Shown in pieces: positions 1 through 64,000 of a stretch of 64,000 bases of DNA. Where the stretch lies: positions 124,001 to 188,000 of the forward strand of contig NZ_JBDOQT010000002.1 of NCBI RefSeq assembly GCF_039839785.1. The letters run 5' to 3'. Under the pieces are notes generated by a model that ran no database searches, was not told the origin of the DNA, and worked only from the letters and a program-made list of their open reading frames with translations. A program made the position numbers and the translations under genes. Origin of the DNA: Pelagibius sp. CAU 1746 (GTDB lineage: Bacteria > Pseudomonadota > Alphaproteobacteria > Kiloniellales > Kiloniellaceae). Numbering within the stretch: the stretch's first letter is position 1; each line of letters opens with the position of its first letter.

Positions 1-2
1 AC

Positions 3-74
3 GCCCTGCGCGGCGTTGCCCAGGAACGCGAGATTTTCACCCTGCCGGAATTGCTGGACACCACCGTCCGCTAA
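3..74 (+). CDS. C-terminal end of an unidentified CDS (partial)
   Basis: An open frame enters from the left edge and ends at a TAA at 72-74. It encodes 23 residues ending in ELLDTTVR. The sequence is too short to assign to a family. The frame, the GC-rich codon use and the following intergenic operators for the next gene support it as the end of a real gene. Confidence 0.5.
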   Translation, partial: ALRGVAQEREIFTLPELLDTTVR

Positions 75-147
75 GGCTTCGCCGGACCCCTCCGCAGAAC
101 TTCCGGGCCCGGCAAGCTGCGCCGGGCCCTTTCGCAGCGAAGAATAT

Positions 148-163
148 TCAACCGAAAGGTTGA
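148..163. promoter_or_regulatory. ArsR operator 1 (inverted repeat)
   Basis: TCAACC-N4-GGTTGA is a perfect 6-bp inverted repeat preceded by ATAT. An identical arrangement recurs 40 bp downstream. ArsR regulators encoded next to AHSA1/SRPBCC genes commonly bind ATTCAACC-type palindromes, so this is probably the autoregulatory operator. Confidence 0.7.
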
Positions 164-187
164 CGATCCCCGCTTGGCACTCTATAT

Positions 188-203
188 TCAACCACATGGT
201 TGA
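188..203. promoter_or_regulatory. ArsR operator 2, overlapping the start codon
   Basis: This is a second perfect TCAACC-N4-GGTTGA repeat, centred 40 bp (about four helical turns) from the first. The ATG of the regulator gene at 196 lies inside its spacer, so repressor binding here would cover the translation start. The twin spacing suggests cooperative binding of two dimers on one face of the DNA. Confidence 0.7.
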
Positions 204-579
204 GCATAAGACAGATAGCCTGGACGCGATCTTCCATGCCCTCGCCGACCCGACGCGGCGCGCCATGCTGGAAAGCCTGTCCCGGGACGCACGCAGCGTC
301 GGCGAGCTGGCGGCTCCGTTCGACATCTCGCTGGCCGCCGCCTCCAAACACATCAAGGTGCTGGAGCGCGCCGGCCTGGTCGACCGCAGCGTCCAGGGCC
401 GGACCCACCTTTGCCGCCTCAACGCAGGGCCCATGCACGCCGGCATGGAGTGGATGCGGCATTACGAGAAGCTGTGGAGCGCCCGGCTGGACGTGCTGGA
501 GGATCTGCTGAAGGCCGAAGATGCCGCAGCGCGCGCGGCCCGCCGTTCCACCCCCAAGAAACCTTCCCCCAGGAGCTGA
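196..579 (+). CDS. ArsR-family transcriptional repressor
   Basis: This 127-aa cytoplasmic winged-helix protein fits the ArsR/SmtB superfamily. Residues about 10-80 hold the HTH: ADPTRRAMLESLS, then VGELAAPFDISLAAASKHIKVLERAGLV and the wing VQGRTHLCRL. It has no cysteine-rich metal site, so it belongs with the non-metal ArsR regulators that sit next to AHSA1 proteins. The frame is open further upstream, but the ATG at 196 matches the family N-terminus and sits inside operator 2. The stop lies 2 nt before the next ATG, so the two genes form an operon that is probably autorepressed through the operators at 148-163 and 188-203. Confidence 0.88.
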   Translation: MVEHKTDSLDAIFHALADPTRRAMLESLSRDARSVGELAAPFDISLAAASKHIKVLERAGLVDRSVQGRTHLCRLNAGPMHAGMEWMRHYEKLWSARLDVLEDLLKAEDAAARAARRSTPKKPSPRS

Positions 580-581
580 CC

Positions 582-1118
582 ATGGAAGAATTCGGCACCG
601 CGACAGCCGTCGATACCCTGCGCATAGAGCGCCTGCTGCCCGGCCCCATCGAGCGCGTCTGGAGCTACCTGACGGAATCCGAGAAGCGCAAACTCTGGCT
701 GGCGGCCGGCGAAGCCGACCTGCGCAGCGGCGGCAAGATCGTGCACGTCTTCCGCAACTCCGACCTCTGCGAGGACGGCGACCTCCCGCCCGAGAAGTAC
801 GCCGGCCTGAACCAGGAGTTCGTGCTGAACTGCACCGTCACCGCTTGCGATCCCCCGCGACTCTTGAGCTACCTTTGGGGTGACGCGGAGGATGCCTCGG
901 AAGTCCGCTTCGAGCTGACCGAGGAGGGGGAGAAAGTCCGGCTGGTGGTGACCCACCGCCGCCTGCGCGACCGCGACATAATGCTCTCCGTTTCGGCGGG
1001 CTGGCACGCCCATCTGGGAATTCTCATCGACCTTCTGGAGGGCCGCCGGCCACAGAGCTTCTGGTCCACCCAGAGCCGCCTGGAAAAGGAGTACGATCGC
1101 CGGCTGCCGGGCCGCTGA
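582..1118 (+). CDS. SRPBCC / AHSA1-family protein
   Basis: This 178-aa protein has the START-like SRPBCC fold of the AHSA1 family. Recognisable segments are the opening strand IERLLPGPIERVWSYLTESEKRKLWL, a central YLWGDAEDASEVRFELTEEG and a C-terminal helix with GWHAHLGILIDLLEG. Members bind small hydrophobic ligands and usually accompany an ArsR repressor. The ATG at 582 is chosen because AGGAG at 571-575, inside the end of the arsR-type gene, is correctly spaced. The ligand is unknown. It is co-transcribed with the upstream repressor. Confidence 0.85.
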   Translation: MEEFGTATAVDTLRIERLLPGPIERVWSYLTESEKRKLWLAAGEADLRSGGKIVHVFRNSDLCEDGDLPPEKYAGLNQEFVLNCTVTACDPPRLLSYLWGDAEDASEVRFELTEEGEKVRLVVTHRRLRDRDIMLSVSAGWHAHLGILIDLLEGRRPQSFWSTQSRLEKEYDRRLPGR

Positions 1119-1184
1119 ACGGGCCGTCCCGGACGCAGCGGCTGAAGGACGTTCCCGGCCGCGGCTCGATCCGCAGCGAAAGCG

Positions 1185-1496
1185 TCAAACGAAGAATTTG
1201 CCGATGAAGGCGGCAAACTTTACGGCGCCCTCGAGCAACTGCTGCCGGTCGGCCGCCTGGTCCATCTCCGCCTTGATGCGCCGCATCTCGGCAACGTCAT
1301 CATCGGTCGCCAGAACGCCTTCCTCCAGGAGTTTCAAGCGCGCCCGGCCAAGGGCGTCGACCGCCGCGTCGAGATCCTTCTTTATCGCCGTCGCCGCGTT
1401 CAGGTCACGCTTGACCAGCGCCCGCCGGAACTCCTTCTCCAGGAGAAAAAGTGCGTCCTTGGCATCTTCGAGGACGATAATGTCGTTGTCAGCCAT
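1185..1496 (-). CDS. Small helical hypothetical protein
   Basis: This 103-aa protein is highly charged and almost entirely helical (heptad-like leucines, many E/K/R), with no signal peptide. The start is taken at the ATG at 1496, preceded by a GGAGGGG box. A TTG two codons upstream is possible. It lies 73 bp downstream of the lipoprotein gene on the same strand, so the two are probably co-transcribed. I do not recognise the family. A coiled-coil partner of the lipoprotein is a guess from position only. Confidence 0.6.
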   Translation of the reverse strand: MADNDIIVLEDAKDALFLLEKEFRRALVKRDLNAATAIKKDLDAAVDALGRARLKLLEEGVLATDDDVAEMRRIKAEMDQAADRQQLLEGAVKFAAFIGKFFV

Positions 1497-1569
1497 TCCC
1501 AATGCCCCTCCCGCGGCCCTGGTTCCAGTTGCGGCCTGCCGGGCCGGCCGCGCCCCGGCACGCCGAGGA

Positions 1570-2487
1570 TCAACCCGACCTGGCCGCGCCGATCTTGCCG
1601 ACCGCCGTGTTCAGGAAACCCTTGAGCTGCTCGTCGCTCTCGATCTCGCCGATCAGCTTCTCGGTCTCCCCTTTCAGGGTCGACAGATCGAGGCCCGGAA
1701 GCACGCTGGCCACGTCGAAGGCATGCGCGATGCCGTCCGCCAGATCGTCGATGGAGAGCTTGTCGAAGTTCTCCAGCAAGAGTCTCAACTCCTTACCGAG
1801 CCGGGCCGCCTGCAGGCACTGGGCGATGGCCTCTTCGGTGACGCGCTTCTCATCGGCCGCCACGTCCACGAGGCGCAGACGAAGCCGGACGAGTTCCTTG
1901 CGCTTCTGCGGCGCGGTCAGGGTGCCGTCATCCCGCACCGTTTCCAACTGCACGGCGATGTCCGCGCGTTCCCGCGCGAACTCCGCCGGGTTTCTGCTGA
2001 TGGAATCGGCAAAGGCCGCCATCTGGCCGATCAGAGGGTCGATCAGCGGCACCGCCTCGCGCACCGACGGCGCGGCGAAGAGACTGCCCTTGTCCAGAGA
2101 GTCGAAGATCGAAGCGAAGGTGCGGTACTGCAATCTGAGGTCGGCAAGCAAAGTCTGCCACGCGGCTTCACTGGTGCCGGCGCCGGGGCCCGGCGCGCCC
2201 GGATCCTGCAGGAGGCGCAGCTCCTCACGGCCGATCGAACCGCTGCTTCCCTCGACGAAGCCGACGAAGGTATCCACGGCCTGATCCGGCTGGACCGCCG
2301 GAGCCGCCGTCTCCTTGCGGCGCAGTTCGTCGATGCGCTCGATGGCGGCGAGGGACTCGTTTTCGAATTGAGCCGCTCCGGCCTGGATCACCTTCGCCTT
2401 GTTCGCGCAGCCGCCTAGCGCCGCCACCACGAAAATACACAGCAGCAGCCGTGCGACCGCGGCGGCTGGTCCGTTGCGTTGCCCCAT
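1570..2487 (-). CDS. Predicted lipoprotein of unknown function
   Basis: This 305-aa protein has a lipoprotein signal peptide: a hydrophobic stretch (ARLLLCIFVVAALGG) followed by the lipobox cysteine at residue 27 (LGGC). The rest is mostly helical, with many D/E/R residues and no membrane segment, so it should be anchored to a membrane facing the periplasm. The start is fixed by AAGGAGG five bases before the ATG at 2487. An earlier GTG in frame has that box inside the coding part. It is followed by a small helical protein gene in the same direction. I recognise no family. Confidence 0.72.
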   Translation of the reverse strand: MGQRNGPAAAVARLLLCIFVVAALGGCANKAKVIQAGAAQFENESLAAIERIDELRRKETAAPAVQPDQAVDTFVGFVEGSSGSIGREELRLLQDPGAPGPGAGTSEAAWQTLLADLRLQYRTFASIFDSLDKGSLFAAPSVREAVPLIDPLIGQMAAFADSISRNPAEFARERADIAVQLETVRDDGTLTAPQKRKELVRLRLRLVDVAADEKRVTEEAIAQCLQAARLGKELRLLLENFDKLSIDDLADGIAHAFDVASVLPGLDLSTLKGETEKLIGEIESDEQLKGFLNTAVGKIGAARSG

Positions 2488-2757
2488 CTCGGCCTCCTTC
2501 ACAGCGGCTTTCGGTGCCGCACTGCTTCATCGCACCGCTCGACGAACCTCATGCGGCGATGCGCACGCCGGACAGCGAGGAAAGCCGCAAGGAAGTGGAG
2601 ATCGAGCATCGCCTGCAAGAAGCGCCGATGCACGCTCCCCTATCGCGCGCCCCGCCCGTCCTGGGCATTACACGCCCCGAGGCCCCGCTCCGCAAGGGAC
2701 TCCCCGACAATGAGCCCGACGCCTACCCCTCAATTGCCGTTCTTGGGGTCCTTGAGG

Positions 2758-3636
2758 TCAGCTCCTGTAGCGCTCTTCCTCTTGGTAGTAGGCGTTGAAG
2801 CCGACCACGTCGCGCAGGCTGTCCCAATCCAGCAGATCTTTCGGATGCTCGCCGGCCTTGAAAGCGGCCAGCGCGTCCTGCATGGCCTTCATCGCCGCGG
2901 CCAGCAGCGTCAGGGGATAGGCCGCCAGGCCGTAGCCGATCTCCTCCAGCACCTTCGGCGGCAGCACCGGCGTCTCGCCCTGCTCCACCATGTTGGCCAG
3001 CGTCGGCTTGTCGGTCGCCTGGCAGAAGGCGCGCATTTCCTCCTCCGACTTCGGCGCCTCCAGGAAGAGAATATCGGCGCCGGCCGCAGCGAAGGCCTCC
3101 ATCCGGCGCAGCCCTTCGTCCAGGCCGTCGGTCCCCCGGGCGTCGCTGCGCGCCAGGATCAGGATGTCGCCGCCGGCGTCGCGCAGTTCGTCGCGGGCAT
3201 CGGCGGCGGCCTGGATGCGGGCCACCGCCTCTGCGCGCTCCACCACCGCCTTGCCGCGGGTGTGCCCGCAGCGCTTCGGCCAGAGCTGGTCCTCGATCAT
3301 CACCGAGGCAAAGCCGGCCTGGGCGTAGCCCTTCACCGTGCGCTTCACGTTCACCGCGTTGCCGTAGCCGGTATCGCCGTCGCCGATCACCGGAATGCCG
3401 GTCGCCGCGCAGATGTTGCGCCCGGTGTCGACGATCTCGCCATAGGAAATGAGGCCCGTATCGGGCAGGCCGAGGCGCGCGGCGGAGACGGCGAAGCCGC
3501 TCATGAAGGTGGCCGGAAAACCCGCCTGCTCGATGAGCTTGGCCGAGAGGGCGTCGAAACAGCAGGGCATTACCGCCATCTCCGGCTTGGCGAGAAGGTC
3601 GCGCAGGGCGGCGGCACGGCTGGCGCTCAGGGTCAT
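2758..3636 (-). CDS. Isocitrate lyase / PEP mutase family enzyme
   Basis: This 292-aa cytoplasmic enzyme is of the ICL/PEPM superfamily, which makes or breaks C-C or C-P bonds next to a 2-oxo acid with Mg2+. Visible motifs are MPCCFDALSAKLIEQAGF, GDGDTGYGN (metal and substrate binding), MIEDQLWPKRCGH (the superfamily K-R/K-C-G-H active-site signature) and LARSDAR. The length fits 2-methylisocitrate lyase, oxaloacetate decarboxylase or carboxyphosphonoenolpyruvate mutase. The neighbours do not decide between them. The ATG at 3636 gives the usual family N-terminus. Confidence 0.85.
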   Translation of the reverse strand: MTLSASRAAALRDLLAKPEMAVMPCCFDALSAKLIEQAGFPATFMSGFAVSAARLGLPDTGLISYGEIVDTGRNICAATGIPVIGDGDTGYGNAVNVKRTVKGYAQAGFASVMIEDQLWPKRCGHTRGKAVVERAEAVARIQAAADARDELRDAGGDILILARSDARGTDGLDEGLRRMEAFAAAGADILFLEAPKSEEEMRAFCQATDKPTLANMVEQGETPVLPPKVLEEIGYGLAAYPLTLLAAAMKAMQDALAAFKAGEHPKDLLDWDSLRDVVGFNAYYQEEERYRS

Positions 3637-3787
3637 GGCGGCATCTCCGGTTTCGGCACGGTCTTTACAGGCCGTAGGATATAGGCAATGAAAGCGGCAA
3701 AGACCAGCAACGCGCTTTCACACCGCCTTGGCTTTCCCCGGCGCCTTACCTATCGTGGTGGAGAAGTTCATCACTACCGCGAAGCCT

Positions 3788-4180
3788 ATGCTGCTTTCCG
3801 CCAAACGCTCCCTTCTACTGCTGCCGCCCGAGGCCCCACCCGGCAAGGCGGGCGAGCACCTGACCCTGCTGAAGGCAGCCGCCGATCGCCTCGGGGTTCC
3901 GATGGTAAGCCCGCAGAGCGCCAACTGGCGGGTCGGCCTCGCCATGGGCCGCAACCAGTTGGTCATTGCCGGTCTGCCCGAAGGACCGGTGATGCAGGGC
4001 CTGCCGCCCGGCACGGCCGTCTTTCAGGTCGTCGACTGCCTGCCCGAGGCTGAATATCCGCCGGAAAGCGACTGGCCGTCGAGCGCGGCGACACCCGTGG
4101 CCGCCGAGATGGTAGTCTTCGAGTGGCTGGAGCGCGGGGCGACGGAAGAGTTCCGCGAGCTTATCAAGCTGATCAAATAG
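3788..4180 (+). CDS. Isochorismatase-like protein lacking catalytic residues
   Basis: This 130-aa protein is shorter than the roughly 180-aa isochorismatase-like (YcaC-type) hydrolases but keeps their frame. It has an N-terminal strand MLLSAKRSLLLLPPE where the family has LLLIDVQ, then GRNQLVIAGLPEGPVMQG where the family has GRRQLVVAGVEAHVCV, and the typical ending AAEMVVFEWLERG...FRELIKLIK. The catalytic Asp of the first motif and the nucleophilic Cys of the second are both absent, so hydrolase activity is unlikely. An in-frame TTG upstream at 3728 is possible, but the ATG at 3788 matches the family start. Confidence 0.65.
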   Translation: MLLSAKRSLLLLPPEAPPGKAGEHLTLLKAAADRLGVPMVSPQSANWRVGLAMGRNQLVIAGLPEGPVMQGLPPGTAVFQVVDCLPEAEYPPESDWPSSAATPVAAEMVVFEWLERGATEEFRELIKLIK

Positions 4181-4278
4181 GCCCGCCGACACCCAGGTCT
4201 CTTGCCGATGGCGGAGTTCCCCTTGATCCTCCAGGGCGAGACCAAACATAGGGAAGGCCGAACAACAGGAGCGCCATC

Positions 4279-5070
4279 ATGATCGTCGAGCAGATCTGGA
4301 CCGCCAACGCCTACCGCAACTTCAACTACCTCATCGCCTGCCCGGAGACCGGGGAGGCCCTGGCGATCGACCCGCTCGACCACAAGAAGTGCCTGGCGCT
4401 GGCCAAGGAGCGCGGCTGGGAGATCACCCAGATCCTCAATACCCACGAGCACGGCGACCACACCGGGGGCAACAAGGCCATGGTGGCGGCCACCGGGGCC
4501 AGGATCCTGGCGCACAAGAACGCGAAGGACCGTATTCCGGGCATGGACCGGGGCCTGAGCGCGGGTGACGTGGTGACTATCGGCAGATCCGTCGACCTGG
4601 AGGTGCTGGACACGCCGGGCCACACCATGAGCCACGTCTGCATGTTGTCGCGCACGGACCAGCCGGGCCTGTTCTGCGGCGATACCCTGTTCAACGCGGG
4701 AGCCGGCAACTGCCACAACGGCGGCCACCCCAACGAGCTCTACCACACCTTCGCCGAGCAGCTCTCAAAGCTGCCCGATGCGACACAGATCTATCCCGGG
4801 CACGACTACATCGCCAACAACCTGCGCTTCACCCTGGACCGCGAGCCCGACAACGCCGAGGCGGAGGCTCTGCTGTCCGAGGTGGACCACCAGGATACCG
4901 ATCACGCGATGATTACGTCCCTGGCCGAGGAAAAGAAGATCAACACCTTCTTCCGCCTGCACAGCCCGACGGTCATCGCGCGGCTGCGCGAGGCCTTCCC
5001 GGACCTGCCGGAGCAGCCGAGCCCGAAGGAGGTCTTCCTGAAGCTGCGCGAGCTGCGCAACAACTGGTAG
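4279..5070 (+). CDS. gloB: Hydroxyacylglutathione hydrolase (glyoxalase II)
   Basis: This 263-aa cytoplasmic metallo-beta-lactamase-fold enzyme hydrolyses S-D-lactoylglutathione to lactate and glutathione in methylglyoxal detoxification. The binuclear metal site motif THEHGDH is at residues 55-61 (H56, H58, D60, H61). LDTPGHTMSH, FCGDTLFNAGAGNCHNG and the third ligand region IYPGHDY follow in the order expected. The C-terminal HAGH helical domain ends in FLKLRELRNNW. Length and the ATG at 4279 agree with the family. It converges with the amidohydrolase gene 11 bp away. Confidence 0.93.
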   Translation: MIVEQIWTANAYRNFNYLIACPETGEALAIDPLDHKKCLALAKERGWEITQILNTHEHGDHTGGNKAMVAATGARILAHKNAKDRIPGMDRGLSAGDVVTIGRSVDLEVLDTPGHTMSHVCMLSRTDQPGLFCGDTLFNAGAGNCHNGGHPNELYHTFAEQLSKLPDATQIYPGHDYIANNLRFTLDREPDNAEAEALLSEVDHQDTDHAMITSLAEEKKINTFFRLHSPTVIARLREAFPDLPEQPSPKEVFLKLRELRNNW

Positions 5071-5081
5071 GGCGGAGCCGG

Positions 5082-5942
5082 TTAGCCGACCTGCTCCGTG
5101 GCATAGGCGCAGATCGCGGCGACCAGCTTGTCGATGTTGGCCCGCAACTCGTCGAAGCCGGCGCTCTTCTCGACCCGTTGTTCATCCATGTAGAGCTTGC
5201 GGTTGATTTCCAGCTGCAAGCTGTGGCGGCCGTTTGCCGGATCGGAATAGCGGCGCACCAGCTCCACGCCCTTGTAAGGCTCGTTGATCTTCACGTCATA
5301 GCCCATGTCGCGAAGCTGTCCGGCGACGAAAGCGGTGAAACCCGGCTCGCAGGTAGTGCCGTCCCGGTCGCCGAGAACGAACTCGGCGCGGGCCACAGGG
5401 CCGTCCTCGCTGGCGGCGTTGCCCATCGCCGGCATGGAGTGGCAGTTCACATGCCAGACCTTGCCGAAACGCCGATGGGTCTCCTCGATCGCCGAGGCCA
5501 CGGCCTCGTGATAGGGCTTCCAGCAGCGTTCGATGCGCCCGCGCACCTCCTCGACGCTCAACATGCGGTCGTACAAGGCGGTGTCCGGCGGCATGATGCG
5601 CCAGATCAAGCCGACACCCAGTTCCGTCTTGCGGCTGGGCACCAGCGGGTCCGGCCAGGCCCCATCCAGCATCGCCGGGTCGAGATCGATGAGATCACGG
5701 TTGGGGTCGATGTAGATGCGCGGGAACTCCGCCGCGATCAAGGGGGCTCCATTGTCCGGCGCGGAGCCGAAGATCTCGTCGATGAAGGCGTCCTCCGAAC
5801 GGCGGATGACCGCCAGCGGAGCGATGGTGCCGAAATCGGCGGGATAGTTGGTACCGCTGTGCGGGCTGTCGAAGACCACGGGAACGGCCGGCGCACGCGG
5901 CGCCAAATGTCTCAAAAGACGGTCAGATGCGATGGTGCTCAT
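5082..5942 (-). CDS. N-formylglutamate amidohydrolase family protein
   Basis: This 286-aa cytoplasmic zinc hydrolase belongs to the HutG/N-formylglutamate deformylase family. Motifs are VVFDSPHSGTNYP at the N-terminus, RSEDAFIDEIFG, RIYIDPNRDLIDLDPAML and VWHVNCHSMP. The last carries metal and catalytic residues. The C-terminus has VELVRRYSDP and LQLEINRKLYMDE. Members act in histidine catabolism or on related N-formyl amino acids. No hut genes are near, so the substrate is uncertain. Confidence 0.88.
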   Translation of the reverse strand: MSTIASDRLLRHLAPRAPAVPVVFDSPHSGTNYPADFGTIAPLAVIRRSEDAFIDEIFGSAPDNGAPLIAAEFPRIYIDPNRDLIDLDPAMLDGAWPDPLVPSRKTELGVGLIWRIMPPDTALYDRMLSVEEVRGRIERCWKPYHEAVASAIEETHRRFGKVWHVNCHSMPAMGNAASEDGPVARAEFVLGDRDGTTCEPGFTAFVAGQLRDMGYDVKINEPYKGVELVRRYSDPANGRHSLQLEINRKLYMDEQRVEKSAGFDELRANIDKLVAAICAYATEQVG

Positions 5943-6135
5943 GGCCCATGGGTGTAAGCCAGTTCCGCGCGGGCGTCCAGCGTCATGATGTCACCCCGGC
6001 TGCCCGCGTGGCGCATGGAAGGCCTGCGGGAATGTGGGTGTATCGCCGGACCGCGGCTGTCTAGCATAGAGGCCTGAGTGCGAGCCTCCCCCGTCTCTCC
6101 CCGGACATCAACCCGCCGCGAGCCCTTCCCCCATT

Positions 6136-7053
6136 ATGCCGTCGCGCCCCTATACCGTAGAGCCGCAGGCCAACGAGCCGTTGCGGGGCATCCTGCTGAT
6201 CGTGGCTGCCTTCTCCACCTTCGCCCTGCTGGACACCACGGCCAAGTACCTGGTGCAGATCTACCCCACGACCCAGGTGGTTTGGGCCCGCTATGTCGGC
6301 CATGTGGTGCTGGCCGCCGCCCTCCTGCTCCCCATCCACGGGACCGGCCTGCTGCACAGCCGGCGGCCGGGGCTGCAAGTCGTGCGCTCGCTGCTGCTGT
6401 TCACCTCCACCTGCACCAACTTCGCCGCCCTGCAGTTCCTGCAACTGGCGCAGACATCGTCAATCCAATTCTCCACGCCGCTGCTGGTGGCGGTGCTCGC
6501 CATCCCGCTGCTGGGCGAGCACATCGGGCCCCGGCGCTGGCTGGCCATCTTCATCGGGTTCGTCGGGGTCCTCATCGTCATTCGTCCCGGCCTCGGCCTG
6601 GTGCACTGGGCCGCCGGGCTTTCGATGATAACGGCGGTCGCCGGCGCGCTCTATAACATCACCACCCGCAAGCTGGCCGGCGTCGACCGGGCGGTGACCA
6701 CGCAGTTCTACAGCGCCCTCATCGGCGCCATCGTCATCACGCCGCTGGTGCCCTTCGTCTGGCAGGCTCCCGATCTTACGGGCATTCTGCTGATGCTCCT
6801 GCTGGGCGCCCTGGGCGGCCTGGGACACTGGATGCTGATCCTGGCGCACCGCTTGGCGCCGGCGCCCATCCTGGCGCCCTTCCTCTATATCCAGCTCCTG
6901 CCGATGATCCTGCTGGGCTATATGGTCTTCGGCGATTTCCCGGACGAATGGACCCTGGTCGGCGCCGGCGTGGTGGTGTTCAGCGGTCTCTACCTGCTCT
7001 ACCGCGAGCGCCGGGTGAAGGCCGTGCGCCCGCCGGTCCTGCCCCAGGACTGA
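6136..7053 (+). CDS. EamA/DMT-family inner-membrane transporter
   Basis: This 305-aa protein has about ten hydrophobic segments in two EamA repeats, from GILLIVAAFSTFALLDTTAKYL to VVVFSGLYLLYRER. The repeat joint is near residue 150, as in the drug/metabolite transporter superfamily. Conserved features include QFLQLAQTSSIQFSTPLLVAVLAIPLLGE in repeat 1 and the matching LAPAPILAPFLYIQLLPMILLGY in repeat 2. Such exporters move amino acids or metabolites and the substrate is not predictable here. The start is an ATG 14 codons before the first membrane segment. Confidence 0.88.
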   Translation: MPSRPYTVEPQANEPLRGILLIVAAFSTFALLDTTAKYLVQIYPTTQVVWARYVGHVVLAAALLLPIHGTGLLHSRRPGLQVVRSLLLFTSTCTNFAALQFLQLAQTSSIQFSTPLLVAVLAIPLLGEHIGPRRWLAIFIGFVGVLIVIRPGLGLVHWAAGLSMITAVAGALYNITTRKLAGVDRAVTTQFYSALIGAIVITPLVPFVWQAPDLTGILLMLLLGALGGLGHWMLILAHRLAPAPILAPFLYIQLLPMILLGYMVFGDFPDEWTLVGAGVVVFSGLYLLYRERRVKAVRPPVLPQD

Positions 7054-7166
7054 ACCCGGCATCCCCGCTGGCCGCCGCTTTTCGGTAGCGGGGCGCGGCG
7101 GCGCCCGCTAAGAAGGTTGGCGGACCCGCCGGGCCACTGCCCGGCCCATTACCGGTACGCCTTTCG

Positions 7167-8099
7167 ATGCCCTACGCCACATTGAAGAAACGCCTCGGCA
7201 GCGGCGACATCGTGATCCTGGACGGCGCCACGGGCACCGAACTGCAGCGCCGCGGGGTCGCCATGGATCCCGCCGCCTGGTGCGGCGTGGCCAGCCTCGA
7301 CAATCAGAAGACCTTGAGCGAAATCCACGCCGACTACATCGCCGTCGGCGCCGAGGTGATAACCGCCAACACCTTCGCCACCTCCCGCGTGGTCCTGGCC
7401 CAGGCCGGCTACGGCGACCGGGTGGAGGAGATCAACCGCGCCGCCGTCGAAGCCGCCCTGCGCGCCCGCGAGGTCTCCGGCAGCCCGGAGGTCGTGGTGG
7501 CGGCTTCCCTCTCGCACATGGTCTACCTGGCCAGCGACAGGGAACCGGACCCCATGCCGAGCGAGGAAGAAGCCGCCGAGGCGTTCCACGAGCAGGCCGG
7601 GATCCTGAAGGCCGCCGGGGCGGAGCTGATCCTGCTGGAAATGATGTACCACCCGGCGCGCGTTCCGGAGGTGCTTGCGGCGGCTCTGGCGACGGGCCTG
7701 CCCGTGTGGTTCGGCCTCTCGGCGCGAAGCGGCGCCGGCGGCCGCCTGCTGAGCTACTACGACCAGGCAGAGGTACCGCTGGCGGAGATCATGAAGCTGA
7801 TCCCCGGATCGGGGATCGACGCCGCCGGCTGCATGCACAGCGGCGCCGAGATCTCCGGCGCGGTCCTTAGCCAGATCCGCAAGCGCTTCAAGGGTCCGCT
7901 GCTGGCCTATCCGGACAGCGGCTACTTCGAGATGCCGGAGTGGCACTTCCACGACGTCATTGCCCCGGCCCGACTGGAGGGATTTTACCTCGACTGGCTG
8001 GAGAACGGCGCGCAGATCATCGGCGGCTGCTGCGGCCTGACCGTCGAGCACGTGAAAGCCGCGGTGCGCGCCCGCGACCGCCACCAGAACGCGATGTAG
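7167..8099 (+). CDS. Homocysteine S-methyltransferase family protein
   Basis: This 310-aa TIM-barrel enzyme transfers a methyl group to homocysteine or a related thiol. The N-terminal LDGATGTELQRRG, the TANTFATSR segment and the C-terminal zinc-binding IIGGCCGLT (two adjacent Cys) are in canonical positions. A further cysteine in AAGCMHSG may complete the zinc site. The methyl donor (S-methylmethionine, betaine or other) cannot be told. It converges with the dehydratase gene. I saw no SAM- or SAH-riboswitch-like structure in the 110 bp upstream. Confidence 0.85.
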   Translation: MPYATLKKRLGSGDIVILDGATGTELQRRGVAMDPAAWCGVASLDNQKTLSEIHADYIAVGAEVITANTFATSRVVLAQAGYGDRVEEINRAAVEAALRAREVSGSPEVVVAASLSHMVYLASDREPDPMPSEEEAAEAFHEQAGILKAAGAELILLEMMYHPARVPEVLAAALATGLPVWFGLSARSGAGGRLLSYYDQAEVPLAEIMKLIPGSGIDAAGCMHSGAEISGAVLSQIRKRFKGPLLAYPDSGYFEMPEWHFHDVIAPARLEGFYLDWLENGAQIIGGCCGLTVEHVKAAVRARDRHQNAM

Positions 8100-8162
8100 A
8101 TCCCCGGCGACCGGCAATCATAGAACGCGGCGGTCTCCTCCGTCCCTGCCGAACGGTTCCCG

Positions 8163-9944
8163 CTAGTGAGAATGCCGGGGCAGTTTCCGGGCGACCTGGC
8201 GATAATGCGTCGCCAGTTCCAGGCAGCCGCCGCCGGCAAGCTGACCCACGGCGCCGCGATAGATTTCCTGCCAGGGCGTCTGGTTCTCCAGCTCCACCGG
8301 CTTCAAGGCTTTGCGCCGCGCGGCCATCTCCTCCTCGCCGATCAGCAGGTCGACGCGCCGCGCGTTGAGGTCGATGCGCACGCTGTCGCCGGTCTGCAGG
8401 ATGGCGAGGCCCGAGCCCACCGCCGACTCAGGCGAGGCGTTGAGGATCGAGGGGCTGCCCGAGGTCCCGCTCTGGCGGCCGTCACCGATGGTCGGCAGCT
8501 CGATCACTCCGGCCTTGATGAGGGAGTCCGGCGGCTGCATGTTCACCACCTCCGCCGAACCGGGATAGCCGACCGGCCCGCAGCCGCGCACGAAGAGCAG
8601 GCAGTTCTCGTCAATGTTCAGCGCCGGATCGTTGATGCGGTCGTGGTAGTCCTCAGGTCCCTCGAAGACGATGGCGCGGCCTTCGAAGACGTTCTCCTGG
8701 CCCGGCCGGGAAAGGTAACGCTCGCGGAAATGATCGGAGATAACCGACGTTTTCATGATCGCCGAGTCGAAGAGGTTGCCGCTCAGCACCACGAAACCGG
8801 CTTCCTCCAACAGCGGGTTGTCGTAAGCACGTATGACATCGCGGTCGCTGGCCACCGTGTCGCCGTGCAGCTCGCCCATGGTCTTGCCGGCCACGGTCAT
8901 GGCGTCGGTGTTGATCTTGCCGGCGCGGATCAGTTCGCCCATCACCGCCGGCAGGCCGCCGGCACGGTGGTAGCCCTCGGCCAGATACTCGCCGGCGGGC
9001 TGGACGTTCACGAGCAGCGGGATGTCGTGCCCGAAGGTCTGCCAGTCCTCGATCGCCAGCTCGACTCCCATGTGGCGGGCGATGGCGTTGACGTGGATCG
9101 GACAGTTGGTGGAGCCGCCGATGGCGGAGTTCACCACGATGGCGTTTTCGAAGGCCGCGCGGGTCATGATCTTCGAGGGCGTCAGCTCCTCCCACACCAT
9201 ATCGACGATGCGCCGGCCGGTCTCGTAGGCCATCTGGCCGCGCTCGCGGTAGGGTGCGGGGATTGCCGCGGCGCCCGGCAGCATCATGCCCAGCGCCTCG
9301 GCCAGGGCGTTCATGGAAGACGCGGTGCCCATGGTGTTGCAGTGACCGGCGCTGGGCGCCGAGGCCGCCACCATGCCGATGAACTCGTCGTAGTCGATCT
9401 CGCCGGCGGCGTGAAGGCGCCGCGCCTCCCATATCACGGTGCCGGAGCCGACCAGCCTGCCGTTCCAGTAACCATCCAGCATGGGGCCGCCGTTCATCGC
9501 GATGGCCGGCATGTCGACCGTCGCCGCCGCCATGAGACAGGCCGGCGTGGTCTTATCGCAGCCGGTGGTCAGGATGACGCCGTCGAGAGGATAGCCGTGC
9601 AGAATCTCGACAAGGCCGAGGTAGGCAAGATTACGGTCCAGCGCCGCGGTCGGGCGGCGTCCGGTCTCTTGGATCGGATGGACGGGAAACTCGAAGGCGA
9701 TGCCGCCGGCATCGCGGATGCCGTCGCGCAGACGCGCTGCGAGATCCAGATGAACGCGGTTGCAGGGCGACAGGTCGCTGCCGGTCTGGGCGATACCGAT
9801 GATCGGCTTGCCGGAGGTCAGCTCATCCTTGGTCAGGCCGTAGTTCAGGTAGCGCTCCAGGTAGAGCGCCGTCATGCCGGGATTGTCCCTGTCGTTGAAC
9901 CAGCTTTGGCTGCGCAGCCGCCGGTCCATCTTGGCGATCTTCAC
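8163..9944 (-). CDS. IlvD/Edd-family dehydratase, probably sugar-acid specific
   Basis: This 593-aa Fe-S dehydratase belongs to the dihydroxyacid / phosphogluconate / aldonate dehydratase family. Cluster ligands appear in [22 protein letters not shown] and [15 protein letters not shown]. The C-terminus has [25 protein letters not shown]. The opening [18 protein letters not shown] is the pattern of arabonate/xylonate-type dehydratases rather than IlvD. The start is placed at the GTG at 9944 because GGAGGAAG lies 7 bases before it. The frame is open further upstream without a box. Its likely role is to turn an aldonate into a 2-keto-3-deoxy acid, feeding the dgoK/dgoA genes 3 kb away. Confidence 0.85.
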
Positions 9945-10080
9945 GGGGATACTTCCTCCAATCTTGGTTTTCTCTGCGACGCAGGCCGGAACGCCCACAT
10001 GACCCGAAGACCCGCAGGGTCCGGCTGCGGCTTCGGCCTCGGGAGCGGTCCGCCGAATTCGAGTCCCCCACCCGCCGGAG

Positions 10081-10611
10081 TCACGCCTCGCCTTCCAGAT
10101 CCCGCGGCCCGATGAAGGTCAGCAACTCGGCGGGCGCCTCGCCCAGAGTTTCCCAGGCCGCAATCCGGAGCCGCGCCAGCGCCGCGGTTGGAAACTTCTC
10201 GGCCAATCGCCGCCGCGCCGCGCCATGACCCCGGCCCGCTGCGCCGCGCGCCAGTTCCAGCGCCAGCCTCTGCAGGCCCGGATTGTGGGCAATCAGCAGA
10301 ATACGGCCGGTCTCCGGCTTCTGGCGGCGAAGCACCGCGATCATCCGGCTCGGCGGCGCCAGGTAGAGCGACTTCAGGTAGCTGATTTCCGGCGCAGATG
10401 CCAGCGCTGCCGACACCAGCTCCAGGGTTTCCCGGGCGCGCCGCGCCGACGAACAAAGCACCAGGTTGGGCTCAAGCTTCTCGGCGCGCAGGTATTTTCC
10501 CATGAGTGGCGCCGCCCGGCGGCCGCGCTTGGCCAAAGGGCGCTCGAAGTCGTCCTCGGCCGCGGCCTTCCAGTCCGATTTCGCATGGCGCAGCAGCAGC
10601 AGTTCCGGCAT
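10081..10611 (-). CDS. sixA: SixA-type phosphohistidine phosphatase
   Basis: This 176-aa histidine phosphatase superfamily protein has the catalytic RHAKS motif at residues 8-12 (nucleophile His9), the second Arg in [13 protein letters not shown] and the second His in [12 protein letters not shown]. SixA dephosphorylates phosphohistidine on signalling or PTS carrier proteins in the cytoplasm. It is slightly longer than E. coli SixA because of an extended C-terminus. It is divergent from the CYTH-CHAD gene across 259 bp. That pairing is common and suggests a shared phosphate or polyphosphate theme. Confidence 0.85.
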
Positions 10612-10870
10612 ATCGCTCCTTGAGTCCGCGGGTCCCGAAAGAAATGCGGCGGCCGCAACAAAACTGTCATGTTTCCGGGCTTGCCGCGCACGGGCCGGAG
10701 ACGCAATGCTAGCCCGACTAGGCTTAACGGTCTCCGCCGGCGGCCATTCTAAGTGCCTCGGCGGGGCGAATACAGGGGCCTGACCGGCGAAGGCCGGCCC
10801 CGGGGCAAGGGGCCGCCGGACCGGAAGGCCGCCGGGAAAGGCCCGGCCCCAGGCGAGAGGCGGACGTCAG

Positions 10871-12493
10871 ATGGCCAAGCCGAACCCAGGCGGATCTTCG
10901 GCGCCCTTGGAAACCGAGTTGAAGCTGCGGGGCGCCCCGGAGACGCTTCTGCGTCTGTGGCGGGCCTTGCCGCAAGCCGGCAGCGCTGGCGCGCCCAGAA
11001 TCAAGGACCTGGAGAGCACCTACTACGACACCGCCGACTTGCGCCTGCGCAAGCGGGGGCTCGCCCTTCGCATCCGCCGCGATGGCGCCCGCTTTCTCCA
11101 GACGGTGAAGACCGGCGATACCGCCGCTTCCGCCGTGTTGATCCGCGGCGAGTGGGAGGGCGAGGTGCCATCCCCGGAGCCGCGGCCGGAGATCGTCGAC
11201 GACCCGGCCATCCGCGCCGAACTGGACCTGATCTCCCCCGGCGACTTGCGCCCCGTCTTCACCACCCGCGTTCACCGCGAGGTGATGCAGGTGAACGGCA
11301 CCGATTCCCTGGGCCGTCCGAGAACCATCGAGGCCGCCTTCGACCGCGGAGAAATCGAAGCCTCCGGCATCCGCGAGCCCCTGGCCGAGATCGAGCTGGA
11401 ACTGCTGCAAGGGCCGCCGCGCGCGCTCTTCGATCTCGCCCTCACCCTGCAGGACATTGCCCCCACAAGGATCGAGACGCGCAGCAAGTCGGCGCGCGGT
11501 TATGCCCTGGCGACCGGGCGCAAGCCGACCTGGCAGCGCGCCGAAGCGCTGAAACTGACGGCCCGGATGCGGGCCGACGACGCCCTGGCGGCGATCCTTG
11601 GGGCCTGCCTCAGACACTGGACCGCCAATGAAGCGGCTGTCCTGGAGAGCGGAGATCCGGAAGGCGTTCATCAGCTCCGGATCGGCCTCCGGCGCTTCCG
11701 TTCCGCCCTGTCGGTCTTCGGCGATCTGCTGCCGCAGGAGACGCTTCAATGGCTGAAGACGGAAGCGAAGTGGACGCTGAACGCTCTGGGCGCGGCCCGC
11801 GACTGGGACGTCTTCCAGGCGGATCTCCTGGCGCCCTTGGAAGCGCATTACCCAGGCGACCCCGGCATGGCGGCGCTGCGCGCGGCGGCGCAGGACCGGC
11901 GGGCAGAGGCCTACCGGCAGGCCTGCGAGGCTCTCTCGGCCCCACGCTACACCCGCTTCCTGCTGCGGCTCGGCGCCTGGCTGGAAGATCGCGGCTGGCA
12001 CTGCGCCGAGCTCGCCCCCGAACAGGCCAAGGCTCTGAAACGGCCGCTTCCGGACCTGGCCGCGGCGCTGCAGACCCGGCGGCACCGCAAGACCTTGAAA
12101 CTCGGCAAGGGGTTCAAGACCCTGTCCGCCGCCGAGCGCCACCGGCTGCGCATCGCCGTGAAGCAGTTGCGCTATACCACCGAGTTTCTCCGCGGCCTCT
12201 ACCCGGCCAAACGAGCCCGACGCTATCTGGCGGCGCTGCACGACCTGCAGGACAGCCTGGGGCATCTGAACGACGTGACGATAGCGGAACATCTGCTGGC
12301 CGAGCTGACGCGGAACGCCGGCCGGGGCAAGGCCGCCGGCCAGCTGCATCAGGCCGCCGGACGAATGGTCGGCTGGTACGGCCGCGCCCTGCTGGACTTC
12401 GAGCCGGACATGCGCCGCACCTGGAAGTCCTTCGCCGCCAGCGACCCGTTCTGGAAGAAGCCGCGGAAACCCGGAAGGAAGCAGAAGGCCTGA
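10871..12493 (+). CDS. CYTH and CHAD domain protein
   Basis: This 540-aa cytoplasmic protein has two domains. The CYTH (triphosphate tunnel) domain covers about residues 13-210 and begins with the signature ETELKLRG, with charged tunnel strands such as LESTYYDT, LALRIRRDG and the E-x-E pattern IEASGIREPLAEIELEL. The CHAD domain covers about 230-515 and carries the conserved histidines in VHQLRIGLRRFRSAL and HRLRIAVKQLRY. CHAD domains bind polyphosphate, and CYTH proteins of this type hydrolyse inorganic triphosphate. The ATG at 10871 precedes the CYTH motif by 13 codons. It converges with dgoA. Confidence 0.88.
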   Translation: MAKPNPGGSSAPLETELKLRGAPETLLRLWRALPQAGSAGAPRIKDLESTYYDTADLRLRKRGLALRIRRDGARFLQTVKTGDTAASAVLIRGEWEGEVPSPEPRPEIVDDPAIRAELDLISPGDLRPVFTTRVHREVMQVNGTDSLGRPRTIEAAFDRGEIEASGIREPLAEIELELLQGPPRALFDLALTLQDIAPTRIETRSKSARGYALATGRKPTWQRAEALKLTARMRADDALAAILGACLRHWTANEAAVLESGDPEGVHQLRIGLRRFRSALSVFGDLLPQETLQWLKTEAKWTLNALGAARDWDVFQADLLAPLEAHYPGDPGMAALRAAAQDRRAEAYRQACEALSAPRYTRFLLRLGAWLEDRGWHCAELAPEQAKALKRPLPDLAAALQTRRHRKTLKLGKGFKTLSAAERHRLRIAVKQLRYTTEFLRGLYPAKRARRYLAALHDLQDSLGHLNDVTIAEHLLAELTRNAGRGKAAGQLHQAAGRMVGWYGRALLDFEPDMRRTWKSFAASDPFWKKPRKPGRKQKA

Positions 12494-12511
12494 AACGACC
12501 GCCGCCGCGCC

Positions 12512-13147
12512 TCAGGCCCCAGCCCGCGCCTTTGCGACCGCGTCGCGGAAGGGCGCGACGCGCGGGGCCACCTCCGCCGGACCGTCGCCGGGCTTGTAGA
12601 GGCTGCCGCCCAGGCCGAAACCCCGCACCCCCGCCTGCCAATAGGGCAGGATCTTCTCCGGCGTGATGGAGCCGACCGCGAGGACCGGCAGCACCGGCGG
12701 CAGCACCGCCATCATCGCCATGACCACCGCCGGCGGGATTCCCTCGGCCGGAAAGAGCTTCAGGGCGTCGGCCCCGGCGCGGGCGGCGCGCAGCCCTTCG
12801 GTCGGCGTGGCGAAGCCCGGCACCACGATCAGCTCGTCGGCCGCGCAGGCGGCGATCACGGCGGGGTCGCTGTTGGGGGCGACCACCAGACGGCCTCCGA
12901 CCTCGACCACACGGCTGACGTCCGCCGTATCGAGCACGGTGCCGGCGCCGACAAGAACCTCCTCGCCGAAGGCCTGCGCCAAGGCCGCGATACTCTTGAA
13001 GGGCTGCGGCGAGTTCAACGGCACCTCGATCATGGTGATCCCGGCCGCGACCAGCGCTTCACCGATGGCCACCACTTCCTCGGGCTTCACGCCACGCAGA
13101 ATAGCCACCAGCGGCAGGCCTTCGAGCCAGGGTTTCAACCCCTCCAT
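12512..13147 (-). CDS. dgoA: 2-dehydro-3-deoxy-6-phosphogalactonate aldolase
   Basis: This 211-aa class I KDPG/KDPGal aldolase cleaves KDPGal to pyruvate and glyceraldehyde 3-phosphate. Motifs are LPLVAILRGVKPEE, MIEVPLNSPQPFKSI, VGAGTVLDTADV, APNSDP and the Schiff-base lysine region ADALKLFPAE. The end GGSLYKPGDG is characteristic of DgoA rather than Eda. Its ATG at 13147 lies 2 nt after the dgoK stop, so translation is probably coupled. A long upstream open frame belongs to the other strand's codons and is ignored. Confidence 0.92.
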   Translation of the reverse strand: MEGLKPWLEGLPLVAILRGVKPEEVVAIGEALVAAGITMIEVPLNSPQPFKSIAALAQAFGEEVLVGAGTVLDTADVSRVVEVGGRLVVAPNSDPAVIAACAADELIVVPGFATPTEGLRAARAGADALKLFPAEGIPPAVVMAMMAVLPPVLPVLAVGSITPEKILPYWQAGVRGFGLGGSLYKPGDGPAEVAPRVAPFRDAVAKARAGA

Positions 13148-13149
13148 GA

Positions 13150-14055
13150 TCAGCCCTCCGACCTTCTCAGATGCTGTGCCAGGGCGTAGAGGCCGGCCGC
13201 CACGGCATCCGTCTCCAGGGTGACGGCCGTTCTGCCGAGCTTGCCCAGCGCCGCCTCGTAGAGCGCGGTCAGAGCCGGCGCGCCGAGCAGGAAAACCTCC
13301 GCCTCCTCCTCGCCCAACGCCGAGAACAGCTCGTCGCCGATCAGTAGGCCGGAGAGATAGCTGCGCACCTCCGTTTCGGGCAAGCTGCCGGCCAGCACGC
13401 GGCTGCGCGCCGTGAAGAGGCGGTTCAACAGACCGCCTTCCCGCGCCAGCGCCACGCCGTCCAGGAACCAGCGGTCGGCGTTCACGGCACCCTTGGTCAT
13501 CAGGCGGCCGAGAATGGAATGCCCCTGCAGCAGGTCGTAGACCTCTCCGGTCATGTAGGTGGCGAAGCCCTGGACAACGCCGTCCACCACCCGCACCCAT
13601 TTGCTGTGCGTGCCGGGCAGGCAGACCACACCTCCGCCCGGCGGCATCTGCGCCAGGGCACCCAGGACCTGGGCCTCCTCGCCGCGCATGACGTCCGGGC
13701 GTCCGGGGCGCGATTCGTCCAGCAAGCCGGGCACAATCCAGGCTTCGCCCTCGCCCCAATCGACACGCTCCAGTCCACCGGCAACCTCCGCCGGGCCCGC
13801 CGGACAATCCACATAGGGGATTTCGCGCCAGCCCTGGCGGCTGCCTATCATGCCGCTCATGACGACGAGCGAGTCCGGTGCCTGCTTCAGCCAGTCGCCG
13901 ACCTCGGCCAGCAAGGCGGCGGCGAAATCGCCGCCGCGTACCCTGAGAACGCCGCCCGCCGCCTCACGCCGCTCCAGGATCTCTCCGTCAGGACCCAGAA
14001 GATAGGCGCGGAAGGACGAACTGCCCCAATCGACACCAATGATACAATCCTTCAC
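13150..14055 (-). CDS. dgoK: 2-dehydro-3-deoxygalactonokinase
   Basis: This 301-aa kinase of the DgoK family (ASKHA fold) phosphorylates 2-keto-3-deoxygalactonate before the DgoA cleavage. It opens with IIGVDWGSSSFRAYLL (phosphate-binding loop) and carries MSGMIGSRQGW, VPYVDCPAG-like IPYVDCPAG, CLPGTHSKWV and FATYMTGEVYDLL, all typical. The GTG at 14055 puts the family N-terminus at residue 1. The frame is open for 285 codons further upstream without a related sequence. It forms an operon with dgoA. The upstream region carries a palindromic operator at 14272. Confidence 0.92.
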   Translation of the reverse strand: MKDCIIGVDWGSSSFRAYLLGPDGEILERREAAGGVLRVRGGDFAAALLAEVGDWLKQAPDSLVVMSGMIGSRQGWREIPYVDCPAGPAEVAGGLERVDWGEGEAWIVPGLLDESRPGRPDVMRGEEAQVLGALAQMPPGGGVVCLPGTHSKWVRVVDGVVQGFATYMTGEVYDLLQGHSILGRLMTKGAVNADRWFLDGVALAREGGLLNRLFTARSRVLAGSLPETEVRSYLSGLLIGDELFSALGEEEAEVFLLGAPALTALYEAALGKLGRTAVTLETDAVAAGLYALAQHLRRSEG

Positions 14056-14394
14056 AGCCAGTCCCCGCTGTTGCTCCCAACGAGGCCGCCAGGGTTCGCG
14101 TCTTTCCGCAAGACCGGCATCATTTGTTGACCAATGAAGCAGGCTCTTCCGGCAACGACGACCTTCACGGCCGGCCTCCGCAGTTCCTCGGCGCCACCGG
14201 TCTGGAAAGTTCTCCGCTTGCGGATCGCTCCACCTGCCAGCTTGGCGCTCGGGCACTTGTTTGCTATTGATGGATAGCGCTATCCGAAGAAACTTCATAG
14301 CGCCGAAATCGACAAGCACCCGCGGCCGCTCGGTGGCAACCAAGGCGGCTGGCGTGTGACTTCTGCCCGGGCGCTCAAGCAACTGGAGAACAGC
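14056..14394. other. Divergent intergenic region between dgoK and the dehydrogenase
   Basis: This 339-bp stretch holds no convincing gene. It separates the dgoK-dgoA operon (left) from the dehydrogenase-FAH operon (right) and carries the palindrome at 14272-14285. Both promoters must lie here. No clear -35/-10 pair could be chosen by eye. Confidence 0.6.
14272..14285. promoter_or_regulatory. LacI/GntR-type operator palindrome
   Basis: GGATAGCGCTATCC is a perfect 14-bp palindrome with the central CG step typical of LacI-family sugar-acid regulators. It lies in the intergenic region shared by the two divergent sugar-acid operons, so one regulator could control both. No LacI-family gene is in the window. 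Confidence 0.6.
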
Positions 14395-15330
14395 GTGAAG
14401 CCGGAACTGGTAATGGTCGGCCCGATGATGCCGCATGTCATGGAGGCACTCGACCGCGACTTCACGGTCCACCGCTTGTGGGAAGCCGAAGACAGGAAGG
14501 CGCTGCTCGCCGAGGTTGCCGGCCGGGTGCGCGCCATCGCGACCAGCGGCAATCTGGGCGCCGACGCCGCCACCATCGACGCCCTGCCGAAGCTGGAAAT
14601 CATCGCCTGCTATGGCGTCGGGGTGGACGCCATCGACCTGGCCCACGCCGCCAAGCGCAAGGTGATCGTCACCAACACGCCCGACGTGCTGAACGACGAC
14701 GTCGCCAACATGGCCATCGCCCTGCTGCTCGCCACCTCGCGCGAGATCGTCAACGGCGACCGCTACGTGCGCGCCGGCAAGTGGCTGAAGGGCGCCATGC
14801 ACCTGACCCGTGCCCTCCGCGGGCGCAAGCTCGGCGTCCTGGGCCTGGGACGCATCGGCAAGGACATCGCCCGCAAGGCCGAAGTCTTCGGCTTGGAAAT
14901 CGCCTACCACGGGCGCCGGCGGCAGGACGGTATCAGCTACCGATACTACGGCGACCTGGTGGAGATGGCGCGCGACTGCGATATCCTGGTCGCCATCTGC
15001 CCGGGCGGACCGGCAACCGACAAGATCGTCGACCGTGCGGTGCTCGACGCGCTGGGACCCGAGGGAACCTTCATCAACGTGGCCCGCGGCTCAGTCGTCG
15101 ACGAACCGGCGCTGGTCGCGGCCCTGCAGGAAGGCACGCTGGGCGCCGCCGGCCTGGACGTCTTCGCCGAGGAGCCGAAGGTGCCCGAAGCCCTCCTCGA
15201 CATGGACCAAGTCGTGCTGCAACCCCATGCCGCGAGCGCCACCACGGAGACCCGCCGCGCCATGGGCGACCTGGTGGTCGACAATCTGCGCGCGCACTTT
15301 ACCGGAAAACCGGTGCTGACGCCGGTCTAG
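14395..15330 (+). CDS. D-isomer-specific 2-hydroxyacid dehydrogenase
   Basis: This 311-aa NAD(P)-dependent reductase belongs to the glyoxylate/hydroxypyruvate reductase group. It has an N-terminal catalytic half (IACYGVGVDAIDL), the Rossmann motif LGVLGLGRIGKDIA near residue 145, catalytic Arg in NVARGSVVDEPALV, Glu in DVFAEEP, and His in VVLQPHAASATTETR. The GTG at 14395 follows GGAG by 6 bases and is preferred to an upstream start. It stands 47 bp before the FAH gene in the same direction, so an operon is likely. Its substrate is probably a 2-keto acid of the sugar-acid pathway. Confidence 0.88.
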   Translation: MKPELVMVGPMMPHVMEALDRDFTVHRLWEAEDRKALLAEVAGRVRAIATSGNLGADAATIDALPKLEIIACYGVGVDAIDLAHAAKRKVIVTNTPDVLNDDVANMAIALLLATSREIVNGDRYVRAGKWLKGAMHLTRALRGRKLGVLGLGRIGKDIARKAEVFGLEIAYHGRRRQDGISYRYYGDLVEMARDCDILVAICPGGPATDKIVDRAVLDALGPEGTFINVARGSVVDEPALVAALQEGTLGAAGLDVFAEEPKVPEALLDMDQVVLQPHAASATTETRRAMGDLVVDNLRAHFTGKPVLTPV

Positions 15331-15377
15331 GCCGGCCAGCCCCTTCCCCGACCCGCTACCCCCGAGAGGAAAGAGCC

Positions 15378-16223
15378 ATGAAGCTGCTGCGCTATGGAGC
15401 CATGGGCCAGGAAAAACCCGGAGCACTCGACCGCAAAGGCACGCTGCGCGACCTGTCCGGCCATATCGACGACCTGACCGGCGCGGCGTTGCTGCCGGAG
15501 GCCCTGGAGAAGCTGAAAGCCCTGGACCTGGAGAGCCTGCCCGCCGTCGACGGCTCGCCGCGCCTCGGCCCTTGCGTCGGCGGCGTCGGCAAGTTCGTCG
15601 CCATCGGCCTCAACTACGCAGACCACGCCGCCGAGGCCGGCGTCGACGTGCCCAAGGAGCCGGTGATCTTCATGAAGGCGACCAGCTCGATCTGCGGGCC
15701 CAACGACAACGTCGTCATTCCGCGCGGCTCCCAGAAGTGCGACTGGGAGGTGGAGTTGGCCTGCGTCATCGGCAAACCGGGCAGGTACATCGACGAGGCC
15801 GATGCCCTCGGGCACGTCGCCGGCTACTGCGTGGTCAACGACGTCTCCGAGCGCGCCTTCCAGTTGGAAGGCACCGGACAGTGGGTAAAAGGCAAGAGCG
15901 CCGACACCTTCGGCCCGGTCGGTCCCTGGCTGGTCACCCGCGACGAGATTGCCGACCCGCAGAACCTGCGTCTCTGGCTGGAAGTCAACGGCCACCGCTA
16001 CCAGGACGGCAGCACCCGCACCATGGTCTTCAAGATGGCTCACCTGATCAGCTACGTCAGCAGGTTCATGAGCCTGCAGAGCGGCGACATCATCACCACC
16101 GGCACACCGCCGGGGGTCGGCATGGGTCAGACCCCGCCGACCTATCTGAAGCCGGGCGACAGCATCACCCTCAGCGTGGAAGGCCTGGGCGAGCAGCGCC
16201 AGCACGTCGTCGCCGCCGACTGA
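15378..16223 (+). CDS. Fumarylacetoacetate hydrolase family protein
   Basis: This 281-aa hydrolase belongs to the FAH superfamily (ureidoglycolate lyase, 2,4-diketo-3-deoxy-L-fuconate hydrolase group). Metal ligands are expected in the E-x-E of WEVELACVIGK and the following conserved segments GYCVVNDVSERAFQ and KGKSADTFGPVGPWL. The end GDIITTGTPPGVGMGQ is standard. AGAGGAAAGAGCC precedes the ATG at 15378. Its place after a 2-hydroxyacid dehydrogenase and before a lactonase suggests cleavage of a diketo sugar acid in a non-phosphorylating branch. Confidence 0.85.
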   Translation: MKLLRYGAMGQEKPGALDRKGTLRDLSGHIDDLTGAALLPEALEKLKALDLESLPAVDGSPRLGPCVGGVGKFVAIGLNYADHAAEAGVDVPKEPVIFMKATSSICGPNDNVVIPRGSQKCDWEVELACVIGKPGRYIDEADALGHVAGYCVVNDVSERAFQLEGTGQWVKGKSADTFGPVGPWLVTRDEIADPQNLRLWLEVNGHRYQDGSTRTMVFKMAHLISYVSRFMSLQSGDIITTGTPPGVGMGQTPPTYLKPGDSITLSVEGLGEQRQHVVAAD

Positions 16224-16252
16224 GGGCACGGCGGCGGCGCGGGGTTGTCGGA

Positions 16253-16306
16253 CCGGAAGCTTCGCCGGGGCCGGAAGCTTCGCCGGGGCCGGGAGTTTCG
16301 CCGGAC
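16253..16306. repeat. Three tandem copies of an 18-bp unit
   Basis: The unit CCGGAAGCTTCGCCGGGG is present twice exactly and once with a few changes, between the convergent FAH and lactonase genes. Each unit is GC-rich and contains a short self-complementary core (GAAGCTTC), so it may fold as part of a transcription end. No T-run was seen. Confidence 0.75.
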
Positions 16307-16338
16307 TCTGCAAGGCAGTCCGGCGGCGCCCTGCGGAC

Positions 16339-17214
16339 TCAGCCGCCGAACTGCCCGGCCGGCAGGCCCTTCACCCCGGGATCGATCTCGAATAGGGCGC
16401 CGGCGAGCGGCTGCTCTTCCAATTCCTTCTCGGACAGCCCGGTCGCAGCCGAGGTCACGAACAGCCGGTCCATCCCTGCGCCGCCGAAGGCGAGGCTGGT
16501 CACCTGGGAGACCGGCATCTCGATGACCCTGTCGACCCGGCCCGAAGCTGCGAAGCGGGTGATGCGCCAACCGCCCCAATGAGCGACCCAGAGACATCCC
16601 TCGGCATCGCAGGTCATGCCGTCGGGATAGCCGTCGCCTTCGGGGATCGTCACGAAGACTCTCTTGTTCGTCAGCTTGCCGCCCTTGGCCACGTCGAAGG
16701 CGTAGATTTTTCCTTCGAAAGTATCGGTGTGGTACAGCGTCGCCCCGTCGGGACTGAATGCCGGACCGTTGGCCACGACGTAGCCCTTGTCGACGCGATG
16801 CCAGTCGAGGTCAGGGTCCAGGCGGTAGAGACTGCCGTGGGCTTCGCGCTCGTTCTCGTCCATGGTGCCGGCCCAGATGCGCCCTTGGGCATCGGCCTTG
16901 GCGTCGTTGAAGCGGTTATTCGGATAGTCCGGCTCGGGCTGGCCGATGACCTCGGGCATCATGGTGCCCGGTGTCAGAAAAGCGAAACCGCGCTCCTTGA
17001 AACCCGCCACCAAGCCCTCGCCGTTGGCGCGCTCGATCACCCAGCCGATCGGCTCCGGCATCATCCAGGAGGTCTTGTCCCCGTCTTCCGGACGATAGCG
17101 GTGCAGCGCGGGCGCCTTGATGTCGACCCAATAGAGTGCTGCCTCGCGTGGCGACCACAGCGGCCCTTCTCCCAGGGCCGCCCCCGCCTGCCAAAGGCAT
17201 TGCGCGTCCGGCAT
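16339..17214 (-). CDS. SMP-30/gluconolactonase family protein
   Basis: This 291-aa six-bladed beta-propeller lactonase hydrolyses sugar lactones to aldonates. The family start LGEGPLWSPREAALYWVDI (metal-binding Glu), RFNDAKADAQGRIWAGTMDE, FSPDGATLYHTDTFEGKIYAFD and DGMTCDAEGCLWVAHWGG are in normal order. The last two hold metal and substrate residues. There is no signal peptide, so it is cytoplasmic. It fits upstream of the dehydratase and DgoK/DgoA steps in a sugar-acid route. It is transcribed opposite to the FAH operon. Confidence 0.9.
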   Translation of the reverse strand: MPDAQCLWQAGAALGEGPLWSPREAALYWVDIKAPALHRYRPEDGDKTSWMMPEPIGWVIERANGEGLVAGFKERGFAFLTPGTMMPEVIGQPEPDYPNNRFNDAKADAQGRIWAGTMDENEREAHGSLYRLDPDLDWHRVDKGYVVANGPAFSPDGATLYHTDTFEGKIYAFDVAKGGKLTNKRVFVTIPEGDGYPDGMTCDAEGCLWVAHWGGWRITRFAASGRVDRVIEMPVSQVTSLAFGGAGMDRLFVTSAATGLSEKELEEQPLAGALFEIDPGVKGLPAGQFGG

Positions 17215-17325
17215 CCGCGTTCTCCCTGCGCCGTTCTTCTTGGAGGCGCAGATTAAGGGTTTTGGCCGGACATCAAAACAACCAAATGCCGGACCGCATA
17301 GCGCCAGAAGCCTGCTATCGCCCAG

Positions 17326-18927
17326 CTATTGCAGGTAGCGCAACTTGTAGTACCGGTCGAAGCGCGCCGCATCGCCGCCGTCGACCTTCAGATACTGCAA
17401 CACGTCTGCCGCCGCGCGCAGGCCGCTGATGTAGGCGCCGTGAACCGCCAGGGGTTGATACCTCGGGTCATAGGCCGAGGCCACGGCCTCTCCCGCCCAG
17501 AACAGCGGCAGCGTCTCGCGCGGGTCCTTCAGGGCCTCGCGGGCCTCCTTGGCCAGCATTCTGCCGGGACGCCGGGGCCTGTGGGCGAGATAGGAATTGC
17601 CGCCCTTGGCGAAAGCATCCTTCGACCAATCCTGGCGCAGGAAGTTCGGCCTGAACCTGCCGCCGCGGTCGGTGAAGCCGGCCAGCAGATTTTTCTGGGT
17701 CCAGCGCCGCCCGCGTCCGTAGATCTTGCCCAGTTCCGCAAAGACGTGAGCCACGGCCTCGTCATCGCTCATCTCCGCGATCTGGTCGTGATCCTCGTTC
17801 ATCAACAGCCCCGTCAGCACGTGCGGGCCCAGGTGCTCCTTGGGAAAGGAAGAGAAGAACGTCCGCGCCTTGCCGCGGGGATTGCTCAGCACCGTCATGT
17901 GGCCGGCGGACTCGCCGCCGTCGTCGACCCAGACCCGTTCCTTGAATTCCAGGCTGAACTTGGTGATCGCCCCCATGCGCACCAGGCCCAAGGCCTCGCG
18001 CTTGCGGTCGGTCAGCAGCGGCCCGAGAATGCTGTCTCCCTCGCCGCTCACGGGATTGAGCATCCCGGCGGAGAAGGTGCAGACGGCGCTGCGCCCGGTA
18101 TAGGTCTGACCGCCCTGCGTGGTCACCACGATCCGGTCGGCCGCTGGCCGCGCGATCTTCACCACCTTCCTGGCGGTCGAGCCGGCCCGGCTCTTCTCCA
18201 GCCGGCCACCCGCCTTCTTGAACTCCTCGGCGATCTTCGCCGGCAGGCTGTCGAAACCGCAGAGGCCGAAGGGCTTCACGGCATCGTGCTCCATGCGCAG
18301 TTCCTTGCGCTCCATGAGCTGGTCGACGATGGCGTCTGTCTTCAGCCCGGCGATGGAGATCTCGTTCAAGGGACCCGGCGTGTGGGCCGAAAGCGTGTAG
18401 CGCAGCAAGGCCAGGCCGCGCGCCGAGAGATCGTTCTTACCGGCATAGCGCTGGATGAAGGTTTCCGCCGTAATGTCGGCGCTGGCTTCAGCGTCGAACT
18501 CCTGGATCTGCTGGAGCGCATCGGGCAAGTCCCAGAACTCCGGCTGGACGATCACCTCCGCCAACATCTTCGTGCGCTTCCAGGGGCTGAAGTACATGCG
18601 GTTGCGGGGAATCTTGAGGATTCCCATGCCGCATTTGTGCAGCGGCGAAGCGGAAAAGCCGTGCTTGCGCACTTCGCGCCAGAATTCCAGATAGCGGTCC
18701 TGCTCTGCGACATGGATGTACTCCGCCCCGCCTTCCACGGGCACCGGCTTGCCGTTCTTCTTCACGAAGTTCCGGATCGACTTCATGCGTCCGCCGATGC
18801 GATCCGAACCTTCCAGCAGCAGCACCTTGAGTCCGGCCTGCTGCAGGTCGCGCGCGGCGGTAACGCCGCTGATTCCCGCACCGAGCACAATGCAATCGAA
18901 AAGCGTATCCGGTCCTGGTGTCGGCAT
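17326..18927 (-). CDS. Flavin amine oxidase family protein
   Basis: This 533-aa FAD-dependent oxidoreductase belongs to the monoamine oxidase family. The N-terminal dinucleotide motif is IVLGAGISGVTAARDLQQAG and ends at LLLEGSDRIGGRMKS. The C-terminal FAD-binding part is LPLFWAGEAVASAYDPRYQPLAVHGAYISG. No signal peptide is visible with the ATG at 18927, which follows a GGAAGGGGA box. A longer upstream frame has no family similarity. The substrate is unknown and no polyamine genes are near. Confidence 0.82.
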   Translation of the reverse strand: MPTPGPDTLFDCIVLGAGISGVTAARDLQQAGLKVLLLEGSDRIGGRMKSIRNFVKKNGKPVPVEGGAEYIHVAEQDRYLEFWREVRKHGFSASPLHKCGMGILKIPRNRMYFSPWKRTKMLAEVIVQPEFWDLPDALQQIQEFDAEASADITAETFIQRYAGKNDLSARGLALLRYTLSAHTPGPLNEISIAGLKTDAIVDQLMERKELRMEHDAVKPFGLCGFDSLPAKIAEEFKKAGGRLEKSRAGSTARKVVKIARPAADRIVVTTQGGQTYTGRSAVCTFSAGMLNPVSGEGDSILGPLLTDRKREALGLVRMGAITKFSLEFKERVWVDDGGESAGHMTVLSNPRGKARTFFSSFPKEHLGPHVLTGLLMNEDHDQIAEMSDDEAVAHVFAELGKIYGRGRRWTQKNLLAGFTDRGGRFRPNFLRQDWSKDAFAKGGNSYLAHRPRRPGRMLAKEAREALKDPRETLPLFWAGEAVASAYDPRYQPLAVHGAYISGLRAAADVLQYLKVDGGDAARFDRYYKLRYLQ

Positions 18928-19397
18928 CTCGCAGTCCCCTTCCCAGGGGCCCGTGACGCGCCAAGAGGCCGGCCCCCGACAGTCTCGGGTTGGATCGGAC
19001 CTACCTGAGGACAAAGCCCTGCCCTGACCTGGCGGGGGGAGGAAGCACCGCGACAGCACCCCTGCATGTCGCAGAATGAGCCTAGGCCGGGCACGGACGG
19101 ATTGCCATGCCCAGGCTGTGACCATTGCGGAACCAGTCATAACAGGCTTTGCCGCCAATGGCCCCGGCAACCCGGCGCTACCTCTAAAGGGGGTGAGCTC
19201 TGCAAGACCGTCACGCGCAATGGTCGGTGGCATTCATGGCGGCGAACCTCCTAAGATGAAACGGGAAGAATCGGCCGGCAGGCCGCCGCGGAAAGGGACG
19301 AGCCGCGACATGCCCAACGGCATGGAAAACCGCCTGGCGCTGCCGGCGAGGCTTTCGCCGAGTCTCAGCGCTTCATCACACGATTGGATTCTGTCCG
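18928..19397. other. Intergenic region, no gene recognised
   Basis: These 470 bp lie between the divergent amine oxidase and membrane protein genes. Open frames here have no recognisable protein features and extend over neighbouring genes in the wrong frame. Promoters of both neighbours should be inside. Confidence 0.5.
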
Positions 19398-20876
19398 GTG
19401 ACGACGAGAAACGAAAAGGCGACGGCGACGCCCAGCACCGGCCTGGGCCGCCATACAAGCCAGCCCAGCGTTCTGCTCGGCCCCTGGCTGGTCGCGCTCA
19501 TGGGCTGCGAACTGCTGACGCTTTTCAGCGACAGCCTGGTGGCCGGACGCATCACCGAGATACTGCTGCTGGGCGTGCCGCTGATCGGCTGGCGCCGCCT
19601 GCGCCTGCGCGAGGCCTATCTGTTGGGTCTTTGCGGCGTACTGCTGCTGCTCGCCCTGATCTATCATGCGCAGCCCTGGGAGTTGGCCTTGCGCGGCTTG
19701 GACCGCGCGGGATTTCTCGCAGCCTTCATCCTGCTCATGGGACTGCTGCGCGAAGGCGGCATCACGTCGCCCGCCGTCCTTCAATGCGGCACCTACGTGA
19801 CCCAGCAGCCGCCGCAATGGCGCTTCCTCGCCGTCTTCCTCGGCAGCCATTTCTTTTCGGTCCTGATCAATCTGGGTGCGCTCAGCCTCCTGGCGCCGAT
19901 CATCCAGCGCGGCGTGCGCGGCGACGACAAGCGGCGCGAGGATCTGGACGAGATATCTCTGGTGCGCGAACGCCGTCAGCTCTCGGCCCTGCTGCGCGGC
20001 TTCGCCTGGTTCCTGCTGTGGGCCCCGACAGCGGTGACGCAGGCGATCCTGCCGACCCTCATTCCCGGCGTCGATCCAGGCAGGGTCCTGCTTCTCGGCG
20101 GGCTGCTTTCCCTTGTCATGCTTGCCGTCAGTTGGGGCGAGGATGCTCTGCGCTGGTATCCACTGCGCCGCCGGCTGCGCGCCAGCGGCAAGCTGCCGCA
20201 GCGTCAGGATCTGCCGCTGCCGCGCGGCGCCCTGCTGCGTCTCGGCGCGGTCAGCGCTCTGCTGTTCGGTCTGACGCTGCTGTTCACGCGCTGGGGTGAC
20301 GTACTTCTGGTCGGCGGCGTCATGCTGGCGGCGCCGGTCGTCCTTCTGGTCTGGGTTTTCCTGCAGCGGGCGGAACGCGGCCTGCGGCTACGCCTCGCCG
20401 GAACGCTCCAGCGCCTGGGCGATGTGACCGGTACCGGCCTGCCGTCGTTCCTGCGCGAGGCCGTCTCGCTTGCCTGCGCGGGTTTCATCGGGACGGTGGC
20501 CGCGGCGCTGGTCCCCTCGGAACAGGTGGCCGGCGCCCTTTCGGTCCAAGACCTGCCGGGCTGGGTCTTCCTCTCGCTGCTGTCGCTCTTCGTCTGGCTC
20601 TGCGGCCAGATCGCCCTCAGCCCGATCACCACCGCCGTGTTCCTGGGCAGCCTGGTGACAGAGCTCGGCGCAGTGCCGGCCGATCCCACCATGATCGTAC
20701 TGGCCATCGCCGCCGGTTGCGCCATTTGCACCTTGGGCGCCCCCTTCGCGTCGGGAACGCTGATGCTGGCACGTGCTTCCGGCTACAGCGGCGTCGAGCT
20801 GTCGTGGAAGTGGAATTCGGCCTATACGCTGGGCTCCATGGCCGTCCTGGCCGTCTTCTACGCCCTCTTCACCTGA
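19398..20876 (+). CDS. Polytopic membrane protein, unknown function
   Basis: This 492-aa protein has about 11-12 hydrophobic segments, for example LLGPWLVALMGCELLTLF, AFILLMGLL, ILPTLIPG, LLVGGVMLAAPVVLLVWVF and VFLSLLSLFVWLCGQIALSP. A loop with many Arg/Lys (about residues 175-200) should be cytoplasmic. The pattern with GQIALSPITTAVFLGSL and GCAICTLGAPFASGTL resembles ion-transporter-superfamily anion permeases, but I cannot assign a family. The start is a GTG. It lies 226 bp before the SLC13 gene on the same strand. Confidence 0.72.
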   Translation: MTTRNEKATATPSTGLGRHTSQPSVLLGPWLVALMGCELLTLFSDSLVAGRITEILLLGVPLIGWRRLRLREAYLLGLCGVLLLLALIYHAQPWELALRGLDRAGFLAAFILLMGLLREGGITSPAVLQCGTYVTQQPPQWRFLAVFLGSHFFSVLINLGALSLLAPIIQRGVRGDDKRREDLDEISLVRERRQLSALLRGFAWFLLWAPTAVTQAILPTLIPGVDPGRVLLLGGLLSLVMLAVSWGEDALRWYPLRRRLRASGKLPQRQDLPLPRGALLRLGAVSALLFGLTLLFTRWGDVLLVGGVMLAAPVVLLVWVFLQRAERGLRLRLAGTLQRLGDVTGTGLPSFLREAVSLACAGFIGTVAAALVPSEQVAGALSVQDLPGWVFLSLLSLFVWLCGQIALSPITTAVFLGSLVTELGAVPADPTMIVLAIAAGCAICTLGAPFASGTLMLARASGYSGVELSWKWNSAYTLGSMAVLAVFYALFT

Positions 20877-21102
20877 GACATTTTCATCTACTGAGAATTT
20901 TCATATAGAATGCGGGAGGGGAGCGGCGCGACGCGGCTTCCGGAAGGCGCAATCATCCGTGCCACATCCTTCCTCAAGGGGCGCTATGCAAGGGAACCAC
21001 ATTCCGCTTCGCGTGACGGCAAGGGGCTGCGGCGGCCCCGGCGGGCTTCCCGTGTCGAGGATCCGCCGCCGTGGTTCGAGATACCCGGGCTAGACCGCGT
21101 CC

Positions 21103-22989
21103 ATGATGGCCCCGGACCTCATCGCGCCCTTCCAAATGGGCGTTCTCTTCCTGCTGATCGTCGCAGCCCTGACGATCTATGCGACCGAGTCCCTGTCCAT
21201 CGAACTGACCTCGCTGGCCGTGATCGCGGTGCTGCTGGTCTTCTTCCACTTCTTCCCGGTCATCGGGCCGGGCGGCGAGGACAGGCTGGACTTGCGCCAC
21301 CTGCTGTCGGGCTTCGCCAATCCGGCCCTGATCGCCGTCCTGGCCCTTCTGGTCCTGGGCGAAGGGCTGACGCGGACCGGCGTCCTGGACGAAGCGGCCA
21401 ATATCGTCATGCAGTTCACCAAGCAGAACCGCGCGGCCGCCGTCGCCCTGATGCTGGTGGTCGTCATGGTCTTCAGCGCGGTCTTGAACAACATCCCGGT
21501 GGTGGTGCTCTTCGTCCCCATCATGCAGGTTCTGACGCGACGCTTCCGGCAGTCGCCCAGCCGCTACATGATGCTGCTCAGCTACGCCTCGGTGCTGGGC
21601 GGCATGACCACCCTGATCGGGTCTTCCACCAACCTGCTGGTGTCGCTGGAACTGGACAATCTCGGCGAGCGGCCTTTCGGCTTCTTCGATTTCACCGTCC
21701 CGGGGCTGGTGTTGGCCGGCTGCGGCTTAATCTACCTGTTCTTCGTCGCGCCGCGCCTGCTGCCCGACCGGGCGCCGTTGGGGGCCGCGATCGAGGAGCA
21801 CAGCCGGCACTTCATGGCGCAGATCTCGATCACCCAGGGATCCCGCCTGGTCGGCCTGACGCCGGTCGGCGGCATCTTCCCGGACCTGAAGGACGTGACC
21901 GTGCTGATGATCCAGCGCGGCGAACGCGCCATGGTCCCGCCCTTCGAGGATCTGACGTTGGAGGTCGGGGACCTGGTCATCCTGGCCGCGACCCGCCAGG
22001 CGCTCAGCGCCCTGGCCAAGGGCGAACCGCAACTGCTGCACCCGGAACTCATGGCCGACGCCTTCCGCGGGCCGGAGGAAAGCCAGGATGACGAAGCGCA
22101 GCCGCACCGCCCGCCTTGGACCATCAGCGGTCAGGTCCAGGCCGAAGTCATGGTGCGTCCGGAATCGGAATTGGTCGGCCGGACCCTGGAAGAGGTCGGC
22201 TTCCGCTACAAACATCACTGCGTGGTGCTGGGCATCGAACGCCGCAGCCGAATGCTGCGCGACCGCATCACGCGGATTCCCCTGAAGGACGGCGACGTCC
22301 TGCTGATTCAGGGCCGGCCCGAAGATGTCGACCATCTGCGCGGAGAACGCAGCGTGGTATTGATGGAATGGTCGCGCCAGCCCCTAGTGACGCCGCAGTA
22401 CCAGCGGATCGCCGCGGTCATTTTCCTGGCGGTCATCGCCGCCTCGGCAACCGGCGTGGTGCCCATCGCCCTCGCGGCCTTCTGCGGCGCCGCCGCCATG
22501 ATCGCCTCGGGGATCCTTTCCGTCGACGACGCGATCCGGGTGCTGGACCGCAAGATCGTCCTGACCATCGCCATGGCCCTGGCGCTGGGCTCGGCCATGC
22601 AGGAAACCGGAGGAGCGACCTTCCTGGCCGAAATGCTAATAAGCCTGCTGGCCGGCGCTTCGCCCGGCCAAGTGCTCTCCGCCTTTTTCCTCTTGCTGGC
22701 GCTGCTGTCGAACGTGCTCAGCACCAAGGCGACGGCGGTGCTCTTCACGCCGATCGCCGTCGACCTGGCCCGGGTGATGGGCTTGCCGGTCGAGCCCTTC
22801 GCGGTGGCGGTGATCTTCGCCTCCAACTGCTCCTTCGCCTCACCCATCGGCTACCAGACCAACTTGGTGGTGATGACTCCCGGCAACTACCGCTTCATGG
22901 ATTTCGTGCGGGTCGGCCTGCCGCTGATCCTGCTGGTGTGGATCGCCTTCAGCCTGTTTGCGCCCTGGTACTACGGCCTGCCGCTGTAG
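21103..22989 (+). CDS. SLC13/DASS-type permease with two TrkA-C domains
   Basis: This 628-aa inner-membrane transporter has two membrane blocks (about residues 10-220 and 425-628) flanking two soluble TrkA-C/RCK_C domains (about 235-310 and 335-420). Signatures include FSAVLNNIPVVVLFVPIM, GGMTTLIGSSTNLLVS, the second repeat ALLSNVLSTKATAVLFTPIA and CSFASPIGYQTNLVVM. The family takes up sulfate or dicarboxylates with Na+ or H+. The RCK_C domains suggest ligand control. Two ATGs in tandem start the frame. Confidence 0.87.
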   Translation: MMAPDLIAPFQMGVLFLLIVAALTIYATESLSIELTSLAVIAVLLVFFHFFPVIGPGGEDRLDLRHLLSGFANPALIAVLALLVLGEGLTRTGVLDEAANIVMQFTKQNRAAAVALMLVVVMVFSAVLNNIPVVVLFVPIMQVLTRRFRQSPSRYMMLLSYASVLGGMTTLIGSSTNLLVSLELDNLGERPFGFFDFTVPGLVLAGCGLIYLFFVAPRLLPDRAPLGAAIEEHSRHFMAQISITQGSRLVGLTPVGGIFPDLKDVTVLMIQRGERAMVPPFEDLTLEVGDLVILAATRQALSALAKGEPQLLHPELMADAFRGPEESQDDEAQPHRPPWTISGQVQAEVMVRPESELVGRTLEEVGFRYKHHCVVLGIERRSRMLRDRITRIPLKDGDVLLIQGRPEDVDHLRGERSVVLMEWSRQPLVTPQYQRIAAVIFLAVIAASATGVVPIALAAFCGAAAMIASGILSVDDAIRVLDRKIVLTIAMALALGSAMQETGGATFLAEMLISLLAGASPGQVLSAFFLLLALLSNVLSTKATAVLFTPIAVDLARVMGLPVEPFAVAVIFASNCSFASPIGYQTNLVVMTPGNYRFMDFVRVGLPLILLVWIAFSLFAPWYYGLPL

Positions 22990-23077
22990 TCACGGCGCCG
23001 GTCAGAGCGCCGGCCTATCGGCACGCGGGTTCCGGGACGGCGCAGCGAGGTCAAAGGCGCCGCGCGCAGCGGTATCC

Positions 23078-23785
23078 TCAGCCCAAGGGCGCCGACGGAG
23101 GCGTGCAGTCGCTCCCGCCACGGAACACACAGAGACGATAACGGATCAGCACGGCGTAGGCCTCGAGGTAGCGGTTGACCTCGGCCCAGCTCTTGAAGGA
23201 GGTGCCGTCGAAACTCTTCTGACCGAAGTGGCGGTCGACAGTGGCGCCCAGGACCTCGCCGGTCACGGCATCCGTCCATTCGGCCTCGACCAACAGATCG
23301 GCGCCGGGCGAGACGGGGCTGGCCAGGGCATCGACGACCACCTGCTTTTCCGGATCGTCACGGGCCACCAGCGCGACGGTGTCCATGGCCACCGGTTCCT
23401 GGGTGACGGGCAACACGGCGAACTGCACCCGCACGGCCCCCCGCTGCGGCTCCACCGCCAACAGGAAGTCCTTGCCCAATTCCCGGCCCATGAGGATGTG
23501 GAAGTTGTTCGCCAAGGTCTGGCGGTCGCCGGGCGAAACCGAGCGCATCGCCTCAAGCGGCGCGAAGTACATGACCGGGTCGAGCATGATCTTGTCGTAT
23601 CCGCCATCGCGGGCGCGCTCGCTGACGTAGACCAAGTCCGGTGCGAAGTCGCCCTCGCCGGGCTTCAGTTCGGCCTGGATTTCTGCCGGCAGGATGGCTG
23701 AGCTATTGCGCTGAGGTCCGCCTTCCGGCGCGGCGCAGGCAGCCAGCAGACCCATCAGTCCGATCGACAACACGAAGCGCGGCAT
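23078..23785 (-). CDS. DUF3313-type lipoprotein
   Basis: This 235-aa protein has a lipoprotein signal (hydrophobic stretch, then LLAAC with Cys17). The body fits the DUF3313 family: YDKIMLDPVMYFAP, QTLANNFH, a predicted strand-rich middle and TGEVLGATVDRHFG near the C-terminus followed by WAEVNRYLEAYAV. Function is unknown in this family. It converges with the SLC13 gene. Confidence 0.78.
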   Translation of the reverse strand: MPRFVLSIGLMGLLAACAAPEGGPQRNSSAILPAEIQAELKPGEGDFAPDLVYVSERARDGGYDKIMLDPVMYFAPLEAMRSVSPGDRQTLANNFHILMGRELGKDFLLAVEPQRGAVRVQFAVLPVTQEPVAMDTVALVARDDPEKQVVVDALASPVSPGADLLVEAEWTDAVTGEVLGATVDRHFGQKSFDGTSFKSWAEVNRYLEAYAVLIRYRLCVFRGGSDCTPPSAPLG

Positions 23786-24005
23786 TCAATCCTCCTCGGT
23801 TCAGCAGCACCGCAAGATGCGATGCCGGGCCCGCGCCTGGCAACGAAAAAGCGCCGGGAAGCCCGGCCCGCAGGCCGGTTCCGCCAAGCGCAGGTCAACC
23901 CTCTCTAAAGAAAACCTTGGTATCCTGGGCAAGCTGGCCTATTTCGTTAGCCAGCATTCCGGGCCCGCCCCGGACGCCAGAAGTCGATCGAGGCCGCAAG
24001 TCAGC

Positions 24006-24443
24006 ATGACCAGCCGCAGCGCCACTGAGGACACCCGCGACATCAACGCCCGCCGTCGCCTCGCCTGGGCGTGGACGGCCGCCGGCTACGCCTTTTTCGG
24101 CATCGGTCTGGTGGGAACCCTGCTGCCGGTGCTGCCGACCACGATCTTCTGGATCGCCGCCGCCGGCTGTTTTGCCAAGGGCTGCCCGGCCATGGCCCGC
24201 AGGATCTTCGCCTGGCCCGGCATCGGACCCGCCGTCGAGGCTTTTCTCAGCCACGGCGTCATCGCCCGCAAAGCGAAGGTCAGTGCGCTGCTCGGCATGA
24301 CCGGGGGCAGCGGGATCGTGCTGCTGACGTCGTTGTCGCTGCCCGCCAAGCTGGTGACCATCGCCGTCATCGCCCTGGCGGCGCTCTATGTCGTGAGCCG
24401 GCCCGAGCGCCTGCCCGAGGGTGCCGTCTCCGAAGCCGACTGA
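24006..24443 (+). CDS. YbaN/DUF454 family membrane protein
   Basis: This 145-aa inner-membrane protein has three to four hydrophobic segments and the family signature LVGTLLPVLPTTIFWIAAAGCFAKGCP near the first helix. The DUF454 core runs from about residue 20 to 130. The ATG at 24006 gives an 18-residue charged N-terminus before the first segment. It converges with the protease gene 6 bp away. The role is unknown. Confidence 0.85.
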   Translation: MTSRSATEDTRDINARRRLAWAWTAAGYAFFGIGLVGTLLPVLPTTIFWIAAAGCFAKGCPAMARRIFAWPGIGPAVEAFLSHGVIARKAKVSALLGMTGGSGIVLLTSLSLPAKLVTIAVIALAALYVVSRPERLPEGAVSEAD

Positions 24444-24449
24444 ATCGCT

Positions 24450-25790
24450 TCAGACCGTGAAGGCGGTGAAGTCGCCCCAGTCGACGGTTTCGTAACCCAG
24501 GTCCGACAGCGAGGCGACGGTCACGCTCGACATCTCGTTGGAACCGTCGATGTAGCCGGTCATGATCTCGTTGTCGAAGGTCTCCTCGTCCCAATGCGAT
24601 TCCACCGTGCCGGGCCCGCCGTCCTGCTCCAAGGGCACGGCAACCGGATCGGACGATGACAGGAGATCGGCGTAGGCAAGCGACGCCTGCGCCCCCGAGA
24701 AGGTCGGGCTGTCGCTTCCCGAACCGTCGACCAGCCCGAGAAAGTCCCAGATGGTTCCGAAGCCGATGGTGTGCAGCATTTCGTGCACTACGATGTCGTC
24801 CCACAGCCCGGCGTCGTAGTAACTCTGCGCATCGGCGCTGTCGAATTCCATGACGCCGACCGCCGGAAGGTAGCCACTGGTCCGCACCGCCGTCGGCCCC
24901 GCCTGACCGAGGATGAAGCCCTCGCCGTCGATGTAGGTCAGCGTGGCGGAGATCAATATGTCGTCGATGATGTCGCCGCGATAGAAGACGTCCGGAATAT
25001 CGCCGAGGATCGTGTCGCTGATCCAATCAGCCGCCCAAATGAAGGCGCCCTGCAAGTCGGCGGTCCAGGTGCCGTCGAACTCGATCAGGATATTGTAGCC
25101 GCCCGGATCGCCGCTGAGATATTGGGAAACGACATCCGGGTCGGGGACGACCGGATCTTCGCCGCCCTTGCCGCCGCCCTTGCCGCCACCGTTGCCACCG
25201 CCACCGCCGCCGCCGCCCGGGTTGTCCGGCTTGGCGAGGGACGTGAAATCGAGAAAGGTCAGTTGCCCCGCCGCCGCGCTCTCTCCCGGCGCGGGCTCGC
25301 TTCGCGCAAGCAAGGAGAGGAAACCATCGTCGCGAGCCTCTTCCGGCAGTGCGAAAGGCGCCAGTGTTTCGATAGCCCCCAGGGCTTCGCTGCCGCTCAG
25401 CAACTCGATCACCGCACCCGGCTCGCTCAGTGGCGGCGGCGCTGCGTGGCTATGCGCCTCGGCCGCGGCATTGGCCGCCACCTCGGGCGCGTCATCCCAG
25501 ACCCCGATCATCGGAAACGGAGGCTCCGCGATCAGCACCACCGCGTCGTCGAGGGTGAGTTCCGAAGGAAGCTCGCCATCGGGTTCGATCACCACGGCCG
25601 TGTCTGCATCGAGGATTCGCTGCAACTGCCCCTCGGCAAGCACGGCAGAGAACAAATGATCTTGCAGAACCACGGACGCAAGGGTGGAAGCGCCCTCTCC
25701 GGAAAACTCCGTGCCATCCGCAGCAACGGCGCCTTCCAAAGTTCCGATTGTCGTTTCGTTATCGGGAGTCGGGGTCGGTCGGATCGCCAT
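24450..25790 (-). CDS. Leishmanolysin-like zinc metalloprotease with a glycine linker
   Basis: This 446-aa protein has HEMLH at residues 336-340 followed by TIGFGTIW, the zinc-binding pattern of leishmanolysin-like (M8/metzincin) peptidases. A third ligand is probably in ESHWDEETFDNEIMTGYI. The N-terminal half is acidic and Ala-rich. It is joined by a very Gly-rich linker (about residues 192-211, with GGGGGGGGNGGGKGGGKGG-type composition) to the catalytic domain. There is no signal peptide, and the C-terminus ends in the hydrophobic DWGDFTAFTV. That is compatible with type I secretion, but no ABC exporter is nearby. Confidence 0.75.
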   Translation of the reverse strand: MAIRPTPTPDNETTIGTLEGAVAADGTEFSGEGASTLASVVLQDHLFSAVLAEGQLQRILDADTAVVIEPDGELPSELTLDDAVVLIAEPPFPMIGVWDDAPEVAANAAAEAHSHAAPPPLSEPGAVIELLSGSEALGAIETLAPFALPEEARDDGFLSLLARSEPAPGESAAAGQLTFLDFTSLAKPDNPGGGGGGGGNGGGKGGGKGGEDPVVPDPDVVSQYLSGDPGGYNILIEFDGTWTADLQGAFIWAADWISDTILGDIPDVFYRGDIIDDILISATLTYIDGEGFILGQAGPTAVRTSGYLPAVGVMEFDSADAQSYYDAGLWDDIVVHEMLHTIGFGTIWDFLGLVDGSGSDSPTFSGAQASLAYADLLSSSDPVAVPLEQDGGPGTVESHWDEETFDNEIMTGYIDGSNEMSSVTVASLSDLGYETVDWGDFTAFTV

Positions 25791-26169
25791 GGTCGCGCCC
25801 TCGGCTGAGCGTTGGAGGGGAGCGGCGCTCCCCCGGTTTCCATTGACCCCAACTGAATAATATCAGCAATTCGTCTTACATTGTAGTTAATGAGTCGCGT
25901 CATCAGAAGAGGACGCCAGCAAGACAATAAGAAATCAGAAATAAAGCAACCGCCGGGCGCAACAAGACCATCGGCTCGCCGCATCCTAAGCGCAAAACCC
26001 GCGGGCCGCGCCTCGCGGCGCCCGGTCGCCGCACACCGCTATGCCTGCAGCCCAGTGGTATGACGAACGATCCACTCATGCTTTTTGTTGAACACTTTCC
26101 CTCTACCTGAGGCTGCGCAAAGCCGCTACGCTCAAGCGATAACGACAAGACAACGGGAGGATAGTTCAG
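25791..26169. other. Divergent promoter region, relatively AT-rich
   Basis: These 379 bp lie between the divergent protease and sugar dehydrogenase genes. They include a stretch near 25855-25905 that is clearly richer in A and T than its surroundings and probably holds the protease promoter. No gene is supported here. GGGAGG before 26170 serves the dehydrogenase. Confidence 0.5.
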
Positions 26170-27414
26170 ATGCGTATGGTCCTACCTGCTGTATCGCTCG
26201 CCGCCCTGGTACTGACGACGCCGGCCCTGGCGCAAAGCAACCTGGAAAAACTCGGCCAGTTCAAGACCACGGGCGTCACCGAGTTCGAAGTCATCGAACA
26301 GAGCGGCCCCTATGCCCAGGGCATCCGCGAAACCCTGAAGCGGATCAAGCTGCCCAGCGGCTTCAAGATCGAACTCTACGCCGTGGTGCCCGACGCCCGT
26401 CACATGGCGGTCGGCCCGCAAGGTATCGTGACCTTCGTCGGCACCCGCAAGACCCAGGCCTGGGCGGTCACCGACCGCAACAAGGACCGCGTCGCGGACG
26501 AGGTGAAGAGCTTCGCGCCCTCGATCGGATTCAAGATTCCGAACGGCCCCTGCTTCTCCGAAGACGGTTTCCTCTACATCGCGGAGCAGAACCGGGTCCT
26601 GGTCTACCCGGCGGCGGAATTCTTCTATGAGAGTCCCGACGTCGCGGCTTTCGAAGTGGTGCCGCAAGGCAAGTTGGTCCCGACGGATGAGGAAAGCTAC
26701 AACCACACCGCACGCGTCTGCGCCATCGGTCCGGACGACAAGCTCTATATCGCGCTGGGTCAGCCCTTCAACGTGCCGCCCCCCGAGAAGCTGGACCTCT
26801 ACACCCGAACCGGTATCGGCGGGATCATCCGCATGAACCGCGACGGATCCGACCGCGAAGTCTACACCTACGGCGTCCGCAACTCGGTCGGCCTCGACTT
26901 CAACCCCGCCAACGGCGAGTTGTGGTTCACCGACAATCAGGTCGACGGCATGGGTGACGACATCCCGCCGGGCGAATTGAACCGCCAGACCGCCAAGGGC
27001 CAGCACTTCGGCTTCCCCTGGTACGGCGGCGGCGATACCCGCACCAACGAGTATGCCGATTCCGAGCCGCCGGCCGACACGGTCTTCCCGGCGGTCAATA
27101 TGGTGGCCCACGCCGCCGACCTGGGCATGCATTTCTACCGGGGCAGCCAGTTCCCGGCGAAATACAGGAACGGCATCTTCTCGGCCCAGCACGGCTCGTG
27201 GAACCGCACCACGCCGGTCGGCGCGCGGGTGATGTTCACCGCGGTCAACGAGGACGGCACGGCCGGCGAGACGGAGGTCTTCGCCGATGGCTGGATCGAT
27301 GAAAACGGCGAGTATCTGGGACGGCCGGTCGACGTCGTCGAACTGCGTGACGGGTCGATCCTGGTCTCCGACGATCTGGCCGGCGCCGTCTATCGTATCT
27401 CCTACGGAGAGTAA
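26170..27414 (+). CDS. PQQ-type sugar (sorbosone) dehydrogenase, secreted
   Basis: This 414-aa beta-propeller protein belongs to the glucose/sorbosone dehydrogenase family. The signal peptide RMVLPAVSLAALVLTTPALA ends in ALA-QS, so it is exported. Catalytic-propeller features include DARHMAVGPQGIVTFVG, GGIIRMNRDGSDREVYTYGVRNSVGLDFNPANGELWFTDNQ (substrate/PQQ His and Arg region) and SGSWNR-like AQHGSWNRTTPVG. The next gene is a cytochrome c, the natural electron acceptor of periplasmic quinoprotein dehydrogenases. A GGGAGG box precedes the ATG. Confidence 0.85.
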   Translation: MRMVLPAVSLAALVLTTPALAQSNLEKLGQFKTTGVTEFEVIEQSGPYAQGIRETLKRIKLPSGFKIELYAVVPDARHMAVGPQGIVTFVGTRKTQAWAVTDRNKDRVADEVKSFAPSIGFKIPNGPCFSEDGFLYIAEQNRVLVYPAAEFFYESPDVAAFEVVPQGKLVPTDEESYNHTARVCAIGPDDKLYIALGQPFNVPPPEKLDLYTRTGIGGIIRMNRDGSDREVYTYGVRNSVGLDFNPANGELWFTDNQVDGMGDDIPPGELNRQTAKGQHFGFPWYGGGDTRTNEYADSEPPADTVFPAVNMVAHAADLGMHFYRGSQFPAKYRNGIFSAQHGSWNRTTPVGARVMFTAVNEDGTAGETEVFADGWIDENGEYLGRPVDVVELRDGSILVSDDLAGAVYRISYGE

Positions 27415-27490
27415 GCCGGAAACTTGCTTTCGCGGCGGCCGGTCCGGTCCCGGCCGCCGTTCCGGCCTTTACGGGAAGAGTTCCGAACGT

Positions 27491-27829
27491 ATGACTGCGA
27501 AGAACACACCCCTGTTGCTGCTCGTAACCGCGGCCCTGGCCGCTGCCCTCTGCGCGCCGGCCCTGGCCGCCGATCCCGCCGCCGGCCGCAAGAAAGCACG
27601 GCAGTGCCAGACCTGCCACGGCATCGACGGCGTCGCCCGGATCCCCATCGCCCCGCATATCGCCGGCGAGAGCCAGATTTATCTGGAGAACCAGCTCAAG
27701 GCCTTCCGCTCCGGCAAGCGGGAACACGAGATCATGTCGGTGGTGGCCAAGGGCCTGAGCGACGAGGACATCTCCGATCTCGCGGCGTGGTACGCCTCGA
27801 TCAAATTCACCGTAACCCTGCCGAAGTAA
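27491..27829 (+). CDS. Periplasmic cytochrome c (class I)
   Basis: This 112-aa protein has a signal peptide ending in PALAADP and one haem site CQTCHG at residues 39-44 (Cys39, Cys42, His43). The distal Met ligand is probably in EIMSVVAKGLSDEDI. The start ATG is at 27491. It lies 76 bp downstream of the sugar dehydrogenase in the same direction, which suggests it carries electrons from that enzyme to the respiratory chain. Confidence 0.88.
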   Translation: MTAKNTPLLLLVTAALAAALCAPALAADPAAGRKKARQCQTCHGIDGVARIPIAPHIAGESQIYLENQLKAFRSGKREHEIMSVVAKGLSDEDISDLAAWYASIKFTVTLPK

Positions 27830-27866
27830 GGACCCAAGCGGCCCGAACCGGAGGCCGGAAAGGAAA

Positions 27867-27901
27867 ACGGCATGCGATGCCGGAGGAACATCGCATGCCG
27901 T
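27867..27901. terminator. Bidirectional hairpin terminator
   Basis: A perfect 13-bp inverted repeat (ACGGCATGCGATG and its complement) encloses a 9-nt loop between the convergent cytochrome c and YHS genes. Read on the minus strand it is followed by TTTT, so it best ends the YHS transcript. The plus strand may use it too. Confidence 0.75.
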
Positions 27902-27967
27902 GGAGCGGCCGAAATCCCGGGGGCGTAGGCCGGCCGCAAGTTACCCTGGAACCAGACGCTTGGGGTG

Positions 27968-28492
27968 CTACTGGGCGCCCAGGGTGACACCCGCCGGCGG
28001 GGAAGCCTCCAGGCGGGAATCGGCGACGTGACGGATCAGCGGCCAGTTGTTCTCGGCGCCCCTCAGGAAGCCGGGAACGTTCTCCTTCCACTTGGCCTGA
28101 ACGTCCTTGTTGAGGTTCAGGTAGAGCTTGTCGTCGACGACGGCCCAGGCCTGGGGATCGCCGTCGAACTTGCGGCCCATGGCCGTGCCGAAGGCGCAGA
28201 AACCGCCGTACTGCGGGGCGTACTTGCCGGGATTGGCGGCGAAGAGGTCACGGTGCTCGGCGCTGGCGAAGCGGTAGGTCGCCCCGTCGTGCTCGGCCGA
28301 GTAGCGGCTGTCGCCGGCGACCGGCTTGCCCTCGGTGAAGTAGGCGACCACGTCATAGCCATGGACGGCGTAGCCATCGACGATGTTGATTTCCTCCGCC
28401 GCGGACACGACCTGTGTCATGCTCGGCACGGTCGCCCCGGCCATGACCAGCGTCAGCAGGGCGCCACGGAGGGCTTTGTTGATGTTCGGCAT
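27968..28492 (-). CDS. Exported YHS-domain protein
   Basis: This 174-aa protein has an N-terminal signal peptide (hydrophobic ALLTLVMAGATV, cleavage near VVSAAEE). Its YHS domain spans about residues 38-100: VHGYDVVAYFTEGKPV, YRFASAEHRDLFAANPGKYAPQYGGFCA. YHS domains occur in metal-transport proteins and in small periplasmic proteins of unknown role. It is divergent from the AraC gene 86 bp away, which may regulate it. Confidence 0.85.
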   Translation of the reverse strand: MPNINKALRGALLTLVMAGATVPSMTQVVSAAEEINIVDGYAVHGYDVVAYFTEGKPVAGDSRYSAEHDGATYRFASAEHRDLFAANPGKYAPQYGGFCAFGTAMGRKFDGDPQAWAVVDDKLYLNLNKDVQAKWKENVPGFLRGAENNWPLIRHVADSRLEASPPAGVTLGAQ

Positions 28493-28578
28493 AACTGTTC
28501 ACTCCGAATTGGTTTTTCAGCACTCACTTTCGGGGCCATCGCCCCTTGACCAGAAGCTAGTCATACGGATTTGATCTT

Positions 28579-29475
28579 TTGTCCGAAGAAACACGCCAAT
28601 CGTCCGAAGTCCCCACGCCCGAAGCCACCGCGCCCGAAATCACCGCGTCCGGAGCCAGCGAGGCCTTCCCCTGGCTGACCCGGCGCAGTCTCAGCGCCAG
28701 CGTCTTCTTTTCCGGTCCGCTGTGCGGCGCCGCCGACTATCCCGACGACGGCCCTCAGGGCCATCTCCACCTGGTCCAGCGCGGGCCGGTAACCCTGCAT
28801 GCCGCCGGCAGCGCGCCGCAGCGCATCGAGAGTCCGAGCCTCATCCTCTTTGCCCGCCCCTGCCGCCACCGCCTGGAGACCGAAGAACAGGCCGGAGCCG
28901 ATCTGGTCTGCGCCCGCCTGACCTTCGAGGGCCCGGAGGCCGACCTGCTGCTGCTCGGCTTTCCCGAGCGCCTGGTCATCGCGCTGGACGACCTGGAAGG
29001 TTTGGAGCCGGTGCTGAACCGGCTCTTCGACGAGGCCTTCAACCGGACCTTCGGCCAGGAGGCGGCAGTGGATCTACTGATCGAACTGCTTATGGTCATG
29101 CTGCTGCGCCACTGCGTCACCCGCGGCCTGACGCAGAGCGGCCTGCTGGCCGGGCTGGCGGACCCCAAGCTGGCGCGCGCACTGGCCGCCATGCATCAGG
29201 CGCCGGAAGACGACCTGCCCCTGGAGCGCCTGGCCGCGATCGCCGGCATGTCGCGCTCCACCTTCGCCGCCGCCTTCAAGGCGCGGGTCGGGCTCTCGCC
29301 GGGTGACTATCTGACCACCCTGCGGATGACCGTGGCCCGCCAGGAACTGCTCGCCGGCCGCCCACTGAAAGCCGTGGCGGCGGAGGCCGGCTACAGGAGC
29401 CCCACTGCCCTGGCACGCGCCTTCCAGCGCCAGTTCGGCTGCGGCCCGCGCGAATGGCTGGCGCAGCAGCGCTGA
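28579..29475 (+). CDS. AraC-family transcriptional regulator
   Basis: This 298-aa regulator has an N-terminal cupin-like sensor (about 30-185) of the AraC_binding_2 / cupin_6 type (SLSASVFFSGPLCGAADYPD, LILFARPCRHRLET). The C-terminal double HTH spans about 200-296 (LPLERLAAIAGMSRSTFAAAFKARVGLSPGDYL, then VAAEAGYRSPTALARAFQRQFGCGPREW). The start is read as TTG at 28579, with the nearest ATG too far inside. It is divergent from the YHS gene. Confidence 0.85.
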   Translation: MSEETRQSSEVPTPEATAPEITASGASEAFPWLTRRSLSASVFFSGPLCGAADYPDDGPQGHLHLVQRGPVTLHAAGSAPQRIESPSLILFARPCRHRLETEEQAGADLVCARLTFEGPEADLLLLGFPERLVIALDDLEGLEPVLNRLFDEAFNRTFGQEAAVDLLIELLMVMLLRHCVTRGLTQSGLLAGLADPKLARALAAMHQAPEDDLPLERLAAIAGMSRSTFAAAFKARVGLSPGDYLTTLRMTVARQELLAGRPLKAVAAEAGYRSPTALARAFQRQFGCGPREWLAQQR

Positions 29476-29572
29476 GACCGGCCGGGACCCGAAAATACGG
29501 CTGTTTTCCGCGGTTCCCCGGCTCCCTCGTAAGAGTTTCGATTCCTCATCCCGTGGCGGTAAAATACCGCCC

Positions 29573-30529
29573 ATGTCCTGGTCCTGGCGATATCACCTGA
29601 CCGCCGCCCTGGGGACGGCGGCCTTTCTGGCCGCCGGCGCCGCCGCGGCACTGGAGCCGCCGGCGCTGGAGGAGTTGGAGACCCTGCTGCGCGACCTCGG
29701 CTTCGACCCGGGCGAGGTGGACGGCGTGGTCGACGAAGACACCGTCGCCGCGATCCGCCGCTACCAGGAGTTCGCCCTTCTGCCCGGCGATCCGGAACCC
29801 AGCGAAAAACTGCTGAACGAACTGCGCGGCGTCACCGCCGCCTTTGCCGCCCTGAACGCGGGCAAGGAGAAGCCGCCGGCCACCGCCCCGGCGCCCGAGG
29901 TCCCCGACCTGGGGGCAGGCGCGCCGAGGAACGGCGGGGCGCAGAACCTGCCCACCCCGGTGGCCGAGAAAGTCATCGTGCCGCCGCCCCCGCCGCCACC
30001 CAAGCTGAAGCCCCTCGAAGCAGCCCGGACCGAGGCGAGCGGGGCGGCAACGGAAGAGCAGGAGCAACTGGCCGAATTGCCCCCGGAGGAGATCCGGCAA
30101 GCGACGCCGCCGCAGGAGAGCTTGGCGCCGGAAGCCGCCTTGGCGGCACCGGCGGCGGAAGCACCGGCAGCCGAAGCCGCGGCGGAGGAAGCTCTCGATC
30201 CCGCCGCCGCGCTGGCCGCCCGCGTCGAGGCCGAGTTGGCGCCCTATCGCGCGGACCTGGCGGCCGGCCGGGTGACCCCTCAAGCCCTCGCCCAGCGCTT
30301 CAACGATTTCGGCCGCCAGGCGTTGCAGGCGTCCCAGTACGACGAAGCGATCTTGAAGTTTTCGGTAGCCATCCATCTCTTTCCCGAATTCGCCGGCGCC
30401 TATTCCAACCGCGGCACCGCCTACCAGCGCCGCGAGCAGCCCGAGCTCGCGGCAAAAGACTTCGAGAGCGCCGGCCGCCTAGGGTTTGGCGGCGTCCGTC
30501 TCAAGAACCAGAAAATGCCTATGAACTAG
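29573..30529 (+). CDS. Exported peptidoglycan-binding-like and TPR protein
   Basis: This 318-aa protein has a signal sequence (TAALGTAAFLAAGAAAALE), then a PG_binding_1-like helical domain at about 30-75 (ELETLLRDLGFDPGEVDGVVDEDTVAAIRRYQ). A long low-complexity Pro/Ala/Glu-rich linker (about 95-210, with a PPPPPPP run) follows, and a C-terminal TPR-like pair at about 235-310 (FNDFGRQALQASQYDEAILKFSVAI, AGAYSNRGTAYQRREQPELAAKDFE). It is probably periplasmic, spanning from wall to a partner. The partner is unknown. Confidence 0.8.
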   Translation: MSWSWRYHLTAALGTAAFLAAGAAAALEPPALEELETLLRDLGFDPGEVDGVVDEDTVAAIRRYQEFALLPGDPEPSEKLLNELRGVTAAFAALNAGKEKPPATAPAPEVPDLGAGAPRNGGAQNLPTPVAEKVIVPPPPPPPKLKPLEAARTEASGAATEEQEQLAELPPEEIRQATPPQESLAPEAALAAPAAEAPAAEAAAEEALDPAAALAARVEAELAPYRADLAAGRVTPQALAQRFNDFGRQALQASQYDEAILKFSVAIHLFPEFAGAYSNRGTAYQRREQPELAAKDFESAGRLGFGGVRLKNQKMPMN

Positions 30530-30886
30530 GTCCCCGCGGGACCAAGGACGCGCACTGGCCGGAAACCACGAAGCGGCACCTTTGGCCCCGCGCGGAGCGC
30601 CCTCCATTCACCGGTCTGTCCCACAGCGACGACCGGCCTTCCGGCGGTACGGCGGAGGCAGTGTCAGCGAAAGCGTGGCGAAAAATCGCTGCGGTTGATT
30701 TTTCCTGGCTACACGATCAACCATATTGGGATCGCCTTCTCCGGCCCTGGCGGCGGCGCATCAATCACTTTCCCGCGAGAGCGCCAATTCGAGCGAAATT
30801 TCAGGCTCGCAGGCCCTCGCATTAACCAAGGCTGAAGCATCTGCCACTAAAAGGGGAAAAAGTCGAACCGATCACAGGCACACGGA
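30530..30886. other. Intergenic region with a small hairpin
   Basis: This 357-bp region contains no supported gene. AAAAATC at 30681-30687 and GATTTTT at 30697-30703 form a 7-bp inverted repeat whose right arm ends in T5. It could end transcription of the TPR gene. The remainder should carry the promoter of the histidine kinase. Confidence 0.45.
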
Positions 30887-32803
30887 ATGATCTTCGGCCT
30901 TTCCTCTCTGCCTCAAGCCCGGGAACTGCTGAACTGCCGCTTGTGCCGGCGGATCGCCCTGCTCGTCTGCCTGGCCATCCTGGCGGTGGAGCTGGCCTTC
31001 CTGCCGCCCACCTATGTGAAGCGCAGGGATGAGCTGCGCAGCCATCAGGAAATGGAAGTGCTTCTAACCTCCAGAGCCTCGCTCGGCTGGTATGAAGAGC
31101 ATTCACCGGCGGAGATCCTGAAGCTCACCTGGCCTACCTTCGAGTTCATCTCGGTCATAGGCCTCGCCCTCTACGACGAGGAAGGCGCCCTTCTGGGCAG
31201 CCGCGGAAGGATGCCGGATCTGCGGCCCGTTGGAGGTGCGCGCGCCGCCGCGCCGGCCCAGGGCGAAGGCCCGGTCTTACGGCGGTTCCCCGACGAAGGC
31301 GCGGCCTATGAAGTCCTTTGGACGCCGCAGGCCAGTGGCCTGCCCTTCACCGTGGTGGCGCGCCTCGGCACATCGAGGATCGACGCCGAGCTCGACGGCT
31401 ACATGTTCCGCGTCGGGGTGCTGATCCTGATCCTGTCCCTGGCCGTCTCCGTCGCCACTGTCGCGGTTCTCGGCCGCAGCGTGCTCACGCCCCTTCTGGC
31501 AATTCACAAGAACCTGAGGGCGGCGCACGGCGACCCGATCAATGCCGAGCGATACCGGCTCGACATCAAGGCCGACAACGAGATCGGCGAAACCGTGACC
31601 GCGCTGAACGCACTGCTGACCCGCTTGTCCGCCATCCGCCGCAGCCATATCTACGAACGGGAAAAGCGCTTTCAGGACTTCGCCGCCTCCAGTTCCGACT
31701 GGTTCTGGGAAATGGACGAGCACTTGCGGTTCAGCTTCTTCTCCGGTCGCTATACCGGCGTCACCGGCGTGCCCGAAACGGTGCTGCTGGGCAAGACCCG
31801 CGAGGAAACCGGCATTCCCGGCGTCGATCCGCAATCCTGGCGGCAGCATCTCGACGACCTGAAGAACCGCCGCCCCTTCCGCAACTTCGTGCATCCGCGC
31901 CAGCGGCCGAACGGCGATACCGTATGGCTGTCGATCAACGGTACGCCCTGGCACGACGCCGACGGCAACTTCCGCGGCTACCGCGGCACCGGGCGCGACA
32001 TCACCGAGCAGATTGCGACCCAGGAAGCCCTGCGCACGGCCAAGGAAGAAGCCGAGGCCGCCAACCGCACCAAGTCGGAGTTCCTGGCCAATATCAGCCA
32101 CGAACTGCGCACACCGCTGAACGCCATCATCGGCTTCTCCGAGATCATGCTGGCCGGCGAACTGCCATCCGGCACTACCCCGCGCCACCGCGGCTATCTG
32201 GAGGATATCCACAACTCCGGCCTTCACCTGCTGTCGCTGATCAACGACATCCTGGATCTATCCAAGATCGAGGCGGGGGCCGACGAGCTGGACGAGGAAC
32301 CGGTCGACGCCGACGGGCTGACGCGCGCGGTGCTGCGCGTGGTGGGCCAGCGCGCGGAAACCTCCGGCGTCGCCATCGAGTGGCGCGGCGCCGCTCACCT
32401 GCCGCTGCTCTTCGCCGACGAACGCAAGCTGAAGCAGGCGCTGCTGAACCTCATGACCAACGCCATCAAGTTCACCCCGTCAGGCGGCCGGGTGTGGCTG
32501 AGCATCCGCTGCAGTCCCGGAGAGGGGTTCGTCTTCGAGGTCGCCGACAACGGCATCGGCATGGCACCGGAGGACATCCCCACCGCCCTGCGCCAGTTCG
32601 GCCAGATCGACGGCGCCTTGAACCGTAGGTACGAAGGCACCGGACTGGGCCTGCCGCTGACCAGCGCGCTGGTCGAACTGCACGGCGGGCGGCTGGAGGT
32701 CGAAAGCCGACTCGGCGAGGGCACCAAGGTCTCCATCCACCTTCCGACCAGCCGCATCCTCGAAGGCGACGGCCGGCGCCGGAAAGGCGCGTCCGGCCGA
32801 TGA
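30887..32803 (+). CDS. Membrane sensor histidine kinase with PAS domain
   Basis: This 638-aa protein has TM1 near residues 19-42, a periplasmic loop to about 165, TM2 about 166-190 (VGVLILILSLAVSVATVAVLG), a HAMP-like linker, and a PAS domain at about 250-380 (FQDFAASSSDWFWEMDEHLRFSFFSGRYTGVTG). HisKA carries the phosphoacceptor His405 in NISHELRTPLNAIIGFSE. HATPase_c has NLMTNAIKFTPSGG, VADNGIGM and GTGLGLPL. No response regulator gene is adjacent, so its partner is elsewhere. Confidence 0.9.
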   Translation: MIFGLSSLPQARELLNCRLCRRIALLVCLAILAVELAFLPPTYVKRRDELRSHQEMEVLLTSRASLGWYEEHSPAEILKLTWPTFEFISVIGLALYDEEGALLGSRGRMPDLRPVGGARAAAPAQGEGPVLRRFPDEGAAYEVLWTPQASGLPFTVVARLGTSRIDAELDGYMFRVGVLILILSLAVSVATVAVLGRSVLTPLLAIHKNLRAAHGDPINAERYRLDIKADNEIGETVTALNALLTRLSAIRRSHIYEREKRFQDFAASSSDWFWEMDEHLRFSFFSGRYTGVTGVPETVLLGKTREETGIPGVDPQSWRQHLDDLKNRRPFRNFVHPRQRPNGDTVWLSINGTPWHDADGNFRGYRGTGRDITEQIATQEALRTAKEEAEAANRTKSEFLANISHELRTPLNAIIGFSEIMLAGELPSGTTPRHRGYLEDIHNSGLHLLSLINDILDLSKIEAGADELDEEPVDADGLTRAVLRVVGQRAETSGVAIEWRGAAHLPLLFADERKLKQALLNLMTNAIKFTPSGGRVWLSIRCSPGEGFVFEVADNGIGMAPEDIPTALRQFGQIDGALNRRYEGTGLGLPLTSALVELHGGRLEVESRLGEGTKVSIHLPTSRILEGDGRRRKGASGR

Positions 32804-32830
32804 ATCCCGCCGCGGTTTGAGAGAGGCGGG

Positions 32831-34189
32831 CTAGGGAAACACGCCGATGAAGCGGCCCCAGAGGTAGTGCAGCGGCGAAACGACCGCCAGCCCCAGCACC
32901 GCGAAACACAGCATGACCTTCATAGCCTTGCGCAAGGGCACGCCGAGAAAGGTCAGCCCCACCAGCACCGGCGGCGCCTGATAGGGAAAGGCGAAGATCA
33001 CGAAGGCGGGAACCTGCGCCAGAATAACCGCGTCCAGCGGCCAGCCCAGGCTCTCAGCCATGGACCCGGCCAGCGGCGTGAAGACCGCCGGAATGGCCGG
33101 CAAAGTGGTCACCGTCGCCAGCGCCATGGCGCTCAGTTGCAGGACCGCGTACTTGGCGGCGTCGGGCAGGCCGGCGAAGGGAACAGCCGCGGCGGCCTGA
33201 CTCCACAGGAGATCGCCCAGCCCACTGTGACTGACCACGCCACCGAGCCCGATCGTGCCGGCGGCAAAGAACCAGGGCCCGAAGTTCAGCTTGCCGATGG
33301 CCTGGGGAGGCAACAGGCCGACGCCGGGCAGCAGGCTGGCGACGGCCGCCGCGAGGCCGATCCAGGCCGAGGAGATGCCGTGCAGGCTGTCGGTGGTCCA
33401 GAACGCCAAGGTGACGGCCAGCAGGAAAGCGATCTTCACCTGGTCACGGGTCCAGGGCTCCGGCACGGCAGGCGGCAGGGCGATCCGCCGCTCGCCCGGA
33501 AAGAGGCGCAGCACCAGCAGCGGGATCAGAATGAAGGCGCCGAGGCCCAGCACCGGAAAATTCACCAGCAGGTACTCGCCGTAGGTCAGCGTGCGCCCGT
33601 AGATCGCTTCGGCCGCGCCCATCAGCACCAGGTTGGGCACGTTTGAGGTGAGGATGGTGAAGGCCGGGATCACCGCGCCGAGCACCGCAGCGATGAAGAG
33701 ACCGTGGCGGCGCGGATCGTCTTCGGCGAGCCCCAGGCGGTCGGTCAGGGCGCGCACCAGCGGCGCAAAGATCAGAACCCGGCCCATGGCCGAAGGGATG
33801 AAGAAGGCGAGCAGCAGGCCGGTCGCGGAAATCAACCAGACCAGCGCCGGGTAGGACTTGAGACGCCCCAGCAGGCGATCGAACAGCGCATGGCCCATGT
33901 CGTGGCGGCCGATGACCTCGCTCAATACCATGCCGGCGAAGACCAGCCACACCGCCTTGGACTCGAAGCCGGCCAGCGCCACGTGGTCCGGGGCCAGCCC
34001 GGTCAACAACAGGGCGGCGAAGAAGATCAGCGCGGTCAGCTCCGCCGGAATTGCGAGGGTCGCCCAGAGGAAGGCCGTCAGCACCGCCAGCGCGCCAAGC
34101 GATACCAGCGACGATGCCCCCGCCATCAGGGTGCCGACGAAAACGGCGGCAAGGCCCAACGCAACGATCCTGCTGACTGTCTTCTCCAC
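32831..34189 (-). CDS. SLC13-type permease
   Basis: This 452-aa inner-membrane transporter has about 11-12 hydrophobic segments. Segments shared with the anion:Na+ symporter / ArsB-like superfamily are FAGMVLSEVIGRHDMGHALFDRLL, LLAFFIPSAMGRVLIFAPL, ILTSNVPNLVLMGAAEAI and ALATVTTLPAIPAVFTPLAG. The GTG at 34189 starts before the first segment. The frame stays open 121 codons further, but that part looks non-coding. It converges with the histidine kinase gene. The substrate is unknown. Confidence 0.8.
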   Translation of the reverse strand: MEKTVSRIVALGLAAVFVGTLMAGASSLVSLGALAVLTAFLWATLAIPAELTALIFFAALLLTGLAPDHVALAGFESKAVWLVFAGMVLSEVIGRHDMGHALFDRLLGRLKSYPALVWLISATGLLLAFFIPSAMGRVLIFAPLVRALTDRLGLAEDDPRRHGLFIAAVLGAVIPAFTILTSNVPNLVLMGAAEAIYGRTLTYGEYLLVNFPVLGLGAFILIPLLVLRLFPGERRIALPPAVPEPWTRDQVKIAFLLAVTLAFWTTDSLHGISSAWIGLAAAVASLLPGVGLLPPQAIGKLNFGPWFFAAGTIGLGGVVSHSGLGDLLWSQAAAAVPFAGLPDAAKYAVLQLSAMALATVTTLPAIPAVFTPLAGSMAESLGWPLDAVILAQVPAFVIFAFPYQAPPVLVGLTFLGVPLRKAMKVMLCFAVLGLAVVSPLHYLWGRFIGVFP

Positions 34190-34657
34190 CGCCGCCCCCG
34201 GCCTCTGACCTTTCACGCCAATAACCTCACGCCGCGCGGCACGGGCCCGCCTCCTTCCGGAGGAGACTGTCGTGGACGAAAACTGTCGCGGGATGGCACC
34301 ACTGACACGCGGCCGGCAGCATAGCCAATCCGCCACAGCGCGCCTAGCCGTGTGAATCCGATCTATTTCCAAGACACAGAGCAGATTCACAGGGACGGAG
34401 GATCGCCTTCGGCGATTCCAGCCAGCCCTGATCTGTTCTCGCGGCGAGACGGGCCCGGCAGCGCCTGGATTGCGGCCGCCCGCCGGGCTATGATGGCGCA
34501 AAATCCACGTGGCCAAAGCCACCTCAAATCTCCGTGGCCAACGCCACCTCAAATCTCCGTGGCCAACGCCACCTCAAATCTCCGTGGCCAACGCCACCTC
34601 AAATCTCCGTGGCCAACGCCACCTCGGAGGCTCAGCTTAAAGATTGAGGGGACGGAC
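34190..34657. other. Divergent intergenic region with tandem repeats
   Basis: These 468 bp between the permease and VOC genes hold no convincing gene. Translation through them from 34352 gives a low-complexity peptide created by the tandem repeats at 34508-34625. GAGGGGACGGAC before 34658 is the VOC ribosome site. Confidence 0.6.
34508..34625. repeat. Five tandem copies of a 25-bp unit, each with a small hairpin
   Basis: The unit CGTGGCCAACGCCACCTCAAATCTC occurs from 34508. The first copy differs by one base (AAAG for AACG), three copies are exact, and the fifth is cut short at about 34625. Each unit contains GTGGC-CAAC-GCCAC, a perfect 5-bp inverted repeat with a 4-nt loop. The array ends about 33 bp before the VOC gene start and would be in its leader or promoter. 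Confidence 0.88.
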
Positions 34658-35149
34658 ATGATCAAGGGACTTCACCACAACGCATACCGTTGTCGGGACT
34701 CCGAAGAGACCCGCGCCTTCTACGAGGATTTCCTCGGGCTGCCGCTGGCCAAGACGCTGGAGATCGGCACCACCAAGACCGGACGCGAGACTCAGGCGCT
34801 GCACACCTTCTACGGCCTGGACGACGGTTCCTACCTGGCTTTCTTCGAGGTGCCGGGCCAAGCCTTCGAATTCAAGCCGCAGCACGACTACGACCTGCAC
34901 ATCGCGCTGGAGGTGGCGCCCGAGGCGCTGGACGAGATGCTGGCGCGCGGCAAGGCCGCCGGCATCGAGACCCGCGGGCCGGCGGACCACACCTTCATCG
35001 ACTCCATCTATTTTCGCGACCCCAACGGCTACGTCATCGAACTGACCGCCAAACGCCCCGAGCACGCGGCCATGATGGACCCGACAACCAACGGCGCCCG
35101 CGAGAAGCTCGACGCCTGGCAGAAGGCGAAGGCCAAAGCGGCCGAATAG
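34658..35149 (+). CDS. VOC-family (glyoxalase/bleomycin-resistance fold) protein
   Basis: This 163-aa metal-dependent VOC protein has paired beta-alpha-beta-beta-beta modules. The first begins GLHHNAYRCRDSEETRAFYEDFLGLPLAKTLE, and the second contains HIALEVAPEALDEML and ends YFRDPNGYVIELTAKR. Candidate metal ligands are His7, an internal His/Glu and the final Glu of YVIEL. Its reaction cannot be deduced. The ATG at 34658 is chosen for its ribosome site and family fit. Confidence 0.87.
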   Translation: MIKGLHHNAYRCRDSEETRAFYEDFLGLPLAKTLEIGTTKTGRETQALHTFYGLDDGSYLAFFEVPGQAFEFKPQHDYDLHIALEVAPEALDEMLARGKAAGIETRGPADHTFIDSIYFRDPNGYVIELTAKRPEHAAMMDPTTNGAREKLDAWQKAKAKAAE

Positions 35150-35236
35150 GCCGCGGCGGCGAGGTTAGGCCCTTTCAATACACCAATAGTGCGATTATCA
35201 TCCTCATAATTGACACTAATGATTGAGGATGTCGTC

Positions 35237-35782
35237 ATGCTGCCTTTCGCACGCCGCAGACAGCCGCTTTCTGTGGTTCCGAGCCTGCTGTCCGCCGCTG
35301 CCTTACTCGGACTTTCGGCCTGCGCATCCTCGGATGTGGCCAGTATCAAGGCCGCCAGCAAAGACCAGATTCACGATATCCGGGTCTCGGAGGTCACCGT
35401 CTCCGTCGAAACCCCTAAGCCTCATCCCGATCTGCAGGCAGCGCTGAAGAAAGAGCTGGAAGCGGCCATGCCGGTCTGCGCCAAAGGCAATGCCGACCAC
35501 AGCCTCAACGTGGTCATCACTGATTTCGAGGACCAGGATGTCGGCAAAGCGATTTTCCTGGGCGACGAGATCGAACTGAAGGGGCGCGCCGAGTTCAACT
35601 CCGTGGCCAGCGGCGAGCAGACAGGCGCCTACTTCTTGGAAAACAGCTTTGCCTGGGGCGGCTTCCTCGGAGCGGCCATGATGTCCGATGCCGAAATCTC
35701 CCTCAGCAAGGGTTTCGCCGAGAACCTCTGCAAGGAAGTCTTCGACGTCGACCTGGCACAGATCCGGAAGAACCAGAACTGA
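35237..35782 (+). CDS. Predicted lipoprotein, unknown function
   Basis: This 181-aa protein has a lipoprotein signal with lipobox LSAC (Cys29). The mature part has VSEVTVSVETPKPHPDLQAALKKELEAAM followed by a strand-rich domain (HSLNVVITDFEDQD...EIELKGRAEF). The start is the ATG at 35237 because GAGGA lies 7 bases before it. Earlier in-frame ATG and TTG codons lack a box. I do not recognise the family, though the fold order resembles small DUF4410-like lipoproteins. Confidence 0.75.
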   Translation: MLPFARRRQPLSVVPSLLSAAALLGLSACASSDVASIKAASKDQIHDIRVSEVTVSVETPKPHPDLQAALKKELEAAMPVCAKGNADHSLNVVITDFEDQDVGKAIFLGDEIELKGRAEFNSVASGEQTGAYFLENSFAWGGFLGAAMMSDAEISLSKGFAENLCKEVFDVDLAQIRKNQN

Positions 35783-35916
35783 GTGGACCACCAATCCCCC
35801 CGCCGTCTTCTGTGCTGGGAGGGATTTGCGCTGTATGTGCGTTTGGCCACGATCCACCCCGGCCTCTCACGCTAGACTGGCGCTTCTCCCGAAACTCAGG
35901 CATGGAGGATGGAGCC

Positions 35917-36621
35917 ATGGCGGACGACGGCGGCAAGAGTTACGTTCTGGGACGCCTCATCCTCGACTACATCAAGGCCTTCATGTGGCCGCTGGTGGCG
36001 GTCATCGTGGTACTGATCTATCAGGACGACGTGCGCCAAATCCTGTCCGAACGCCAAGTCGACATCTTCGGCCTGCGCATCGGCGAGAAAGTCGAGCAGA
36101 TCGAATCCCAGGCCATGGCGGAAATCGAGGACATCCGCTTGCTGCTGGAAGCCCAGCAAGCCGCCCAGCAGGCCGGCGCCGAGGCGGCGCCGCAGCTCAA
36201 CGAGGACATCAACGCCAAGTTGAGGAGCCTGGAGACCAACCTGTCGCGTGAGATTTCCCGGGTCCAGGTGGAACAGCAAAGTCTGCGCAGCGCGCCGCCC
36301 GCGGAGCGCCAGGCGACGGTCGAGGCGGACAGCAGCCGTGCCGGTAAGGCCGCCGCCGCCGAGCGGCGCGGCTTCGAGGCTCTGATCGACCGCGACGTCG
36401 AGGCCGCCATTGCCGCCTTCGACGAGGCGCGCCGCATCTGGCCGGAGTACCACAACGTAGCGGAGATCGGCCGCGCGCTGCGCCGCCTGGAAGACGCCCT
36501 CGCGACCGCGGAAAGCGACGTCTGGCCGCGCCTCTACCGCGAGATCCTCACCCGCTATTCCTGGGGCATTCCCGACGACCTGCGCAAGGAAATCCGCGCC
36601 GGTGCGGCGGCCGCCTATTGA
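35917..36621 (+). CDS. Membrane-anchored coiled-coil protein
   Basis: This 234-aa protein has one membrane segment at about residues 18-36 (FMWPLVAVIVVLIYQDD) and a coiled-coil at about 60-130 rich in Q/E/A (IESQAMAEIEDIRLLLEAQQAAQQ, LRSLETNLSREISRVQVEQQ). A C-terminal helical domain of about 160-234 follows (AAIAAFDEARRIWPEYHNVAEIGRALRRLED). The ATG at 35917 has GGAGGATGGAGCC before it. The family is not recognised. Its TPR-like C-terminus may be cytoplasmic. Confidence 0.72.
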   Translation: MADDGGKSYVLGRLILDYIKAFMWPLVAVIVVLIYQDDVRQILSERQVDIFGLRIGEKVEQIESQAMAEIEDIRLLLEAQQAAQQAGAEAAPQLNEDINAKLRSLETNLSREISRVQVEQQSLRSAPPAERQATVEADSSRAGKAAAAERRGFEALIDRDVEAAIAAFDEARRIWPEYHNVAEIGRALRRLEDALATAESDVWPRLYREILTRYSWGIPDDLRKEIRAGAAAAY

Positions 36622-36927
36622 GACCGCACGGATGCGGGGCGCTCGTCGATGGAGTCCCCCTTCCGCACCGCCGGCGCAGGCCACGGCGCCGTCCCCACCG
36701 GGGCCAAGCCGCAGAATTGTCATTTGCGGCCGTTCCCAATTCAATGTTCACTCACCGGCAGGGGACCTAGCGAACGCAGCTTTGCAAACCATAGGGGGTA
36801 GCTGCTCTATACCGTTGTGCCGCGACCGCTATGCCATAGAGGCAGGCGGACCTCCTGACTCGCAACGGCTGGCGTGTTAGTCTTTGACGCTGTACGTGCT
36901 GCGCAACTCGGGTTTGGAGGATGTGGT
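36622..36927. other. Intergenic region upstream of the MNIO operon
   Basis: These 306 bp hold no supported gene. The last part (about 36730-36900) is less GC-rich than its flanks and must contain the promoter of the small cysteine-motif gene and the MNIO gene. GGAGG at 36916-36920 is the ribosome site of the former. Confidence 0.5.
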
Positions 36928-37365
36928 ATGGCTGAAGTCAAACATCGTACAACCAATAGCGTCCGCGTATCCATTCCGATGTCCGTTGCATCGGACATCG
37001 GGCAGTTCAAGAAATCGCTGGGCAGTATCCTCGAAAGGCTCGGTTGCCCGGCCTGTTGTTCGGCGCATGACATCTATTTCGAGATGCAGCGCGACTTCCG
37101 CTTCGACGGAGATCTGGACATCGCTCAAGCGGCCTTCGCACCCAAGCGCTTGGCTGCGGCCTCTGCCCCGGTCGTGTCGGCCAGCCTTTCGCCGAAGCTG
37201 TCCGGCAACATCAAGGAAGTCTTCAAAGCGCTCGACCGCATCGTCGATCTCAGCGCGCATCCGGCCTGCACCTCGGGGGACGACCTCTTCTTGAGGATCG
37301 AGTCCAACTTTCTGATCAACGCGGCCGGACAACTCGACGAGCAGGCTCTCGTCATTGGCCGGTGA
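36928..37365 (+). CDS. Small protein with duplicated CPAC/HPAC motif, candidate MNIO substrate
   Basis: This 145-aa soluble protein has no signal peptide. It contains two related segments. Residues 33-70 have ILERLGCPACCSAHD (Cys40, 43, 44; His47), then an aromatic F-x-F stretch and DLD. Residues 99-142 have ALDRIVDLSAHPACTSGDD (His111, Cys114), then NFLIN and QLD. The start is the ATG at 36928, 7 bases after GGAGG. Its end overlaps the DUF692 (MNIO) gene by 11 bp, so the two proteins are almost certainly made together. MNIO enzymes act on cysteine residues of partner peptides, so this is a plausible substrate, though it could be a metal-binding adaptor. The family was not recognised. Confidence 0.75.
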   Translation: MAEVKHRTTNSVRVSIPMSVASDIGQFKKSLGSILERLGCPACCSAHDIYFEMQRDFRFDGDLDIAQAAFAPKRLAAASAPVVSASLSPKLSGNIKEVFKALDRIVDLSAHPACTSGDDLFLRIESNFLINAAGQLDEQALVIGR

Positions 37366-38815
37366 AGCCGGGTTCCGGCCCCCGCGATTGGGGGCCGGAA
37401 TGGTATACACCCCCGCGCTTCGCTCGTTTTTGCAGGGGCATATCGACCGGTTGGGCGTGCTCGAGATCGAGCCGCAGACGATGTGGCTGGCGGATGACGC
37501 GATCGAAGGACCGTTTCGCGAAAACCCCAGCTTCATCGAGGCGATCTCAGCTCTGCCGGTCGCCAAGCTGATCCACAGCGTCGGCATGCCGCTCGGCGGC
37601 ACGCGGCGGCCGCACCCGGACCAGATCGCCCTCACCCGCGCCACCGCGGAGCGGCTGGACAGTCCCTGGGTGAGCGAGCACCTCAGTGTTGCCGGCACAC
37701 CGCACCGCTCCGCGGGGTTCCTGCTGCCGCCGCTGCAAACCGCGGAAGGCGTCGAGACGGCGGCGGCCAACATCAGGGCCTTCGCGGCAGGTATCGGTCG
37801 TCCCGTCGCGATCGAGACCGGCGTTTCCTATATCGGCCGGAAGCCGTTCGAGATGCCGGATGGCGAATTCGTTGCCGCGGTAGCGGAGGCCGCCGACTGC
37901 GGCATCCTGCTGGACCTGCACAACGTCTACTGCAACGAGCGAAACGGCCGCACGACCCTCGATACCTTCATCGCCGCGCTCCCTCTAGAACGGGTCTGGG
38001 AAGTTCATCTGGCCGGGGGAGATGAGGCGGACGGGGTCTGGCTCGACGCCCATTGCGGGCGGATGCCGCCGGATCTCGCCGCCCGCGCCCGCGACATCGT
38101 CCGGGCTCTGCCCAACCTGGGCGCCATCAACTACGAGATCTACGAGACCTTTCTCGAGAACATGGCGGAGAGCACTCTGGAAGCGATGCTCGACGAACTG
38201 GAAGCCCTTTGGAGCGAGGCCGGGCGCGCGAGCCCGACGGCGCCATGCAGCCGCGCCGCTCAGCGCTGCGGGCCGCCCGAGACGGAAGCGCGCCCTTCCC
38301 CCCGTGCATGGGAGGACGGCATGACCCGGGCCGTCTGGCAGGCGGCGACCGGCCACCACCCCTTCCCCGACGACAGCGGGGCGATGCGGCTCTACGCACG
38401 CTTGGCGCGCAGCTTCCGCGGCTCGATGATGCTGCGGGTGCTTGGCCGCTCCTTGAGGTATCTGATCCTCCGCGAAGCCGATCGCGGCGATAGCATACTG
38501 GAGCGCTACTTCAAGGCGGTGCCGCCGCAGCTCTACGCACACCTCGAGGCAAAGGCATTTCGCGGCTGGTCAGTCCAGGCCGGCATCTCCGACCCGCTGC
38601 TCGAAGCGCTTATGGACTACGACATCGTGATGGTCGACATGCTGGCGGATCCTCGCCCCCGCGAGGTCACCTTCCCCGGCGACCCCCGCCCGGTCTTCGA
38701 AGCGCTTGCGAGGTCCCAACTGCCCGACATGCCCGAGCCGCCCCTATGGGAAATTGAGATCCTGCCCGATCCGGGACAGTCATCCGCCTTCAGGGGGATC
38801 GAGGCAGGGAGCTGA
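37355..38815 (+). CDS. DUF692 (MNIO) family enzyme with a C-terminal extension
   Basis: This 486-aa protein begins with a divergent DUF692 TIM-barrel at about residues 8-285. Likely iron ligands match the MbnB/TglH order: His74 (KLIHSVGMPLGG), Glu108 (VSEHLS), Glu154 (AIETGVSY), Asp187 and Asn190 (LLDLHNVY), His218 (WEVHLAGG), Asp231 and His233 (LDAHCGRM), Glu261 (NYEIYE). The family oxidatively rearranges peptide cysteines (oxazolone/thioamide, cysteine excision, thiooxazole). Residues about 320-486 form a second domain of unknown family with FRGSMMLRVLGRSLRYL and PRPVFEALARSQLP. Separate partner proteins usually do this job. The TTG at 37355 is needed to keep the first barrel strand, and the alternative ATG at 37400 would cut it. 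Confidence 0.82.
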   Translation: MAGEAGFRPPRLGAGMVYTPALRSFLQGHIDRLGVLEIEPQTMWLADDAIEGPFRENPSFIEAISALPVAKLIHSVGMPLGGTRRPHPDQIALTRATAERLDSPWVSEHLSVAGTPHRSAGFLLPPLQTAEGVETAAANIRAFAAGIGRPVAIETGVSYIGRKPFEMPDGEFVAAVAEAADCGILLDLHNVYCNERNGRTTLDTFIAALPLERVWEVHLAGGDEADGVWLDAHCGRMPPDLAARARDIVRALPNLGAINYEIYETFLENMAESTLEAMLDELEALWSEAGRASPTAPCSRAAQRCGPPETEARPSPRAWEDGMTRAVWQAATGHHPFPDDSGAMRLYARLARSFRGSMMLRVLGRSLRYLILREADRGDSILERYFKAVPPQLYAHLEAKAFRGWSVQAGISDPLLEALMDYDIVMVDMLADPRPREVTFPGDPRPVFEALARSQLPDMPEPPLWEIEILPDPGQSSAFRGIEAGS

Positions 38816-38835
38816 GGCAGCCGTGGTGCTGCCCG

Positions 38836-40845
38836 TCAGTCGTGCAGGCTGCGCCATGGGGGAAAGTCCAAGAGGGCCGTCGTTCCGACGTCGGGCGTGC
38901 TTCTCAAAGAGAGTTCGGCGCCATGGAGTGCCGCCAACTTCTGCACCAGCGGCAGGCCCAGCCCAGTGCCGTCATCGGCCTGATTGCCTTCCTTGTGCAC
39001 CTGGCCGAAGAGCTCCATCGCGGTCTCCAGTTCCTTATCGGTCATGCCGATTCCAGTGTCGGACACCGCGAACCTTATGCCGCCGTCGTCCCGCCTGCTG
39101 GCGGCCAACCGAACCTCCCCCCCGGGCGGGGTAAACTTCACCGCGTTGTTCGATAGATTGGTCAGCATCTGGACGACCATCCGGCGGTCGCCGCGGAAGG
39201 CCAGCCCCATTGCGGGAATATCGCCGCGCAAGGTAACGCCGCGCCGTTGAGCCAGGCCGGCGACGAAGGATAGAGCCTGGCCGCCAACCACCTCCGCGAG
39301 GACCGGGTCGTCGGCGATCTCCCAGTCTTCCGATTCCGCTTTGGAGATATCGAGAACGTCCTCGATAAGGTCGAGCAGGTGTTTTCCCGACCTGCGGATA
39401 TCCGCGATGTAGCCCCTCTGCCTGTCGCCGAGCGGTCCGATATAGCCGCGCTCCAGCGCTTCGGCGAAGCCGATCACAGCATTGAGCGGCGTCCGGAGCT
39501 CATGGCTGACATTGGCGAGGAACCGCGACTTGGCGTGATTGGCACTCTCCGCCTCCTCCTTGGCCTTACGCAGCTCCACCTCGATGCGGCGGCGCGTATG
39601 CACCTCTTCCTCAAGATGGCGCCGCTCGATCATGGTTTCCCTGAAGGCCAGGATGGCCTGGGTCATAATGCCGATCTCGTCCCGGTGCGCCGACGCCGGA
39701 ATCTCGATGTCTCCGTCTCCGGCGGCAAGGCGGTCGAAGGCCAGGGTCACTCTCTCAATCGGGCGGACGACGCGATAGGTAACGAACATCAGACCAGCCG
39801 CGCCGAGAAGGGTCGCGGCGATCAGCATTAGGAACTCCATCTGCGCGCCGACAAGCGATTGAGCTGAGAGTCGGCTGGCCTGTTTCTGGCTGACCAGGGA
39901 AGCGACGCGCTGGAGTTCGACCGCCTCGGCGATAACCGCCGTCGTGGCGTCGAACCACGGCCTCGCAGCGGCCGGGCGAACGCTTCTATCGACAAGCAGT
40001 GACTGGAGTTCCCTTCTCTGCCGTGCCAGTTCGTCGCGATAGGCTTTCTGCACCCGCCGCAAGGCATCCACGAACTCCGGATCGAGGCCCTGTGCCTCAC
40101 CGATCCTGTCGACAACGAGCAGCACGCTCTCGATCCTGCCGCGGTAGTGCCCGATTTGCTCGAGTTCCTCGGCAGTAGCGGGCCGTCCCGCGGCGATGAT
40201 GCCGCTGATCAATCCGCGCTCTCGCCCGGCAAATTCGCTCAGGTCCCAAGCGGCCGCGCGGGCTCGCATGGCGCGGACCAGATCGCTGTCTCGGTCGACC
40301 TTGTCGCGCAAGGCGAAGCTCAACTGACGCGCAGCCATGATAAGCTCCGTCATCGACGCGAACCAAACCTCGGCCTTCGCCGCCGCCTTGTCGGGGGAAC
40401 GGTCGATATGCCCTGCGGCCTCGCGGCGCAACTCCTCGACCGCGGCATAGGCCGACAGCATTCGGTCGACAAACCCGGCGGCATCGCTTCGCAGCAGGTC
40501 CGAACCTGCGTGCTCGCGAAAATGAGCGATGACCTGGCTTCCCTCGCGCCGCCGTATGCCGATCTGTCTTTCCTCTTCTGAAGTCGGCGCCCGACCGGAT
40601 TGCAGCGCCGTAAAGACGAGCCCGCGCTCGAAGGCCCAGTTCACCGACGCCTTCATCAGAAGATCGGTACAGTCCGTGATGGTCGCCGCCGTGCTCGCGT
40701 CCTTGAACCGGCCCAAGGCGTCGCTGAAGCGCTGAACGGTGGCGATAACCAGCAAGGAGGCAAGCAGACCGATGCCCGCGAAGAGCGCCAGGCGGATGGT
40801 GATGCACCTCTTGCTTCCATCGAGCGGTGGCAATGCGATCGTCAT
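38836..40845 (-). CDS. Membrane sensor histidine kinase with NIT-like sensor
   Basis: This 669-aa protein has TM1 near residues 16-36, a roughly 300-residue helical periplasmic sensor resembling NIT domains (VNWAFERGLVFTAL; EFAGRERGLISGII), TM2 about 335-358 and HAMP. A coiled-coil linker, HisKA with His448 in NVSHELRTPLNAVIGFAE, and HATPase_c (NLSNNAVKFTPPGG, VSDTGIGM, GTGLGLPL) follow. The sensor shares motifs with the chemoreceptor encoded 140 bp upstream on the same strand, suggesting one stimulus for both. No response regulator is adjacent. Confidence 0.88.
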   Translation of the reverse strand: MTIALPPLDGSKRCITIRLALFAGIGLLASLLVIATVQRFSDALGRFKDASTAATITDCTDLLMKASVNWAFERGLVFTALQSGRAPTSEEERQIGIRRREGSQVIAHFREHAGSDLLRSDAAGFVDRMLSAYAAVEELRREAAGHIDRSPDKAAAKAEVWFASMTELIMAARQLSFALRDKVDRDSDLVRAMRARAAAWDLSEFAGRERGLISGIIAAGRPATAEELEQIGHYRGRIESVLLVVDRIGEAQGLDPEFVDALRRVQKAYRDELARQRRELQSLLVDRSVRPAAARPWFDATTAVIAEAVELQRVASLVSQKQASRLSAQSLVGAQMEFLMLIAATLLGAAGLMFVTYRVVRPIERVTLAFDRLAAGDGDIEIPASAHRDEIGIMTQAILAFRETMIERRHLEEEVHTRRRIEVELRKAKEEAESANHAKSRFLANVSHELRTPLNAVIGFAEALERGYIGPLGDRQRGYIADIRRSGKHLLDLIEDVLDISKAESEDWEIADDPVLAEVVGGQALSFVAGLAQRRGVTLRGDIPAMGLAFRGDRRMVVQMLTNLSNNAVKFTPPGGEVRLAASRRDDGGIRFAVSDTGIGMTDKELETAMELFGQVHKEGNQADDGTGLGLPLVQKLAALHGAELSLRSTPDVGTTALLDFPPWRSLHD

Positions 40846-40985
40846 CGGCGGACCCCGTCTGAAGAGGGAACAGGCGGCTCATCAAACCCCCGGGAGAGAG
40901 CGGGAGATGGAACAGCCCGCCGATAATGTCCCCAGCGGTTGCCCCATCTTTCCTCTCCGGCCCTAGGCCGATGGCCTACCTCCCG

Positions 40986-43088
40986 TTAGGCCGAACGCAC
41001 CTCCGTCAGGAAATCGTCGACCTTGCCGCGCAGCGCATCGGCTTGGCTCGACAGGTTCCGCACCGCCGACAGCATCTGCTCCGAGGCCGCACCAGTCTGC
41101 TGAGCCCCCTGGCTGACGCCGGAGATGTTCTGCGTGACCTCCTGCGTACCATTGGCCGCTTCCTGGACGTTGCGCGAAATCTCGCTGGTGGCGGCGATCT
41201 GCTCCTCAACCGCGGAGGCGATGGATGCCGCGACCTCGTCGATCCTGCGGATCGTCGAGCCGATAATGTCGATGGCGCCGACGGCCTCCTTGGTTTCCGA
41301 CTGGACCCGGGCGATATGCTCGCCGATCTCGCCCGTCGCCTTGGCGGTCTGATTGGCCAAGGACTTGACTTCCTGGGCGACCACGGCGAAACCCTTCCCG
41401 GCCTCACCCGCACGCGCCGCCTCGATCGTGGCATTGAGCGCGAGCAGGTTGGTCTGCTCGGCGATATCCTGGATCAGATCGATTACCGTGCCGATCTTCT
41501 CCGCAGCCTCGGCGAGCCCCTGAACCTGCTGGTTGGCGCGCGCCACTTCGTCGACGGCAGAGCGCGCCATCTTGGTGGACTCCGAAACCTGGGAACCGAT
41601 CTCCTGGCTGGAACTGCTCAGTTCTTCGGTCGCCGAGGAAACGGTCTGGACGTTGGCCGCCGACTGCTGCGCCGCAGACGCGACGGCACCCGACTGCTGA
41701 CTGGTTTCTTCGGCCACCGCGCTCATGGACTGGGCGGTGCTCTCCAGTTCCGTGCTGGCGGAGGTCACCGCCTCCACCACCGCACCAACATCCGCACTGA
41801 ACTTGTCGGCCAGTTCGTTCATGGTGCGGCGCTTGTCTTCCTCGGCACGCTTTTCGGCTTCCTGCTGCTCCTCGCGCAGGCGCTCCGTCTCCAAGGCGTT
41901 GTCCTTAAAGACCTGCACCGATTGCGCCATCTCGCCGATCTCGTCCTTGCGCGAGGTCCCGGGGATCTCCGCCCTCAGGTCGCCGCCGGCAAGCTGAGTC
42001 ATAGCCGACGTCATCGCCTGGATCGGCTTTGCCACGCGCCAGACCGCCACCCAGATGGCCGAAGCTCCGATAGCCAGGCAGGCGAGCAGCAGAGCGATGT
42101 CGAACAGGAAGGATTGTTGACCGTCACTGGCGGAACGGGCGGCGAAATCCGCAGCGACATCGCTGGCGGTCTTGCCGAGGGCGCTCAACTGGTCGATCGC
42201 CGCCGTCGCTTCGGCGATCCAGGCGGCGCCGTCCACGGGGTAGTCGCTGCCGGCGAGCCCGGCTTGATAGACCCCCTGCCGCACGGCCTCGTAGGATTGA
42301 AAGAACTTACGGTCGACCTGCGCGGCATCCCCCTTGATGAGGGGCGAAGCATGCTCCGAAGCCAGGTAAGTCTGAACCTGGCTCCAGGCCTGCTCGAGGC
42401 GTCCGCGGAAGTTGGCCAGACGCTCCAAGGATTCCAGCGTGATCGTCGAGTTGGAGTCGATGATACCGCCGATCACAGCACGCTCACGCCCGGCGTACTC
42501 GCTCATGACCCACAACGCCTGTTTCAGGTCGCGCAGCATCTGGATCTGTGAGGCGATTGTCTGCGGACGGAACTGACTGACCTGGCGCAGGTGCTGCGAG
42601 GACATGATCAGGCTCGTGATCGTCGGCACCCAGTTCCCGCTCACTGCTTCGTCGCGCGCCGTCCTCGGCTGGCGCAAGGCCTCATCCACATCCTTGCGGA
42701 AGCGGACGACCTGCTGGTAGGCGCTGTTCACCTGACCGATCAAGTCAGCCTTGCCCGGAAAGTCCGGTTCGGCCTGCAGTTCTTCCAGGGCAGCGGTAAA
42801 GGCCTGTTCGGCCGCCCGGCGGCGCTGGTCGATGGCGGTGCGGCGCTCGGAGGTGAGCGGCTGCGGCGAAGCCAGGGCGGCGTTGGTGATACCGCGCTCG
42901 ACGGCCCAATTGCTGGCGCTTTCCAGGAACAGATCCGCGGTGCGGTTGTTCGACTCGACCAGTTGAGACTCGCTCATCTGACGCCAGGCGTCCAAAGCGC
43001 TGCCACTCGTCAGAGCGACCACGATGCATACCAGCAACGCACTGACGGCAATCAGGCTGCCGCGAATTGTGAAACGAAACTTGGGCAT
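40986..43088 (-). CDS. Methyl-accepting chemotaxis protein with NIT-like sensor
   Basis: This 700-aa chemoreceptor has TM1 at about residues 10-32, a helical periplasmic sensor ([28 protein letters not shown]), TM2 about 328-350, and HAMP ([20 protein letters not shown]). The cytoplasmic signalling hairpin tip is [20 protein letters not shown], followed by [16 protein letters not shown]. Heptad-rich methylation helices flank the tip. No che operon is in the window. The sensor is related to that of the kinase downstream. Confidence 0.92.
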
Positions 43089-43373
43089 AACTCACTCTCC
43101 ATCCCGAAAACCAGAGTGCTGCGGCGTTTCACCGGAACACGTCCATAGGTCGTGGCAATGGAGACGATTAAGCCTTAACAAAAGTTGTAGAAATCTCGAA
43201 TACTGCATTGTTTGCAATGCCTTAGGTGTTTTCACCTAGTGAGAAAATAGCCGTTCCGATCACGACTGTAGTCAAAGGCGCGCGGAAAGCCTCTGCCGCG
43301 CAACACGGCCCCGCTCGCCCGCGGTCATTCCACCAGGCGAAAGGGCCTTGCGCCCTGCCGGGATGCGGCGGAA

Positions 43374-45065
43374 CTAAAGCTGCGTGTGCTCGACGATCGA
43401 CATGGCCAGAACCTCGGCCAGCAACTTCGTCGTCGTTCCGACCTCCAGCTTCTTCAACAGGTTGGCGCGATGAATGTCCACGGTGCGGTGACTCAAGCCC
43501 AGACGAGAGGCGATCTCCTTCACCGAAAAGCCGTCGATGGTCAGTTGCAGAACGTCGTACTCGCGCGGCGACAGCCGGCGCAGATGCTTGCCGAAGCGGC
43601 GAGTCGCCGGGGCGCTGAGATCGGTTACCAGCGAAACGGCGACCTGGGCGCCGCCGAGATCTCTCACCGGAGTGACGAGATGCTCACTGGCGAAGCGGGA
43701 ACCGTCCTTGCGCTGCAGCCAGAAGCGGTGACGAAACACCTTATCGTGCGTAACGAAGGGGCGGGCCCGCTTGCCGAACTCCTCATAGCTCCGCTGGTCG
43801 ACGTGCAAAATTCGCGTCGAGCGTCCGAGAAGCTCCCCCACTTCATATCCGAAGAGCTGGCAAGCGGTGGGATTGGCCCAAAGGATGGTCCGATGTTGCA
43901 GGGTAACGACAAAGGCGGGCCGATCCACCGAGTTGAGGAGCGTGCACAGGAGATCGAAGCTGCAGGGAGGAATACCGCCGCCGGCCCCGGCAGCGGCCCT
44001 TCCGCCCACCTCTGGAGCGGCGTGCGAAAGTCCACCGGCCTTGGCCCGCCCTGGGTCGCCGTCTTGGATGATCTTGCGCAGCCATGACGAAACGGTGCCG
44101 ATCAGCTCCGCGAGGTCATCGTCGCGGCTGCACGGCTTTGCCATCATGAAGACCAGAACCGCTATGGTTCTTCCTGCATGTGTAATCGGCTGGGCGAAGG
44201 TCGCCCTCAGCCCGGCCTCTTCGGCCGCAGCGGCGCGCGCGTATTCAGTGAGCGGCATCACGGAAGCATCGCTGAACCAACACGCCGACTGCGTGCTCGC
44301 CACTCTTTCGATGAGCGGCGGAGTGCCGGCCTCGGCCGCCGCGAAGGTGCGCGACCTGAAGCCTTGGTAGGCTTGGCGGTTCCCGAACCAGAACGGATGT
44401 GGCCGCCAGGCGCGGGAAGGTCCGCCGGGTATCCAGATTTCGGCGTAGTCCCAACCCGAAAACTGACAGATCTCGGCGATAGCCGCCTGAAGCGCCAGTT
44501 CCTGGGGGCCGGCCCGCAAGATGGCCTGGATCGCTTGAAGCAGGTTGCCGCCGAACCAACGCGGGTGCTGCTTGCCGGGACAGCCGCAGGCGAAGCGGTC
44601 TGCCTTCGACATATGGGTACAACGTCGGCACGCAGCCTCGTCAGGCCCGCAGCCCGCAGCGCCTCTCTCGCCAAGGAGCCGTTCAGGCGATCGACCGGCC
44701 GTCGCTTCGCCCCTCGAATAGCTGCCTCTTTCAGGTCGGCTGAGGCGTATGCCCAGCCACGAGCGGTCCTGCCCGTCGAGCCGAAAGAACTCGCTCTGCC
44801 AAGAAGTCGCCCCCCCTTTGCCGTCCTCAATTCTGAAGAGAGGAACGGGCAACTCCGGCGACCGCAGGAACTGTTCGATGAAGTCGCGATCCCGCTCTTC
44901 GGTATCGATGAAATCCGACAGCTTCATCTGTTGGGCCGCCTGACGGGAGATTCCTGTCAGTTCCACGCCCTCATCGTTGATGGCTTCCAGACGTCCCGAT
45001 GTGGAAAAGGCAAACACCGGGCCAGGCAGGCGCGCAACGACCTCCTCGATGAAGCCTGCGGTCAT
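43374..45065 (-). CDS. PAS/GAF LuxR-type transcriptional regulator
   Basis: This 563-aa cytoplasmic regulator has an N-terminal PAS at about residues 5-115 (PVFAFSTSGRLEAINDEGVELTG). A cysteine-containing linker (CGPDEAACRRCTHMSKADRFACGC) follows, which could bind metal. A GAF-like domain spans about 175-345, a second PAS about 370-480 (PAFVVTLQHRTILWANPTACQLFGY), and a C-terminal LuxR HTH about 495-555 (LSPREYDVLQLTIDGFSVKEIASRLGLSHRTVDIHRANLLKKL). The start at 45065 follows AAGG by 7 bases. An ATG at 45140 is also possible. Confidence 0.85.
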   Translation of the reverse strand: MTAGFIEEVVARLPGPVFAFSTSGRLEAINDEGVELTGISRQAAQQMKLSDFIDTEERDRDFIEQFLRSPELPVPLFRIEDGKGGATSWQSEFFRLDGQDRSWLGIRLSRPERGSYSRGEATAGRSPERLLGERGAAGCGPDEAACRRCTHMSKADRFACGCPGKQHPRWFGGNLLQAIQAILRAGPQELALQAAIAEICQFSGWDYAEIWIPGGPSRAWRPHPFWFGNRQAYQGFRSRTFAAAEAGTPPLIERVASTQSACWFSDASVMPLTEYARAAAAEEAGLRATFAQPITHAGRTIAVLVFMMAKPCSRDDDLAELIGTVSSWLRKIIQDGDPGRAKAGGLSHAAPEVGGRAAAGAGGGIPPCSFDLLCTLLNSVDRPAFVVTLQHRTILWANPTACQLFGYEVGELLGRSTRILHVDQRSYEEFGKRARPFVTHDKVFRHRFWLQRKDGSRFASEHLVTPVRDLGGAQVAVSLVTDLSAPATRRFGKHLRRLSPREYDVLQLTIDGFSVKEIASRLGLSHRTVDIHRANLLKKLEVGTTTKLLAEVLAMSIVEHTQL

Positions 45066-45504
45066 CTGACAACCTTCATGGCGACGGATGGCGGAACGGC
45101 TGTGACATGATACCGCAATCGGCACGGTATCCCGGTTCATGTGCCAACTTGCATTTCAGCCGCATCGGGAGAACCTGCAAGAGACCTGAATCGATGACGC
45201 TACCGCAGGAACAGCCGCCAAGCGGAGCCTGGCGGATCGTTTGGCACTGAACCTCGGCGAAGCGCCGGGGTCCGAACGCAACTCCGCATCAAGTTGTCAC
45301 AAATCGATCACGGAAATCCACAGCGAATTCACCAGCATGCAATGCGCCGGGGTTTTCCTCTCAATGCGAGCATGCCGTTCGGCGGGGACTGCGCACTGCG
45401 GCAGCCGCCGTCAATTCTCTAGACGCCATCATCCCGTCGAGGCGGCAAAACAAAAGGCCCCGGCGCAGCTGCGCCGGGGCCTCGGCCTCGGATATGGAAG
45501 GGCT
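45066..45504. other. Intergenic region, no gene recognised
   Basis: These 439 bp between the LuxR-type gene and the end of xsc contain the strong terminator at 45455-45482 and the promoter region of the LuxR-type gene. Nothing else is supported. Confidence 0.55.
45455..45482 (-). terminator. Rho-independent terminator of xsc
   Basis: This is a perfect 28-bp palindrome (AGGCCCCGGCGCAG and its complement). On the minus strand the next bases are a T-rich run (TTTTGTTTT). It lies 22 bp after the xsc stop codon. Confidence 0.9.
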
Positions 45505-47280
45505 TCAGGCCGGGTTCTGCGGACGCATGTCCTTGGGGTCGATGCCGGCCACGGCGACAGGCTTCTTCATGGCGTCGCGGCGGAAGGGTTCGCCCAGTTC
45601 CTGGTTCAAGATCACCTCGATGAAGGTGGTAACGCCGTCGTCCTGGGCCTTGCAGGCCGTCGCCAGGGCTTCGGTCAGCTCCGCCTGGGTCTTCACGGTG
45701 ACGCCCTTCAGGCCGCAGCCCTCGGCAACGCGCGCGTAGCTGAGGTGCGGATCCAGCTCGGTGCCGACGAAGTTGTCGTCGTACCAAAGCGTCGTGTTGC
45801 GCTTCTCCGCGCCCCACTGATAGTTGCGGAACACCACCATGGTGATGGCCGGCCATTCCTCGCGGCCGACGGAAGACATCTCGTTCATGGAGATGCCGAA
45901 GGCGCCGTCGCCGGCGAAGCCCACCACCGGCACGTCGGGGCAGCCGATCTTGGCGCCGATGATCGAGGGAAAGCCGTAGCCGCAGGGGCCGAAGAGGCCC
46001 GGAGCCAGGTACTTGCGGCCTTCCTCGAAGGTCGGATAGGCGTTGCCGATGGCGCAGTTGTTGCCGATGTCGGAGGAGATGATGGCGTTCTTCGGCAGGC
46101 CCGCCTGGATCGCCCGCCAGGCCTGGCGCGGCGACATGCGGTCGGCGTCGCGGCTGCGCGCGCGCTCGTTCCAGGTGGTGCCGGGATCGTCGTCCTCGTG
46201 GTCCATGGAGGACAGCGCCTGCAGCCAGGCCGACTTGGTCTGATGGATGAGGGCCTTGCGCTCCTCGCGGCCGGCGTTGCCGGCCTCGGGGGAAAGCTGC
46301 TCCAGGATCTGCTCGGCGACCAGCCTGGCGTCGCCCTGAATGCCGACGGAGACCTTCTTGGTCAGGCCGATGCGGTCGGCGTTGATGTCGACCTGGATGA
46401 TGGCGGCATCCTTGGGCCAGTAGTCGATGCCGTAGCCGGGCAGCGTCGAGAAGGGATTGAGCCGCGTGCCGAGGGCCAGCACCACGTCGGCCTTGGCGAT
46501 CAATTCCATAGCCGCCTTGGAGCCGTTGTACCCCAGCGGGCCGGCGAAGAGCGGGTGCGAGCCCGGGAAGGCGTCGTTGTGCTGATAGCCGCAGCAGACC
46601 GGCGCGTCGAGCCGTTCGGCCAGCGCCTGGGAAGCCGGGATGGCGCCGCCGATGACCACGCCGGCGCCGTTCAGGATGACCGGGAATTTGGCCCCGGAAA
46701 GCAGCTTGGCGGCCTCGGCGATGGCGCGCTTGCCGCCGGCCGGGCGCTCGATGCGCACGATCTGCGGCAGCTCGATGTCGATGACCTGGGTCCAGTAGTC
46801 GCGCGGCACGTTGATCTGCGCCGGCGCCGAACCGCGCCAGGCCTTCTCGATCACCCGGTTCAGCACCTCGGCGATGCGCGAGGCGTCGCGCACCTCTTCC
46901 TGATAGCAGACCATCTCGCGGAACATCGGCATCTGGTCGACTTCCTGGAAGCCGCCCTGGCCGATGGTCTTGTTGGCGGCCTGCGGGGTGACCAGCAGCA
47001 TCGGCGTGTGGTTCCAGTAGGCGGTCTTGACGGCGGTGACGAAGCCGGTGACGCCGGGCCCGTTCTGGGCGATGGCCATGGCCATCTTGCCGGTCGAGCG
47101 GGTGTAGCCGTCGCAGATCAGGCCGCCATTGGTCTCGTGGGCCACGTCCCAGAAGGTGATCCCGGCCTTGGGGAAGAGGTCGGAGATCGGCATGAAGGCG
47201 GAGCCGATGATCCCGAAGCCATGTTCGATGCCGTGCATCTGCAGGACCTTCACAAAGGCTTCCTCGGTCGTCATTTTCAT
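45505..47280 (-). CDS. xsc: Sulfoacetaldehyde acetyltransferase
   Basis: This 591-aa ThDP-dependent enzyme converts sulfoacetaldehyde and phosphate to acetyl phosphate and sulfite in taurine/isethionate breakdown. The N-terminus TTEEAFVKVLQMHGIEHGFGIIGSAFMPISDLFP and DVAHETNGGLICDGYTRSTGKM (catalytic Glu) are characteristic of Xsc. The ThDP motif is GDGAFGISMNEMSSVGREEWPAITMVVFRNYQWGAEKRN. Length is normal. The ATG at 47280 has GAGGAA upstream. No pta, taurine transaminase or transporter genes lie beside it. It ends at a strong terminator. Confidence 0.92.
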   Translation of the reverse strand: MKMTTEEAFVKVLQMHGIEHGFGIIGSAFMPISDLFPKAGITFWDVAHETNGGLICDGYTRSTGKMAMAIAQNGPGVTGFVTAVKTAYWNHTPMLLVTPQAANKTIGQGGFQEVDQMPMFREMVCYQEEVRDASRIAEVLNRVIEKAWRGSAPAQINVPRDYWTQVIDIELPQIVRIERPAGGKRAIAEAAKLLSGAKFPVILNGAGVVIGGAIPASQALAERLDAPVCCGYQHNDAFPGSHPLFAGPLGYNGSKAAMELIAKADVVLALGTRLNPFSTLPGYGIDYWPKDAAIIQVDINADRIGLTKKVSVGIQGDARLVAEQILEQLSPEAGNAGREERKALIHQTKSAWLQALSSMDHEDDDPGTTWNERARSRDADRMSPRQAWRAIQAGLPKNAIISSDIGNNCAIGNAYPTFEEGRKYLAPGLFGPCGYGFPSIIGAKIGCPDVPVVGFAGDGAFGISMNEMSSVGREEWPAITMVVFRNYQWGAEKRNTTLWYDDNFVGTELDPHLSYARVAEGCGLKGVTVKTQAELTEALATACKAQDDGVTTFIEVILNQELGEPFRRDAMKKPVAVAGIDPKDMRPQNPA

Positions 47281-47486
47281 TGGTTGAGATTCCTCATTCC
47301 TTGGGATTGGGGCGCGCGGGGCCCCGCCAAGCCCCGCGGCAATCGCTGCCCCTGATATAGGGCAAGGGCTGGCCCCATCCCAAGAGCCAGATGGGCCGGC
47401 CCTATGGAGCCAAGGCCGCACCGCCAAGAATACCGGGAATGCGGAACGCGCCGCGGGCCGGACCGGGGTTCCGGCGCAGGCCGGCG

Positions 47487-48185
47487 CTACCAGGAGCGGC
47501 AGGCCGCGCGGGTACGGCGGTAGCTCTCGGGCGTGTCCAGCGCCGCGTTGCGCCGGTCCCGCTCCCGCTCGGCCTCGGTGAGGGCCTTCCTGTAGGGCAC
47601 CTCGAAATACCTCCGGAGCCTGGCCGCGACCAGCTCGCCGTCCTGCCCCGTGTAGGGGAAGAAGCCCTTCTCCAAGGCTTGCTGCAGCGCCGCCCGCAGG
47701 CGCCGCCGGTAGTCTTCAAGCGTTTCGCGGAGCACCTCGACGTGCTTCATTTCATGAGCCAGCACCGCTTTGTACTGGCAGCTTCCGGGGCGGTATTCGC
47801 GGGCCACGTAGACCTTGATCGGTTCGTCGTAAGCCAGCTCCGCGACCAAGCGCGACGGCCAGACGCAACGCTGTCCGCTCCGGCGCGTCTCGGTCAGGGT
47901 ATGCACGAAGAGTTGGGACCTGATGCGCCCCGCCGTCAGGCCGAAGACGGACCTGCCTTCAGCGTGCTCATAACCGTATTCCTCGGCGGCGTGCCATTGC
48001 AGTTCCTTGCGCGAATAGCCGTGATCGACTTCGACTTGCGGCGCCGTGGCCCCGACCTCCACCGCGGCAGCCTGCGGAGGCTCCGTACAAAAACTCGCGG
48101 CCCCCGCCTCCCCGGCGAGGAGAAACGCCAGGAGGGCCGCGGCGGTAGCCTGTCCCACGGCCGCCAGACGGCTTTGCCAAGGCAT
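47487..48185 (-). CDS. Exported HExxH-containing protein
   Basis: This 232-aa protein has a signal peptide (AAVGQATAAALLAFLLAGEAGAASF) and a likely zinc-protease motif HEMKH at residues 144-148 within YKAVLAHEMKHVEVLRETLEDYRR. Four cysteines in the mature part could form disulfides. The C-terminus is charged and helical (ALTEAERERDRRNAAL). The HExxH and helix pattern resembles DUF922-like secreted metallopeptidases. I cannot assign it further. Confidence 0.75.
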   Translation of the reverse strand: MPWQSRLAAVGQATAAALLAFLLAGEAGAASFCTEPPQAAAVEVGATAPQVEVDHGYSRKELQWHAAEEYGYEHAEGRSVFGLTAGRIRSQLFVHTLTETRRSGQRCVWPSRLVAELAYDEPIKVYVAREYRPGSCQYKAVLAHEMKHVEVLRETLEDYRRRLRAALQQALEKGFFPYTGQDGELVAARLRRYFEVPYRKALTEAERERDRRNAALDTPESYRRTRAACRSW

Positions 48186-48335
48186 GACGCGCCCTTTTCC
48201 TCACGGGCACCGGGGAGGCGCGAAGTCCTCCGCCCGGCGCCGCCGATCCGACCCCGGTAAGATCGTAAGCACGCCGGAAAGCGAATTCAAACGCCTCTGC
48301 GCGCTGCCGGTGTTCGGGAGCGCCGGCGGAAAGAA

Positions 48336-48359
48336 GCGCCGCGGCAGCCGCCGCGGCGC
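48336..48359 (-). terminator. Terminator after the CBS-domain gene
   Basis: A 10-bp GC-only inverted repeat (GCGCCGCGGC and complement, 4-nt loop) lies 10 bp after the CBS gene stop. On the minus strand it is followed by TTCTTT. Confidence 0.7.
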
Positions 48360-48368
48360 CCCGTCCTG

Positions 48369-48785
48369 TCAGTGATGCGCCGAGACTGCCTCGGCCAGCT
48401 CGCCGGTCAACTCCCGGCCGGCGGCGTGGCTGAGGTCGCCCAGACTCAGCATCCCGGTCATCCGCTTCTTGTCGTTGATCACCGGCATGCGGCGGATCTG
48501 CTTGTTCTCCATAAGGTGGATGGCGTCTTCCAGCGACGCTTCTTCCATGCAGTAGACGATGCCCTCGGTCATCACGTCGCGCGCGGTGAGCGAGTTCGGG
48601 TCGCGCCCGTTGGCAAAGCCGCGGCAGACGATGTCGCGGTCCGTCACCATGCCGATGAGACGGTCGTTCTCGCCGATGGGAACGGCGCCGATGTCGTCGT
48701 CGCGCATGATCCTGGCGATCTCTGAGAGGGGTGTATCGGGTGCGCACCAGTCCACGCCGGCATGCATGGCTTGCCTGACCTTCAT
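48369..48785 (-). CDS. Tandem CBS-domain protein
   Basis: This 138-aa cytoplasmic protein is formed by two CBS domains. Their motifs are GAVPIGENDRLIGMVTDRDI (about residues 35-55) and RRMPVINDKKRMTGMLSLGDL (about 97-118). Such stand-alone CBS pairs bind adenosine ligands and regulate partner proteins. GGAGGAACAGGTC before the ATG is a good ribosome site. It is divergent from the acid phosphatase gene. Confidence 0.9.
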   Translation of the reverse strand: MKVRQAMHAGVDWCAPDTPLSEIARIMRDDDIGAVPIGENDRLIGMVTDRDIVCRGFANGRDPNSLTARDVMTEGIVYCMEEASLEDAIHLMENKQIRRMPVINDKKRMTGMLSLGDLSHAAGRELTGELAEAVSAHH

Positions 48786-49014
48786 GACCTGTTCCTCCTG
48801 TGTCCGAAAAACAGGAGGGGGCGCCGCTGCGGGAGCGCCCGCAGGGCCACCCCCTTCTTGGCGGGGAGTGTAGCACTCCGGCGGCGCCGAGGCGATGCCC
48901 GGCTGCGGCGTCCGCCCCGCCGGTTGAGTATCGCTTGGTTCCTGCAGCCTGCTCGGGCAAAATCACCCCAAGCCGGCGCGGCGGCCAGCGCCGCGGGCCA
49001 CAACGGAGAGCGAA

Positions 49015-49887
49015 ATGGGAACATCATTCAGCGAACGCCCCCTCGGCGGGCTTTGCCTGGTGCTGGCCGGTTGCCTCTGGGCAGTCACCGCACAGGCCCA
49101 GGAGATGGCCGGCAAGCCAGCCGCGAACGACGGCACCAATGCCACCTACTGGATGCAGAACTCGGTCGAATACAAGGCCAACACCGAGGCGCTCTACGCC
49201 CTGGCCAGGATCCGCCTGAACCAGGCCATCGCCGACCAGAGCTGGACCGCGGCCATGGAGCAGGGTCCGGGCTACGAGAAGAAGCCGGTGGCTGTGATCC
49301 TGGATGTCGACGAGACGGTGCTGGACAACTCCCTCTACCAGGCCTGGATCGTGGAGAACGGCCAGCACTACAGCTCCAAGACCTGGGCGCCCTTCGTCCA
49401 CACCGAAACCTCGCGGGCCATTCCCGGCAGCCTGGACTTCATCAACTACGCCCATGCCCGCGGCGTCGCGGTGTTCTACGTCTCCAACCGCAAGGCGCCG
49501 GAAGAGGCGCCGACGCGCAACAACCTGACCAAGCTCGGCTACCCCATCGGCGACCAGGACGACCGGGTGCTGCTGCGCGGGGAGAAGGAGGACTGGGGCT
49601 CCGACAAGGGCACGCGCCGCGCCGTGGTGGCCGAGAACTACCGCATCGCGCTTTTGATCGGCGACAACCTCGGCGACTTCCTCGACGGCGTCGACGTCTC
49701 CCCGGCCGAGCGCCAGAAGCTGTTCCAGGACAACGCCGCCCACTGGGGCCGCGACTGGATCATGCTGCCCAACCCCAGCTACGGCTCCTGGGAGGGCGCC
49801 TCCTTCGGCTTCAACTGGGGCGCCCCGGGCGAAGAAAAGCGCCAGATGAAGTTCGACAAGATGGACGACTGGAAACCGGCGAACTGA
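49015..49887 (+). CDS. Class C acid phosphatase, lipoprotein e(P4) family
   Basis: This 290-aa HAD-fold phosphatase has an export signal with a possible lipobox LAGC (Cys20) and the first HAD motif ILDVDETVLDN with nucleophile Asp97 and Asp99. FYVSNRKAPEEAPTRNNL holds motif 2, and LLIGDNLGDFLDG motif 4. Family members dephosphorylate nucleotides in the periplasm so that nucleosides can be taken up. The last 50 bp of the gene plus 8 bp are repeated exactly at 55577-55634, beyond the CRISPR-Cas locus. Confidence 0.9.
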   Translation: MGTSFSERPLGGLCLVLAGCLWAVTAQAQEMAGKPAANDGTNATYWMQNSVEYKANTEALYALARIRLNQAIADQSWTAAMEQGPGYEKKPVAVILDVDETVLDNSLYQAWIVENGQHYSSKTWAPFVHTETSRAIPGSLDFINYAHARGVAVFYVSNRKAPEEAPTRNNLTKLGYPIGDQDDRVLLRGEKEDWGSDKGTRRAVVAENYRIALLIGDNLGDFLDGVDVSPAERQKLFQDNAAHWGRDWIMLPNPSYGSWEGASFGFNWGAPGEEKRQMKFDKMDDWKPAN

Positions 49888-49893
49888 GGGCGG
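49836..49893. repeat. 58-bp direct repeat, left copy (phosphatase 3' end)
   Basis: The last 49 coding bases region, stop codon and following bases of the phosphatase gene (starting AAAGCGCC, ending GAGGGCGG) recur without mismatch at 55577-55634. The base before (A here, C at the right copy) and the base after (G here, T there) differ, so the repeat is exactly 58 bp. The CRISPR array begins at its last base. Confidence 0.95.
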
Positions 49894-50719
49894 GGACGGC
49901 TGGATCACGATTTCCTAGGTGCTACACTGACCCGGCCCGGCGGCCTGACCTGCCTGGTGTTGCGGCTGGATCACGATTTCCTAGGTGCTACACTTAAAAT
50001 CGACAAGATCAATGCCGGCATCAAGTTGCGGCTGGATCACGATTTCCTAGGTGCTACACTATGCGGCCCCGGCTCATGAGGCGATCCTGTGTTGCGGCTG
50101 GATCACGATTTCCTAGGTGCTACACTTCTTCGTCATGAGGGGTCCTCCTCGAAGTAGTTGCGGCTGGATCACGATTTCCTAGGTGCTACACTGCTACGCT
50201 GTGTTTGCACAACAATTCGGACGTTGCGGCTGGATCACGATTTCCTAGGTGCTACACTGTGGGGCGCAAAACCCCAAGGTTCACCAAAGTTGCGGCTGGA
50301 TCACGATTTCCTAGGTGCTACACTCCAGCAGGCCGCGCCCCAGCCGCGATAGATGTTGCGGCTGGATCACGATTTCCTAGGTGCTACACTTGTGTGTCGG
50401 TCATTTGCTCTTGGCCTTTAGTTGCGGCTGGATCACGATTTCCTAGGTGCTACACTCGGACGGCTGGCCGCCCCTCGTATCGCTGCGTTGCGGCTGGATC
50501 ACGATTTCCTAGGTGCTACACTCCTTACCGGTGTCTCCAACGTCGTCAACACGTTGCGGCTGGATCACGATTTCCTAGGTGCTACACTCGAGTCGCCGAG
50601 CCCCAGTTCCGCCGTCAGTTGCGGCTGGATCACGATTTCCTAGGTGCTACACTAGTGGATCTCAACGCGGGCACGAAGGGGTAGTTGCGGCTGGATCACG
50701 ATTTCCTAGGTGCTACACT
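49893..50719 (+). CRISPR. Type II-C CRISPR array, 13 repeats and 12 spacers
   Basis: Thirteen 36-bp repeats start at 49893, 49959, 50025, 50091, 50157, 50223, 50289, 50355, 50421, 50487, 50553, 50618 and 50684. Spacers are 30 bp except spacer 11 (50589-50617, 29 bp). The repeat starts GTTGCGGCTGG and ends GTGCTACACT, as in Neisseria-type II-C repeats, which sets crRNA orientation to +. Twelve repeats look identical. The first (49893-49928) differs at positions 2-4 and may be the leader-distal end. The closing TGCTACACT resembles an extended -10 element, as in Neisseria repeats that carry their own promoters. Confidence 0.97.
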
Positions 50720-50721
50720 CC

Positions 50722-50765
50722 GCAACCGCTCAATTCCTTGAAAATAAAGGGAATTGAGCGGTTGC
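50722..50765. terminator. Perfect 16-bp hairpin between the array and cas2
   Basis: GCAACCGCTCAATTCC at 50722-50737 and its exact complement at 50750-50765 enclose a 12-nt AT-rich loop. It begins 2 bp after the last repeat and lies 27 bp beyond the cas2 stop, where crRNA and cas transcripts converge. Neither side has a T-run, so it is not a textbook terminator. A double-sided transcription or RNA-processing barrier is likely. Confidence 0.6.
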
Positions 50766-50792
50766 TGTTCATGCCTAAATGCGCCGTGATGA

Positions 50793-51146
50793 CTAGAAAA
50801 GAGCAAGTTGGCCAGGATTTTTCCGGTTTTCCGCACGAGCTTTGCCGGTAAATCGAATAATATTCTCGTATTGCTTGTCCGTGAAGGCAAGGATGTGAAC
50901 CTTGCCGAACTCAGGCAGGTTTTGCTCAATTCGGCGCGAGAATGTTTCCATCTGTTCCCTCCCGCTGCAGAATCGCAGGTATATCGAGAACTGGCTCATC
51001 TCGAATCCCTGATCGAGAAGGAACTCCCGGAATTTGGCGGCGGCCTTGCCCCGTTCCTTAGTATCCACCGGCAGGTCGAACATCACCATTGTCCACATGA
51101 GTCGGTACCCGCACAAATATCCGCCGTCCAACGTTCTAGCCGTCAT
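50793..51146 (-). CDS. cas2: CRISPR-associated endonuclease Cas2
   Basis: This 117-aa ferredoxin-fold protein forms the Cas1-Cas2 spacer integrase. The core MWTMVMFDLPVDTKERGKAA (metal Asp in FDLP), FREFLLDQGFEMSQFSIYLRFC and VHILAFTDKQYENIIRF is typical of type II-C Cas2. The ATG at 51146 overlaps the cas1 stop (ATGA), which fixes the start. An upstream in-frame ATG at 51188 lies inside cas1 and is not needed. It is the last gene of the cas9-cas1-cas2 operon. Confidence 0.95.
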   Translation of the reverse strand: MTARTLDGGYLCGYRLMWTMVMFDLPVDTKERGKAAAKFREFLLDQGFEMSQFSIYLRFCSGREQMETFSRRIEQNLPEFGKVHILAFTDKQYENIIRFTGKARAENRKNPGQLALF

Positions 51147-52078
51147 TCGCAATGCCTGCGGTCCGGCAGGGCGCCAAGATCGAGCCATCTAGGCGGCAAC
51201 GGGAGATCCAGCAAGACCTTCCCATTCTCGAAGGACTGCCCGAGTGTGGTCGCAAGGCTCTGGATGCAAACAGCAAGGGGGCTCATCCCTTTTTGCGTTG
51301 GAACATCCAACGCGATTAAAGAAACCAACGCCTCCTTGACTTCGGGCGTGACCTCGATGTCCCCCTGCGCCTGCAAGCGCTTCACACAGATGTCTACGAA
51401 GGGCCGGAAAGGTTCCATCAGATCGTCGGCCAGGGCCATATCATTGCCTCTGTTGTGATGGTGCAAGCCTATGGTCGGATGCAGACCTGCTGCGATGACC
51501 GCGCGAGCCATAACAGCCCGCATGACTGTATAGCCGTAGTTCAACATGGCGTTCGGTGCCGCGCCCGCCCGGTCGCGGCGGAACCCCTCTCCAAAGAGCA
51601 ACGGCCAATACCGTCTGGCCGCTTGGGCTTCCACGTTCTCCGGGTCGCCGGAACGGACTTTTGCAGCCAAGGCGGCCACACCTCCCGACCGCGCGCCCAC
51701 GGCATCCAGAATTGCCGCTTGGTTCTCGATCTTCGCTGTCACTATGCGGCGCCAAAGCTGCTTTTGCAGCGGCTTTCCAGCACGCCATTGCGCGCGCATA
51801 CGGGCACCCTGCCGGTGATGGCCGCTCAAGGCCCAAACGATGGATACTGGCGCATGATTGCGTCCGCACACGACGAGACAGCAGTTTCTCTCCGCAAGAG
51901 CCACCAAGAGGTTATTCGAGTAGGTGATGCCATGGGCATGGACCACAACTGCGGCGATGTCGTCCAGTGGGATGCGGCCAACTTCCTGACCGCGTTCCTC
52001 CACCTTCAAAAACCCACGATAGGCCGAAAGATGGCGGCCATCGGTAGCGATATCGACAACTCGGTCCATGACCTCCAC
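51143..52078 (-). CDS. cas1: CRISPR-associated endonuclease Cas1 (type II)
   Basis: This 311-aa integrase subunit has metal ligands in ENVEAQAARRYW (Glu), GLHHHN (His) and LADDLMEPFRPFVD (Asp), in the order of active Cas1. The N-terminal beta domain opens DRVVDIATDGRHLSAYRGFLKV. It starts with GTG at 52078, 12 bp after the cas9 stop. An ATG three codons later at 52069 is an alternative. Its stop overlaps the cas2 start by 4 bp. Confidence 0.96.
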   Translation of the reverse strand: MEVMDRVVDIATDGRHLSAYRGFLKVEERGQEVGRIPLDDIAAVVVHAHGITYSNNLLVALAERNCCLVVCGRNHAPVSIVWALSGHHRQGARMRAQWRAGKPLQKQLWRRIVTAKIENQAAILDAVGARSGGVAALAAKVRSGDPENVEAQAARRYWPLLFGEGFRRDRAGAAPNAMLNYGYTVMRAVMARAVIAAGLHPTIGLHHHNRGNDMALADDLMEPFRPFVDICVKRLQAQGDIEVTPEVKEALVSLIALDVPTQKGMSPLAVCIQSLATTLGQSFENGKVLLDLPLPPRWLDLGALPDRRHCE

Positions 52079-52090
52079 GCCCGGTGCGTA

Positions 52091-55000
52091 TCAGCTCTGG
52101 CGACGCGGACCGGGATCGAATACTCGGCCGGATTCGTCGACGCGCACCTGCCGCGCGCACAACTTCTTCAAGCCTGACGCGGAAGTGTTGATATATTTGA
52201 AGTAGTCTTCGGCAAGCGGCTTGGCATCACGCGCCTTGAGCTTTCCGGCCTCGTTGTGCGCCGCCAACTGGATGGAGCCGTTAGCCGAGAACTTGACCAC
52301 CCGGTGAATTACCCGATTTGCTCCCGTTTCCGTCGCCAGCAGATCGCCTTTGTGCAACCGTAGAACCTTGCGGGCCGTCGGGGACTGTTCTTTCACTTTC
52401 GAACGCCAGTCCGGCTGGTGCGCCTCGAACATGGAGACCGCTTCACCCGCCCATCGTCCGCCTGGAAGTTCCCACACGTCGAAGCGATAGTTGGCATCGC
52501 CCTTATAGGCCTTGTAGGGCCGGCCGGACTTGTCACGAACAGGGATGACTTTGAGCCGCTCCAACACACGCACCCGGCGCACCCCCTTATAGATGCCGTC
52601 GCGCAACGGGAAGGCCGCCAGGGCGGCGGCAAAACCCTTGCCTGACAGACCCTCGGTCGCGTCCAGCAAGGCTTGCCGCAAACGGGCATCGCGAATCCGA
52701 CCCAAGCCGGCACTGTCCTTGAGGCTATCCAGAGGCACCCGGTGAACGACAAGATGAGCACCGCGCGCGTCCGGCGTACCGGCCAGGCCATAAGCTGTGT
52801 CATTATGCAAGCGGCCGGCCGAGCTGCCGCGCGGATTGACGGACCCCGGCCTCGCGGGGGTGCCGCGGTCAGGCCGGTGCGAGACGACCACGCGCTCCAG
52901 GATCTCGCGCAAAGAGTCGCGAAAACCCTGGAAAGGAACGGGCATGCCATCGACGAGACGCGTCAGGTCCTGCTCCTCTGCGCGCGCCGCGGCGCGTGAA
53001 ATCGCGTTCAGCAAGGCTCGGTCGGTCACGCCGACAACGGCCGCATCGATTGCGTGATGCCGATGGTCGAGGCGGTTCTTCTGATCCTGGCGCTCGACGA
53101 TATTGTGATCGGGCAAGAGGTCGTTGAGGCCCCAGGTACGCCGCAGGAGTTCCGTCAGGCGGCCCGGCGTGACCCAGACCTTCCGGGGATCGCACACCGC
53201 CGTCAGGTATTCCCGCGCAATTCTCGAGAGATACTGCGTGTCGGTCAATTGCCGGTCCAGAAAATCGCGTTCCTCTGTCTCAAAACGCTGCATCGCATCC
53301 GGCCCGAAACGCCATCGCTTGTTGCGCGGAAGCGCAACGAGTCGTTCCAAGTTCTCATCCCAGCCGGGGCGGTGACCAAAGGCCTCGAATGGGGTCCGGT
53401 TGCGTTTTTCCCTATTGGCTCTGCGCAAGCCCACCGTCCTGTTAGCCGCTGAATTGTCCAGCGTGCGGGAGAACGGCAGGATATGGTCGATCTCCACTTC
53501 GCTAGAAAACAGCCGCTCCGGCGAGATCGGTTCGCCCGTGTAGGGGCAGCATCGGTCAAGGGGGTCGGCGGGATTGAGCTCCTCCCAAAGACGCAGTCGC
53601 ATCCGGCTTTCACCCTTGTCGGGCAGATTCAAGTCGGCCAGAATCTGGCGATGACGATCCGCGCGCGCCGTATTGTCCTTGATTGCTTTTTCAGCATCTT
53701 CGAGTTGACGTTTATTCAGTTTCAACGCGCGAGCGAGTTCGACGACGATCTCTGCCGGGTGGCCATGTCGCGCGATCACGGCGTTCATCAGACGCCGCAG
53801 TTGATTGAGCGCGATGTGAACAGTCGGATTGGCGATGCGACCATAGTGGAGTTCCTCAGGATCGTCCGGGTCTCCCGATCCGAAGGCCACGTAACGTTCC
53901 AGCACCCGCCCGTAATAGGGTAAGGCATCGTGGATCACACCGTCGCGAAAGTCCGAGTGGTGGTATCCGGCCAACCTCGCAGCCTCGCTGTAAGCCACGA
54001 CGCCGCGCTCCAGTTCGGCCAAAATTCCCCTTGTGGCAGTTAAACCGAGGTCGCCATGACCATCGGGCAATGTCGCACGAACCACCATGTCAGCCCGGAC
54101 AGCCGGCAAGCCGTGCTGAGCCCCCAACCAGGCAAGCAGCAGTTCCTCCTCTTCTTCCTCCAGAAGTTTTTCCACGATGCCGATCTGCGTTTCGAGTGGC
54201 AGAGCGTACCACCCGGCGCCGAAACGGTCGTCTTTGCCCAGTGCCGCCGCCGTCTCGTCGCCTTTCAATTCATTACGGGTTTCAGACTCGAGATTGAAAC
54301 GACTGCTCGGTGGCAGCTTCAACAGGCGGCGGAGTTGGCCGAAAGTCTGCTTCCGCGTCGTCAAAAGGGCCAGCGCGACCTTGTCTCTCTCGTCCTGGGT
54401 CAGGCCGCGCGACGTCTGGTCCAGGCCGATGATCGTCAGGGTGTTGGCATCTTGGAAAATCCGGCGGCGTTGAAACAGGGGGTGCGCCCGCGGCAGGCGC
54501 TCCTCCTCCGGATTGAAAGTGCATTTGCCGGGGCGCACAGGCTTCAGCCTACGCTGAAAGAAGATGATGTCCCGCAGCTTCTTCCGCGCTTGCTCGGTGA
54601 AGATGTCCGGGTGATGCGGCGCCTGTGCGGCCCAAAGCGCCTCGAACTCCTCCAAGACCATCGCCCGGTCGGGATAGAGTTCATAGGCCATCACCGTCTT
54701 TCCGCTCTCCGTGGATTCGGGCTTGAGGCGAGCGCGGACACTTGCTCCATCCTGTTGCAGCCGGTGCAGGAATTCGCCCAGCGTGCGCGCGCCTTGCGCC
54801 GCCATGGCATCGCGCAGTTTGTTGACGCCCTGCCTGATCTTGCCGCGCTCGTCATCGTCGGCTCTATCGGTCCGACGGTTGGACTTAAAGCCCCGGCGTT
54901 GGTTCAGGTGAAACAAAGCGCGGCCCAAATGGTGCGGTGAAACCGCCGCGTCCAGGGCACTGGCGCGTATTTCATAAGGGTTCAGGCCGGCCAGAGCCTT

Positions 55001-55273
55001 ACGACCAGCCGGATCCTCCGGCATCAATCCAAATCCGACAAGCGCACTGAGCAGCTTTTTTTGGCGACGTAGGTAGCGGTCCCTTCGGCGTCGCATAGAA
55101 CGAGCCGTCCGGCGGGCCACGGCCAGCGAAGTCTTGTCCTTCGGATTGCGGCCGTCGGAAAAAATCCTCACCCCGGCATCCCGGATAGCGACTGGGCACC
55201 CGTCCCCACCCAGATCGAGTATGCACCAGCCGATTGAGTTGGTTCCGAGATCAAGGCCGAGACGATATTCCAT
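52091..55273 (-). CDS. cas9: Cas9 nuclease, type II-C
   Basis: At 1060 aa this is the compact II-C size (Neisseria 1082). RuvC-I has Asp8 (LGLDLGTNSIGW). The Arg-rich bridge helix follows at about 55-80 (RRTARSMRRRRDRYLRRQKK), then REC helices to about 500 and RuvC-II with Glu512 (EIVVELARAL). HNH has Asp596-His597 (VEIDHILPFSRTLD) and Asn620. RuvC-III has His740 and Asp743 (HHAIDA), followed by the PAM-interacting C-terminus. All catalytic residues are present, so the enzyme should cut. The ATG at 55273 follows AGGGATTGA. It leads the cas9-cas1-cas2 operon (II-C, no csn2 or cas4). The tracrRNA is on the opposite strand just upstream. Confidence 0.97.
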   Translation of the reverse strand: MEYRLGLDLGTNSIGWCILDLGGDGCPVAIRDAGVRIFSDGRNPKDKTSLAVARRTARSMRRRRDRYLRRQKKLLSALVGFGLMPEDPAGRKALAGLNPYEIRASALDAAVSPHHLGRALFHLNQRRGFKSNRRTDRADDDERGKIRQGVNKLRDAMAAQGARTLGEFLHRLQQDGASVRARLKPESTESGKTVMAYELYPDRAMVLEEFEALWAAQAPHHPDIFTEQARKKLRDIIFFQRRLKPVRPGKCTFNPEEERLPRAHPLFQRRRIFQDANTLTIIGLDQTSRGLTQDERDKVALALLTTRKQTFGQLRRLLKLPPSSRFNLESETRNELKGDETAAALGKDDRFGAGWYALPLETQIGIVEKLLEEEEEELLLAWLGAQHGLPAVRADMVVRATLPDGHGDLGLTATRGILAELERGVVAYSEAARLAGYHHSDFRDGVIHDALPYYGRVLERYVAFGSGDPDDPEELHYGRIANPTVHIALNQLRRLMNAVIARHGHPAEIVVELARALKLNKRQLEDAEKAIKDNTARADRHRQILADLNLPDKGESRMRLRLWEELNPADPLDRCCPYTGEPISPERLFSSEVEIDHILPFSRTLDNSAANRTVGLRRANREKRNRTPFEAFGHRPGWDENLERLVALPRNKRWRFGPDAMQRFETEERDFLDRQLTDTQYLSRIAREYLTAVCDPRKVWVTPGRLTELLRRTWGLNDLLPDHNIVERQDQKNRLDHRHHAIDAAVVGVTDRALLNAISRAAARAEEQDLTRLVDGMPVPFQGFRDSLREILERVVVSHRPDRGTPARPGSVNPRGSSAGRLHNDTAYGLAGTPDARGAHLVVHRVPLDSLKDSAGLGRIRDARLRQALLDATEGLSGKGFAAALAAFPLRDGIYKGVRRVRVLERLKVIPVRDKSGRPYKAYKGDANYRFDVWELPGGRWAGEAVSMFEAHQPDWRSKVKEQSPTARKVLRLHKGDLLATETGANRVIHRVVKFSANGSIQLAAHNEAGKLKARDAKPLAEDYFKYINTSASGLKKLCARQVRVDESGRVFDPGPRRQS

Positions 55274-55339
55274 CTATCTCAATCCCTGCAGTTTCCCCGT
55301 AGTTATTCAATCGGATGTTGCAGATCGCCATGATCCGTG

Positions 55340-55450
55340 TCAACGTTGCGAGGTAGCATCTAGGAAATCGTGGTCCGGTCGTTAACAAGCCTTTCGCTTC
55401 GGCGATTGGATCGCACAAAATCGAAGGGCAGGCTCCGGCCTGCCCTTTCA
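55340..55450 (+). ncRNA. tracrRNA: tracrRNA
   Basis: The anti-repeat at 55353-55386 pairs with positions 1-33 of the CRISPR repeat. Every difference from perfect complementarity is a G-U wobble, plus one bulged U. It is followed by a nexus-like segment (about 55387-55415, CTTTCGCTTCGGCG and GGATCG) and the terminator at 55424-55447. Direction (+) agrees with the crRNA direction. The exact 5' end is unknown, and no clear promoter could be picked in the about 65 bp shared with the cas9 start. Confidence 0.92.
55424..55447 (+). terminator. tracrRNA terminator hairpin
   Basis: AAGGGCAGGC-TCCG-GCCTGCCCTT is a 10-bp stem with a tetraloop, followed by TCATTCTTT. It forms the 3' end of the tracrRNA. 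Confidence 0.9.
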
Positions 55451-55576
55451 TTCTTTGGAATGGTGTAGCGATCCGGCGGGCTCACTACCGGGAGCCTTAC
55501 GGCTCGGGCCCATACCTTCTCCTGTTAACAAGTATCTTGTTTCCCACGCTTTTGCTCTCGCGACGCGAACCGCGGC

Positions 55577-55634
55577 AAAGCGCCAGATGAAGTTCGACAA
55601 GATGGACGACTGGAAACCGGCGAACTGAGGGCGG
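55577..55634. repeat. 58-bp direct repeat, right copy (phosphatase tail remnant)
   Basis: This is an exact copy of 49836-49893 that encodes the last residues of the acid phosphatase (QMKFDKMDDWKPAN) and its stop, with no gene body before it. It ends at 55634 and is followed by DNA that was probably the original downstream flank of the phosphatase gene. Confidence 0.95.
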
Positions 55635-55678
55635 TTTAACACCCCCTGTTCGAAAAGGCGGGACCGGCCCCAAACGCA

Positions 55679-55711
55679 AACAAGGCCCTGGCGCGCTGAC
55701 GCCAAGGCCTT
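55679..55711. terminator. Terminator beside the tRNA-Met 3' end
   Basis: CAAGGCCCTGGCG and CGCCAAGGCCTTG form a 13-bp stem with one mismatch and a CGCTGA loop. TGTTTTCATT follows on the plus strand. It lies just beyond the CCA end of the tRNA fragment (minus strand), as expected of the original tRNA terminator. Confidence 0.8.
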
Positions 55712-55719
55712 GTTTTCAT

Positions 55720-55769
55720 TGGTAGCGGGAGAGGGACTTGAACCCCCGACACGCGGATTATGATTCCGC
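55720..55769 (-). pseudogene. 3' fragment of tRNA-Met(CAU), island attachment site
   Basis: On the minus strand, this 50-nt fragment holds the anticodon arm (5-bp stem GCGGA/TCCGC with loop ATCATAA, anticodon CAT), variable loop, T arm with TTCAAGT loop, acceptor 3' strand TCCCGCT, A73 and encoded CCA. The D arm and acceptor 5' strand are missing, and unrelated sequence begins at 55770. A 3'-only tRNA copy is the usual footprint of a tyrosine-integrase element. The intact gene should be at the other end of the island, beyond 64 kb. Confidence 0.85.
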
Positions 55770-55918
55770 GGAATCAATAACTTACGTGAAAAATCCTCAT
55801 GCAACATTCTTGCTCTTATCTGCTGAATTGTTGCGATTTGGCTCTGTCGTCAAGAAGGAGTGGATCAGTCTTAGATCAGGGCTTGGTGAACGGCTATCAA
55901 TGAGATCATACTGACGGC

Positions 55919-56152
55919 ATGACAGGTACAATTGTCCAAACTGAAACAACATACACCGATGGTACCACCGATCTGGCTCGCTACATTGTAGGGGAGTCAG
56001 ACCACATCTCCGCCTGCAAGATCGTAATGGACCGCCTCGACGCAGGGTCTGATACGTCTGCGACAGCGATAGAGAATGCATCTGGGGAATTGCTGGCAAA
56101 GTGGGGCGTAGGGCCGGGTGAAGTCAGGCGACTACCCGATAACGAAGCCTAA
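55919..56152 (+). CDS. Small hypothetical protein
   Basis: This possible 77-aa acidic protein (TGTIVQTETTYTDGTTDLARYIVGE...) starts at the first ATG inside the island. It has no recognised domain and no strong ribosome site. Composition looks protein-like, but support is weak. Confidence 0.35.
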   Translation: MTGTIVQTETTYTDGTTDLARYIVGESDHISACKIVMDRLDAGSDTSATAIENASGELLAKWGVGPGEVRRLPDNEA

Positions 56153-56197
56153 CCGCCCCTGAAACCTCTGCTCGCGCAGTAAGCCTCGGCGGTCTTC

Positions 56198-56944
56198 TTA
56201 CCACCTCGGCTCAGGCTGGTATGCCATTTCCGAGACCACCTTTGTAGCATCACCTCTCCGCTGATACTTCCCGAGCAGATCGCCATCGTCTTCATCCGAG
56301 ACCGTCTTTACCCGAAAGAGATGCCACATTTTATCTTGCGTAGGTGATAGGCGGTAGGTCCGACCGTTTTTTCGGCAATACCAGTGCTTAGATTTTCTTA
56401 GCTGAGTCCATTTGCAGTCCGCGCCCGAGAGTAGTCTTTGCTCTCCTGCAACCTGCTCCTGTTCACGCAATTGTCGAAGATACTCTTCCCGCTCGACCCG
56501 AATTCTCTCTTCTTCCCGCTCAATGTGGTCTCGGAGAAGCCCGATGATCGCCGGAAGTTCCGTACCCTGCGTCTTCTCTTGCTCGTAGAGAGCCAGACAG
56601 CCAGCCTGTAGTTCTTCGTTTGGAAGCTCAAAAAAGTGATCTTCTTCCTCGAACGCTCTCAGGCGCTGTTCAACATCTGTGGTTGTAAGCTGCGGCCCAG
56701 GCAAACGGTTGAGAAAATCTCGCAGGTCCTCGACAGGTATCCAGCATGGAACGGCAGCCTTTGCTACGACTTCACGTTGCCCATCCCACTTTGTCCAGAT
56801 CGAGTTCCCGCGATCAATTGCCTTGACGATGTCCCTCGCCAATTTGTGGATGGAATGCGGGTCGCGAAGGTGCCGCAACGATGGGCTCTTGACGTACTCG
56901 AACAGGAGCCTCTTAACATCCCAAATCCGTTCGTCTTCCGCCAT
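56198..56944 (-). CDS. Hypothetical island protein with coiled coil
   Basis: This 248-aa soluble protein has an N-terminal helical part (IWDVKRLLFEYVKSPSLRHLRDPHSIHKLARDIVKA), a charged coiled-coil at about residues 140-175 (HIEREEERIRVEREEYLRQLREQEQ) and a basic C-terminus (KHWYCRKNGRTYRLSPTQDKMWHLFRV). I do not recognise the family. It is on the same strand as the next two genes up to the integrase and may be an accessory gene of the island. Confidence 0.65.
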   Translation of the reverse strand: MAEDERIWDVKRLLFEYVKSPSLRHLRDPHSIHKLARDIVKAIDRGNSIWTKWDGQREVVAKAAVPCWIPVEDLRDFLNRLPGPQLTTTDVEQRLRAFEEEDHFFELPNEELQAGCLALYEQEKTQGTELPAIIGLLRDHIEREEERIRVEREEYLRQLREQEQVAGEQRLLSGADCKWTQLRKSKHWYCRKNGRTYRLSPTQDKMWHLFRVKTVSDEDDGDLLGKYQRRGDATKVVSEMAYQPEPRW

Positions 56945-57077
56945 GACACGCTCTTCGCAAAAAACAAGACAGCAACTTCTAGTGCGATGCTCTTCGCCAC
57001 AGAGCCTCGGGCCAATCCTGTCCGGTTAAGATTTTTTGCGTCTGTTTGCTACTTCTTGGCCGCCTACGCGACCGTAC

Positions 57078-57890
57078 TCACTTTAACAAGTGATCCTTTG
57101 GTGGCCGTATCGGGAAGAGGCCTCCCAGTGTTCGGTTAGCCAGTAGAAGCCGATCGGCAGCATTCTTGTAGTCCGATCGGGTGGGGTTTGGATGCCGGCT
57201 AATGTCGTCTACTCGAAATGGATGACTATCTGCAAAAATCAGTATCCCCCTTATCCCGAATCTCTCTCCATCAGGAAAGCAAAACTCCAGCCGCCATGCG
57301 AAATGTCCTTCGTCATCAACATGTTCTTCTATAACGAGACGATCAAACCAAGCCGGCTCACCTTTTCCTGGGTTTCCAAACACTTCAATGGATTGATCCG
57401 TTATGCGCTGAAGAGCTTGCCTTGCCTTACCTTTGATCTCAGTTCTGCACTCCGAAAAACCAATTGGATTCTCCGCGACTTCTTCAAGGAGCAGGCCGCC
57501 AAATCGCAACCAGAGACTCCCTGTCTGGAGTATCTCATCTGAAACAGAGTACTTGTCGAAGATTCTGACTAGCTCCTGCCGGAGGTGACCAAGACCGAGC
57601 AATTCTGGCACCACCCATGCCATGAGTTGACCCTTCGCAAAGGCAGCATTTATTTGCTCAACAATGCTCAGGACAAATTGGTTGTTCAGCTCATTATGCA
57701 TGAGCCAATCAGCGTAGAGACGAGCATACATCGGCGCCGGCGTTGGTTTATCTCGCTCAATAACTTTGCGGACCAGGCGCATTATCTGCAAACACTGGTC
57801 CCCGTTTAGTTGACCGAAGCCGCCTCGCCTTGAACGGTATTCTTCAATTCGATCCCTTAAAATAGTTCCGGGATGTCTACCAATGGGCAT
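57078..57890 (-). CDS. Hypothetical island protein
   Basis: This 270-aa soluble protein has a helical first half (DQCLQIMRLVRKVIERDKPTPAPMYARLYADWLMHNELNNQFVLSIVEQ) and a strand-rich second half (RLVIEEHVDDEGHFAWRLEFCFPDGERFGIRGILIF). There is no signal peptide or membrane segment and I recognise no family. It precedes the 56198-56944 gene by 133 bp on the same strand, between that gene and the integrase. Confidence 0.65.
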   Translation of the reverse strand: MPIGRHPGTILRDRIEEYRSRRGGFGQLNGDQCLQIMRLVRKVIERDKPTPAPMYARLYADWLMHNELNNQFVLSIVEQINAAFAKGQLMAWVVPELLGLGHLRQELVRIFDKYSVSDEILQTGSLWLRFGGLLLEEVAENPIGFSECRTEIKGKARQALQRITDQSIEVFGNPGKGEPAWFDRLVIEEHVDDEGHFAWRLEFCFPDGERFGIRGILIFADSHPFRVDDISRHPNPTRSDYKNAADRLLLANRTLGGLFPIRPPKDHLLK

Positions 57891-58009
57891 CTTCTTGATC
57901 CAACAGTCGAATGATCTGTTTCTGCAACAGTGAGATGTTTCCGATTAACACTGAACTGAAGAAGCTAAGATGAGCCCAGCAAACTCTTTCTGCAAAGAGG
58001 AATTACATC

Positions 58010-58954
58010 TCAAGCAGCCATCAGGTCCTTCTCGACCTTCTCCATAAGCGCCACATCGGCCTCTGCGTCGTGGAAAAGGTGCCCATAAACATCGAAGGTC
58101 ATGTTGATCGATGAATGCCCAAGGATCGTCTGAATCTTCTTCGGTGACCAACCCTGCTCAATGAAGAGCGAGGCCGCCGCGTGTCTCAAGCCGTGGATGC
58201 TGAAGCGAGGCTTCCCCTCGCCGTCCACGATCTCGCACTTGACCATTAGCGGCTTGAAAACTCGGTTGTAGATGTTCGCATGGGTCTCCGGGTTCCCCTT
58301 CCCGTTCGGGAAGACCAGGTTCGCCGGCCCCGGGGGACAGACCTTCTTCCACTCGGTCAGCGTTTCTCGGACCATCGACCCGATCGGAATGTCGCGTCGT
58401 CCTGCGCGGCTCTTGGGCGGCCCCATTTCATTCCAGCGATCGGCGCGCTGGCGGATGTAGATGACTCCCTTTTTCAGATCAACGTTGTCCCAGGTCAGCC
58501 CACGCAGCTCCGAGGAGCGCATCCCTGTCAGGATTGCCGTCACGATGATCGGCTTGTGCTTCTCCGGGGCCTTCGTCAGCAGGAGCTTTATCTCGCCCTT
58601 GGTTGGGATGACCTTCTCCTCTTCGTGGCGGCGGCCTCGGGGCAGCTTCACGTCACGGGCGAAGTTATGCTCGATCCAGCCGCGGGACTGTGCATGCGTT
58701 AGTATGCTGCGGAGGCTGGCCAGTACCTTCTTGGTCATCGCCTTGGAGCTGGTGTCCAGCATGTCGTCGAGGAAGTCCTCGACATCGGCGCGGACCAGGT
58801 CTTTGAGCAGCAGACCCCCTATCTTCGGCTCAATGTGGTGCTTGAAATGCCCCGTATAGGAGCGGAGCGTGGCTCGCTCCAGCCCGTAGGCCTTGCAGCG
58901 CTTGAGCCAGAGCTTCGCGGCGTCAGAGATCGTGGCGTCAGAACTTGAGGACAT
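58010..58954 (-). CDS. Tyrosine-family site-specific integrase
   Basis: This 314-aa phage-type integrase has an N-terminal core-binding (SAM-like) domain (TLRSYTGHFKHHIEPKIGGLLLKDLVRADVEDFLDDML, about residues 20-65). The catalytic domain spans about 115-300: first Arg in ILTGMRSSELRGL, H-x-x-R in SIHGLRHAAAS, LGHSSINMTFDVYGHLF with the second His and the nucleophilic Tyr. The full catalytic set is present. It probably moved this island into the tRNA-Met gene whose fragment lies 2.2 kb away. Confidence 0.93.
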   Translation of the reverse strand: MSSSSDATISDAAKLWLKRCKAYGLERATLRSYTGHFKHHIEPKIGGLLLKDLVRADVEDFLDDMLDTSSKAMTKKVLASLRSILTHAQSRGWIEHNFARDVKLPRGRRHEEEKVIPTKGEIKLLLTKAPEKHKPIIVTAILTGMRSSELRGLTWDNVDLKKGVIYIRQRADRWNEMGPPKSRAGRRDIPIGSMVRETLTEWKKVCPPGPANLVFPNGKGNPETHANIYNRVFKPLMVKCEIVDGEGKPRFSIHGLRHAAASLFIEQGWSPKKIQTILGHSSINMTFDVYGHLFHDAEADVALMEKVEKDLMAA

Positions 58955-59181
58955 TTTAACTTCCTGAATTAATTGATTTATTTTATTATAGCGCTACGAA
59001 CTTGGGCCGTCGGGCGCTTTCCCGCAAGGCGCCGAGAAGTGCCAAAAGGTCAAAGGTTCCTCAAAGTAAGTCCAAGTGATTTTGGTTTTTCATAGATGAT
59101 TGCGGCTCCAACGATGAAAACTCACCATTCTGCAACTCTTCTTGATTATTAATCAGAAATGTTGCACTCCATCATCGCACT

Positions 59182-59934
59182 ATGACCACCGCAGCCAAGC
59201 CAGCGATCGCGCTTGTCGTGGTTCGGTCGAGGCGCACGCTCAAACGCGCCGGGGACTGGAAAACTCAGCCTGGTGTGATGGCTCAACTTGCCGTGCTGAA
59301 ATTTTTCGCCTCTCGCTCGAGTTATGAAATCAAGGAGACGCTCATCGGTCGACGTGCAAGTGCGAAGTCGACACCCCTCTCCGAGCCCGAGCTTTCACGA
59401 TCTGTTGATAAAGCTCGAAGCATTGGTGGAACGGTCCTCATCGCCGATGTATTCAGCCTAGTCGACGCGATGGCGATTGACTCAGCACTAAGAGCCCTCA
59501 CAGCTCTCGACGAGATCGACGTGCCGATACTCAGCATCATCCACGGGATGAGGCTGAGTTCAATTCCGATAGCGATGCGTCAGATGAACTTGTTCTATCG
59601 TAGAGCAGGGAAAGATGAGAAAGCGCGACGTGTTCAACGCTCTATAGCCACTAGTCGAGACCGGTCTGACCTCAACTATTCCGCCCCTTCTCAAACTGCT
59701 CGCTCTCGCGGAAACATTGCGAGGTCAGCAAGGGCAGATCGGTTTGCCTCCCACATAGCACCAATGTTCGATCAAGTTCGCACCTCTCTGCCTGAGGCAA
59801 AGAGGAGCAGCTACAGGGCAATTTGCCGCGGCCTAAACGACCTTGGGGTTCCCTCGCCTACAGGTAGGAAATGGAGCGACATGCAAGTACGGCGCACCCT
59901 CGAACGCATTGAGCGGCTCAAGCCCGCAGAGTAG
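59182..59934 (+). CDS. Resolvase-like protein with degenerate catalytic motif
   Basis: This 250-aa protein follows the layout of small serine recombinases found in alphaproteobacterial islands. The resolvase N-domain part (VDKARSIGGTVLIADVFSLV, where the family has ...VIVAKLDRLSR) is followed by a C-terminal segment RAICRGLNDLGVPSPTGRKWSDMQVRRTLERI, a clear match to the recombinase winged segment. The expected Y-x-R-V-S-T-x-x-Q active-site motif reads VVRSRRTLKRAGDW and lacks the normal serine position, so recombination activity is doubtful. A regulatory role is possible. Confidence 0.65.
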   Translation: MTTAAKPAIALVVVRSRRTLKRAGDWKTQPGVMAQLAVLKFFASRSSYEIKETLIGRRASAKSTPLSEPELSRSVDKARSIGGTVLIADVFSLVDAMAIDSALRALTALDEIDVPILSIIHGMRLSSIPIAMRQMNLFYRRAGKDEKARRVQRSIATSRDRSDLNYSAPSQTARSRGNIARSARADRFASHIAPMFDQVRTSLPEAKRSSYRAICRGLNDLGVPSPTGRKWSDMQVRRTLERIERLKPAE

Positions 59935-60912
59935 TCCCGGTCGCACCCAGAAGCTCGCAGGTGCGTTTCTCGACCCGGCCGCTACCAACCCATACCCTCG
60001 TTCGCGGGGCCAGCCTAGCAGCTTCTGGGCGCGTCCTGGCGCGTGTTGAAGCTCCCAGTTCAGACCGCTCCGCCCTTGCTTCGACGATCCCGCCCGTACA
60101 TCGTTTGGACCTTATACTCCAAGTGAAATTTCTGTCGCCTAGCTGCCGAAAGCACCCGAATTCATCCCCGCGCAATGCTATAATGTACGTGCAGCGAAAG
60201 ACTCCCATGAGCCGTTCCCTGCTGCGGGCCATGTGACCAACGGCTCTAAGCATAGCGGCAACACATGCAAACGGGACCCTGGGACCAAGACCGGGACTAT
60301 GAGGCAGCCGCTGCCGAAGCAGACAACCACGTTCACCCTCAATGGAACAGGACGGGGTTGAAAGGAAGAAGGCACTGAGTGGACCTCAACCTTCTCCTCG
60401 TGCGGAATTGCCAAGATTGTTTCGCACGGGGGTGCAGTGAAAGCTGCGACCGTGCTTGACCCGAAAGGATCAGGATGTCGGAACCGCAAGTGGGAGAACG
60501 GAGCACCGCCCACTAAGGCGCTTGGTCACCGCCTTCAGGTTCTCATCTTTGGCGTCCGTATACCGGAGACATCCCCCGCCAGCCTCAGGGCAGACCCAAG
60601 TGGTCTGCTTCTTGGGAGGGCGCGCCTGCCGCGCTCTTTTTCCCTACTGAGTCTGGCGGGGGGATAAGTCCGTTCCCGGAGGTCTATAACAAGAGCGCTA
60701 CAATCATTCAGCCTGCCGCTCGATGCACAGAGACTAGACTCCAGAGAACGGGCCGTAGACCGTCGTTTACTGTTGGACCAAGGCCGGACTTCACTGAAGA
60801 GTTACGCCTCAGAGGAGGTTGTAGCGCTCTCTCAAAGATTGGCGTACTCTGCTATTCTCGGTTGTAGGGCAATTCCCTCGAAGCCAGACTCTCTTGGCTA
60901 GGAGCTTCACCG
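59935..60912. other. 978-bp stretch without a supported gene
   Basis: Only short frames occur here, all with unlikely composition (Arg/Ser/Pro-rich). No RNA gene or insertion-sequence end was recognised. It may hold decayed genes or non-coding RNA. Confidence 0.45.
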
Positions 60913-61884
60913 ATGGGAAATGAGCTGGAATCACAGCCTCTATCGTATGTGCCAACGCAGTCACCGTTAGTCCAAGGTCGTGCCTTATACGGAGCTACTG
61001 CGCTAGAGCAGGACCTTGATCCCACCAACAGCGGGCTTCCGGCGATTGCGCCCCTGCTTCTTGACACGCCCAGCCCCAAGCTTCTCACGCGGCTCTATGA
61101 AACCAACCCCGACTATGTTTCCCACATGTTGTGGCAGCTTGCCGCGCAGCTCAAGAACGGCGACGAGGTTCTCCGTGGGTACTTCTCCGAGTCAGACGGC
61201 ATAATCCTCAACGCAGGCCTCATCGCCCAGTTCTGCCTGCTCTTTCAGGGCTTCATCGCGACTGGCGCAACCGTCACCCAAGAGATCGGGGTGCCGGTGT
61301 TTGACATAGAGATACCGGAAAATTGGGTCTTCGACCTAACTTCCAGCAGCACGCGAGGGGACAAAGCCTCTTTCGCGATCAAGATCATGGGCCTCTCGGG
61401 CGGCTACGGCGCGAACAAGACTGTTTCTGGCTCCGTCTCAGTGCCGAAGAACAAGCAGAGCTGCCAGGCCCAAGTCTGGGCGACGATCGAGTGGCGCAGG
61501 TACGAGCGGCAAACTTCAGGTGAAACCCTCTACGTCGGAAATGTTACCAATGTCGTCGATGGCATGGTGGTACGATACCGCGATGAACCCGAATACAGGA
61601 CGATCTATGCTGATCGCTATGCCCAGCACCTAAAGAAAATCGGCGCATCCTCCGGCGAGAAGAATGGTAAGTTCGACTACGCCATCGAGAAGAGCGCATC
61701 TTCGGACTACAGCTTTGAGATGCCGGTTTCCCTTGGGGAGTTCGGGGTCAGCACTTTCACGGTAACAATGTCTTCAACCTGCCAGTCCAAGATCGCACTC
61801 GCCGCAGATTTCCCGATGGCGGTCTATGACATCAAGGGGCCAACGGACAACCCGGTCGTAATTAGCGTTCTAAGGAGCGCGTAG
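60913..61884 (+). CDS. Hypothetical island protein, 323 aa
   Basis: This protein has a helical N-terminal half (LLTRLYETNPDYVSHMLWQLAAQLKNGDEVLRGYF) and a strand-rich C-terminal half with many Ser/Thr/Val (VFDLTSSSTRGDKASFAIKIMGLSGGYGANKTVSGSVSVPKNKQ). A short hydrophobic stretch (LIAQFCLLFQGFIATGATV) may be buried rather than membrane-spanning. There is no signal peptide. A coherent 972-bp frame with balanced codon use supports a real gene. The family is unknown. Confidence 0.7.
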   Translation: MGNELESQPLSYVPTQSPLVQGRALYGATALEQDLDPTNSGLPAIAPLLLDTPSPKLLTRLYETNPDYVSHMLWQLAAQLKNGDEVLRGYFSESDGIILNAGLIAQFCLLFQGFIATGATVTQEIGVPVFDIEIPENWVFDLTSSSTRGDKASFAIKIMGLSGGYGANKTVSGSVSVPKNKQSCQAQVWATIEWRRYERQTSGETLYVGNVTNVVDGMVVRYRDEPEYRTIYADRYAQHLKKIGASSGEKNGKFDYAIEKSASSDYSFEMPVSLGEFGVSTFTVTMSSTCQSKIALAADFPMAVYDIKGPTDNPVVISVLRSA

Positions 61885-63154
61885 GCCTTCAGCGCTACGG
61901 CGCAGTCCGAGTAGACGGGACAAGGTGCTTCGGTGCGCTCGTGTCTTCTTTACGTGGCCGCGGCGATAGGCGCACCAGCGAGCCGCTATCCTCCGTGCGG
62001 GAGCTGAGCTTGGCATAGATGGTACGCATAGCGGGCATAGGAACCCGACTGTTTGACACTAAATTTGGCCGCAAATAGGTACTCGCCGACCGCCGTATAA
62101 GTCTCCCTGATAGAAAAAGAGCCTCGTCTCCGTCAAAACGTCTGGCGTCATGGACGCAGGCTTATAGCAGCGAACTGACTATTTCGGGGTGCCTACGAGA
62201 ACACGCGGCGCTCAGAGGCAGGCAGCCGAGGCAGAGCCGCAACTTGATACAGGGTCTGGGCCGGGTCCAGGGAATACACGGCCGCCCGATCATCATCCAT
62301 CAAGCTCCTTGACCCTTCGCCCGAATCCAGCACGGTCTGCTCCGCCCATGCGCGGCCCAACGAGGTTGGGCCGATTCTAGCGCGCAGGAAGGTTGCGCGG
62401 CTCCGGCCGCTAGGGAATAACTGCCCAAGCTGAAATCTCAATGCACGACGAGAAAAACGGCCTGAGCGAGGGCACTCAGATCGCGAGGCGGGTCCAGTCA
62501 TGGTCTGGTGCGCGATCCCCTGCCCTTTCAGCGCCGGCGGTCAAGCAAGAGCCCATACAAAGGCCGGCCATTCTCCATCTAAGAGTTTGGCACGAGACTA
62601 TATATAATCTTGCACACTCCGGCCCCGGCCAGCCCGCCCGCCGATCTGGACCCAAGGATCCGTCATCGGGCGTCTCGGCGATCAGCGCGCTGAATGCGTC
62701 AGAGCATTGCACGCCTGCCAGGACGCCCCAACGTAACCCCAAAGTAACTCCAACTGATTCGGCGATTTGTTTGGGGCATCTTGCCAGCCAGACCCTGGCC
62801 GGTCTTGATCAGCCTATTCATCAGCCCGAGCCGCTCAGAACGTCTGAGAACAGAGGCTCGTCGGCCAAGTAGGGGGTGCAGCCGGCGGAGCCCAAATCGC
62901 GATACCGCGCGATCTCAGTGGCTTTGGCGGGCATGTTTTCTTCAGGGGGAGCCATCGAAACCCTTCTAGCCACAATTCTTGCCAGGTCGGGACCAAATCA
63001 GGCGATCAGCCTGTAAGACGTGCCGAAGAAGGGGTCAAATTTATGGTTTGGCCGGCCAGTGAGTTCCAGGCCCCACTGTGGCGCTCCCTCCCCCCGACCT
63101 CCGCCGCCCACGACCTTACAGATCAGAGTTCGAGCGGGCTGCCCGATTGCTAAG
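61885..63154. other. 1.27-kb stretch without a supported gene
   Basis: Several short frames exist on both strands, but none has recognisable domains or a convincing start. The base composition differs from both flanks. No repeat, tRNA or insertion-sequence end was recognised by eye. Confidence 0.45.
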
Positions 63155-63802
63155 TCAGGTCGCCCCTCCACGAGCACTTTTTCCACTGGCCCTATCTGTG
63201 AAGTTGTAGTTGATCGCGGCATCTTTCCGCTCTCGGAAGCTCTCCGCTTCCTCCTCACTCAGCACGCCGAGCAGGGCCTCGCGAGCACAGGGGTAGCCGC
63301 AAGAGAAGATTTCAGTGCAGTCGACATTGACACCGTCGCGCAGGTATGACCTTGGCGTTGCATACGCTGCCAGGAGTTCGTGAACCTCGAACTCGATGCG
63401 ACCAGCATTCCTGCACTGTACTTCGCAAATCTTCGACCAGTCAGAGATGCCACCGTATCCACGCTGATTCAGCAGTGCTTCTCGTTCATCTGGGAACCGT
63501 GATGACCCAACCTTTATGAGTTCACTGCTACGGGAAGCGGAGATATAGACGAATCCAGGCTTCGCGTGCCGTCTCTTATACTCGATGGTTGCTGGATTAC
63601 ACTGGACGCAGTTCCCTGAAGGAGTACGCATCGAATGATTGTGGTCCCTGCATGGAGTGACACCGACCGCGATCAGCTTCTCTTCCTCATGCATCGCCTT
63701 CTTGTAGTCCTTGGGCCGCATCCCGGTCGCATCAAAAACCTGAGTGAGCGGAATCTTATGGCGCCGAAGAAAGTCTATCTGATCTTTTGTCAACGGGAGC
63801 AT
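63155..63802 (-). CDS. GIY-YIG (T5orf172/MUG113-like) nuclease-domain protein
   Basis: This 215-aa protein has a helical N-terminus, then a likely treble-clef zinc site (PCRDHNHSMRTPSGNCVQC, Cys/His followed by CxxC). A GIY-YIG-type domain follows at about residues 85-160: GFVYISASRSSELIKVGSSRFPDERE, QCRNAGRIEFEVHELL. This is the order of the T5orf172/MUG113 subfamily, common in phages and islands. GGAGGGGTAA immediately precedes the ATG at 63802, fixing the start. The target is unknown. Confidence 0.75.
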   Translation of the reverse strand: MLPLTKDQIDFLRRHKIPLTQVFDATGMRPKDYKKAMHEEEKLIAVGVTPCRDHNHSMRTPSGNCVQCNPATIEYKRRHAKPGFVYISASRSSELIKVGSSRFPDEREALLNQRGYGGISDWSKICEVQCRNAGRIEFEVHELLAAYATPRSYLRDGVNVDCTEIFSCGYPCAREALLGVLSEEEAESFRERKDAAINYNFTDRASGKSARGGAT

Positions 63803-64000
63803 TTACCCCTCCATAGGAACATTGACGTTTCAGCCACGGCCTGATCCACGGTGCCTTTCGTCAGGCCCTTCAACAATGCTTGAAGGGCGCCCCTTTCAGT
63901 TGATTTATAGGTGAAATTAATCACTCATCACGCGATTGAACAAGCGCCAATCTTCATGCTCGTGAACCGCTCCTGAGAACCCTGCAAAGGGACTCAGCCT

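Follow-up and report, generated by a model that had tools for sequence, protein, structure and literature searches.

A candidate two-gene MNIO modification cassette in Pelagibius with an internally duplicated cysteine-motif protein

The window analysed here is a 64,000-nucleotide stretch of the genome of the marine alphaproteobacterium Pelagibius sp. CAU 1746. On its forward strand, a small gene encoding a 145-aa protein is followed directly by the gene for a 486-aa enzyme of the MNIO family (formerly DUF692). The features of this locus are as follows.

36916..36920, + strand: GGAGG, the likely ribosome-binding site of the small gene, 7 bases 5′ of its ATG and also present in Pelagibius marinus
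36928..37365, + strand: small gene, a reading frame for the 145-aa protein, the presumed MNIO substrate, with two homologous units
36961..37122, + strand: unit 1 (residues 12–65), with a strand, an amphipathic segment, the Cys loop, an aromatic stretch and LD
37045..37059, + strand: CPACC motif (residues 40–44), the most likely modification site judging from the sequence and from CPAC as the ChrA-type core motif
37171..37338, + strand: unit 2 (residues 82–137), the copy with a single Cys
37258..37269, + strand: HPAC (residues 111–114), by alignment the equivalent of CPAC in unit 2, with His replacing the first Cys
37355..38815, + strand: gene for the 486-aa MNIO, identified by PF05114, with a TTG start and an 11-bp overlap with the small gene
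38300..38812, + strand: C-terminal extension of the MNIO (residues 316–486, about 170 residues), which falls in no family and is a possible built-in partner domain

The first-pass annotation had reported that the small gene overlaps a DUF692 gene by 11 bp and that no gene for a transporter, a protease or a separate partner lies next to the pair. The overlap follows from the frames 36928–37365 and 37355–38815, and the remark on neighbours is right for those immediately beside the pair. The TTG at 37355 is a plausible, if unproven, start because both the TTG and the overlap recur in P. marinus, and the two genes of the putative MNIO cassette are probably translationally coupled. A simple scan detected no sigma-70-like promoter or intrinsic terminator. 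The two genes upstream are without a Pfam family, and the fourth gene upstream (32831–34552) encodes a CitMHS/Na-sulphate symporter. Downstream lie, both on the − strand, a gene for a histidine kinase that contains a NIT (nitrate and nitrite sensing) domain (38836–40845) and then one for a chemotaxis receptor (40986–43088). Farther along, in the last 14 kb of the window (50001–64000), the G+C content drops from 62–70% to 52–62%.

Both genes are found in the same order in P. marinus (L003), and all four cysteines of the small protein are conserved there. The 145-aa protein is 90% identical between the two organisms, with a dN/dS of 0.063 (0.027 for unit 1 and 0.056 for unit 2), and the MNIO is about 82% identical, with a dN/dS of 0.151; the ratios are rough because the synonymous distances are 0.6 to 1.2, and they, like the trees described below, derive from few, long-branched sequences. 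Both genes are under purifying selection in this comparison, the small protein being the more conserved of the two and slow-evolving along its length. The genes upstream of the pair are common to the window and P. marinus. The pair stays together in P. marinus despite different downstream genes, with neither the histidine kinase gene nor the chemotaxis gene next to it. These two reading frames are a real gene pair.

The first-pass annotation described the 145-aa protein as two related segments, each with an amphipathic helix before the Cys motif and an aromatic strand and LD pair after it, and as having no signal peptide; all of these elements are recovered here. Comparison of residues 1–75 with residues 76–145 gives a score of 62, reached by none of 5000 shuffles (best 49), and BLASTP of residues 10–65 against residues 82–137, segments picked by eye, gives an E-value of 3e-7 at 27% identity. 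Each unit runs from a hydrophobic strand-like stretch through an amphipathic segment, the Cys loop and an aromatic stretch to an LD pair. The segments preceding the loops (residues 24–38 and 92–108) are amphipathic if helical, with moments reached by 114 and 40 of 5000 shuffles, respectively. The loop is CPACCSAHD in unit 1 and HPACTSGDD in unit 2, and the only cysteines in the protein are Cys40, Cys43, Cys44 and Cys114; either unit 2 has lost two of three cysteines or unit 1 has gained them. Judged by hydropathy, no hydrophobic segment is present at the N-terminus, the highest 19-residue Kyte-Doolittle mean being 0.95, at residue 65. Pfam, NCBIfam and PHROGs contain no family that the protein matches.

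The DUF692/MNIO identity proposed for the enzyme holds, with PF05114 (MbnB_TglH_ChrH) scoring 129.8 bits against a cut-off of 25; the match covers residues 72–242 only. Eight positions (H74, H109, E154, D187, N190, H218, D231 and H233) are among the 22 columns that are invariant in an alignment of seven MNIOs, and we take these to be the iron-site positions, from general knowledge of the family and from mapping of motifs to N175, D242 and H244 of HvfB. These three HvfB residues, predicted ligands of site 3, are reported to be required for activity (PMC13419390). Five NCBIfam equivalog models match, all with scores far below their cut-offs, namely BufB (109.8 against 310), the HvfB family (84.2 against 360), ApyH (72.3 against 400), ChrH (NF050165; 40.1 against 600) and MbnB (17.6 against 325), and by that test the enzyme is therefore none of the named maturases.

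In unrooted trees, the 486-aa MNIO, its P. marinus copy and the MNIO of locus L007 (genome G286) are set apart from the other 65 rows with support of 100/98. The grouping with the L007 enzyme has support of 99/90 when TglH and a Streptomyces row (L029) are included and 100/98 when they are excluded, with long branches flagged by the program. These three enzymes have the sequence LDLHN in common, which is also present in the corresponding segment of TglH; the other frames in which an LDxxN pattern was found carry different residues there. Outside the genus, the L007 MNIO is the closest to the Pelagibius enzyme in the genomes searched (34% identity, best match in each direction). L007 (172–1930) is a three-gene cluster of a 77-aa ORF with GCLPCAASGLDEF, the MNIO and an HvfC/DUF2063-like partner. 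As at the Pelagibius locus, a Cys-containing frame thus precedes the MNIO gene, but L007 has in addition a separate partner gene downstream. The partner resembles the DUF2063 family (hhalign P 2e-4, probability 46.5), with matches to the HvfC model (E 3.6e-6) and to DUF2063 (E 0.005) that both fall below cut-off. No family was found for the 77-aa peptide, and it is not demonstrably homologous to the 145-aa protein. A P...SG.D.F pattern and searches with A1, our model of the repeated unit, had hinted at such a relationship, which we have withdrawn. The A1 match in G286 (E 1e-22) is circular because A1 contained the L007 row; once that row is removed, the score of the peptide is −0.0 bits, as against 8.8 to 11.6 for the top five among 5000 shuffles. 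In a pairwise ranking, the 77-aa frame is 189th of 329 frames upstream of MNIOs.

The C-terminal extension of the MNIO, overlooked in the first-pass annotation, is 82% identical in P. marinus. No match to it was found in Pfam (residues 286–486), NCBIfam, PDB sequences or the 288 other genomes of the class. Two candidate relationships found no support: a DUF2063/HvfC-like partner, compared as a profile of 52 partner proteins (hhalign P 0.33, the score being reached by 929 of 3000 shuffles, or 886 with the L007 partner added), and the L007 partner itself (BLASTP E 0.23, hhalign P 0.3). Nor was homology found to the helical bundle of ChrH, DybH or MelH, and the ChrH model leaves the extension unmatched. 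AlphaFold models of the two proteins, built from two-row alignments, have mean pLDDT values of 35.1 and 44.3 and are too poor for use; the model of the enzyme shows helices in the extension, with pLDDT under 50 in that region. According to the excerpted text of a recent study, DybH, an MNIO with a C-terminal bundle, needs no partner, whereas MelH requires its separately encoded bundle (PMC12636315). Since DybH acts partner-free, the ‘missing’ partner of the 486-aa MNIO may, by analogy, be built in, with the extension as a cis partner domain. This positional swap, a separate partner at L007 and the extension in Pelagibius, is suggestive at most. The source genome also encodes a second MNIO (G000:C1:1107599-1108393, L001; PF05114 356.5 bits), which is followed by a DUF2063-like partner (L001_2294); this partner could in principle also serve the 486-aa MNIO.

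The pair is rare and accessory. Two of 61 genomes of the order match A1, both in the genus, where they represent two of the eight genomes, and two of 58 genomes, the source genome included, match the 145-aa protein as query. The upstream gene was found in five of the six genus members that gave no match, and in those five loci neither the small gene nor an MNIO occurs within roughly 1.5 kb on either side of it. Homologues of the small protein without a DUF692 gene, the case named in the first-pass annotation as refuting its proposal, did not appear: both copies found, in the source genome and in P. marinus, overlap the MNIO gene. With the enzyme as query, matches at E 1e-30 come from two of the 289 class genomes (the source genome and G286; P. 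marinus is absent from this sample), and matches at 1e-18 from 37 of 398 genomes of the phylum, the best besides the gene itself being 1.4e-25. Those loci from the best-scoring phylum matches that are in the tree lie across the 100/98 split from the 486-aa MNIO, P. marinus and L007. Among 67 MNIO loci scanned, the window itself not counted, only P. marinus has CPAC in an upstream frame.

Wider searches returned little else. Exact-peptide scans, which reach close relatives only, found no match to the 145-aa protein in plasmids or viral contigs, and a single scan of genome contigs gave one match, P. marinus. A peptide scan found no match to the MNIO in viral contigs; 306 plasmid records match it, none of which reaches 60% identity or spans 80% of the enzyme. 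A1 searches of sets of 240, 79, 61, 299 and 122 genomes gave only weak matches beyond the genus and G286: 18 genomes at E 0.005–0.09 in the set of 240, one at 0.006 in the set of 79, three at 0.007–0.008 in the set of 122 and none in the sets of 61 and 299. By tblastn, no MNIO is present at these loci (L010–L027, L062 and L105–L107). One of them, L106, was picked by A1 itself and contains a 39-aa frame that has the best score (22 bits, E 4e-5) in the background used for the L007 peptide after removal of its row; we regard this as a chance match because no MNIO lies near.

The pair can be compared with three sets of published systems. The first is adjamnio-IV, ten signal-less sequences of 119–146 aa with 5–6 Cys and a CxxCC motif, encoded in the order adjamnio-IV – MNIO, which excerpts of Antoine et al. 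2025 (PMC12452194) list as candidate precursors from sequence analysis. The 145-aa protein agrees in length, in its CxxCC (C40-P-A-C43-C44), in lacking a signal peptide, in being encoded directly upstream of an MNIO and in having no partner gene. It has four Cys rather than 5–6, the comparison being with the published description and not by alignment, and the excerpted text mentions neither an internal duplication nor an MNIO extension for adjamnio-IV. In the text searches of the literature, the term ‘adjamnio’ is confined to that single paper, no paper joins Pelagibius with MNIO, and none of the matches listed combines CPACC with MNIO or DUF692.

ChrH, DybH, ArlH and MelH resemble the Pelagibius pair in their CPAC, which is the core motif of ChrA-type substrates, in the extra C-terminal part of the MNIO and in a minimal cluster of precursor and MNIO (PMC10214503 and PMC12636315, as excerpted). 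For the ChrH subfamily, the available text describes the substrate motif CPxCGxG, an enzyme with a C-terminal helical bundle, large or protein-sized substrates and embedded CPAC motifs (PMC12636315). The differences are that (i) the subfamily motifs are CPxCGxG or CPACGMMM, whereas the 145-aa protein has CPACCSA and HPACTSG and lacks the GxG; (ii) the ChrH model gives the 486-aa MNIO only a small fraction of its cut-off score and (iii) some substrates of these enzymes, as described there, bear signal peptides and the 145-aa protein does not. The bufferin/oxazolin systems (BufBC, HvfBC) also combine an MNIO catalytic domain with cysteines in an upstream-encoded protein, but they feature Sec signal peptides together with a DUF2063-type partner; the Pelagibius pair has no Sec signal, no BufB match above cut-off and no DUF2063 partner gene.

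We regard it as somewhat probable that the locus is a two-gene MNIO modification cassette with the 145-aa protein as its substrate. In MbnB-type enzymes a Cys of the substrate is bound to iron, and a net four-electron oxidation in which Cys takes part is common to the MNIOs characterised first, according to excerpts of PMC11002830 and PMC13419390. CPAC in the presumed substrate, the extension on the enzyme and the lack of an adjacent partner gene are the reasons why we propose modification of CPACC with recognition helped by the extension. The CPACC loop of unit 1 would enter the barrel of the MNIO, where a Cys thiolate would ligate iron, and a four-electron oxidation would follow at Cys40/Cys43, possibly also at Cys44, by analogy with the action of the ChrH subfamily on CPAC. 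The extension would do the work of a separately encoded partner, for instance through contacts with the remainder of the unit. Unit 2, with its HPACTS and single Cys, would be a degenerate copy whose retention reflects a role in recognition or metal binding and not full modification. The modified protein probably stays in the cytosol, since no signal peptide, transporter or protease accompanies the pair, and might most plausibly be metal-binding or redox-active.

The small gene sits at the usual precursor position in MNIO clusters, as expected for a cassette. Against a cassette of this kind, its evolution, slow along the whole protein, is more like that of a working protein than of a leader-core peptide. 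The 145-aa protein might instead be an adaptor, a duplicated partner that handles substrate or iron, with the true MNIO substrate encoded elsewhere in the genome. A length greater than that of most RiPP precursors, the duplication, stronger conservation than the enzyme and the lack of an adjacent partner gene would suit this role; the protein matches no partner family, however, and its conserved CPACC suits a substrate motif, so that we consider an adaptor unlikely. Partner genes, moreover, most often lie 3′ of the MNIO gene (PMC12452194, in the text available), whereas the small gene precedes it. The pair as a plain member of adjamnio-IV, in which duplication and extension may be general, is compatible with a modification cassette and fairly probable: the pair matches the published table as excerpted (PMC12452194) in length, in CxxCC, in lacking a signal peptide and in gene order, against which stands the count of four Cys.

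The CPACC motif itself can be read in more than one way. Metal binding and disulfide formation are frequent at CxxC(C) sites, and the 145-aa protein could be an unmodified metal-binding or redox protein co-expressed with the MNIO, for example for iron delivery or metal sensing. The slow evolution and the lack of export or proteolysis genes beside the small gene fit such a role, but it would leave the MNIO without a substrate in its own operon, and the MNIO gene overlaps the small gene in both copies found; we consider it quite unlikely. For modification by the MNIO speaks the analogy of CPAC and CxxCC with core or candidate substrate motifs (PMC12452194, PMC10214503 and PMC12636315, each as excerpted). 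Against it count the small number of copies (two), the missing GxG after CPAC, the ChrH score of 40.1 against 600 and an extension without homology, as well as excerpted reports that the residue targeted by some MNIOs is Asp or Asn and not Cys (PMC12636315, PMC11002830).

The suggestion of a possible new RiPP-like system thus holds in part: the locus is best read as a precursor/MNIO pair, and the duplicated, signal-less protein is real, but ‘new’ is too strong because adjamnio-IV (PMC12452194) and the features of the ChrH subfamily (PMC12636315) are already published, as far as the excerpts of both papers go. The pair seems to be a rare variant within a class of peptide-modification systems that was described recently, and not something wholly new. 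More speculatively, and improbably in our estimate, it could represent a separate MNIO branch acting on one half of a duplicated, folded cytosolic protein with the help of a cis-fused partner, the other half, with two of three Cys lost, being docking or regulatory; the product of CPACC, in which a third Cys takes the place of the Gly of CPACG, may then be undescribed. If the cassette proposal is true, this would be a very small MNIO system, with two genes, no separate partner and a substrate that remains a protein. The two halves, CPACCS and HPACTS on related scaffolds, would constitute a natural experiment on MNIO substrate requirements, and the extension a natural test of cis-fused partner function, comparable to the partner fusion in cis engineered for HvfBC (PMC13419390, in the text available).

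Two other MNIO loci are of separate interest. On a plasmid of Streptomyces sp. NBC_01527 (L029, 1693–6870), an MNIO gene lies near that of a 56-aa Cys-containing hypothetical protein, in a stretch that also encodes an FAD/NAD(P)-binding protein, a 2OG-Fe(II) oxygenase and an ABC transporter; this may be a separate RiPP cluster. On an IMG/VR contig from the viral collection (L067, 706–3699), an MNIO gene directly follows a 665-aa frame with two CAGQGGC motifs near its end.
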